Below are positions 1 through 28,188 of a stretch of 28,188 nucleotides of DNA, in pieces. How positions within the stretch are numbered: the stretch's first letter is position 1; the number at the start of each line of letters is the position of its first letter. The translations under genes were made by a program, and so were the position numbers. The notes beneath the pieces are model-generated. The model saw only the letters and a list, made by a program, of their open reading frames with translations, did no database searches and was not told where the DNA came from. The stretch lies in IMG/VR virus record IMGVR_UViG_3300047497_000143, positions 1 to 28,188 of that record, one strand, 5' to 3'. This stretch comes from a virus.

Positions 1-61
1 CCAGCGCCCCAATCATAACGCCCGCGAGAATCCAGCGCCACCCCCTAAACCCGCGTTTCAC
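1..61 (-). CDS. Partial small membrane protein, start only
   Basis: The first 20 codons of a leftward gene that leaves the window. It starts GTG at 61 and is preceded by a very G-rich stretch that could serve as a ribosome binding site. The visible N-terminus is basic (MKRGFRGWRW) and then hydrophobic (ILAGVMIGAL), as in a signal anchor or first membrane helix. It lies downstream of RusA in the same direction. Too little is visible to name it; the start is inferred. Confidence 0.35.
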   Translation of the reverse strand, partial: MKRGFRGWRWILAGVMIGAL

Positions 62-138
62 CCCCACCCCCAAAAACGCCCGTAGAAGCCCGCAGACGCC
101 TCTTGGGGACAGCCAGCGCCAACGTCGCGCCGAACACC

Positions 139-747
139 CTACGCCCCAGCAGGCGCCAAACGTAGCCAGCCGGGCATGCCGTCCGCCCCCTCGCCACCAT
201 CGAGCGCCGCAAGGCCTCCCCGCGCGTCACCTTCGCCCCCAGCCAGCCGATACAGCGTCCAGACGCACCCGGCTTGGGGGGCCCAGACCTTCGACGCCTC
301 AAGCCGCCCGATCCGCGCATCATCCGCCGGGCCGAGCGCGCCGCCATCCTTCAACGCATCCATGACCAGCTTCGCCAGGTTGTCCGCGTCAGGCTTGGCC
401 GTATGCACCAGGCCGAACCGCTTGGCGTTCGCCGTGCCGAACTGGAACCGCACCACCAGCAGCAGGGGCGCATTGCCGATCAGGCCGCCGAGCGCCGCCG
501 AGCCTCCCGCGTTCGCCGCCGCCTCACGCCCGCATTGCGTCACCCCGGTGCGCCAGGCCTTCACCGCCGCACCAGCCGCCGCCCAGCTCACCACACGCCC
601 CCTCACGTGCCTGCCCCTGGGTTGCCCCTTGGGCGTCCCCTTGACCGACCCTGCCAGCACGTAGCGCCACGCCCTGCCGTCCGCGTCCGCGTAGTCCGTC
701 CCGTCCTGCCCGTTCCCAATCCGGACGACCCCTAAATCTGTCCCCAT
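139..747 (-). CDS. rusA: RusA-like Holliday junction resolvase
   Basis: A phage-type RusA endonuclease would cut Holliday junctions formed during phage recombination and replication. The C-terminal half has the family signature: KPDADNLAKLVMDAL at about residues 118-132, followed by DD at 142-143. The acidic residues D120, D122, D130 and D142/D143 are the expected metal-binding positions. At 202 residues it is longer than the roughly 120-residue Escherichia coli enzyme, with an N-terminal extension rich in Gly, Arg and Ala. I chose the ATG at 747 over the one at 765 because a G-rich Shine-Dalgarno-like stretch sits just before it. It is the most distal recognised gene of the leftward operon and is separated from the primase-helicase by a structured 253-bp gap. 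Family assignment is firm; the exact start is less so. Confidence 0.85.
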   Translation of the reverse strand: MGTDLGVVRIGNGQDGTDYADADGRAWRYVLAGSVKGTPKGQPRGRHVRGRVVSWAAAGAAVKAWRTGVTQCGREAAANAGGSAALGGLIGNAPLLLVVRFQFGTANAKRFGLVHTAKPDADNLAKLVMDALKDGGALGPADDARIGRLEASKVWAPQAGCVWTLYRLAGGEGDARGGLAALDGGEGADGMPGWLRLAPAGA

Positions 748-777
748 GACCCATCCCCCATCCATCCCAACCGGCCG

Positions 778-862
778 CCTATCTTATCGAGTTTCTATCT
801 CTCTAAGGGGCGTAAGACCCACTTAGAGAGAAGGTGTTTCTTACACCTATCTCTAAGATAGG
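778..862. repeat. Cluster of overlapping inverted repeats
   Basis: The gap between the primase gene and rusA holds several dyads. TCTCTCTAAG at 798-807 pairs with CTTAGAGAGA at 822-831 (10 bp). AGGTGT at 832-837 pairs with ACACCT at 843-848. CCTATCT at 846-852 pairs with AGATAGG at 856-862 around a 3-nt loop. CCTATCTT at 778-785 can also pair with AAGATAGG at 855-862. The alternatives are mutually exclusive, so this could be an RNA switch, a protein-binding array or a replication origin. Confidence 0.7.
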
Positions 863-967
863 AGAGCGCCCAGAATACCAGAACGTGTTGATTTAACTAG
901 GTTTCCGAAGTGCGTTCTTACCGTTCGCGCCGAAAATGCGATAATGGCAAAAACGCTGATCCTGTCC

Positions 968-1000
968 GCAAACGAACAAGAACGCCCGGAGGCGTTCTTG
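968..1000 (-). terminator. Rho-independent terminator after the primase gene
   Basis: A perfect 10-bp stem: 977-986 (CAAGAACGCC) pairs with 991-1000 around the tetraloop CGGA. Read leftward, the stem is followed by a modest T-rich run, TTCGTTTG. It lies 18 bp past the stop of the primase-helicase gene, so it probably ends that transcript. RusA would then need its own promoter or readthrough. Confidence 0.7.
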
Positions 1001-1018
1001 CATGTCCAACTGTCTCGA

Positions 1019-3484
1019 TTACTGAGAATTTCCACCTTCAAACGGAATAGTGGGTGGCGTTATCGTCGCCCAATCCGGCGGGGTCCATGTGGTGTCAAAC
1101 GTGGCAATCCCCGCCTCGCTCTGCCCCGTCGCATAGAGCCTGCCTTCGCCCTGCGCGCTGCGCTTGTCCGTCCGCAACGCCATGCCGCGCTGCACCAGCT
1201 TGTCGGGGCCGATGCTCTGCAACCACGCCTGCGTGCCATTCACCAGCAGCGGCGGCAGCTCGTGGCGCCGGATGAACAGGCCACGCCTGCCCGACGCCGT
1301 GAACGCCGCGCCAGCCTGCGCCGCGTGCCCGATGGCCGCCAGAAGCCAGCATAGCCGCTCGTGTTCTTCGTCGTCCGCTTTGGCCTGCGCGCTCCGGCGC
1401 ACCGCGTCCACGCGCTCCGTGATGTCGCCTAGCCCGCCAACCGGCGTCCGCATCAACACACGTTCGCCGCTCATGGCTTCGGGGTTGTTGGCCTTCACCA
1501 CGGCCAGCCGGAACAGCGCGTTTGCCCGGGGCCGCTCGCCTATCGCGGTCAGCGTGTCTTTGGCGTCGTGCGGCTGCCAAATCCCCATGACCAGGCGCAC
1601 CGCCCCCAGCAGCGCATTGGATCCGCGAATGGCGTTCCGCATGTCCGTTGCCGAGAGGATCGGCGCATCTTTCGTGCCCTGTTTCCGGACGTGATGCGTG
1701 CCCAACGTCGCGACGTCCGGCAAAGCCCGCTGGATGGCGTTGAGCGCCGTCACCCATTGCTGCAACACGAGCGCGCTGTTTTCCTCGCCGTGCAGCGTCG
1801 CGGCCAGCGTGTCGACGCCGACGAACACCAGATCGGGTATCGCCGTGAGCTGCGCCAGCAGGTTCGCCCAGCCTTGCGACGCCTTGGGCACGCCGCCGTG
1901 GCCTATCTCGACCAGCGGGAACGCGCCGCCGGCCTGGATCAGCGGCAGGATGATGAGCCTATCGCCGGCGGCCGTGCGACGCTGCGCGCCGGGGTCCAGG
2001 TCCTCCAATCGAATGTGGAGCTCGTCTTTGTCGTCCTCCGCCGTGATGAGAACCGCGGTCCTGCCGAACGATCCATCTTCCCGCCGCAGGTGTTCGCGGT
2101 TGATCTTCTGGCCGCACCACGCATCCATCATCGACAGCGGCGCCGCGATCTTCATGCACAGATCGAGCAGCAGGAAGGTTTTGCCCACGCCGCCCTCGCT
2201 CGCCAGGATGTGCGAGCCCGACATGCGCAGCAGGCCTTGCACCAGCCACCGCCGCACCGGCTTAGGTCCGACTGCCCAGCGATGCGCCGACCACGCCAAG
2301 AGCGGGTTTTCCTGGCTCTCCTGCGCCACCATCCACGCCGGGCGCATATCCGGCGCCAGCAGCTCGCCCGTGCCCCACACGGCTTCCTGCCGGGCTGGAA
2401 ACGGCCCTTTTTCGCGAAGCTCCTTATTGAGCAGGCCGGTCCACTCGGTTGCGAAGCGCCCCTCCGGCCATGGCGGCAGCATGTTCGCCATCATCCAGCC
2501 TTGGCACCGCTCCCGCGCCTCGTCCACGGTCAGCTCGCCCGCGCGAACCGTGTGCAGGTAGTGTCCGCAAACGCCGCTGAACGCCTGCCAGCGCGTCTTC
2601 TCGTCCTGGCCGCCCTCGCGCACCTGGCGCGTCAGCAGGTCCAGCGCCGAGCCCGCGCCCTGCGCCACATAGGGCGCGAAGTCCCACGCGCCGGGCGCCG
2701 GGGGTCTGGGGGAACCGGGTCCACTCTCGAGCTGCGACAATGCCAGCTGCGCGCCCTCGCGGGCATAGGGCAGGGGATGGAGCTCAACAATGCGCGCGGC
2801 CAGGTCGAACAGATCGTGCCGCGTGTCCGGATCGCACCGGAGCATCCGCACGTCGCTTTCGGCGCCACCCTTCTGGTTGAACGTGCCCGGCAGGCGGATC
2901 ACCTGCGGCACGGCCTTGAAACACGGGTCGCCGCCCGACTTGAGCGCCAGAACCTCCCGCAGATGCGCAACCTTGCGCGTGTCGTCCGTTGGCTCCGTGA
3001 GCAGCCAATAGGCGTGACGCTTGCCGGGCGAGCTTTCGACCACGATAGAGGCGCAGCCGAGCGCATAATCCAGCGCGTTCAACGCCAGCTCCGCCGTGTC
3101 CGGATTGTCCAAGTCCAAGCACAGCGCAGTAAACTCTTTGACGTTCGCCTCTTTCTGGTCCCACTTCTCATCATTCGCGAAACGCAGCGCGCCCGGGATC
3201 ACGAACGCGCCGTGACCGTGCTGCACCCAGCGCGCCGCGTGTTCCGCCACCCGTGCGGCCGCAACCTCGGCGCCGCCTTCCAGGCCGACATATTTCAGCT
3301 CGCGGAAGCTGCCCTCGCCAGCCATGCCCTTCTCGCCCAGCCCGCGCAGGCCGAGGACCGGATTTCCCTCCATGCCGTATTCGTAGAACATTGCGGACAG
3401 AAATTGCCTGATGACATCTTCATCAATCCGCAAACCGGACGGGCCGCGCTCGTCCCGCGCGGCGTATTTCGAGAAATCAACCAT
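1019..3484 (-). CDS. Phage primase-helicase (AEP primase + RepA-like helicase)
   Basis: A two-domain replication protein of 821 residues. The N-terminal part has archaeo-eukaryotic-type primase features of RepB-like primases: LDLDN at about 113-117 (metal-binding Asp pair), SSPGKRHAYW at 141-150 (catalytic His) and RLPGTFN at 187-193. The C-terminal part is a RecA-fold AAA_25/RepA-type helicase with Walker A SEGGVGKT (about 419-426), TAEDD (471-475) and Walker B FVGVDT ending at D548. It should prime and unwind the phage origin. I use the ATG at 3484, which has GGGGAG 8 nt upstream, rather than the in-frame GTG at 3493 that would overlap that signal. The start overlaps the end of the upstream 70-residue gene, suggesting translational coupling. 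A terminator follows the stop. Confidence 0.88.
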   Translation of the reverse strand: MVDFSKYAARDERGPSGLRIDEDVIRQFLSAMFYEYGMEGNPVLGLRGLGEKGMAGEGSFRELKYVGLEGGAEVAAARVAEHAARWVQHGHGAFVIPGALRFANDEKWDQKEANVKEFTALCLDLDNPDTAELALNALDYALGCASIVVESSPGKRHAYWLLTEPTDDTRKVAHLREVLALKSGGDPCFKAVPQVIRLPGTFNQKGGAESDVRMLRCDPDTRHDLFDLAARIVELHPLPYAREGAQLALSQLESGPGSPRPPAPGAWDFAPYVAQGAGSALDLLTRQVREGGQDEKTRWQAFSGVCGHYLHTVRAGELTVDEARERCQGWMMANMLPPWPEGRFATEWTGLLNKELREKGPFPARQEAVWGTGELLAPDMRPAWMVAQESQENPLLAWSAHRWAVGPKPVRRWLVQGLLRMSGSHILASEGGVGKTFLLLDLCMKIAAPLSMMDAWCGQKINREHLRREDGSFGRTAVLITAEDDKDELHIRLEDLDPGAQRRTAAGDRLIILPLIQAGGAFPLVEIGHGGVPKASQGWANLLAQLTAIPDLVFVGVDTLAATLHGEENSALVLQQWVTALNAIQRALPDVATLGTHHVRKQGTKDAPILSATDMRNAIRGSNALLGAVRLVMGIWQPHDAKDTLTAIGERPRANALFRLAVVKANNPEAMSGERVLMRTPVGGLGDITERVDAVRRSAQAKADDEEHERLCWLLAAIGHAAQAGAAFTASGRRGLFIRRHELPPLLVNGTQAWLQSIGPDKLVQRGMALRTDKRSAQGEGRLYATGQSEAGIATFDTTWTPPDWATITPPTIPFEGGNSQ

Positions 3485-3689
3485 GCGCCGCACTCCCCAC
3501 GATGCCGCGCGGTGCGGTGCGCCAACCGTTGAACACCGCTTCGGCGGTGTTCGGATCGCCCAGCGTGCCCAGCTCGCGCGCCTGCTCCACCCAAAGCCGT
3601 TGCATCTGCGCGGCGGTCAACACGGCCTGGTCATAGTCCCGGGCCAACGCCTCCAAAACTTCGGTCGGCTTTCTTTTAGCAATGCACAT
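3477..3689 (-). CDS. Small hypothetical protein upstream of primase
   Basis: A 70-residue protein starting at the ATG at 3689 with AGAGGA upstream. The frame is open further upstream, but that part is low-complexity and antisense to the next gene, so I reject the longer start. It is mostly helical in character (EVLEALARDYDQAVLTAAQMQRLWVEQA), followed by a short tail. I recognise no family. Its stop overlaps the start of the primase-helicase by 8 bp, so it belongs to the replication operon and may be a coupled accessory protein. Confidence 0.6.
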   Translation of the reverse strand: MCIAKRKPTEVLEALARDYDQAVLTAAQMQRLWVEQARELGTLGDPNTAEAVFNGWRTAPRGIVGSAAHG

Positions 3690-3708
3690 GGTGATTTTCC
3701 TCTGTCCG

Positions 3709-3984
3709 TTATTCGCTAGGGCCTGCAAGCACTTCGAGCGTGTAGCCCAGGCCGATGCGCTCAATGAGTGCGCGGAGGGCGGGGCGCTGGTCGTCGCTTT
3801 CCCCGCTTGGCTTGGCGCCAGGACGGCCCCACGCATCAGAAATGAAAGGCTGCGTCACGCCTTTATTGAAAACCCGGTCGTAGTGTTCCTGACACCACGA
3901 CGCGGAAGCGTCGCACGAGGCGGCGCCGCACCTGGCGGCGTCCGCTTTAGGCTCGCCGTCGATCCACTCGCATGTGCGGGGCAT
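3709..3984 (-). CDS. Small Cys/His-rich putative zinc-binding protein
   Basis: A 91-residue protein whose first half carries C5, C19, C24, C31 and H34, the last two as WCQEH. This pattern (Cys near the start, then Cys, then C-x2-H) resembles short zinc-binding modules in phage and GcrA-like proteins. The second half is helical and ends RIGLGYTLEVLAGPSE. It sits 20 bp before the next gene in a tight leftward operon. Zinc binding is inferred from spacing only; the function is unknown. Confidence 0.6.
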   Translation of the reverse strand: MPRTCEWIDGEPKADAARCGAASCDASASWCQEHYDRVFNKGVTQPFISDAWGRPGAKPSGESDDQRPALRALIERIGLGYTLEVLAGPSE

Positions 3985-3993
3985 GGTTCCCCG

Positions 3994-4125
3994 TCACCAG
4001 AAGCACGCGGCGAGGAACGCGGCGAGCGCGAGCCACGCCGCCATTCTCGGGTCTTGCGGGTGGAAGCTCGCGCAGCCCCACGCCGCCAGGGCGCAGGCCC
4101 CGACGACGATCAGCTTGCCTGCCAT
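3994..4125 (-). CDS. Tiny membrane protein (43 aa)
   Basis: A 43-residue hydrophobic protein with two likely membrane segments (about residues 4-18 and 28-42), separated by a short polar stretch, FHPQDPR. Its ATG overlaps the TGA of the preceding gene (TGATG at 4123-4127), the pattern of coupled translation, which supports it as real. The Cys at the end of the first segment (AAWGC) is not a good lipobox because of the Trp. It could be a lysis accessory or membrane-stress protein of the phage. The longer reading of this frame is a shadow of the upstream gene. Confidence 0.6.
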   Translation of the reverse strand: MAGKLIVVGACALAAWGCASFHPQDPRMAAWLALAAFLAACFW

Positions 4126-4550
4126 CAGCCCGCCCGCCGGTCGAACGTCATGGCGATATAGTCTGCGGCGTCCTGCGGGCTCATGCGCGCCTTGCGGCTG
4201 TGTGCCGATCCCCGCGCGTTGACCAGGCCGACGATGCCAATGGCGCCCAGGTAGCCCATCCAGTGCTGCTTCGTCGCCAGAGCCAGCGCCAGCCAGATCA
4301 GCGACACCGCGAGCGTGACGCCATCGCGCAGCCAGCTTTGCAGCGTGGTTTCGTGCAGCACGATGAGCCGGCCGGCAGGGCCGCACGCCTCGCGCAAATC
4401 CTCGATTATTTCGTCTTGCCGCTTGATGGCATCAGCGGCCTTGTTCAGCCAGTAGTTGTTGCGGCTGTCCTCTTTCTGGATGGCGAGGCGCGCGGCGGCA
4501 CGGAGCCCGATAACGAGGGCGCGCGGGCTATGCGGAATAGGAAAATTCAT
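4125..4550 (-). CDS. Phage membrane protein, helical with one or two TM segments
   Basis: A 141-residue protein. The N-terminal two thirds is charged and probably helical (AIQKEDSRNNYWLNKAADAIKRQDEIIEDL), followed by a hydrophobic stretch (about 78-92, VTLAVSLIWLALALA) and a second weaker one (GYLGAIGIVGLV). The C-terminus is basic and polar. The layout of soluble coiled part plus membrane segments, followed by an overlapping 43-residue membrane protein, recalls holin/antiholin or spanin-type accessories, but I cannot assign a family. It is the first gene after a strong terminator, so a promoter is expected nearby; none is obvious. Confidence 0.65.
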   Translation of the reverse strand: MNFPIPHSPRALVIGLRAAARLAIQKEDSRNNYWLNKAADAIKRQDEIIEDLREACGPAGRLIVLHETTLQSWLRDGVTLAVSLIWLALALATKQHWMGYLGAIGIVGLVNARGSAHSRKARMSPQDAADYIAMTFDRRAG

Positions 4551-4575
4551 GGTGGTTCATCCGTGGTGGTGAATA

Positions 4576-4610
4576 TGAAAACGCCTGTCAGGCGCGAAAC
4601 CTGACAGGCG
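4576..4610 (-). terminator. Rho-independent terminator after the lysis genes
   Basis: A perfect 11-bp stem: 4582-4592 (CGCCTGTCAGG) with 4600-4610 around a 7-nt loop. Read leftward it is followed at once by TTTTCATATT. It lies between the Ig-like protein gene and the next leftward gene, ending the holin/transpeptidase transcript. Confidence 0.8.
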
Positions 4611-4628
4611 CACCAAGATCACTCCACG

Positions 4629-4663
4629 TCCGCTCCGTCAAGCCCGAAAACTGACAGAGCGGA
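4629..4663. repeat. Second imperfect hairpin beside the terminator
   Basis: TCCGCTCCGTCA at 4629-4640 pairs with TGACAGAGCGGA at 4652-4663 with one mismatch around an 11-nt loop. It lies 18 bp from the terminator stem, immediately after the stop of the Ig-like gene. It may be a second terminator, a transcript-end stabiliser, or part of a family of TGTCAG-containing sites in this element. Confidence 0.55.
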
Positions 4664-4669
4664 GAAGTG

Positions 4670-5059
4670 TTAGTGGCCGGTGGAGGCTGCCGCCTGCGCC
4701 GGAGCTGCGGTGCCGTTCGCGGCGGCGGCCACGTAAGGAACCGCGTCGGACGTGTCCAGCGTGACGCTGATCGGCGCCGGGTTGGAAACGGTCACGGTCG
4801 CAACGTCGCCATTCACCACGGCGGCGCCGAAGTTCGGGGCGGACACGCTCACGGTATCGCCGCCGGGATAGGAGCCGGTCACGATCACGCCCGTGCAATC
4901 CGGCGTCAGCGCAACAGCCAGCGGCGAGTTGATCGAGCCAACGCTGACGGTCAGGCCGAGCGTGGTGCGGTCGGCCGGAGCGTTGGAGCTGAACACCAGC
5001 GGGATCAGCGTCTTGCTGCCGGTCAGGATGCTCAGGGTCTTGGTCTGGGTGCCACTCAT
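4670..5059 (-). CDS. Beta-rich Ig-like phage protein
   Basis: A 129-residue protein dominated by alternating Val, Thr, Ser and Gly, typical of a small beta-sandwich. TVSVGSINSPLAVALTP and GDVATVTVSNPAPISVTLDT read like strands of Ig-like decoration or tail-associated domains, and the C-terminus is Ala-rich and likely disordered. I chose the ATG at 5059 because it has GAGG 8 nt upstream. A longer reading begins at the GTG at 5155, which overlaps the stop of the transpeptidase gene (GTGA) and would add 32 residues; this cannot be excluded. It is the last gene before the terminator. A role in virion decoration or carbohydrate binding is inference. Confidence 0.65.
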   Translation of the reverse strand: MSGTQTKTLSILTGSKTLIPLVFSSNAPADRTTLGLTVSVGSINSPLAVALTPDCTGVIVTGSYPGGDTVSVSAPNFGAAVVNGDVATVTVSNPAPISVTLDTSDAVPYVAAAANGTAAPAQAAASTGH

Positions 5060-5151
5060 AAAATATACCTCGATATCCAGATTTCCGCTTACGGCCTCCA
5101 TGGCTAACCGCAGGCGGGACAAGAAGCGCAGCCAGGCGCGCACGATAGAAC

Positions 5152-5583
5152 TCACGACGATACCGCCCGGGCGAGCAGCGCCGTAAGCTCCGCAGCCGTG
5201 TCCACAACCTTCAAGGTGCGAACACCGCTATTCCAAAGGGCTTCGCGACCAGGCCGCGCGCCCACGATGCAGCCATGCGACGCTTCGCGCTGCCCGGTGC
5301 GGACATCGAGCGCGGTATCGCCATGGATGCAAAAACCAGATCGGCCGTGCATGTCATAGCCCGGCGCCGGGATCAGCCGCATGGTGAACGGCCCCAGCCT
5401 ATCGTGCGTGAACGGCGCACCGATTTCGTAGGTGCCAGCAGGCACCGGACCCACGTTCGCGTCGGCCGCGAGCGCGGGGTTGTTCAAGCCCGCGTCGTGT
5501 CCGGAATAGAACACCCAGGGCAGAGCCTTGCCCGTGGCGTCGTAAAACTTCCCGGCTGGGACGTGATAAATCCAGACGCTCAT
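5152..5583 (-). CDS. L,D-transpeptidase-fold peptidoglycan enzyme (DUF2778-like)
   Basis: A 143-residue protein with the hallmarks of the L,D-transpeptidase/DUF2778 group: PAGTYEIG at about 48-55, CIHGD with H87, and ASHGCIV with the catalytic-type C105. The order His, then S-x-G-C, is as expected. There is no signal peptide, so it would act in the periplasm after holin-mediated release. The start ATG at 5583 overlaps the holin stop (ATGA), so the two are translationally coupled. In phages such proteins occupy the endolysin position; whether it cleaves or cross-links peptide stems cannot be read from sequence. No other lysis enzyme is visible in this element's part of the window. Confidence 0.8.
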   Translation of the reverse strand: MSVWIYHVPAGKFYDATGKALPWVFYSGHDAGLNNPALAADANVGPVPAGTYEIGAPFTHDRLGPFTMRLIPAPGYDMHGRSGFCIHGDTALDVRTGQREASHGCIVGARPGREALWNSGVRTLKVVDTAAELTALLARAVSS

Positions 5584-6005
5584 TTGCGCGCCGCCGACGC
5601 GAGGCGCGTGTCCTGCACGCCGTTTAGCTTCTCGAACGTCCGCATGCCGCCCATGCCGAGCATCCCAAGCAGCAGCTCCATGAGCGTTGCGGTATCGAGC
5701 GGCGGAAACGTCACCTTCGCGGCGAACATGCTGGCGAGGCCCGTGCCCAGCGGCGCCACGATGAACGAATACGCCAGGCCGGAGCCGCACACCCAGCCGA
5801 TGAACGGGCGCCATCCGGCGACGAACACCGAGCCGCTTGCGGCCTCAACCTTGTTCGTGTCGCTCTGCTGCTGGTCCGCAGTCGTCAGCACTTGAAGGAG
5901 CTGCGCTTGCGCCTCGGCGGCGGCTTTTGCCCGTGCCTCGGGGTCCGGAATGAGATCGGTCAGCTTCGAAAGGATCGGGCCAAGGAGCCCAAGGAGCGGA
6001 AGCAT
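5580..6005 (-). CDS. GTA/phage-type holin with three membrane segments
   Basis: A 141-residue protein matching the GTA_holin_3TM pattern: hydrophobic start (MLPLLGLLGPIL), a charged helical stretch (DPEARAKAAAEAQAQLLQ), then the characteristic NKVEAASGSVFVAGWRPFIGW around 51-71 and further hydrophobic segments. It would open the inner membrane at the end of the lytic cycle and let the coupled peptidoglycan enzyme through. I prefer the ATG at 6005, with AAGGA 11 nt upstream, over 6017, which has no room for a ribosome binding site. The gene lies just downstream of the exonuclease gene, unusually placing lysis inside the replication and recombination operon. Confidence 0.85.
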   Translation of the reverse strand: MLPLLGLLGPILSKLTDLIPDPEARAKAAAEAQAQLLQVLTTADQQQSDTNKVEAASGSVFVAGWRPFIGWVCGSGLAYSFIVAPLGTGLASMFAAKVTFPPLDTATLMELLLGMLGMGGMRTFEKLNGVQDTRLASAARK

Positions 6006-6102
6006 GGTGGTAAGCATCCTTCGGTGTGGTGTTTCAGGATCGGCGCCGAGTGTATCCGGACGGGCTGCCACTGTCCACTGACATTCCGGACAAACTGCCC
6101 GG

Positions 6103-6954
6103 CTAGGTCCACATTCCCCAGCCGGAAGGCAGGGGGATGCTGCCGGCGGGCGGTTTCGCCGGTTCCGCCCAGCAACGCGCCTGGTAATCGCAAAACCGGC
6201 AGCGGAAGTCCGTCTGGTCGCGAGCGATCCGCGGCAATTCCTCCGGCTGCGCCGCGCGGATCACCCGCACGCCCCGGTCGGAACCCATTTGCGCTGTCGC
6301 CGCGTCGAATTTCACAACCTCTGCGTATATCTCGCAGTTGTCTTGATTCTCAGCGGTAAACAAACACCAGGCCAGTTCTTTGTATGCCATGTAAACGTGA
6401 ACCTGCATCCAATAGACCGGCTTCGATACGCGCAGGCCCTTCTTTGCAAGCTCATTGAAAGAGCTGTCTTTAAGCCCCTTCATTTCCCATAACCCGGGAT
6501 AGGGTAGAGTATTCGCCCACGCGAATGCTTTGTCATCGTCGAACCCGGCGGGCGCGGCCCATCCCCTCAGTACGCCGTCCAAATGCCCCGCGATGCGCGG
6601 GCGTCCGGTGTCGGGATGCGGCGCGACGCCGAACCCGAATTGCCGGCCGTCGCGGTCGTGCGTCGCCAGGTCGAACCCGCCGAGCCGCAGGTATTTCGCC
6701 ATGCGATCCTCGGCGGTGTGGCCGCGCTCGAAGATACGAAGGACGCGGCCGGAAAAGTCCCGACCTGGATCCTTTGGGGCGTGCGTGTACTCCCACCACA
6801 GGGCGCGCTCGCACTCCACGCCGAGGCGTGAGCCGCCCAGGTAATCGCGCGGCTTGTCCTCGCCCCGGGCTGCGACTAGCCCCCGGTCCAAGATCGCGGT
6901 CAGGGCCTCGCTGGCGCCTGCGTCGGCGCCCGTGGCGTAGCTGGTGAAGTCCAT
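6103..6954 (-). CDS. Cas4/AddB-like PD-(D/E)XK exonuclease with Fe-S cluster motif
   Basis: A 283-residue nuclease. Motifs in order: C48 in ECERALWWEY, H79 in RGHTAEDR, D126 in GHLDGV, E157-x-K159 in WEMKG, Q184 in WMQVHVYM, and a C-terminal C252-x2-C255-x5-C261. The D, ExK and Q set is the PD-(D/E)XK active site. The single early Cys plus the late C-x2-C-x5-C set is the iron-sulphur arrangement of Cas4, AddB and Dna2. It probably resects DNA ends to give single strands for the recombinase encoded upstream. GAGGA lies 7 nt before the ATG at 6954, which is why I discard the longer open frame. Confidence in the fold is high; polarity of resection is unknown. Confidence 0.88.
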   Translation of the reverse strand: MDFTSYATGADAGASEALTAILDRGLVAARGEDKPRDYLGGSRLGVECERALWWEYTHAPKDPGRDFSGRVLRIFERGHTAEDRMAKYLRLGGFDLATHDRDGRQFGFGVAPHPDTGRPRIAGHLDGVLRGWAAPAGFDDDKAFAWANTLPYPGLWEMKGLKDSSFNELAKKGLRVSKPVYWMQVHVYMAYKELAWCLFTAENQDNCEIYAEVVKFDAATAQMGSDRGVRVIRAAQPEELPRIARDQTDFRCRFCDYQARCWAEPAKPPAGSIPLPSGWGMWT

Positions 6955-6956
6955 GG

Positions 6957-7208
6957 TTATTCCTCGTCCAGCGCCAGCCTGCGGGCGGTATCCGCCAGGC
7001 CGGCGCGCATGGTCATGCTGTCGGGGTTGAGTAGGAGGCAGACGCGGCACAGCCAGGCCGTGCCGAGCCGCTGATGCGGGATGCCGAACATGGGCGCCGC
7101 CGCCGCGCAGCAGTCGCACAGGCGCGGCCGCAAGCGGGTTTCCGGCAGGACGCGCAGCTTGGCGCCATGGCCCGGGCTATGCCGCGAGCTGGGGCGTATT
7201 CTTGCCAT
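6957..7208 (-). CDS. Small protein with paired CxxC motifs
   Basis: An 83-residue protein with LCDCC (31-35) and LCRVCLLL (53-60), giving two C-x2-C knuckles that could bind one zinc. The C-terminus is helical and acidic. It overlaps the end of the helicase gene by 32 bp and ends 2 bp before the exonuclease start, so it is embedded in the operon between two DNA-processing enzymes. AAGG precedes the ATG at 7208. It could be a small zinc-ribbon cofactor; no family is recognised. Confidence 0.6.
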   Translation of the reverse strand: MARIRPSSRHSPGHGAKLRVLPETRLRPRLCDCCAAAAPMFGIPHQRLGTAWLCRVCLLLNPDSMTMRAGLADTARRLALDEE

Positions 7209-8931
7209 CTGCCGCCGCCTTGACCTTGGCTTGTATCGCCCGGTCCGACCATCGCCAGGTCATGAGGCAGGCCGCGCGGTATCGCGTCATGCCCATAGCC
7301 TGCATCTTCGTCATGCCCAGGTGCTTTAGCTGCCCCTCGGACGGCGGCAGGGTGAGCCACCGCTTGCCCTTGCCTGCGTCGGCCGTGCTGGCGTGTTCGC
7401 GCATCCAGTCGTCTCCCTGCGCCAGCGCCACCAGCTTTTCCGTGCGCGCCGCCAGGCTGCGTATGCCGCCCTCTTTGGAGCCGCCCACGGCGAACCACTC
7501 GCCGTTGTAGTTGATGACGGCGGCCCACGCATCGAACGCGCAAGCCATGAACACCACGCCGCCCCACAGTTCTTCCCACTTGAAAGGGCTCTGCTCGAAC
7601 AATTCCAATTCGGTCAGAACAAAATTGCCCAAAGCCTCCTTTTCGGTTGGCTCCCGCAGAAGCTGTCCGCACTTCTCGCACAGCTTTCGATTAGGCGAGT
7701 TTTCGTGTCCGCAGCCCGTGCATGTGCGCGGTGTGACCGGCGTAGTTTCGTGAGGAAATGAGTAGCCACAAAGCGGACACTCACGGCAAACGCCAGGCAA
7801 TGCGCTCTGACATTCCGGACATTCCTTCGTGTCGCCGCCGCCGAAATCCCCATCATCCTCGATAGACCCGTGGGTGAGCAGCGACGTGCCGAAATCAAGC
7901 ACGATGCAGTCGTGCTTCGTCACGTCCGGATACTTCTCGGGGTCCACGATCCGCAGGCCCCGCCCGATCATCTGGATCATGGTCGAGATATGCGAGCTGG
8001 GCCGCAGGAGGACCACGCAGCTAACCGGCTGGCAGTCCCATCCTTCCGTCAGCACGGCAACATTGACGATCACGGGGAAGTCGCCGCGGTCGAACGCCGC
8101 CACTACCGCCTCGCGCTCGGCCTGGCTCTGGCGCTTCGTGTCGCCCGTCACCGCGCGAGCATCGACGCCGGCCGCTTTGAAAGCCTCAACGGTGTGCGTC
8201 GCGTGTTCGGTGTTGGCGCAGAAAACGACCGTGCGCCGGTCGCCCGCCATTTCCTTCCACTTCGCCACGACCTGATCCGAGATTATGGAAGAATCCATAA
8301 TCTCGGCCACCTGATCCATGTCGAAATCGGTTGCTTTTTTTCGCACGTCGCGGAGCTGTTCTTGCACGCCTACGTCGATTACGAAGGCCTTGGGCTTCAC
8401 GAGGAAGCCGCCGCTTATCAGCTCGCGGAGCGTGATGGCGTCCGCGACATTCGAGAACACAGCTTTAAGCGTTCGCTTGTCGCCGCGCTTGGGGGTGGCC
8501 GTGACGCCGCCCACGAGTATGTCCGGATTGGCGCGTTTAAGCGCCGCCAGGATTTTGAGGTAACTGTCTGATGTGACGTGGTGCGCTTCGTCGATCAGCA
8601 CGCTTTTGAAGGGCGGCAGTTCGTCCAGATGGTTCACGACCGTCTGCATCATGCCGAACGTCCACCCGTCGCGGGCGATTCGCTTCCTGTCCGACAGGTA
8701 GAAGCCAAGCTCCATGGACCTATCGCAGCGAAAAAACGTCTTGCTGTTCTGTGTGACCAGCTCGGGCACGTGCTGCAACACCAAGCCGGGGGAGGGGAGG
8801 CGCTGCGCGGTGCTTGCCAGCATCACGGTTTTGCCGGCGCCGGTCGGGGCGATGCCGAGGGTGTTCCCCTCGGCCTCTATCTTCTCGCAGAAGCGGTCAA
8901 CAAAGACCGCTTGGCGGGGGCGTAGCTGCAT
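7177..8931 (-). CDS. SF2 DEAD/DEAH-box helicase with zinc ribbons
   Basis: A 584-residue superfamily 2 helicase of the type III restriction/RadD-like group. Visible motifs: Walker A APTGAGKT (28-35), DEAH (114-117), TATPKR (144-149) and QMIGRGLR (320-327). After the helicase core come two zinc-ribbon-like modules, C371-x2-C374 with C385-x2-C388, and C404-x2-C407 with C418-x2-C421, then a poorly conserved tail. It likely remodels recombination or replication intermediates alongside the recombinase, SSB and exonuclease encoded in the same operon. The start ATG at 8931 lies 15 bp after the stop of the preceding gene. No methylase or restriction partner is nearby, which argues against a restriction subunit. 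Confidence 0.9.
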   Translation of the reverse strand: MQLRPRQAVFVDRFCEKIEAEGNTLGIAPTGAGKTVMLASTAQRLPSPGLVLQHVPELVTQNSKTFFRCDRSMELGFYLSDRKRIARDGWTFGMMQTVVNHLDELPPFKSVLIDEAHHVTSDSYLKILAALKRANPDILVGGVTATPKRGDKRTLKAVFSNVADAITLRELISGGFLVKPKAFVIDVGVQEQLRDVRKKATDFDMDQVAEIMDSSIISDQVVAKWKEMAGDRRTVVFCANTEHATHTVEAFKAAGVDARAVTGDTKRQSQAEREAVVAAFDRGDFPVIVNVAVLTEGWDCQPVSCVVLLRPSSHISTMIQMIGRGLRIVDPEKYPDVTKHDCIVLDFGTSLLTHGSIEDDGDFGGGDTKECPECQSALPGVCRECPLCGYSFPHETTPVTPRTCTGCGHENSPNRKLCEKCGQLLREPTEKEALGNFVLTELELFEQSPFKWEELWGGVVFMACAFDAWAAVINYNGEWFAVGGSKEGGIRSLAARTEKLVALAQGDDWMREHASTADAGKGKRWLTLPPSEGQLKHLGMTKMQAMGMTRYRAACLMTWRWSDRAIQAKVKAAADGKNTPQLAA

Positions 8932-8946
8932 CGCGGCGCCCTCCGA

Positions 8947-9237
8947 TCATTCGCCGCCGAAGGCGATGGCTGCCGCGTCTGGCGGGTTCGCGGCCTCATC
9001 CTCGAACGTGATCGTGCCCAACTCAGGAAACCGGGCGCGGATGGTGGCCCGCGCCTCCGCTGCCTGGCCTGGCGCCCCGTGCACGGCGAGCTTGAGCAGC
9101 GCATCAAGCGGCAGGTTGTCCGGTATTAAATGCTTTGCGGCCTCCGTCCGGTTTCCATTCCGGACAACTGGGCGTTGGGGAAAGCTGATAATGGTGGCGG
9201 TGCGTAATTCTGACGGCTGGGTGGTGGTCGTCGTCAT
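8947..9237 (-). CDS. Hypothetical protein in recombination operon
   Basis: A 96-residue protein: a polar Thr-rich start (MTTTTTQPSEL), a basic middle, and a helical region (DNLPLDALLKLAVHGAPGQAAEARATIRARF) with an acidic tail ending AIAFGGE. No recognised motif. It lies between the SSB-like gene, 178 bp upstream, and the helicase 15 bp downstream. It could be a helicase partner, by position only. There is no clear ribosome binding site. Confidence 0.55.
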   Translation of the reverse strand: MTTTTTQPSELRTATIISFPQRPVVRNGNRTEAAKHLIPDNLPLDALLKLAVHGAPGQAAEARATIRARFPELGTITFEDEAANPPDAAAIAFGGE

Positions 9238-9331
9238 CGGTGCGGTGGCTTTCTAATGGCGGCGGTTTCGTTTCGTCATAGATATTTCATCACGAAATCA
9301 AAACCTGACGTTTTCGTGAATGGCTGGCTTG

Positions 9332-9396
9332 TATCGGCGGGGCGTTCGATCCGCAAGTGCGTCTGTCACACTTTGCAGCAATTCTCCCCGCCGATA
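9332..9396. repeat. Long-range 11-bp inverted repeat between SSB and next gene
   Basis: TATCGGCGGGG at 9332-9342 pairs perfectly with CCCCGCCGATA at 9386-9396, enclosing 43 nt that themselves contain partly complementary stretches. It lies in the 178-bp untranslated gap of the leftward operon, 20 bp after the SSB stop. Further left, CACGAAA (9291-9297) can pair with the TTTCGTG run near 9312-9318. No T-run follows, so it is more likely an RNA processing or attenuation structure than a terminator. Confidence 0.55.
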
Positions 9397-9415
9397 TCTG
9401 GCTGTAATCCCTGGC

Positions 9416-10246
9416 CTAAAACGGTATGTCGTCGTTGATATCGAGCCCGTCCGCCGTCTTGCCTGGGGTCTGGGTTGCAAGCCACGCGGGGGCTTGCTGG
9501 CCGAAGGGCGCGGGGGGCGGCGCCGGGGGCGGCGCCGGGGGCGGCGCCGGTTGCTGGGCGGGCTGCTGCGCGGCAAGCGCGAAGCCGAAGCCGCCAGCGG
9601 CCGGCGCAGCTGCTGGCGCACCGAAGCCCGCAGAAGCCGCCGGAGCGCCGAAGCCCGCCGCCTGCCCCGCAGGGGCGCCGAAGCCCGCGGGCGCGGCCAT
9701 AGCGCCCTGTGCAGCCGCCGGAGCCGCTGCCCGCGGATAGCCCGCCGCCTTGGCCGCTTGGAGCGTCTGCATCTTCTTATAGGCGGCGCTCTGCGGGTTC
9801 GGGCTCAGCCAGTTGGCGATGCGGTTCTTGTCCTCGTAGCCGTTGGCGCCCTTCTCGATGCCGATTTCGACCGGGATCGGCTGCCCCGCCTGGCAGGCCT
9901 GGCGCATGATGTTCAGCGCCTGGTCGAAGCTCCGCACCGTTTGGTAGGTGGCGGGCTGGCTGGGCACGAATACCCCCAGGCTCTCCATGATGCGGCAGAT
10001 TGCCCCCATCGACATTTCCCGGCCGGCCGCCTTGGCGTTCGCGTCGTCGGGGTCCGACAGCATTGTGAAAATCTTGCGCTTGGTGAAAGGCCCCTCGGCC
10101 ACGGTCAGCTCGATATTGACGAAGCGCGCGCCGGTTTCTCGGCCAAAAGCAACATCCTTGGGGAAGGCCATCACGTAGGCGAGCGTCCCGCGCGGGATCA
10201 GATCGCCGGAGCCGCCCATGGTGGAATGGTCGGGTGCAAAATCCAT
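9416..10246 (-). CDS. Phage SSB-like protein with acidic DDIPF tip
   Basis: A 276-residue protein ending DINDDIPF, the C-terminal tip by which bacterial SSB proteins recruit partner enzymes. The first 160 residues form a compact domain (for example RFVNIELTVAEGPFTKRKIF) that is not the canonical SSB sequence. A long linker of Ala, Pro, Gly and Gln follows, with repeated GFGAPA units and a PAPPPAPPPAP stretch, matching the disordered linker of SSBs. It lies directly downstream of the Sak4-like recombinase gene, a known partnership. AGGA lies 8 nt before the ATG at 10246. SSB function is inferred from the tip, linker and context; the DNA-binding fold is not directly recognisable. Confidence 0.72.
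   Translation of the reverse strand: MDFAPDHSTMGGSGDLIPRGTLAYVMAFPKDVAFGRETGARFVNIELTVAEGPFTKRKIFTMLSDPDDANAKAAGREMSMGAICRIMESLGVFVPSQPATYQTVRSFDQALNIMRQACQAGQPIPVEIGIEKGANGYEDKNRIANWLSPNPQSAAYKKMQTLQAAKAAGYPRAAAPAAAQGAMAAPAGFGAPAGQAAGFGAPAASAGFGAPAAAPAAGGFGFALAAQQPAQQPAPPPAPPPAPPPAPFGQQAPAWLATQTPGKTADGLDINDDIPF
9513..9550. repeat. Three 12-bp tandem units in the SSB linker
   Basis: CGGCGCC recurs at 9518, 9530 and 9542, giving a 12-bp period that encodes the repeated PAPP part of the linker. Such G- and C-rich repeats change copy number by slippage, so the linker length probably varies between relatives. Confidence 0.75.
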
Positions 10247-10305
10247 GGTTTACGTCCTGAGTGAAAGAGGCTTGTCAGTAGCAGAAACGGACAGACAGCG
10301 CAGCC

Positions 10306-11223
10306 CTAAACGAGCGTGCCGCCGGCGGGGGCCTGGTTGGAGAGCGTCAGGTCTTGGCGCTGGCCGCTGTTCATCTTCGCCAGCAAAGCGGACAGGTCCG
10401 GCCGCTCCACGGTGGAGAGGCAACCGCTGCGGTCCTTACCCGGCAGGCCCCAGGGGTTCGCGGTGCAGACAAGGCCGCGCTCCGTGCCGTCAAGCTGGGC
10501 GTGCTGCAAGGTGCCATCGACCACGTTAAACCGGGTGAGGGTCATCACCTGATCGAAGATGCCGGGCAGCTCGCGGCCGGCCTTCCCGCCCTCGATCTGC
10601 GGCGAGTAGGTGACGCGGTGCATTTCGTCCTCGTGCCGGTCGAGGATGCCAACCACCATCACGTTAAACGGCGCGTGTTGTAGCCTGGTCAGCCAGCGCA
10701 CCATTTCCTTGCCCAGCAGGCCGTACACGCCCCGGGTGTCCTTCTTGCCCGTCTTTTCGGACAAGGCCTCCGGCTGGCGGGCGCACCAGGCATAGGCCCA
10801 GCGCGAGGCGACGGTGATGCTGTCCACGTAGATCGTGCGGACGTTCGCCAGCAGCTCATCGCGGGGGCCGATGGCGGCCACGTAGCTCGCGTGAGCCTCG
10901 GGGCTGTAGGGGCCGGGGACCATGCCTTGCGCGGTCAGCTCGTAGTCGCTGTGATCGGGGCCCGCCGCGATGCACGCCAGCGCGCGGGCGACTTCCCAGG
11001 CGGGGATGCCCAGGGCGGCCGCCATTTTGAGCATGTCGAGCGTGCTGCCGCGCCAGGAGCCCAGCGCCAGCGTTCCGGCCTCGCCGTCCATGAACAGGGT
11101 ATCGGCCGGATTGAGGCTCCGCGCGAGGGTGGTCTTGCCGGCGCCGGACGTGCCGACGATGGCGGCCTTGATGTTCGAGGGCGCGGACAAGCGTTCGTCC
11201 GCGGTCGTAATCCATTTGCTCAT
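10306..11223 (-). CDS. Sak4-like RecA-fold recombinase (AAA_24)
   Basis: A 305-residue phage nucleotide-binding protein with Walker A GTSGAGKTT (24-32) and Walker B TIYVDS (D134), the layout of the AAA_24/Sak4 group of short RecA-fold single-strand annealing recombinases. It would anneal or pair phage DNA strands during replication-linked recombination. Context agrees: an SSB-like gene lies directly downstream, with an exonuclease, helicase and RusA resolvase in the same operon. I use MSKWITTADE (ATG at 11223), since the longer open frame overlaps the preceding gene and is low-complexity. The ribosome binding site is weak (AAGAAAG). An alternative reading is a generic phage ATPase without recombinase activity. 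Confidence 0.8.
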   Translation of the reverse strand: MSKWITTADERLSAPSNIKAAIVGTSGAGKTTLARSLNPADTLFMDGEAGTLALGSWRGSTLDMLKMAAALGIPAWEVARALACIAAGPDHSDYELTAQGMVPGPYSPEAHASYVAAIGPRDELLANVRTIYVDSITVASRWAYAWCARQPEALSEKTGKKDTRGVYGLLGKEMVRWLTRLQHAPFNVMVVGILDRHEDEMHRVTYSPQIEGGKAGRELPGIFDQVMTLTRFNVVDGTLQHAQLDGTERGLVCTANPWGLPGKDRSGCLSTVERPDLSALLAKMNSGQRQDLTLSNQAPAGGTLV

Positions 11224-11248
11224 TGGGTGCGTGTCTTTCTTGTGGTGG

Positions 11249-11494
11249 TTAGGCGGTGAGCTGCTTGATTGCCCACATGACGGCTTCCTCAAGCGAGGTC
11301 ATCGCGAGAGAATTATAGCGGCCGTGCGGAAGCAGCTTGAAAAGGCTCTCCAATTCCTCGGCTTGCTTCTTGATAGCGTCGTGCAGGATCACTTCGCTAT
11401 TTTCGAGTTGACGATAGCGCGGCCGGAAACGGGACGTGCTGATGGGCGTCTCGGCCTGGCGTTGGTCCGCCCTGCCTTCGTATAGGTCTGCCAT
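11249..11494 (-). CDS. Acb2/Tad1-like cyclic-nucleotide sponge (anti-defence)
   Basis: An 81-residue protein whose pattern matches the Acb2/Tad1 hairpin family: FRPRYRQL at 23-30, a helical stretch IKKQAEELESLFKLLP, R(59)xxSLAMTSLEEAVMWAIKQLT at the C-terminus. The SLAxTxLEEAVMWAxK core is the part I recognise. Proteins of this family form hexamers that bind cyclic oligonucleotide or cADPR-type signals and so block CBASS or Thoeris immunity. It is encoded early in the leftward operon, fitting immediate-early expression during infection. AAGGG lies close before the ATG at 11494. The ligand cannot be deduced from sequence. Confidence 0.72.
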   Translation of the reverse strand: MADLYEGRADQRQAETPISTSRFRPRYRQLENSEVILHDAIKKQAEELESLFKLLPHGRYNSLAMTSLEEAVMWAIKQLTA

Positions 11495-11508
11495 TTTACC
11501 CTTGTGCG

Positions 11509-11943
11509 TTAGGTGGTTTTCTCGATGACGATTTTCGGTTCGCCAACCTTCACGGTGCGCGCATCAATCACGCGCGTCCGCAATCCTGTCGGAATGTTCT
11601 TCCAGGCTGCTTCTGGAATGGACACTTCGATTTTGAAAAACGGCTCGCATTCGTCGCGGGTCATAGACATTGCGACGCTAAGCAGGTGCGCGCTGTCCCA
11701 TTTGACATCCCGCTTGGCCTCGCCCTTCACCAAGAAGCCGTCGCCAACGGCCATCGTGAACGTGCCGGCGCCGTCCGGGGTCTTGCGCAGAAGCGCGACC
11801 TTGAGGCCTTCCAAATGCCTGTGCCGCAATTCTTCTTGCAGATCGGCCAGGGCCTCTTTTGCCATCTTGGCGACGGCAATCTGTTCCTGCTGCTCGGTGT
11901 AGAGCGCAGCCGTGGGCCATCCACGGTAAGGGGTATCAGCCAC
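11509..11943 (-). CDS. Early phage protein of unknown function
   Basis: A 144-residue protein, helical at the start (TEQQEQIAVAKMAKEALADLQEELRHRHLEG) and then beta-rich with charged strands (FFKIEVSIPEAAW, RTRVIDARTVKVGEPKIVIEKTT). It begins GTG at 11943, 8 bp inside the upstream Cro-like gene, with GGAG 10 nt before. It sits between the regulator and the Acb2-like gene, so it is an early-expressed accessory protein. I do not recognise the family. Confidence 0.65.
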   Translation of the reverse strand: MADTPYRGWPTAALYTEQQEQIAVAKMAKEALADLQEELRHRHLEGLKVALLRKTPDGAGTFTMAVGDGFLVKGEAKRDVKWDSAHLLSVAMSMTRDECEPFFKIEVSIPEAAWKNIPTGLRTRVIDARTVKVGEPKIVIEKTT

Positions 11944-12190
11944 GGCTTTCGCTCCGCATGAATTTCGTCAAGTTGACCGGCAGGCCGACAAGCCGCCCCA
12001 GCTCCACGAGCAGCGCCAAGCCAGACGCCGGCACGGTGCCGCGCTGCTGCCACTTTTTGGCTTGCTCGTTCGTGATGCCGACGCCGTGCTTGCGCGCGAG
12101 CGCCGCCAGGTTGGCAGGGCCGTGGAAATGTTGCACCAAGCCCCGGCCGTCGAAGCCGCGCTGGTCGCTGTGGGGTTTGTCAGTCTCCAT
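11936..12190 (-). CDS. Cro-like helix-turn-helix regulator
   Basis: An 84-residue regulator that opens the leftward operon, divergent from the CI-like repressor. The motif region LAALARKHGVGITNEQAKKWQQRGTVPASGLALLVEL resembles Cro-type HTH proteins with a W-x2-R-G-x-V/I-P signature after the recognition helix. I favour the ATG at 12190 (METDKP); a GTG at 12208 would add six residues. An inverted repeat, TTTGTCAG/CTGACAAA, straddles this ATG, so the gene is probably autoregulated or repressed. There is little leader sequence. Confidence 0.72.
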   Translation of the reverse strand: METDKPHSDQRGFDGRGLVQHFHGPANLAALARKHGVGITNEQAKKWQQRGTVPASGLALLVELGRLVGLPVNLTKFMRSESRG

Positions 12191-12200
12191 GCCTGACAAA
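12176..12200. promoter_or_regulatory. Operator: TTTGTCAG / CTGACAAA dyad over the cro-like start
   Basis: A perfect 8-bp inverted repeat with a 9-bp spacer: 12176-12183 and 12193-12200. It spans the start codon of the Cro-like gene. GACAAA half-sites recur at 12211-12216 and 12316-12321, and TTGTCAG at 12257-12263, giving a lambda-like operator array in the divergent region. Confidence 0.7.
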
Positions 12201-12273
12201 ATACACACGGGACAAATCGCCCCGCAAGCCCCCTTTCACGGTTTTGTGGTCAGCGGTTGTCAGTAACGGGGTG

Positions 12274-12302
12274 TTGACCGAGGGCCAAACTGTCCCTAAT
12301 GT
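12274..12302 (+). promoter_or_regulatory. Sigma70 promoter for the repressor/integrase operon
   Basis: TTGACC (12274-12279), a 17-bp spacer and TAATGT (12297-12302) point toward the CI-like gene at 12348. The -10 overlaps the dyad at 12300-12319, so binding there would control repressor transcription. Confidence 0.6.
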
Positions 12303-12319
12303 CCGCTGATCGACGGACA
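12300..12319. promoter_or_regulatory. Operator dyad TGTCCG-N8-CGGACA
   Basis: TGTCCG at 12300-12305 mirrors CGGACA at 12314-12319, with GATC at the centre (16 of 20 positions symmetric). It overlaps the -10 of the rightward promoter. Its arms differ from the TTTGTCAG dyad, so it may bind a different protein, for example the repressor rather than the Cro-like protein. Confidence 0.6.
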
Positions 12320-12347
12320 AAACGATTGACAGGACAGGAACAAAAAC

Positions 12348-12791
12348 ATGCCGCTTACGAGATATTCTGCTGCTCCGACCGCGGAAAATGAGCATCCCGC
12401 CGGAAGCCGCGACATGGTGAAGCGCGAGCTGGCGCGCGTATTGAACCAAAGTCTATTGCAACGCAACATGAGGCAGAGCGATCTTGCCCGTGCCGCCGAT
12501 CTGCCGCGCGAGTTGATTTCGAGCTACTGCCGGGGCCGGTCGATGCCCACTCCCCTGTCGTTGCAGAAAATTGCCGTTGCGCTGGGATACAAGACGGTAG
12601 AGGAATTTCTACCGGAGATTAGTGCTGTGGCTGCTGACGACGAAAACCCCGCCCTCGACATTCGCCAGGTTGCCGGCCACCCGGATAAGGTGTGGCTCCG
12701 CATCAACCAGATGGTGAGTTTCCAGGCGGTCGCGAAAATCATGGCGATCCTGCAGGAGGACAAGGCCGAGAACGCCGCGCGCACGAAGTGA
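12348..12791 (+). CDS. XRE-family phage repressor (CI-like)
   Basis: A 147-residue repressor with an XRE helix-turn-helix at about residues 23-90 (QSDLARAADLPRELISSYCRGRSMPTPLSLQKIAVALGY) and a short C-terminal region (VWLRINQMVSFQAVAKIMAILQED). It lacks the Ser/Lys peptidase domain of lambda CI, so induction would not go through RecA-stimulated self-cleavage as in lambda. It is transcribed divergently from the Cro-like gene across an operator-rich gap, and its stop overlaps the excisionase-like start (GTGA). The likely role is maintenance of lysogeny. Confidence 0.82.
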   Translation: MPLTRYSAAPTAENEHPAGSRDMVKRELARVLNQSLLQRNMRQSDLARAADLPRELISSYCRGRSMPTPLSLQKIAVALGYKTVEEFLPEISAVAADDENPALDIRQVAGHPDKVWLRINQMVSFQAVAKIMAILQEDKAENAARTK

Positions 12792-13147
12792 CGGCCGAAA
12801 CCACCACCCCGCCGGCCGACCCCCTCCTGACACAGGAGGAAGTGGCACGGCGGCTCCGCAAGAGCGTGACCACCATAGAGCGCCTACGGAAAGCCGGGCG
12901 CCTGGACTACCTGCCAGGCCGGCCCGTGCTGATCCCCGAGAGTGCCTTTCGCGCATACCTTGAGAGAGAAATAACATGCCACGCGAAGCAGCCCCGCCCC
13001 GCCTCTCTACTAAGCCCAATTCGTCCGGAATGTGGGAAATCATATACTACGATAACGGACACACGCGCCATGTCTCAACGGGGCAGAGAGATCGCAAGGC
13101 GGCGAACCGCGTCCTGGCTGGGTTCATTATCGAGCATGAAAAAGTAA
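12788..13147 (+). CDS. Excisionase-like HTH_17 protein
   Basis: A winged-helix excisionase/AlpA-type protein: LLTQEEVARRLRKSVTTIERLRKAGRLDYLPGRPVLIPESAFRAYL is the standard HTH_17 pattern, roughly residues 12-57. It starts GTG at 12788, overlapping the repressor stop by 4 bp. The 119-residue frame then runs 172 bp into the integrase gene in another frame, and the last ~57 residues (from about CHAKQPRP) are low-complexity. It should bend att-site DNA and direct the integrase toward excision. The long overlap is unusual; the functional part ends near residue 62. Confidence 0.75.
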   Translation: MTAETTTPPADPLLTQEEVARRLRKSVTTIERLRKAGRLDYLPGRPVLIPESAFRAYLEREITCHAKQPRPASLLSPIRPECGKSYTTITDTRAMSQRGREIARRRTASWLGSLSSMKK

Positions 13148-14160
13148 AAGCACAGCGCGCAAAGCGGACAGTTCGCGAGCTGGTCGAATTCTACATGGAG
13201 CATCATGTCGCGGAGCGCGTGGTGGCGAAGGACCGCGCCGAGTTCTGCGCGGTGCCGATCCGGGCATTTTTCGGTGACTTGCATGTGGGCGATATCGACG
13301 ACGCCCATGTGATTGAATACTCGGCCCGGCGCCGGAGCGGAAAGCTCGGCCGCACTGTGGGCGACAGCACAATCCGCCGCGAGCTTGGCTTCCTGGGGGC
13401 GGTGCTGCGCTACGCGATCAAGAACCGGAAGCGTACCGGCGTGAGCCACGACGACATGCCGAACATCGAACGGCCGGAGGCGGCCCCCGCGCGCGAGCTG
13501 GTGCTGTCGGACGCCCAGCTCGACGCGCTGCTTGCCGCGGCCCAGCCGAAGGCAGAGCGGCGCCTTAGCCGCGCCTACCGCTTCATAGCCCTCGCTCGCT
13601 GGACCGCGGCCCGCAAGGCATCCATCGAGACGCTGGCCTGGTCGCAAGTGGACCTCGATCTTGGCCTGATCGACTTCCGGAAGGAGGGAGAGAAGGAGAC
13701 GAACAAGCGCCGCGTCGCGGTCCCGATAGACGAGCCCCTGATGGCTGTCCTGCGCCGGGCACACGCGGAGCGCCGCCCGGACCCCAAGACCGGCAAGCTC
13801 AATCCCTGGGTGCTCGATAACCCCGGCGCGATCCGCAAGACGTTCGACCACGCCGCCGAGCTGGCGGGGCTGCCGGCCGTCACGCCGCACACGCTGCGGC
13901 ACACCTGGGCGACGAAGGCCGACCGCGCCGGCGTGGACCTGCGGCAGATCGCGGCCATGCTGGGCGACACCGAGGAAACCGTGAAGCGGGTCTATATCCA
14001 CCGCGCGGCCGAGAACATCCGCGACGCCTTTGCCCTCATGAAACAGGCGGCGGCGGCCGAGAAAGCCGGGGCGGAAACCGGGGCGGATGCCGGGGCGAAT
14101 TCGCCCGAACGGGGCGGTTCAAAAGACGGACAACGCCGGACAATGACGGCCGCCGCGTAG
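12976..14160 (+). CDS. int: Tyrosine site-specific integrase
   Basis: A 394-residue tyrosine recombinase. It has an N-terminal arm-binding-like region (MWEIIYYDNGHTRHVSTGQ), a SAM-like core-binding domain (about 65-150) and a catalytic domain with R213 (TAARKASIETL), a basic residue in the beta-hairpin (K244/R245), H305-x2-R308 (HTLRHTWAT) and the nucleophile Y340 (RVYIHRA). The position usually holding a second His or Trp (LGH) is Asp here (LGD, D331). A ribosome binding site, GAGAG, precedes the ATG at 12976. The gene ends 52 bp before a 3' tRNA-Arg fragment, which fits integration into that tRNA. The C-terminus is Ala/Gly-rich. Confidence 0.92.
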   Translation: MPREAAPPRLSTKPNSSGMWEIIYYDNGHTRHVSTGQRDRKAANRVLAGFIIEHEKVKAQRAKRTVRELVEFYMEHHVAERVVAKDRAEFCAVPIRAFFGDLHVGDIDDAHVIEYSARRRSGKLGRTVGDSTIRRELGFLGAVLRYAIKNRKRTGVSHDDMPNIERPEAAPARELVLSDAQLDALLAAAQPKAERRLSRAYRFIALARWTAARKASIETLAWSQVDLDLGLIDFRKEGEKETNKRRVAVPIDEPLMAVLRRAHAERRPDPKTGKLNPWVLDNPGAIRKTFDHAAELAGLPAVTPHTLRHTWATKADRAGVDLRQIAAMLGDTEETVKRVYIHRAAENIRDAFALMKQAAAAEKAGAETGADAGANSPERGGSKDGQRRTMTAAA

Positions 14161-14176
14161 CTAAACCGTTGAGATT

Positions 14177-14202
14177 TCTGTCAGGCGAAAACGCCTGACA
14201 GA
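14177..14202 (+). terminator. Hairpin after the integrase gene
   Basis: A perfect 11-bp stem, TCTGTCAGGCG at 14177-14187 and CGCCTGACAGA at 14192-14202, with an AAAA loop, 17 bp after the integrase stop. The following CCCCTTTC is only weakly T-rich. The stem shares the GCCTGACAG word with the terminator at 4582-4610. It may end the integrase transcript or form part of the attachment region. Confidence 0.6.
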
Positions 14203-14211
14203 CCCCTTTCG

Positions 14212-14261
14212 CTGCCCTCCGAAGGCAGAGGCCGATGGTTCGAATCCATTCGGGTCCGCCA
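14212..14261 (+). other. 3' half of tRNA-Arg(CCG): prophage attachment site
   Basis: This reads as the second half of a tRNA. The anticodon stem CTGCC/GGCAG (14212-14216, 14224-14228) encloses loop CTCCGAA with anticodon CCG. Next come a 5-nt variable region, the T stem GATGG/CCATT with loop TTCGAAT (14234-14250), the acceptor strand CGGGTCC (14251-14257), a discriminator G and an encoded CCA (14259-14261). No D arm or matching GGACCCG 5' acceptor strand lies upstream; the integrase terminator does instead. It is therefore the displaced 3' fragment left by integration of element 1. The rebuilt intact tRNA should lie at the other end, left of the window. Confidence 0.85.
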
Positions 14262-14411
14262 GTATGCGGCCTAAGACATTGAAAATGTGCCGGATTTTCT
14301 CGCCGGATCTGTTTGGCCCACACTCGGGCCGACATCCGAAATCGTCCGCTTTTCGCACCTAGAGGCGTGCTAGCCTCACAACAACGTGTTCGGTAGGGGC
14401 ACATACCGCCG

Positions 14412-14612
14412 TTACGGCATCTGCTGCAAAGTGGTGTGCGCGTTCGGCTCGACTACGATCACAGGCACGAAGGTCTTTAGCTTGGCAGGCTGGTAGGTCG
14501 GTTGGAACCAGTCGTCACCGTTCGCTGCGTTCTTCGATGTGCACCCGGCGACGCCTAGCACCGCAATTAGGAGCGCCACCAGCGAACAAGCCTTCTGAAG
14601 TCGGTGTGGCAT
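14412..14612 (-). CDS. Small lipoprotein
   Basis: A 66-residue protein with a standard lipoprotein signal: a basic start (MPHRLQK), a hydrophobic stretch (SLVALLIAVLG) and the lipobox VAGC with the lipidation Cys at 25. The mature part is about 40 residues. I use the ATG at 14612; a GTG at 14663 would add an atypical extension. Its location just beyond the attachment site suggests a host or junction gene. Function unknown. Confidence 0.6.
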   Translation of the reverse strand: MPHRLQKACSLVALLIAVLGVAGCTSKNAANGDDWFQPTYQPAKLKTFVPVIVVEPNAHTTLQQMP

Positions 14613-14716
14613 CTGTGCCGCCTGTCTGTTGCGGCCTCTATGCGCCGTTGAGACGACGGACACCAGAAATCCGCTCCACGCTTGTTCTCCCCATGTTCTC
14701 GCCCTAGCCTGCGGGC

Positions 14717-14950
14717 ATGCCCGATGAACGCCCCTTCACTCCCGCCGATCCCGCCGACCTAGAGCAGGCCCTCGCCCACGCTCTCCAATACGACGGGCGG
14801 AAGCGGTTCAAGGTGTCGGGGGAGATGATGGATAAGATCACGGCGGCCCACCTGGTGGAGTGCCTAAGGCAGTCTGGGTATGTCGTTATGAAGAAGCCGC
14901 CCGCGCGACCACACAGCTACAGCCCTGGCAAGGATCGCGGTGGCGAGTAG
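14717..14950 (+). CDS. Conserved small hypothetical protein
   Basis: A 77-residue protein, RPFTPADPADLEQALAHALQYDGRKRF then MMDKITAAHLVECLRQSGYVVMKKPP. This pattern looks like a family of short alphaproteobacterial accessory proteins that I associate by memory with prophage margins, without a known role. The two helical blocks around a basic GRKRF centre could bind nucleic acid; this is conjecture. It stands alone on the plus strand. Confidence 0.6.
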   Translation: MPDERPFTPADPADLEQALAHALQYDGRKRFKVSGEMMDKITAAHLVECLRQSGYVVMKKPPARPHSYSPGKDRGGE

Positions 14951-15000
14951 CATCCCCTCCTTCGGGCCCGAACGAGACTGAGCGCCGGGGACAAATTAGA

Positions 15001-15744
15001 TCAGTTGTCTTCAAACACCTCGATAATATTATGCGCTTTGTTGCAGAACATGCGAAGGGCATCGAAGATCGGAACTGTGCCGAAATGTTCTTCTTCGGCA
15101 AAGGTGATGTGTAGTGAGGCGTCGAAGACGTATTCCGGGCAATCCTTGGCAATTAAAGCAACAACTGTTCCGCCCTCATCGTCAACGCTCCAGTTGGCAA
15201 CAGTGCTTACGTCGCCATTCGCAAACGCGATTTGGGGGAACTGCACAGCGAGCGGTTTCGGCCGCACACCCAGTAGCCGCCGATGTTTCCGCATAATATC
15301 GAGGCGATGAAGGGAGCAAAGGATTGGGTCTCCACCCTCGTAAGGCTGCAAATCTTCAAGGATAACACGGTATTCGTCGCTCAATGACGCCATAAACCTA
15401 CCTACGCGAGTGTTGTGGCTTGTAAGGTCGGTGGCGACGTTTACGAATGGAAATTGCGCTAATCGAGCATCTGTCACGCCGCAGCGGACGGCCAATGCAC
15501 TTGCCAGAATATCTAGAGAGCTACGTATCGTGTTAATGTAGGCGCCTACCTCGACACTGAACCTCAAAGGCAACTCAACTTTCGTTCCGACAATAAGAAC
15601 ATTGCAGTCAGACCTTGGCCCAGCGTTGCGGACTTCGATCAACTTGTTTGCACGAAGCCATTCGTCTGCGCGTCCGATGAGTTCCGGTATTTGCTCCCGC
15701 GCCCACTCAAGCGACGCGTAAGCGTGCTGAAGGTCGTCACGCAC
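15001..15744 (-). CDS. Conserved hypothetical with RSxLD and KHR motifs (HEPN-like candidate)
   Basis: A 247-residue protein starting GTG at 15744 with GGAG upstream. It has an all-helical first part with INTIRSSLDILASALA (about 69-84), FPFVN, then LQPYEGGDPILCSLHRLDIMRKHRRLL (about 132-158) and a beta-rich C-terminus. The order NxxRSxLD, FP, LQPYxGG, LHxLDxxxKHR is a pattern I recall from uncharacterised bacterial proteins in accessory islands. R-x4 helices of this type resemble HEPN folds, but I cannot confirm a catalytic RxxxxH: RKHRR is the only similar spot. It lies 30 bp downstream of an HNH-nuclease gene, suggesting a two-gene unit. Confidence 0.65.
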   Translation of the reverse strand: MRDDLQHAYASLEWAREQIPELIGRADEWLRANKLIEVRNAGPRSDCNVLIVGTKVELPLRFSVEVGAYINTIRSSLDILASALAVRCGVTDARLAQFPFVNVATDLTSHNTRVGRFMASLSDEYRVILEDLQPYEGGDPILCSLHRLDIMRKHRRLLGVRPKPLAVQFPQIAFANGDVSTVANWSVDDEGGTVVALIAKDCPEYVFDASLHITFAEEEHFGTVPIFDALRMFCNKAHNIIEVFEDN

Positions 15745-15774
15745 AGCTCAATCTCCAATGATTGACCGATAAGT

Positions 15775-16530
15775 TCAATCTAATACCGCTGTTAAATCCG
15801 GCCTCAGCTTGTATTTTGAGGGCGCGAAGCGAAGATGTCGAGCGATCGGGATACGAGGATCGTCCGATAGCGGAATGTGCACGACGAAATTCCGGCATGC
15901 TACCACACACCTTCCATCTTCAACCTTGAATGAGAAGGGATTTGCCCAAATGCGGGCGTTGGGGTTTGTTATCGGAAGGCTTCCGCCGAGGATCATCTGA
16001 CTCATGACCGGCATCTGGGGATGGAATTTGAATGGATTGAAGAATTGCTGCCGCATAAGTAATCCGCTTTGCGTTACGACCACGCGATAGCCATATTCTG
16101 AGACTAAGGCTAGGTAAGCGACGGCCAGCCCCGCTATGATATTGAGTTGGCTGACAGAGCCTGGTCCAAAAGCCTTCGCGGTCGTTAGGTCTCGAATTGC
16201 CCTATCATAGTGACGGCCCTTCCAGCTGTTACAGCCGCTGCCGTGAATCTGGTTTCCTTTGTATTTCAGCGGGGCTTTACAAAGTAAGAGATTTCCGGCT
16301 CTGACATTCTTTGGTGTCGAGGGGTCTGCACGCACAATAGCCGGATCTTCCCTTAATGACTGCTGCGGGATTAGATGTTCTAAGTCAAAATCCTGCTGGC
16401 TCAGCCTTCGGCCGCACGCGCAGCACATTAATAGTCCCGATTGTTCCTCTTGCGGCGCGAAAGCCAGGAAGTCCGCGCGCATCTTGTGCCAAAGCTTCTC
16501 TCGAATAGAGGCTTCAGAAACTTCGCTCAT
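15775..16530 (-). CDS. HNH-family endonuclease
   Basis: A 251-residue protein with a zinc-framed HNH core in its first half: CCACGRRL, then DFDLEHLIPQQ (catalytic-type His in LEH), NVRAGNLLLCK, and GCNSWKGRHYDRA. The Cys pairs (CxxC early, then C...GC) would hold structural zinc. The C-terminal half is a separate domain of unknown type ending KYKLRPDLTAVLD. The ATG at 16530 is used; a GTG at 16545 is an alternative and neither has a clear ribosome binding site. It is followed 30 bp later by the RSxLD hypothetical. Base composition is lower in GC than the prophage, suggesting separate acquisition. A defence role is inferred from the nuclease type and location. Confidence 0.75.
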   Translation of the reverse strand: MSEVSEASIREKLWHKMRADFLAFAPQEEQSGLLMCCACGRRLSQQDFDLEHLIPQQSLREDPAIVRADPSTPKNVRAGNLLLCKAPLKYKGNQIHGSGCNSWKGRHYDRAIRDLTTAKAFGPGSVSQLNIIAGLAVAYLALVSEYGYRVVVTQSGLLMRQQFFNPFKFHPQMPVMSQMILGGSLPITNPNARIWANPFSFKVEDGRCVVACRNFVVHIPLSDDPRIPIARHLRFAPSKYKLRPDLTAVLD

Positions 16531-16615
16531 ACCGAAGCCAGGCACTTAGGCGGTTGCCTAGTCACTGGAACGCAGTCGCCTGTTCTTGATCATCGGAACA
16601 GCATGTTAATCCCTG

Positions 16616-16888
16616 TCAAAGGCTAACTGTGATGCTGGGTTGCGCAATATAATTCTCTATAGCCTCATCCGTGCCAAGGATTGCCACCGTCGATTGCCAC
16701 GGACGCCCCTCCATGTCGGTTGAGGTTTCCTGCCCAATGTGAAGAATGTAGTAGCCGTGAACTGAGATGTAATGGTTAAGGCAACCATTGAAATCTCTCG
16801 TTCCATCCATCGGAAAATTGCAATGCTCACATCCTCGCAGGACGTCCGAGGATATTCGAGCAGTGTGCAGCGTGCTCTTGAAGTTCAT
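16616..16888 (-). CDS. Small C2H2-like zinc-finger protein
   Basis: A 90-residue protein with C-x2-C (CEHC, about 20-23), then about 14 residues and H-x4-H (NHYISVHGY), the spacing of a classical C2H2 finger, followed by YYILHIGQET and a beta-rich end (STVAILG). GAGGA lies just before the ATG at 16888, fixing this start over the upstream TTG. Similar short bacterial proteins with an LHIGQET segment exist to my recollection, without known function. DNA binding is possible but unproved. Confidence 0.62.
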   Translation of the reverse strand: MNFKSTLHTARISSDVLRGCEHCNFPMDGTRDFNGCLNHYISVHGYYILHIGQETSTDMEGRPWQSTVAILGTDEAIENYIAQPSITVSL

Positions 16889-16979
16889 AAGTTCCTCTAA
16901 CCTCAAAATTTTTTGTATTCGTCTGTAGTACCGGAGACTTCTTTACCGAGTTCCTTGCTAAATCTCTGCGCCCGCCAAT

Positions 16980-17180
16980 CTAAGTAATCGATGCGGCCTT
17001 CCGCGCTATATATGTGTGGCAAAGCTCCAGGATGGCCCCCCGACCGTCGGTCCCCTCGGGGATCAGATGGATTATGGCCTCAGACATCGCCTCACACACC
17101 TTCTGGTAGGAATTGCCATCGGCAACGCGAGCCTTTGCCCAGCCAAGCGCGGCCTGAGCCAACGCAGCTTCATTGCTCAT
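16980..17180 (-). CDS. Small helical hypothetical protein
   Basis: A 66-residue, Ala-rich helical protein (MSNEAALAQAALGWAKARVADG ... AILELCHTYIARKAASIT). It lies between the zinc-finger gene and the XRE regulator on the same strand. No motif is recognised. Confidence 0.45.
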   Translation of the reverse strand: MSNEAALAQAALGWAKARVADGNSYQKVCEAMSEAIIHLIPEGTDGRGAILELCHTYIARKAASIT

Positions 17181-17237
17181 TTCAAATTAATCCCAAAATG
17201 ATTTCAAGCACGTCATCATACTGCGGGTTGAGCAAGC

Positions 17238-17471
17238 TTAAAAGCTTCTGTTTCGTAACCTTGCCCCCGCTCCGCCCCCGTTTTCAGGAATGAACTGCAC
17301 GCCAGCGGCCTCCAAGGCAGCGCGCAGTGACGCTACAGTCGTCGCGTAGGGCGCGCGACTTCCCCCCTCAAAGTCCGCTATCGTCTTACGTGCGACGGAT
17401 GCCGCCCGTTCAAGATCTGTCTGGGACCAATCAAGAAGGGCGCGAGCGGCGCGGCATTGCGAGGGCGTCAT
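17238..17471 (-). CDS. XRE-family helix-turn-helix regulator
   Basis: A 77-residue single-domain regulator: MTPSQCRAARALLDWSQTDL, ARKTIADFEGGSR, LRAALEAAGVQFIPENGGG. This is a common alphaproteobacterial XRE type in which the HTH fills residues 1-60 and an ENGGG tail follows. It is divergent from the rightward small-gene operon at 17587. Two copies of TTACTCATTTTG lie in the intervening 115 bp, one near its own start and one over a candidate rightward promoter, so it probably represses both directions. Confidence 0.82.
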   Translation of the reverse strand: MTPSQCRAARALLDWSQTDLERAASVARKTIADFEGGSRAPYATTVASLRAALEAAGVQFIPENGGGAGARLRNRSF

Positions 17472-17480
17472 CGTCCTAGG

Positions 17481-17528
17481 TTACTCATTTTGCGTTGACT
17501 AAGCTAGAGGCCGCGCTTACTCATTTTG
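17481..17528. promoter_or_regulatory. Duplicated operator TTACTCATTTTG and rightward promoter
   Basis: Exact 12-bp direct repeats at 17481-17492 and 17517-17528, 36 bp apart. Between them TTGACT (17495-17500) with a 17-bp spacer to TACTCA (17518-17523) could be a rightward promoter whose -10 lies in the second copy. The first copy lies 10 bp from the XRE start codon. Likely binding sites for that regulator. Confidence 0.6.
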
Positions 17529-17586
17529 AGCAGCCGAGCGGGTGCTGGAACACTCCGCCCGGCCTAACCTCAGGATGGAGTGAGCC

Positions 17587-17883
17587 ATGCCTAAAGCTGG
17601 AAGTGTGTCTACCACGAGGCGCCGCGTCGCGCCTGCCGAACGTTCGCAAGCGATAGCAATAGCTACCATTGCGCGTCCAAAACTCACGATTGTTTCGAGC
17701 CGGAAGACTCGCGATGGATCTAGGGAGGCTTGTCTTCAGGGCGTCGCACGGCTGATGCGGCAGTATGAAGCCAATCCTGTCGGGATGGAGTGGATTGCGC
17801 TCGTGCTAGTCATGCACACGGCGGAAGCCCGATCCGAGCGCCTGCACGAACTGGACGCCCGCAAGCGGGTGGTGCTGGCATGA
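17587..17883 (+). CDS. Hypothetical protein, first of a rightward operon
   Basis: A 98-residue protein, basic and Ser/Thr/Arg-rich at the start (GSVSTTRRRVAPAERSQAIAIATIARPKL), helical at the end (ARLMRQYEANPVGMEWIALVLVMHTAEARSERLHELDARK). Its stop overlaps the next start (ATGA), beginning a chain of coupled genes. Family unknown. Confidence 0.6.
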   Translation: MPKAGSVSTTRRRVAPAERSQAIAIATIARPKLTIVSSRKTRDGSREACLQGVARLMRQYEANPVGMEWIALVLVMHTAEARSERLHELDARKRVVLA

Positions 17884-18629
17884 CCCGCCCGACCCGCCGC
17901 GCCGTTCTGACCGGCGCCAGCCTCTCCCTGATCGCCGGGCCTGCCGTGGTCGCCAGCGCGGCCAGCATGTCCAGCAACCCGGACGCGGCGCTGTTGGCTG
18001 CGTGTGCAGCCTTCCATGCCGCTGAACACGCAACAAACAACAGAGGCGATATCTCCGACGATGAAGGAGATATTCTCTGTCTTGCGTATCATGACGCGTT
18101 GTCGGTCGTGGAGGACATGGAGCCGCAAACCCCTCAAGGCGTCGCCGCGAAGGCTCTTGTGGCCCACAACGCGCTCCTGGCAGGCGTGAGCGGCCTCGTT
18201 GGTGTCCCATGGCGTGACCAAGCCGATCTCTTCGAACGGGTTTCCATCGACGTTCTAGCCCTAGTTGCGAGCGCCCACATTCCGGCCGCCGTCTCCTTCC
18301 ACGATCCGGCAGACGTGGCCGTGCAAGCTGCGTGCGCCAGGTTCTACGCCGTCAACGTCGAGCTGCGGCGCGTGGTGGCGGCGGCTAAAGGCCTGCGCAT
18401 CCACACGCCCGAATGCCAGGCGCAGGAAGACGCTGTGGCCGTCCTGAACGATCAGGTGGACGAGGCGGTCGATGCCGTGGCCGACGCACCACCGGCCTCG
18501 CTATGGGGCATGGCGCACAAGGCCAGGCTGTTGCTCGCCATGCCGCCAGAGATGGACGATACGACGCGCGCGAGGTTTGGCGAGGCGATCGCGCGTGACT
18601 TGCTGGTGCTGTCGGGAGAGGTGGCATGA
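17880..18629 (+). CDS. Helical protein with Tat-like leader
   Basis: A 249-residue protein. The start MTRPTRRAVLTGASLSLIAGPAVVASAA has the paired Arg, hydrophobic stretch and Ala-x-Ala-like cleavage region of a twin-arginine signal. The mature part shows two similar segments beginning DAALLAACAAFHAAEHA (about 38) and DVAVQAACARFYAVNVE (about 143), so it may be an internal duplication. Proteins of this sort recur in alphaproteobacterial phage regions as uncharacterised accessories, from memory. It overlaps both neighbours by 4 bp (ATGA). If exported folded, it would act in the periplasm; the role is unknown. Confidence 0.65.
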   Translation: MTRPTRRAVLTGASLSLIAGPAVVASAASMSSNPDAALLAACAAFHAAEHATNNRGDISDDEGDILCLAYHDALSVVEDMEPQTPQGVAAKALVAHNALLAGVSGLVGVPWRDQADLFERVSIDVLALVASAHIPAAVSFHDPADVAVQAACARFYAVNVELRRVVAAAKGLRIHTPECQAQEDAVAVLNDQVDEAVDAVADAPPASLWGMAHKARLLLAMPPEMDDTTRARFGEAIARDLLVLSGEVA

Positions 18630-18850
18630 ACCCCAAACCCCTGAGCATTCATAATCTGGAACAGGTGGGCTTTGAGATACAGGGTGTCGCACAGACCTTG
18701 CGCGCGTTTTGCACCTCTGAGCTGGCTGAGGGCCTTGAAATGTCCATGGACATGTTGGCGGAGAATGCGGCCCGTGCCGCTGCCGACATCGCTCGATTTG
18801 TTGAGGAACAAACAGTTGCTCGGCGGCTTGCTGGGCGAGGTGCGGCATGA
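18626..18850 (+). CDS. Small helical hypothetical protein
   Basis: A 74-residue, strongly helical acidic protein (GFEIQGVAQTLRAFCTSELAEGLEMSMDMLAENAARAAADIARFVEEQ). It is coupled to both neighbours through ATGA and TGATG-type overlaps. No family recognised. Confidence 0.6.
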   Translation: MNPKPLSIHNLEQVGFEIQGVAQTLRAFCTSELAEGLEMSMDMLAENAARAAADIARFVEEQTVARRLAGRGAA

Positions 18851-18972
18851 TGGGGCGCGGATTTCGCTGGCCGTCGCCTTCCTACGGTCCAGTTAAGCCC
18901 GAACCGCCGCTTCCGCCGTGGAAGCCTGTGATTCGCAAACCTCGGCCGCCCAAGGCGGGGACTGGGAAGTGA
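18847..18972 (+). CDS. Tiny proline-rich protein (41 aa)
   Basis: A 41-codon frame starting ATGATG at 18847 inside the previous stop. It is rich in Pro, Lys, Arg and Trp (SPSYGPVKPEPPLPPWKPVIRKPRPPK). The overlap chain on both sides is the main support. Similar Pro-rich peptides can bind membranes or protein partners; the function is unknown. Confidence 0.5.
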   Translation: MMGRGFRWPSPSYGPVKPEPPLPPWKPVIRKPRPPKAGTGK

Positions 18973-19037
18973 CACGGTGCGGGGCGCTGTTGATGGACGG
19001 CCGCCGCATCCACGTCAGATTTAGGCGACGACGGTAG
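18969..19037 (+). CDS. Possible 22-aa basic peptide
   Basis: A GTG start at 18969 overlaps the stop of the previous gene (GTGA), and the frame closes at 19035-19037 after MDGRRIHVRFRRRR. It ends 8 bp before a strong terminator stem. Supported only by position and overlap, so it may be noise. Confidence 0.3.
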   Translation: MTRCGALLMDGRRIHVRFRRRR

Positions 19038-19045
19038 GGGGGTGG

Positions 19046-19077
19046 AGGCCGGGGCTTAAATCCCGGCCTTTTCTTTG
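19046..19077 (+). terminator. Rho-independent terminator of the rightward operon
   Basis: AGGCCGGG at 19046-19053 pairs with CCCGGCCT at 19062-19069, followed by TTTTCTTTG. It closes the 17587-19037 operon, facing the end of the leftward tail-fibre gene. Confidence 0.85.
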
Positions 19078-19087
19078 TTGTGATTGC

Positions 19088-20497
19088 CTAAGCGTAGAAG
19101 CCGAGATTGGTCCCGCTTCCGGTCGTGCCCGCCACGCTACCGGGGAAGTAGCTGGTGCCGCCCCCCTGCGTGTTGATCCCCGCACCCAGCGAAACCGCGA
19201 AGCGCGTCCCCGTCGCTCCAGTCCCTGCGAAGGTCACAGCGCCCAGAAGGTTCGACCAATCGCCGCCGTTCGCCAGGCAGAAGGTGGTGAAGGCGGGCGT
19301 TCCGGCCGTGGTGATGGTGATGGAGCCGAACACGTTGATGGAGCCGCCGAGCACGCTTTGATAATGGTAGGTTGCGCCGCCGCTGATCGTATAGCTGCTG
19401 CCAAGCGTGATGACGCCGCCTGACGTGTAGATATGCGCGCCTGTTGTCGGGCCGAACACGATGCCGCTGTTGACGTTAATGTTGCCCCCACTGTTCGAGG
19501 ATATGCCGCCGGTCAAGGTGGCGTTGGAAACCCCGATATTGGCGCCCAGATAGTCCGCGATGTTCCCGGAAATTGTGGTGCTGCCGGAACCGGCGCCAAC
19601 AATCGCAATGGGCGAGGTTTGCCCCGTCGCCAGGCCGGTTACGCTCACTGCGCCCGAGTAAGTGCCCGCGCCTACGTTGATCGTCGCGCTGAAGCCGTTG
19701 AAGTCATAGGAATTGTAAAGCGCATTCATTGCCGCCTGAATTGTGGCGAAGGGCGAGGCCAGGGATCGCCCATTGTTCGCCGTGTCGTTGCCGTTGCCGG
19801 AAGACACATACAGTGTGAGGTTGGCCGTCAGTTTTTGGCGGAGCTGCGAAAGCTGCGCGAGAAGCAACGGGGAGCCAGGGGCGGGGGCGATGTTGGCCGC
19901 TGTGATCTGGGTTTGTCCGTTTGTCACTGAAACAACGTATAGCGGCGTCCACCCAGCCGTTGCGCCAGGAGTTGCCTGCGTGCCTGCGGCGGCGGGAGTT
20001 CCGGCAATGAGCTGCAAGGATGCGCGCTGAGTGATAAGCGTGTTCTGCGCGCCGCCGCTGTTCGATGGGCCAGAATAGGGCGCGGACGGGTTGGAAGCGT
20101 TATAGTAAGGCAGAACGATCGGGTTGCTGCCAACCTCCAGGAATTGGCATTCGATCAAATAGTTCTGCGAAAACCCTGCCGTGCTGGGGGGCGTGATCGC
20201 CAGCGTGGTTGCTGAGACGTTGATGCCCATTTTCATCAAGGGGTCGGCCGTGTCGGCGGGCAACGAGCCGTAGGGGTTTTGGTCAATGACGTTCATCGAG
20301 GCAATCATGCCCCGGTTGACGGTCACGGTCAGGTTCGGCGTGGGGCTGTTAGGAACGCAAGACAGGCCGTTCACAACCGTAGTGCTGCCAAACGTGGCTT
20401 CGGCCAGGTAGCCGATAGCGACCATGGCATCACGATTCGCATTCAGGACATCGGTGTCTAAAACCATCTGGCCGGGGTAGTTTACAGTCCTGTCCAC
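19088..20497 (-). CDS. Tail-fibre-like / beta-helix phage protein
   Basis: A 469-residue protein starting GTG at 20497 with GGAG 8 nt upstream. The N-terminal region (DRTVNYPGQMVLDTDVLNANRDAMVAIGYLAEATFG ... VVNGLSC) matches a recurrent prophage tail-fibre N-terminus as I recall it. The C-terminal 250 residues have the Gly/Ser/Thr/Asn repeats and short strands of a right-handed beta-helix (SSGNGNDTANNG, FATIQAAMNA, ATINVGAGTYSGAVSV, then alternating strands), as in fibres and polysaccharide-binding spikes. It would bind the host surface as part of a tail. It is the last gene of the leftward operon of element 2; no tail-assembly genes accompany it. Confidence 0.78.
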   Translation of the reverse strand: MDRTVNYPGQMVLDTDVLNANRDAMVAIGYLAEATFGSTTVVNGLSCVPNSPTPNLTVTVNRGMIASMNVIDQNPYGSLPADTADPLMKMGINVSATTLAITPPSTAGFSQNYLIECQFLEVGSNPIVLPYYNASNPSAPYSGPSNSGGAQNTLITQRASLQLIAGTPAAAGTQATPGATAGWTPLYVVSVTNGQTQITAANIAPAPGSPLLLAQLSQLRQKLTANLTLYVSSGNGNDTANNGRSLASPFATIQAAMNALYNSYDFNGFSATINVGAGTYSGAVSVTGLATGQTSPIAIVGAGSGSTTISGNIADYLGANIGVSNATLTGGISSNSGGNINVNSGIVFGPTTGAHIYTSGGVITLGSSYTISGGATYHYQSVLGGSINVFGSITITTAGTPAFTTFCLANGGDWSNLLGAVTFAGTGATGTRFAVSLGAGINTQGGGTSYFPGSVAGTTGSGTNLGFYA

Positions 20498-20499
20498 GC

Positions 20500-20805
20500 T
20501 TATTCTCCGCCTTGGCGTTGCTGGGTTGGGTTCTCTATCTGCGATGCCTGCACGGATGCGCCGCTGCCGTATTGAAAGTGCCCATAACCTGCCAGCGGGT
20601 TGCCGCTGAAAGTCGGGTGCGTAAAGGGTGCGGGCCGCGCCGCTTCGGATATAGCGACCGCCCGCTGTCGGTGTTTTTCCCGGACACTTGCCGACTTGCC
20701 CGGCGCGGCGACTGTCAAGCCGCGCTCCGTTGGCGCTGTGTTAAACAACGCGAAGTTTCCCTGCGGCGATCGCCGCCAGATTTTCCCGGAAAGCGGCGTC
20801 ATCAT
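20500..20805 (-). CDS. Hypothetical protein upstream of the fibre gene
   Basis: A 101-residue protein with a basic start (GKIWRRSPQGNFALF) and a Pro/Gln-rich end (NPLAGYGHFQYGSGASVQASQIENPTQQRQGGE). It overlaps the preceding gene by 65 bp and ends 2 bp before the fibre start. The end region is fibre-adaptor-like in composition, but no family is recognised. The start is uncertain (ATGATG at 20800-20805). Confidence 0.55.
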   Translation of the reverse strand: MMTPLSGKIWRRSPQGNFALFNTAPTERGLTVAAPGKSASVREKHRQRAVAISEAARPAPFTHPTFSGNPLAGYGHFQYGSGASVQASQIENPTQQRQGGE

Positions 20806-21010
20806 CGCGGGCAACCGTCCCCTGTGAAGTTTTGCCCTCCGCAAACTCCCGGATTCGCTTGGCGTCGTAGCTTTCCTCGCCGCGCAGAAGCAGGATCTTG
20901 CCAGTGCGGTCAGCTTCTTCCGTCAATTCGGCCACCCGACCAACAATTAGCCGGTCCTCTGGGGTGATGAAGACGAAACGCTCCGCCTCATTCTTCAGAA
21001 ACTCGCTCAT
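20741..21010 (-). CDS. Small acidic/basic hypothetical protein
   Basis: An 89-residue protein (MSEFLKNEAERFVFITPEDRLIVGRVAELTEEADRTGKILLLRGEESYDAKRIREFAEGK). The first part reads as an antiparallel strand-helix domain with charged patches. The ATG at 21010 overlaps the stop of the preceding gene (TAATG), indicating coupling. Function unknown. Confidence 0.6.
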   Translation of the reverse strand: MSEFLKNEAERFVFITPEDRLIVGRVAELTEEADRTGKILLLRGEESYDAKRIREFAEGKTSQGTVARDDDAAFRENLAAIAAGKLRVV

Positions 21011-21600
21011 TAGAGGATGCCTCCCCAAAGGGCGGTTTCTTCCGGCACGGATCGCAGACACTGGCGAAACTCAACGGGCTGATACTGCGGGTGGGCGTGT
21101 GTGATCGGCGCCAGCTTGCTACCGTCGAAAGGGAGCTTGCACCCCGCCGACATCGCCTTACGGATCACGGCATTAGCGCCCTCCGACCGGGTAACTGCGG
21201 CCCGCATGGCGGCAAGAGCCGCGTCAAAGTCCGCAGCCGCCGCCACACGCTCTTTCGCGCCCGCCCGCAACACGTCCACGTTCGCCAGTGCATGGGATTC
21301 CTCGTGCGCCCTGGCGGCCTCGGATGCCTTCCGCTGAAGGGTCGCCACAAGATTCTGCATGAAAGTCACGTGCGCTTCCGCGTCGCGCTGCGCCTGCTCC
21401 AGATCCACCGGGCGCTTCATGCTCCCGGAGCTGGCTACACCTTCAACGGCCCGCAAATATGCGTCGCGCGCCGATGCGGCTTTCCTCTCAGCGTCCGCAA
21501 ACTCGCGCTTTGCTGCCTCCAGTCGCTCGCCGCTAGCTGCATGTTCCGCAGCCGCCGCGTCGATGATAGTCTTATTCACAAGGCCGTCTGTATCGAGCAT
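21010..21600 (-). CDS. Coiled-coil protein downstream of TerL
   Basis: A 196-residue protein with a long Ala/Glu/Lys helical region (about 12-140) likely to be a coiled coil (ERLEAAKREFADAERKAASARDAYLRAVEG and HVTFMQNLVATLQRKASEAARAHEE), followed by a short globular end (PITHAHPQYQPVEFRQCLRSVPEETALWGG). AGGA lies 9 nt before the ATG at 21600. It takes the position where a portal protein would follow TerL, but it is far too short and of the wrong type. A scaffolding, capsid-size-redirecting or packaging accessory role is possible by analogy with satellites. Confidence 0.65.
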   Translation of the reverse strand: MLDTDGLVNKTIIDAAAAEHAASGERLEAAKREFADAERKAASARDAYLRAVEGVASSGSMKRPVDLEQAQRDAEAHVTFMQNLVATLQRKASEAARAHEESHALANVDVLRAGAKERVAAAADFDAALAAMRAAVTRSEGANAVIRKAMSAGCKLPFDGSKLAPITHAHPQYQPVEFRQCLRSVPEETALWGGIL

Positions 21601-21617
21601 GTTCAATTTTCCTGCTG

Positions 21618-22922
21618 TTAGTAGAGAAGTCGTTTAACGGTTGTCGGGGCTGGACCGAGCGCCGAGAGGTCGGTCAGTGCCCATACCAGCGCGTCCAGCC
21701 TGTCGGGGGACGGGCCGGATTCCATTGGGCACCACTCGCAAAGCTGATCTTCAAGCTCAGGGAAGTTGCCCACGTGGTGCACCATCCCTTGCTCGTAGAG
21801 GGCGACCACAGGCTCAGCACGCACCGCCTTGCCTCTCGTGGCAGTCACCTTCTTAACCGGTGCACGCGAGCCAACACTGCGGATCGTGGCTTCCACCATC
21901 TCGCCGCCGTAATTCGTCTCTGCGATGATGCGGTCGGCCTTAGTAGCGATGAACAAGTCAATTGCTCGCCTGGCCCAATTGCGGGGGGTGAACTTCCCGC
22001 TTCCATCGCGCAGAACGTAGCAGTGACCGTTAGCGGCCTTGCCGACCACGACAATGCCAGTCTCCGCACCGCCCCGGTTGCTGGAACCCGCGGGGTCAAT
22101 CGCCACCACAACCCGCTTCAGATCATCCGGCGCCTGCGTTACGCGGCTGCTGTCCAGCATGTCACGGTTCCACAGAGCGTCCTCAGCATCGTTGAGGATC
22201 TCCGCATCGAGTTCCTGCCGGCCGAGCGTGGTCCCGGCATACATCGTCTTCAGGTGCTCGATTGTGCTGGCGTCTAGGTTCGCCGCGTTGTCGAACGTCT
22301 TTGACCGCGTCGTGACCGTGGACGGCATCGCCAGGATGGCGCGGATTAGCTTCTGGCGCTTGGGAGTGGTCGAGATAACAGCGGCTGGCGCGTCCCCCTT
22401 CGGACCGGGCACACGAAGCGCGAGCTGCGTGTTGCTCCAAACGTCCGCCTGATTTGCCCAGCTCGTAAGTTCGTCGCCCCAAACCCAGTCGAGATTGAGG
22501 CCACGAATGCGGTCCGGTTCCTCGCTAGACAGGCAATGCGCCACCGCGCCATTCGGCCACACAAGGCGGCGCTGCGACGGCTCGTGGATGGGCATGCACC
22601 ACGGCGGCGACACCCTGAGGATTGCCGCCACCTGGTCGCGGCGCAACGTGTCGGCGGTGGGGCCAACAAGCCCCACAGAAGCCCGCCTGCCGCTTTCCAC
22701 CTCCGCCCGCGTCGCCTCTGCGGCAGAACGCGTCTTGCCGCTTCCACGCCCGCCCAGCATGAGCCACGTGCGGAATGCGGTGCGGGGGGTAAGCTGGTCA
22801 GACCGCGCCCACACCGGCCAGTCGTATTCCAGCGCAAGCAACTCGTCCGCCGTAAGCCCGGAGAGGGCCGCGCGGCGGCGGTCCTCCGACATGGCGAGCA
22901 GCCCGTCAGTAAGTGCGCTCAT
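21618..22922 (-). CDS. terL: Terminase large subunit (GTA/Terminase_6-like)
   Basis: A complete 434-residue DNA-packaging motor. ATPase part: Walker A GGRGSGKT (57-64), Walker B-type DWVWGDE (145-151), coupling motif STTPK (184-188). Nuclease part: D276 (VVVAIDPAGS), E335 (IIAETN) and D410 (DRLDALVWAL). All catalytic residues are present, so it looks functional. I use the ATG at 22922 with AAGG upstream; the frame is open to 23060, but a hairpin at 22947-22967 lies in that part. It follows TerS. No portal gene is seen downstream, so packaging would need a portal from elsewhere. Confidence 0.9.
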   Translation of the reverse strand: MSALTDGLLAMSEDRRRAALSGLTADELLALEYDWPVWARSDQLTPRTAFRTWLMLGGRGSGKTRSAAEATRAEVESGRRASVGLVGPTADTLRRDQVAAILRVSPPWCMPIHEPSQRRLVWPNGAVAHCLSSEEPDRIRGLNLDWVWGDELTSWANQADVWSNTQLALRVPGPKGDAPAAVISTTPKRQKLIRAILAMPSTVTTRSKTFDNAANLDASTIEHLKTMYAGTTLGRQELDAEILNDAEDALWNRDMLDSSRVTQAPDDLKRVVVAIDPAGSSNRGGAETGIVVVGKAANGHCYVLRDGSGKFTPRNWARRAIDLFIATKADRIIAETNYGGEMVEATIRSVGSRAPVKKVTATRGKAVRAEPVVALYEQGMVHHVGNFPELEDQLCEWCPMESGPSPDRLDALVWALTDLSALGPAPTTVKRLLY

Positions 22923-22946
22923 GACGCAGACCTTCGTGCCGGGTTT

Positions 22947-22967
22947 AGTGGCGCGAGTTGCGCCACT
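22947..22967. repeat. Hairpin between terS and terL
   Basis: AGTGGCGC (22947-22954) pairs with GCGCCACT (22960-22967) around a 5-nt loop, 25 bp before the chosen terL start. There is no T-run, so it is more likely to tune terL translation or mark a packaging (cos/pac-like) or protein-binding site than to terminate. Confidence 0.5.
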
Positions 22968-23089
22968 TGGGGCGAAAGCGGAGACAATCTCCCCCGAACT
23001 ATGCCAAGGAAACGGCAGAAAAGCGCCATTCGGAATGGGGTCAAATTGCTCGGCCCACATTGCGGCCCACGATTTCGTTTGTGCATCGC

Positions 23090-23467
23090 TCAGCCCGCCG
23101 CTTCTGGAGTTGGCTGGTGCTCGATCACTTCGGGCGCGGCCATGCGGCCAATCTTGCCGAGGATGCGGTCCACCAGCGTCGCTGTGTCGTGCTGATTTGG
23201 CGCGGGCGCGTTAGCCACCACTGCCGCACTCAGGCGCGGGAAGATGAACGGGCACGCCGCCGTTGCCGCCTGAACCCGCACCTGCACGTCGTTTTCCGCG
23301 TCACCCGCGATTTCAACTAAAACCGCCAACGGGTCCTGCGCGGTTGTCAGCACTTCGCGGACGCGGGATTTAGCCAAATTGCGCATCGCCTCCGGTCGCG
23401 GGGTTTTGCCCCTCCAACCGGTTCCGGGCTTCCTTCCGGCACCAATTCTTTTCCCACCAGAAGGCAT
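23090..23467 (-). CDS. terS: Terminase small subunit-like protein
   Basis: A 125-residue protein with a basic Gly-rich start (GGKRIGAGRKPGTGWRGK), typical of phage small terminase N-termini, and a helical part (DPLAVLVEIAGDAENDVQVRVQAATAACPFIFPRLSA). It would recognise the packaging site on the DNA and hand it to TerL, encoded next. A TTGAGG-17-TATAAT promoter lies just upstream, so packaging genes are transcribed separately from the replication genes. In satellites, a self-encoded TerS redirects helper packaging. Confidence 0.75.
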   Translation of the reverse strand: MPSGGKRIGAGRKPGTGWRGKTPRPEAMRNLAKSRVREVLTTAQDPLAVLVEIAGDAENDVQVRVQAATAACPFIFPRLSAAVVANAPAPNQHDTATLVDRILGKIGRMAAPEVIEHQPTPEAAG

Positions 23468-23498
23468 CTCAGAGGCGCTGACTTTTTTTCACGTTATG

Positions 23499-23527
23499 AT
23501 TATACGCGCCGAGTTGCGTGACCTCAA
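23499..23527 (-). promoter_or_regulatory. Sigma70 promoter for the packaging operon
   Basis: Read leftward: TTGAGG (23527-23522), a 17-bp spacer, then the perfect TATAAT (23504-23499), ending 31 bp before the terS ATG. Spacing and -10 are ideal. This is the clearest promoter in element 2. Confidence 0.75.
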
Positions 23528-23642
23528 GATATGGGCAATCAGACTCCAATAAGGTGCTGACTATATCACGCAAATCCCCAATGCGTCTGCATGTGTCAGC
23601 GCTCAGCATAGCCGTGGAAAATTATTTTTGGTGCTCCGAGCC

Positions 23643-23948
23643 TGCTTCGGATGGTGCTTTGTGCTTTGGGTTCTATAGAACCCCAAAAGCATCCGAAGCA
23701 CCGAAGCAAACTCCGAAAATACGTTCCCAGAGCAATCCAAAGCAATCCGAAGCAGAGGAGATTGTGGGGGGGTCATAAGGTCCATACCCAGTCACGGTTG
23801 AAGGATATAAAAGCGTTGCGCTTGAGGGTGTTAAGGGCGTTGTTCTCCGGTCCATACCCCTTACGATCTATGTCGATCGATCCATCCGAAGCAGTCCGAA
23901 GCATGTCCTCCGAGAACCATCCACGGTCCACAAGTCGTTTCCGAAGCA
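23643..23948. repeat. Iterons TCCGAAGCA and palindrome: putative replication origin
   Basis: TCCGAAGCA occurs exactly at 23692, 23746, 23885, 23895 and 23940, inverted at 23643-23651, with near copies at 23700 (ACCGAAGCA) and 23736 (TCCAAAGCA). Pairs sit on a 10-bp period (23736/23746 and 23885/23895), so they lie on one face of the helix. TGCTTCGGATG (23643-23653) and CATCCGAAGCA (23690-23700) flank a perfect 16-bp palindrome centred in GGGTTCTATAGAACCC (23668-23683). AAAATTATTTTT lies just to the left. The cluster fills the non-coding gap 23468-23772 and enters the 3' end of the helicase gene. This is the design of a satellite or plasmid origin beside its rep gene. Confidence 0.78.
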
Positions 23949-24900
23949 AAACGCGCTTGACGGCTTGAACCGGGGGGTAGCCTAGGCCTGGTGTGACCGT
24001 CTGGCCCTCGCAGTCCAGGAGGCCGCGCAGCTCGCGTAGCATCACGGCTGGTGCATCGCGGAGGCGTCCTTCTTTTGCGGTGTTCGCGCCCGCCTTGAAG
24101 TCCGCGCCGGTTGGCTCCGCGACTGGTGCTGTTACGGGGTCGCCGTCGATATCCGGGGGGAAGCTATGGACGCCCAGCGTAAAGGAGAACGTGCCGTCCG
24201 AGGGGCCATTGCGGTTCTTTCCCATGCTGACTGTTCGGGGTTCCGCCCGCTGGCCCTCAAGGTAGAGAGTCACGTCGAAGTCGCCGTTGAGGACGCTGTG
24301 ACCGCGTGGCGTCATGGAGTCTTTGGGCGGGTGGTGGAGGGAGAGAACCGCGCTGTTGCAGATCATGGTGAAGCCGCGCGCCACCTTGACTACGTGCGAC
24401 ATTGAGTCAGGATCGTTCTCCGCTAGGCCAGGGAATGAACGGGCAATCGTGTCCAGGATGATTAGGCCCGGCTGGTGCGCTGTAATGAGCGACTCGATCT
24501 CCTCCACGTGCGGGCTGCCGGGGCTGAGGAAATCCACGGGCACGGGCTGAAGGAAGAAGTTCGGAGCGTCGCCCATTCGCTCATACAGCGCCTTTACCCG
24601 CTGCTTCATGCCGGTGCCGTCTTCCGCCGCGATGTAGAGAACGGGGGTCGGGCGTGTGCGGTGCCCAAATACGTCCAGACCTAGCGCGGTTCGGTAGCCG
24701 AGGAAGGGGGCCAGTGCTGACTTCGCACTGCCCGGCAAACCGATGAGGCCGCCGTGATCACCTTTCGACAGCAGACCCTTAATGACGTAGTCGCGCGGGG
24801 GCTCAATCGCGCATTCACTGGGGGTGAGAACGTGGATCTTCTGCGCTGGGCGCGCACGCTTCTCCGCGCGCATCTCGACAATCGCAAGCCGTTCGCTCAT
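23773..24900 (-). CDS. RepA-like replicative helicase (AAA_25)
   Basis: A 375-residue RecA-fold hexameric-type helicase: Walker A GLPGSAKS (54-61), VLYIAAEDG (87-95), Walker B GLIILD with D150, and SLHHPPKD further on. A C-terminal winged-helix-like region follows (LLRKRLVDRGWFSEDMLRT). The start ATG at 24900 overlaps the stop of the primase gene (ATGA). With the prim-pol partner it would start replication of element 2, perhaps by binding the iterons that begin at its own 3' end. The last 60 codons carry three iteron copies, so coding and origin functions overlap. Confidence 0.87.
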   Translation of the reverse strand: MSERLAIVEMRAEKRARPAQKIHVLTPSECAIEPPRDYVIKGLLSKGDHGGLIGLPGSAKSALAPFLGYRTALGLDVFGHRTRPTPVLYIAAEDGTGMKQRVKALYERMGDAPNFFLQPVPVDFLSPGSPHVEEIESLITAHQPGLIILDTIARSFPGLAENDPDSMSHVVKVARGFTMICNSAVLSLHHPPKDSMTPRGHSVLNGDFDVTLYLEGQRAEPRTVSMGKNRNGPSDGTFSFTLGVHSFPPDIDGDPVTAPVAEPTGADFKAGANTAKEGRLRDAPAVMLRELRGLLDCEGQTVTPGLGYPPVQAVKRVLLRKRLVDRGWFSEDMLRTASDGSIDIDRKGYGPENNALNTLKRNAFISFNRDWVWTL

Positions 24901-25709
24901 CGCCGCGCTCCCATCACCAGGGGAGCGCCCCTGCCGTTGTTTAAGCCCCATTCGATCGTCTTGGCGGCCCCGGCTAGGTTTGCCGCGCCAGCTGCCTCCA
25001 CAGCCCGCAGAAGTGCCTGCGCCGCCTCGTTGGCACTTACGTCTGCCAGATCAAGCAACCCGCCGATGGTTCGAGAAGCAGCGCGCAGGCGGTAATGCTT
25101 CTGCCCCTCCGGTGCGGTGCGGACGGCAGTAAGGCTGCTTTCGATCAACCTCCATGCCGAGTTTGCCTCTCTGTTGCCGTTGGCCGCTCGGGGTAATTTC
25201 GTCGCAACTTGCGACGAAATGGGCTGAGGGAGACGGGGCAGCGCGATTTCCGCAAGCCACTCGGGCCAATCTGCGATCGGCGCCCGGTGCTGCACGGCAC
25301 CACCACAAACAGCCCAGGCGATGACGTAGCCGCCTTCCGCCCGCACATCGACGCCAGGCGCTATCTTTGACTCCGAGTTGCGCATTCCCTCACGCGCCCG
25401 GAAATAGAAGTGCTGCCCGCCGCTACGGGTGCGAACGATCAGGGTTTCGGGCAGGTATGAGGCATACTCAGCCATCCAATCGTCGCTGCCGTGTCGGGGG
25501 TCGGTGTCCAGAACATCGAAGCCGCTCGCGGCGCCGGTTGGCATACCGATGAGCTGGCCCCCATATCGCGCCCACAGTTGCCGGACTTCTTGCGGATCGG
25601 AGCTGGCATTCTTGAACCCGTTAGGTGTCGCGGGCTCTTTAGTGACGCGGCACGGGAAGACGGGCTTTCCTCGTCCGGCCAGGCGCAACGCGTTTTCTAG
25701 GGGCGTCAT
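24897..25709 (-). CDS. Prim-Pol (bifunctional primase/polymerase domain)
   Basis: A 270-residue protein of the prim-pol family found in phages and plasmids. Features: FPCRVTKEPATPNGFKNASSDP near 18-39, the metal-binding D68-x-D70 (VLDTDPRHG), SGGQHFYF with H100, and PGVDVRAEGGYVIAW (118-132). It primes DNA synthesis at the element's origin. I choose the ATG at 25709 with AAGG about 8 nt upstream; the stop of the small upstream gene overlaps it (ATGA). The C-terminal 70 residues are a helical extension. The primase and helicase are separate here, while element 1 fuses them. Confidence 0.88.
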   Translation of the reverse strand: MTPLENALRLAGRGKPVFPCRVTKEPATPNGFKNASSDPQEVRQLWARYGGQLIGMPTGAASGFDVLDTDPRHGSDDWMAEYASYLPETLIVRTRSGGQHFYFRAREGMRNSESKIAPGVDVRAEGGYVIAWAVCGGAVQHRAPIADWPEWLAEIALPRLPQPISSQVATKLPRAANGNREANSAWRLIESSLTAVRTAPEGQKHYRLRAASRTIGGLLDLADVSANEAAQALLRAVEAAGAANLAGAAKTIEWGLNNGRGAPLVMGARR

Positions 25710-25909
25710 GGCACCACCTTCGCAGTGAGGCGAAGCCACTTTGCTTCAGCCTCGCGACGTTGGCGGGACATGGGCATCCCAACGTCATCGCTGTGCCAAA
25801 CGCGAGTGCCGGCCCCTTCGCCGGTCGTGCTATCAGGCAGCCATCGCCGGAATTGCACGTTACGGTCGGGGTCGCTTTGCTGAGCCGCCTGTGCGGCGCG
25901 GGCGCTCAC
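25706..25909 (-). CDS. Small basic hypothetical protein
   Basis: A 67-residue protein, GTG start at 25909 within the preceding stop (GTGA), end overlapping the prim-pol start (ATGA). It is basic, Arg/Gln-rich, with RQRREAEAKWLRLTAKVVP at the end. The overlaps on both sides support expression. No family recognised. Confidence 0.5.
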   Translation of the reverse strand: MSARAAQAAQQSDPDRNVQFRRWLPDSTTGEGAGTRVWHSDDVGMPMSRQRREAEAKWLRLTAKVVP

Positions 25910-26028
25910 GATGACGCCACTTCAAAACGGAATTGTTGAAAGGAGGCTTTCGATCCGCTATCTGTCACTTGCTGATGGCGACTGATACCGGCTGGAAAGC
26001 CCTGCACTAGCCCGCAGGGTTTTTCCAT
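25906..26028 (-). CDS. Possible 40-aa protein
   Basis: ATG at 26028, 2 bp after the AlpA stop, ending in a GTGA overlap with the next start. The sequence MEKPCGLVQGFPAGISRHQQ and a basic/aromatic tail show no motif. There is no clear ribosome binding site. Supported mainly by filling the operon gap. Confidence 0.4.
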   Translation of the reverse strand: MEKPCGLVQGFPAGISRHQQVTDSGSKASFQQFRFEVASS

Positions 26029-26030
26029 TT

Positions 26031-26249
26031 TTAGGCCGCCGCTTGGTCGGCAGCGCGGAACTTGGCGGGCGGCAGACTGTGCCAGAACGCGTCGATCGAC
26101 TCCGTGGTGACGAGAGTCTTGCTGCCGCACTTCACGGCCCTCAGGCGTCCAGCCGCGAGCAAGCGGTTTATTGTGGCGCGTGAGACTGAGATTTGCTGCA
26201 TGGCGGTCTCGATAGAGACACCGCGCGGGGCACTCAGCGTATCACTCAT
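26031..26249 (-). CDS. alpA: AlpA/excisionase-family regulator
   Basis: A 72-residue winged-helix protein: SIETAMQQISVSRATINRLLAAGRLRAVKCGSKTLVTTESIDAFWHSLP, the HTH_17 pattern with a wing around KTLVTT. In P4-like elements and Gram-negative phage-inducible islands, AlpA-type proteins activate excision and the replication operon. The placement between integrase and primase-helicase fits that role. AGGAG lies 8 nt before the ATG at 26249, with TATAAT upstream flanked by two direct repeats. Confidence 0.82.
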   Translation of the reverse strand: MSDTLSAPRGVSIETAMQQISVSRATINRLLAAGRLRAVKCGSKTLVTTESIDAFWHSLPPAKFRAADQAAA

Positions 26250-26308
26250 CGGCTTATCTCCTGCTGCATCTGGCGGGTGCCAGCGACGGGGAGATACCTA
26301 GAGAGACA

Positions 26309-26374
26309 GCCGAGGGAGGTTCAGACGGATAAACTCAGGCCGAATTATACCGGGCACAAACCCAGGGAGGTTTA
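26309..26374 (-). promoter_or_regulatory. AlpA promoter region with direct repeats
   Basis: Read leftward there is a perfect -10, TATAAT (26349-26344), but no good -35 at 16-18 bp. The words AGGGAGGTT at 26313-26321 and 26364-26372 are direct repeats 51 bp apart, on each side of the -10; the upstream copy occupies the -35 position. Weak -35 plus flanking repeats suggests an activated or repressed promoter. Confidence 0.55.
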
Positions 26375-27025
26375 TTCCCCCCTCGGGTAGTTAGTGTCCA
26401 GGAACGCCCTGATGGCCTGCCGCTTAGGGGTTTCGCCGGTAATCCTCTGGATCATAGCCTCAAGGAAGCACATTAGCGGCCCGTCTTCAGTGCGGCCGAT
26501 TTCACGGCCCGGGTTGGTCGGCGCCAAAGCCTGAATGAATGCGATTTCAAGTCGGCTGACGATCTCGTGCCAGCGCTTTCGGTTCCTGGCGGGCGTCCCG
26601 CCCCAGGATGAGGCCATGTGGCCCCTGAGCAAGGGCAGGGACGGGTTCTCCGTGGCCGCGATCAGCTCATCCAGCGCCTTTATTCCGGCCTCGGCGCGCG
26701 CCACGACGTCAGCCGCGGCTTCGCCCGCGTCGCGCTGATGGGCCTGTAATGGAATCAAAACCTGGTCACGTAACCATGGCGCTAGTGCCCGAACCTGAGC
26801 GAGGGCATTTAAGAACATCACGTGCCTGGCGGTTCTGTCTGCCTCAAGATCCTCGCTATGCACCATCAGACGCAGCACTTCCAGGTTGTTCGACAGAAGC
26901 TCAAGGCTGCTACTTGTCGGCCCCCTAACCGGAGAACGGTCTTTGATGATGCGCTCAGTCTCTAAGATCTCCTGCACGCGTTCGGGTGTGAAGAATCGGT
27001 GAGGCGACGCTTGAAGTTGCTCCAT
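26372..27025 (-). CDS. Hypothetical protein next to integrase
   Basis: A 217-residue, mostly helical protein (ERVQEILETERIIKDRSP, LELLSNNLEVLRLMVHSED, ADVVARAEAGIKALDELIAATEN) ending DTNYPRGE. It begins 2 bp after the integrase stop, in the same direction, so the two are co-transcribed. No catalytic motif seen. Position suggests a regulator of integration or an accessory protein; this is inference. Confidence 0.6.
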   Translation of the reverse strand: MEQLQASPHRFFTPERVQEILETERIIKDRSPVRGPTSSSLELLSNNLEVLRLMVHSEDLEADRTARHVMFLNALAQVRALAPWLRDQVLIPLQAHQRDAGEAAADVVARAEAGIKALDELIAATENPSLPLLRGHMASSWGGTPARNRKRWHEIVSRLEIAFIQALAPTNPGREIGRTEDGPLMCFLEAMIQRITGETPKRQAIRAFLDTNYPRGE

Positions 27026-27027
27026 GG

Positions 27028-28188
27028 CTACGACGCTTTCAGCGCGCGGATTTGCACCACGTTGTCAGATGGCTTGCCGGTGGATGCGCAGAAGGCCGCC
27101 CAAGCTTCCATCAGTTCGCGCCGCCGGTCGAACAGATCGTTACGGGCATAGGCCCGCTCGGTTGAATCTCCGATCGCATGCGCCAACGATGCCTCGATAA
27201 CCTCACGTGCAATGGTCGTGTTATCGCCAGCCCACTGCCGAAACACCGATCGAAAGCCATGGACCGTCACGTCTGCGATTTTCATCCGCTTTAGGACAGC
27301 CGCCATGGACATGTTGCTTAGGCCAGTCTTTGGCTTCTGGCCCGGGAACACAAACCCGTCTCCGCCCTCTGCCCGTGTTGGCAGAAGCGCAGTGAGAACC
27401 TCCTTCGCGGCGGCCGTCAGAGGCACACGATGCAGGCGCCCCATCTTCATGCGCTCAGCCGGGATGGTCCATGTGCCGCTGTCCATGTCGATTTCAGACC
27501 ATCGCGCGCCGATCACCTCGCCTGTTCGGGCGGCGGTTAAGATCGCGAACCGGAGCGCGAGGGCAGCTGTGCCGCCTTGCTTGTGTAGCGAGGTCATAAA
27601 GCCCCCCATCTCGGCAAGGGGCAGCGCGGCATGGTGTTCGACTTGGGCGACCTTCGCCGCCTTCGGAAGCAGGTTCTCAATGTGACCCTTCCAGCGGGCC
27701 GGGTTCTCGCCTGTCCGCCATCCTCGGCTGGTAGCGTAGTCGAGCACGGACTCGATGCGGCCACGCACCCGAGTCGCTGTTTCAGTTTTTTCGAGCCAAA
27801 GGGGTTCCACAACCCGCATCACAGCGCCCGTATCGACCGCTTGGACTGACCACTTGCCGAAAACGGGGGCGGCATAGGTCGTCAGCGTGTTCTTCCACTG
27901 CTGAACGTGCTTCGCGTTCTTCCAGGTCGGTTCGTGGGCGGCAATGTAGAGCTTCGCCACCCCGTCGAAGGTCATAGTCACCTGCTCTACCTTGGCCCGC
28001 TTCTCGCCAATGGGGTCACGCCCAGCAAAGACGGTCTGAGCCGCCTCGAAGCTCGCCCGGCGTGCCGCTGCCAGTCCCACAAGGGGATAGGGGCCTAGGC
28101 CGAGCTGCTTCTGTCGGCCCTGCCAAGTGTAGCGGAATAGCCAAGAGCGGCGGGGTGGGCGATTGGCGTCCGTGCTCTTCCGGTTCGG
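27028..28188 (-). CDS. int: P4-type integrase, start beyond the window
   Basis: The frame is open to the right edge, so the N-terminus is cut off. The last 36 codons at the edge encode SWLFRYTWQGRQKQLGLGPYPLVGLAAARR, the DUF4102 arm-binding domain of P4-type integrases; the apparent GTG start at 28080 is an internal codon. Catalytic residues visible: Arg in LTAARTGEVIGARWSEID, H-x2-R in VHGFRSVFRQWA, His in LAHAIGDSTERAYAR, and the Tyr of that same stretch. It reads away from the missing right boundary, as in P4-like islands inserted at a tRNA or similar site. A second integrase so near the first shows two separate elements. Confidence 0.9.
   Translation of the reverse strand, partial: PNRKSTDANRPPRRSWLFRYTWQGRQKQLGLGPYPLVGLAAARRASFEAAQTVFAGRDPIGEKRAKVEQVTMTFDGVAKLYIAAHEPTWKNAKHVQQWKNTLTTYAAPVFGKWSVQAVDTGAVMRVVEPLWLEKTETATRVRGRIESVLDYATSRGWRTGENPARWKGHIENLLPKAAKVAQVEHHAALPLAEMGGFMTSLHKQGGTAALALRFAILTAARTGEVIGARWSEIDMDSGTWTIPAERMKMGRLHRVPLTAAAKEVLTALLPTRAEGGDGFVFPGQKPKTGLSNMSMAAVLKRMKIADVTVHGFRSVFRQWAGDNTTIAREVIEASLAHAIGDSTERAYARNDLFDRRRELMEAWAAFCASTGKPSDNVVQIRALKAS

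What the first reader, a model, noticed from the sequence alone, without database searches (positions are those of the whole stretch)
19088..28188. Compact element with replication, packaging and a tail fibre but no capsid genes: candidate new phage satellite
Seen: integrase, AlpA-like regulator, prim-pol, helicase, iterons, TerS, intact TerL, coiled-coil protein, two small unknowns and a tail-fibre-like protein, all on one strand with start/stop overlaps and no broken genes. Nothing resembles portal, major capsid, protease, tape measure or baseplate. Known: Gram-negative phage-inducible islands share the int-alpA-primase/helicase-terS order, and satellites lack capsids. Inferred: a helper-dependent element that brings its own packaging motor and receptor-binding fibre. 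A decayed prophage would usually show frameshifts and remnants. I know of no described satellite with exactly this gene set.
Basis: partly seen in the sequence, partly recalled or inferred. Interest (0 to 1): 0.9.

Follow-up and report, generated by a model that had tools for sequence, protein, structure and literature searches.

The report
Capsid-less satellite-like island with packaging motor
A short stretch of bacterial DNA carries intact genes to insert, copy and package itself and to make a virus tail fibre, but none for a virus shell; it most likely lives as a parasite that borrows the body of another virus, though a virus that lost its middle part cannot be ruled out.

Summary
The gene set is real: on the minus strand run integrase, HTH_17 (AlpA-type) gene, prim-pol, AAA_25 helicase, iterons, TerS, catalytically intact TerL, a coiled-coil protein, a small unknown and a tail-fibre gene, with no stop inside any of them. 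No portal, capsid, tail or lysis gene, nor a trace of one, is detectable. The quoted limits are not element ends: the contig stops inside the integrase, and on the left the fibre converges on a repressor-linked operon. The second 'small unknown' overlaps a sub-threshold Proteo-phage-1 RNA and is doubtful. The inward integrase with HTH_17, then primase-helicase-origin, then late genes, is the published order of Gram-negative phage-inducible islands, which capture helper late genes; the neighbouring prophage has the opposite layout. In Rhodovastum and Pantoea phage-plasmids, distant TerL and fibre relatives lie 19-20 kb apart, here 1.1 kb. Best reading: a PICI-like satellite with its own motor and a fibre whose N-terminus is shared with baseplate-linked proteins of Acetobacteraceae myophages. 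Main rivals: internal-deletion prophage, or a record cut at its edge. No second copy was found, so function and recurrence are unshown. New variant of a known kind.

The parts
27028..28188 (-). P4-type tyrosine integrase, 5' end cut by the record edge; transcribed inward
   Evidence: PF22022, PF00589, PF13356; relatives 44-55% in viral contigs
26372..27025 (-). unknown protein, 217 aa, next to the integrase
   Evidence: no family in Pfam, PHROGs, PADLOC, NCBIfam; no plasmid hit
26031..26249 (-). HTH_17 / AlpA-type regulator-excisionase
   Evidence: PF12728 E 9.5e-7; phrog_66 excisionase
24897..25709 (-). Prim-Pol primase
   Evidence: PF09250 E 4.6e-27
23773..24900 (-). RepA-type AAA_25 helicase
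   Evidence: PF13481 E 4.3e-24
23643..23948 (.). iteron cluster and 16-bp palindrome: presumed replication origin
   Evidence: 6 of 6 TGCTTCGGA copies of the window here; 9 of 9 TGCTTYGG; palindrome at 23668
23090..23467 (-). terminase small subunit (likely)
   Evidence: phrog_641 E 1.2e-4, phrog_15261; promoter-like site 23527-23499, 10 of 12
21618..22922 (-). terminase large subunit, catalytic residues intact (start set by alignment)
   Evidence: PF03237 and PF17289; alignment with phage TerLs, 35-48% identity
21010..21600 (-). coiled-coil protein, unknown
   Evidence: two long helices, pLDDT 68 from a single sequence; no PDB fold match E<0.001; no relatives
20741..21010 (-). small unknown protein, 89 aa
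   Evidence: TAATG overlap with the previous gene; no family match
20663..20730 (-). Proteo-phage-1 RNA candidate (below the gathering score), overlapping the doubtful 114-aa ORF
   Evidence: RF03044, 35.0 bits, E 0.0032 (14 kb searched) and 0.00018 (0.8 kb searched)
19088..20497 (-). tail fibre; residues 1-235 shared with proteins next to baseplate J/gpI genes of Acetobacteraceae myophages, own C-terminal part
19044..19071 (.). hairpin terminator between the fibre gene and the converging operon
   Evidence: 11-pair stem with T tail; fold z -1.9 and -2.2 on the two strands
17238..18850 (.). HTH_3 repressor (-, 17238-17471) diverging from an operon (+, 17587-18850) that converges on the fibre gene; possibly part of the element
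   Evidence: HTH_3; 249-aa product related to one in L028

Best explanation
A PICI-like phage satellite of an alphaproteobacterium, probably Acetobacteraceae. Shown by sequence: integration genes (integrase aimed inward, HTH_17), a replication block (prim-pol, RepA-type helicase, iterons) and a late zone (TerS, intact TerL, coiled-coil protein, fibre), with no virion shell, tail or lysis genes. Inferred: a helper phage triggers it; HTH_17 helps excision or induction; it replicates from the iterons; its own TerS-TerL selects and pumps its DNA into proheads supplied by the helper; its fibre, whose N-terminus is shared with proteins encoded next to baseplate genes of Acetobacteraceae myophages, is added to or replaces the helper's fibre; the helper supplies head, tail and lysis.
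For: Zone order and inward integrase with HTH_17 fit the published GN-PICI layout, while the neighbouring prophage has its integrase aimed outward next to a tRNA-Arg att fragment and no HTH_17 gene was recognised there. Iterons beyond chance at the expected place. TerL catalytic residues kept. No stop inside any gene. No structural gene or remnant (weaker: 119, 120). Fibre N-terminus tied to baseplate-adjacent proteins. Promoter-like site before TerS, terminator after the fibre.
Against: Only one copy; neither att site is in the window; the host genome is not held. No published satellite with TerL plus fibre but no capsid was found in the papers read. Elements with integrase, AAA_25, HTH_17 and also portal, capsid and tail-type genes exist (L075/L076), so the front end alone does not prove a satellite. 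No Bro zone.
Confidence: 0.5

Rival explanations
1. Deletion derivative of a temperate myophage: about 18 kb from portal to baseplate was lost, leaving TerL next to the fibre; a defective prophage without a satellite life cycle.
For: TerL and fibre relatives lie 19-20 kb apart on one strand in Rhodovastum RHOApd and in a Pantoea plasmid. L028, whose TerL piece is 70% identical, runs TerL-portal-gpD-like protein with no capsid before a converging operon.
Against: No remnant of the missing genes and no stop in the kept ones; inward integrase and HTH_17 are not the usual prophage layout; the proteins between TerL and fibre have no phage relatives.
Confidence: 0.3
2. Incomplete record: the contig ends inside the integrase, and the head and tail genes of an ordinary temperate phage lie beyond it.
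For: Integrase cut at 28188; in the permuted ~17-kb element L075/L076 tail-type genes lie upstream of the integrase and the head genes downstream.
Against: An integrase whose 5' end faces outward normally abuts the att site; TerL here is followed by fibre, not portal.
Confidence: 0.15
3. Assembly chimera or two partial elements joined in tandem.
For: Two integrases in 28 kb with a tRNA-Arg(CCG) 3' fragment at 14208-14262 between them.
Against: The operon 26.2-19.1 kb is continuous with overlapping genes; the fragment is an att-type piece also found in proviruses L078 and L079, so two integrated elements side by side is natural.
Confidence: 0.05

Closest known systems
Gram-negative PICIs, including helper-embedded PICIs (PMC6092414, PMC10111431)
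   Same: int inward + AlpA/HTH_17, primase and origin, sometimes TerS, then a variable late zone of captured helper genes; compact, one strand
   Different: Here TerL and a fibre gene but no capsid gene; no Bro zone; alphaproteobacterial; helper and att sites unknown
Capsid-forming PICIs (named in PMC11389934; details recalled, not read here)
   Same: Satellite with its own TerS and TerL
   Different: cfPICIs make their own capsid and take tails; this element has no capsid or portal
Mulch and Flayer satellites of Streptomyces phages (PMC10690885)
   Same: Satellites that bring encapsidation machinery
   Different: They lack key replication genes; this element has replication genes and no capsid
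P4-like satellites
   Same: P4-type integrase, AlpA-type gene, primase-helicase
   Different: No match to P4 capsid-sizing genes; has TerL and fibre
Acetobacteraceae myophages (Komagataeibacter phiKX1, Rhodovastum phage-plasmids RHOApd and RHOApg)
   Same: Homologous fibre N-terminus next to baseplate genes; RHOApd also has a TerL relative
   Different: They carry complete head and tail genes

Membership tests
Gram-negative PICI | Integration zone: integrase aimed inward with AlpA/HTH_17 | tested here: met
   criterion
Gram-negative PICI | Replication zone: primase with origin downstream | tested here: met
   Prim-Pol + AAA_25; iterons
Gram-negative PICI | Bro zone between AlpA and replication genes | tested here: not met
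   only a 67-aa ORF there; no Bro domain in element proteins
[quoted passage not shown] the later study allows captured late genes) | tested here: not met
   fibre present; head, tail and lysis genes absent
Gram-negative PICI | Size about 10-20 kb | tested here: inconclusive
   at least 9.1 kb; both ends unknown
Gram-negative PICI | Own att site; induction and transfer by a helper | not testable with these tools
   record edge cuts the integrase; no host genome held
Capsid-forming PICI | Own capsid and portal | tested here: not met
Capsid-forming PICI | Own TerS and TerL | tested here: met
P4-like satellite | psu, sid and delta genes | tested here: not met
   no such match in Pfam or PHROGs scans
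Defective prophage | Broken genes or structural remnants | tested here: not met
Defective prophage | Close full-length relative with the same flanks | tested here: inconclusive
   none in viral contigs, phages or plasmids; the genome-contig scan gave only one distant locus, so Acetobacteraceae genomes were not reached

The most novel reading that the evidence does not exclude
A class of satellites that keeps only the two ends of the virion programme, motor and receptor-binding fibre: its own TerS-TerL packs its DNA into borrowed heads and its own fibre re-addresses borrowed particles, so packaging choice and target choice belong to the parasite and everything else to the helper.
Probability: 0.2. 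Interest if true: 0.75.

Novelty: new variant of a known kind. Interest (0 to 1): 0.45.

Why it matters
Known satellites mostly redirect a helper's packaging or build their own heads. One that brings its own motor and receptor-binding fibre but no shell would show that packaging specificity and host targeting can be taken over without making any capsid, and that late genes captured by satellites are picked by function. It would also place PICI-like satellites in Acetobacteraceae, for which no paper on satellites was found here.

Tried and rejected
Viral scans with helicase, coiled-coil protein and the 249-aa protein found no relatives; plasmid searches with coiled-coil, 217-aa and 249-aa proteins were empty. 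The fibre model with 8 sequences was too poor to use (pLDDT 37). The Proteo-phage-1 stretch does not fold better than shuffles (z -0.02), so it rests on the covariance-model score alone. A portal/capsid in the unknown proteins was considered and rejected on size, fold and profile searches. Collagen-like tail-fibre matches probably come from a low-complexity ORF antisense to the 249-aa gene (my reading of its sequence; the table does not name the member). PF04860 and PF05065 searches miss many real portals and capsids in the control records, so their blanks in the window are weak.

Full report
The window is an IMG/VR record of 28188 bases without a held host genome. It holds two things. Positions 1-14207 are the early end of an ordinary temperate phage: RusA, RepB-type primase-helicase, Cas4-type exonuclease, helicase, Sak4, CI-type repressor and an integrase, ending at 14208-14262 in the 3' half of tRNA-Arg(CCG), read; the same 41 nt sit in proviruses L078 and L079 as a truncated tRNA. 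Positions 19088-28188 are the finding.

Gene set. On the minus strand, in order: integrase, 217-aa unknown, HTH_17, (67-aa ORF), prim-pol, AAA_25, iterons, TerS, TerL, coiled-coil 198 aa, 89-aa unknown, a doubtful 114-aa ORF, fibre. No coding sequence has an internal stop and G+C by codon position is gene-like. Prim-pol/helicase and coiled-coil/89-aa genes overlap as ATGA and TAATG. TerL keeps GGRGSGKT, the WGDE box and the nuclease residues. The iteron word TGCTTCGGA occurs six times in the window, all in 306 bases at the end of and behind the helicase gene.

What is missing. Profile searches of the element proteins and of 36 further ORFs on both strands found no portal, capsid, protease, tape measure, baseplate or lysis gene. 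A tblastn of 1116 ORFs from related loci against 14.2-28.2 kb found only TerL, fibre, integrase and the tRNA piece. The coiled-coil protein is modelled as two long helices and has no virion-like match.

Ends. The record's end cuts the integrase. On the left, fibre and a plus-strand operon converge on a hairpin terminator; that operon diverges from an HTH_3 repressor at 17238-17471. A relative of its 249-aa product sits in the same converging position in L028, so the element may reach to 17 kb or beyond. No tRNA was found in 14263-28188.

Relatives. Full-length TerL relatives at 35-48% lie in phages, with portal next in those inspected. Residues 1-235 of the fibre match, at up to 53%, a protein right after the baseplate J and gpI genes in Acetobacteraceae phages. 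In Rhodovastum RHOApd and a Pantoea plasmid, TerL and fibre relatives are 19-20 kb apart. So TerL beside a fibre is not the normal phage order. L028 shows another mixture: TerL, three small genes, portal, one small gene, a gpD-like protein, then the converging operon and tRNA-Ser; relatives of its portal sit in fuller phages with probable scaffold and capsid genes (by eye). It may be a sister element or a decaying prophage.

Interpretation. Gram-negative PICIs are described as Integration (int inward, AlpA/HTH_17), Bro, Replication (primase, origin) and Late zones, the late genes being captured from helpers, whereas prophages lack AlpA and have int aimed outward (PMC10111431). The element matches three of the four zones; the prophage beside it matches the prophage pattern. 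PICIs were first characterised by lack of structural genes (PMC6092414), so the fibre means it is filed as PICI-like, not as a PICI. L075/L076, whose integrase is 44% identical, combine integrase, AAA_25 and HTH_17 with portal, capsid and tail-type genes, so the front end alone is not proof. Weighing this, a helper-dependent satellite is most likely (0.5), a deletion prophage next (0.3), a truncated record third (0.15).

Limits. Acetobacteraceae chromosomes could not be reached, so recurrence, the decisive test, was not done. The Acetobacteraceae host is inferred from fibre relatives only. Helper, packaging and fibre use are inferred.

Noticed in passing
window 14208-14262: 3' half of tRNA-Arg(CCG) right after the left prophage's integrase, an attR; the same fragment occurs in IMG/VR proviruses L078 and L079.
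   Followed up: yes
window 20663-20730: Sub-threshold Proteo-phage-1 RNA (RF03044) just before the fibre gene; in Pseudomonas phage phiAH14a the RNA lies between the NinG region and the terminase genes, so it may be a late-operon leader (inference).
   Followed up: partly
L028 1-8748: Compact capsid-less element: TerL, three small genes, portal, small gene, gpD-like protein, converging operon, ending at tRNA-Ser; possible second example of a reduced element.
   Followed up: partly
L075 and L076: Two contigs overlap as one permuted element of about 17 kb with integrase, AAA_25, HTH_17, portal, protease-capsid fusion, tail-type genes and TerS; no TerL recognised.
   Followed up: partly
window 15001-16545: AT-richer pair of genes, 247-aa unknown and HNH-type protein with weak PtuB resemblance (best E 7e-4): possible cargo or defence genes.
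   Followed up: partly
window 17880-18629: 249-aa protein with a signal-like start, related to a protein at the same converging position in L028; no family in Pfam or NCBIfam.
   Followed up: partly
window 5152-5814: Tlde1-domain protein (PF10908) encoded in the left prophage.
   Followed up: no

Follow-up and report, generated by a model that had tools for sequence, protein, structure and literature searches.

SaPI and PICI origins lie directly 3′ of rep, with two sets of iterons around an AT-rich region, and a plasmid can be replicated by the rep-ori unit of a PICI (PMC6092414). Both SaPI Rep and Cch2 of SCCmec read their origin iterons with their C-termini, the site of the latter being downstream (PMC7581432). 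What is found 3′ of the prim-pol/helicase rep gene of pRN1 is a stem-loop (hairpin) origin (PMC4234260), and for the PrimPol-RepA-WH proteins of the PrimQH family it has been predicted that a C-terminal winged helix recognises origins (PMC5862659). Modules that pair a prim-pol with a RepA-type helicase occur widely among phages and mobile elements, so what do their origins look like? In the open literature searched no description of one was found, nor of an origin class in which iterons and a hairpin are combined under a RepA-type motor. The stretch considered here, termed the window, is a linear IMG/VR record of 28,188 bases. Beside a helicase gene in it, and partly within that gene, is an array of iterons at which, with a probability of about 0.86 as judged from sequence comparison, replication begins in an integrative, satellite-like element whose host is of Acetobacteraceae type. 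The features on which this turns are:

23643 to 23948, no strand assigned: iteron array, six exact copies of TCCGAAGCA plus near copies, with clusters of other words at the same place in relatives
23668 to 23683, no strand assigned: perfect palindrome GGGTTCTATAGAACCC, core CTATAG (the conserved CTWWAG core)
23636 to 23712, minus strand: predicted single-stranded DNA stem-loop with opposed iterons as its stem and CTATAG as its tip, −20.7 kcal/mol, z −5.3
23773 to 24951, minus strand: RepA-type hexameric helicase (AAA_25, 4e-24), putative initiator
23776 to 24105, minus strand: extra C-terminal domain of the helicase (about residues 283-392, outside the RepA-aligned region), proposed iteron reader
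23885 to 23948, minus strand: in-gene iterons, within the part coding for the helicase C-terminal domain, in two codon frames

One of the six exact copies of TCCGAAGCA is inverted (23643-23651, minus) and five are on the plus strand (23692-23700, 23746-23754, 23885-23893, 23895-23903 and 23940-23948). The chance expectation is 0.27 per window; six or more copies arose in 0 of 100 shuffles and, in 100 first-order Markov simulations, the count of a 9-mer within 310 bp never exceeded three. Two further copies, 23700-23708 and 23736-23744, have one mismatch each and a third, 23662-23670 (minus), has two; the rest of the window has only three more one-mismatch copies. The earlier note had described the repeat, a perfect 16-bp palindrome and the placing of the array after and partly inside the helicase gene, and in all of these it was right: the repeat exceeds chance in both kinds of simulation, the palindrome is the sole one of at least 16 bp in the window, and three of the exact copies are within the gene and three beyond it. 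Its expectation that the word be confined to this site is borne out for the 28-kb record that the count covers. The pairing on a 10-bp period that it proposed holds for 23736/23746 and 23885/23895 but not for 23692/23700, which are 8 bp apart, and the AT-rich tract that it pointed to does exist, at about 23617-23631, but is not kept in relatives, where the conserved AT element is instead the palindrome core. Translation passes through the in-gene copies in two different frames (MLR-T and T-A-S-D), so the repetition is at the DNA level and is not that of a protein repeat. A search of Rfam gave no match, and the paired word TCCGAAGCANTCCGAAGCA had zero exact matches in IMG/VR.

Is the arrangement peculiar to this record? 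Scans of IMG/VR and GTDB contigs with helicase peptides yielded zero direct relatives, and a search of 397 Acetobacteraceae genomes gave helicase relatives of up to 46% identity; the window integrase is 68% identical to that of L051, an element in a metagenome-assembled genome of an uncultured member of the Acetobacteraceae. The window TerL has many relatives, but as their loci showed none of the other window proteins they are uninformative about the array. The loci compared were 40 from Acetobacteraceae and two wider searches, together with L051 and plasmid and phage records, giving 52 with related RepA-type (AAA_25) helicases, mostly from Acetobacteraceae, and 53 when the window is counted; the near or exact duplicates among them (L168/L169 and L125/L179) do not affect the picture. 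At 36 of the 53 loci some 7-mer is present in at least five copies no more than 230 bp from the helicase stop, against 24 of 4,916 background stretches drawn from the same loci. The corresponding figures for a hairpin core of CTWWAG type are 27 of 53 and 9 of 4,916, with 23 loci having both, and a strictly defined palindrome core was found at 14 of 41 loci when 0.0028 per locus was expected.

What is shared is a layout. Numbered from the helicase stop, the units inside the gene fall between about −130 and −107, where L106, L107, L118, L119 and others have them too. A first direct set occupies about +7 to +37, and a second (about +78 to +105) ends at the palindrome, after which come inverted units. 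The words themselves differ, being at the equivalent place TGCTCCCC in L106, GCGTTCCC in L107, ACTCCCCA in L118, GCGTTTCC in L119, GCGTGGGG in both L112 and L121, CGTCACCC in L163 and GACTTTCC in L164, with CGGACA-type words in many relatives. A Methylobacterium plasmid, complete, circular and 35 kb long, has the structure, and so do the Roseobacter phages CRP-811, CRP-821 and CRP-831 and Rhizobium phage RHph_N65; in Rhizobium phage 16-3 there are 14 units and the core palindrome is farther out, at +338. Some helicase relatives are without the array or the hairpin, e.g., L111, L115, L167 and the Gordonia and Microcystis phages.

Iterons of plasmids often serve both origin and copy-number or partition roles. 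Could the array then be a copy-number or partition locus, comprising incompatibility iterons or parS-like sites, rather than the start site itself? Its closeness to the rep gene would suit such a function, as would the dual role of plasmid iterons, yet no partition genes adjoin it, the element is integrative, and an AT-core hairpin between opposed iterons is an origin-like feature, all of which makes this reading very unlikely.

If the array is an origin, which protein reads its words? The helicase profile matches RSF1010 RepA (1g8y) over the motor with an E of 4e-18, and beyond the motor the sequence pattern of the extra C-terminal domain suggests that it is winged-helix-like; single-sequence AlphaFold2 models of the helicase and of the C-terminus alone had pLDDT values of 50 and 34, which are too poor for assigning a fold. 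Across loci, the more alike the C-terminal domains are, the more alike the words tend to be (r 0.49, and a partial r of 0.49 when the motor domain is controlled for; permutation p 2e-4, the permutation tests on this correlation ignoring phylogeny), the stretch coded by the in-gene iterons having been excluded from the C-terminal domain for the comparison. With the motor domain r is 0.08-0.14. When the words were picked automatically, and from non-coding DNA only, r was 0.50, with p values within subgroups of 8e-4 and 0.004, and on adding eight more distant loci, to make 41, r was 0.40 (p 2e-4). Because the array adjoins the C-terminal codons, their co-inheritance as a cassette could yield the same correlation without recognition, and there is one exception, Diaphorobacter L196, which has type-A-like words and a C-terminus that is not type-A. 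On this comparison the C-terminal domain is the putative reader of the iterons. A SaPI-like geometry, with iterons by the helicase gene and read by the C-terminus of its product, had been proposed for this DNA before, and the same layout in relatives and words that track the C-terminus both speak for it. The description of the helicase as rep-type needs amending: a helicase it is, of RepA/RecA type (AAA_25), but its motor is unrelated to that of SaPI Rep.

One relative deserves mention here for its in-gene units. In L164 (7248-7498) there are eleven iterons in the helicase gene, translated as an LSG/LSS-rich linker ahead of the C-terminal domain, and its origin is one that has grown within coding sequence.

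Folded as single strands, the origins of five relatives have z values of −4 to −7. Core variants across the loci are CTATAG, CTTTAG, CTTAAG and CTAAAG, and when the tip is read in the helicase direction in the 53-locus set CTTTAG occurs 14 times and CTAAAG twice, an imbalance that amounts to a strand bias, which would not be expected of a site acting as a double-stranded palindrome. The primase encoded beside this type of array varies, being Prim-Pol in the window and, in its place beside the same origin type, a TOPRIM protein (DUF7146) in L112 (7869-8603) and L182 (1967-2890). The possibility that the hairpin tip is a property of prim-pol systems is weakened by the presence of the same tip in those two TOPRIM elements. 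Separately, the Polaromonas plasmid pPNAP03 (L184, 4074-4140) has a CTTTAG hairpin after a RepA-type helicase gene, without iterons.

A strong hairpin fold between two genes of the same direction, helicase and terS, also brings transcriptional control to mind, with the units being repressor operators or the hairpin a terminator or attenuator. A terminator would be atypical in having in-gene units and inverted units past the palindrome, and the sequence past the hairpin has no T-run. For operators, no repressor gene is constantly linked; and it counts against any control region of this kind that the word changes along with the helicase C-terminus. Such a role is very improbable.

The element in which the array resides is encoded on the minus strand and reads, from the right-hand end of the window:

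27028 to 28080, minus strand: tyrosine integrase, whose N-terminal part (about 120 aa, as estimated from L051) falls past the window end
next after the integrase, minus strand: protein of 217 aa with no function assigned
26031 to 26249, minus strand: AlpA/excisionase-like HTH protein (HTH_17; phrog_66 excisionase)
24897 to 25739, minus strand: Prim-Pol primase-polymerase (PF09250, 5e-27)
23090 to 23467, minus strand: TerS-like protein, the next gene past the array (phrog_641, a weak match, 1e-4)
21618 to 23060, minus strand: terminase large subunit, TerL (Terminase_6N/6C)
14216 to 14261, plus strand: 3′ half of tRNA-Arg(CCG), an attachment-site remnant, the same sequence being present in Acetobacteraceae genomes

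With a TerS-like gene directly downstream, might the array be a packaging site (pac or cos-proximal) that the TerS reads? TerS-like or TerL genes also follow it in L106, L107, L118, L163 and L164, those of L107 and L163 counting as terminase-like only as DUF5681-type proteins. However, these downstream genes are unrelated in type (phrog_641, phrog_4102, DUF5681, TerL) and the array keeps one layout throughout, there are arrays with no recognised terminase gene adjacent (L109, L112, L182 and the phages L186 and L189), and both the in-gene units and word identity track the helicase C-terminus. Because the layout stays constant while the downstream gene varies, a terminase-read pac site was rejected, and the probability left to packaging is very low. 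An origin is favoured over it by the occurrence on a circular plasmid and in phages, the varied primases, the varied downstream genes and the short tRNA-integrated relatives. The likely origin to which the earlier note had pointed is one that the shared layout, the tracking of words with the C-terminus and the presence on a circular plasmid strongly support.

Is the element a satellite, as was also claimed? The order on the minus strand, int, excisionase-like gene, prim-pol, helicase, array, TerS (weak match) and TerL, is of PICI type. Past TerL are proteins without assigned function and one that is weakly tail-like, this being the one weak tail match, and in 14262-28188, the record being cut at 28188, none of the scanned proteins was recognisable as capsid or portal. 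Among the tRNA-integrated relatives L118 is 6.69 kb (5118-11828), L051 6.8 kb (1037-7824) and L106 10.5 kb (2773-13355); both att copies are present in each, all three carry int, a RepA-type helicase and the origin, and L118 and L106 have TerS-like genes. These three look like small Acetobacteraceae satellites. From the gene order, the lack of a recognisable capsid or portal and the small tRNA-integrated relatives, a satellite is the favoured reading of the window element as well, and the claim stands as favoured rather than proven.

The tRNA-Arg(CCG) half has the orientation expected of a distal attachment site and occurs in one copy within the record. It is probably the left end of the element and/or the right end of a neighbouring prophage. 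Leftward of it come the early genes of another prophage, with repressor, integrase, Sak4-like protein, Cas4-type exonuclease, helicase, primase-helicase and RusA. Past the stop of that primase-helicase gene (1019-3493) no iteron cluster was seen. A second integrase gene (12976-14160) adjoins the tRNA half, and there seem to be two elements in tandem at one tRNA site. The left-hand prophage region also encodes, at 5152-5814, a protein with a Tlde1/YkuD (L,D-transpeptidase-like) domain. At 15001-17471 a low-GC (52%) stretch encodes an HNH protein with a weak likeness to PtuB, together with a small HTH ‘control protein’; it is possibly cargo, with perhaps a role in defence.

How might such an origin work? 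We infer binding, loading, melting and priming as follows. Once made, the helicase would bind, through its own C-terminal domain, the TCCGAAGCA iterons that begin in its gene, pass the stop codon and recur inverted beyond the palindrome, and the opposed iterons would load helicase rings at both sides of the palindrome. The CTATAG core would melt, or a strand might extrude as a hairpin with an iteron-built stem, the RepA-type motor would enlarge the bubble, and Prim-Pol, encoded just upstream, would make primers for the host replisome. On a somewhat better than even estimate, this is one case of a general origin class for RepA-type helicases in phages, plasmids and satellites of Pseudomonadota, which starts in the helicase gene, has element-specific iterons that form a hairpin stem, and has a near-constant, strand-biased tip to mark where melting or priming takes place with primases of very different kinds. 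The layout is a sequence rule for locating such origins and offers a testable code linking helicase C-terminus to iterons, in a natural experiment where reader and words vary and the hairpin tip stays. It would also make it possible to build vectors that replicate in Acetobacteraceae and in related bacteria, and it draws attention to small satellite-like elements integrated at tRNA genes in Acetobacteraceae.

Set beside the described systems, the protein side resembles that of PrimQH PrimPol-RepA-WH, with a prim-pol, a RepA-type helicase and a predicted C-terminal winged helix, though the available part of that study deals with proteins only and describes no origin sequence (PMC5862659). With SCCmec Cch2/CCPol-MP there is in common a helicase C-terminal domain that binds, or in the window is proposed to bind, direct repeats just past its own gene and a primase pair upstream; what differs there is another helicase family, three short iterons and a Gram-positive cassette (PMC7581432).

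The likeness to PICIs and SaPIs (SaPI, EcCICFT073) extends further: the origin comes immediately 3′ of the replication helicase gene, two iteron sets face each other across a melting site (a proposed one in the window), each element has words of its own, and the order is int-(regulator)-pri-rep-ori-terS. However, the window motor is RepA-type (AAA_25, RecA-fold) and not related to Rep, the AT element is a palindrome core of 4-6 bp where PICIs have an AT-rich tract, and the opposed iterons, units of which begin in the gene, can pair into one hairpin. The window origin resembles PICI origins, and the element is not classed as a PICI because its helicase is AAA_25/RepA-type.

As in pRN1 with its ORF904, a stem-loop origin directly follows a prim-pol/helicase rep gene whose product ends in a winged helix (a predicted one in the window), the stem sequence diverges while the structure is kept, and similar structures are found in phages (PMC4234260); pRN1, in contrast, has an SF3 helicase, lacks iterons, and forms a stem-loop of 100 nt in which the loop is large. 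The motor itself is homologous to the hexameric RepA of RSF1010 (IncQ), where oriV, served by RepA/RepB′/RepC, likewise has iterons plus hairpins and a dedicated primase. No RepC-like gene is among the window proteins scanned. Whereas the iteron binder of RSF1010 is the separate RepC, that of the window seems to be fused to the helicase as its C-terminus, and the stem of the window hairpin is built from the iterons themselves.
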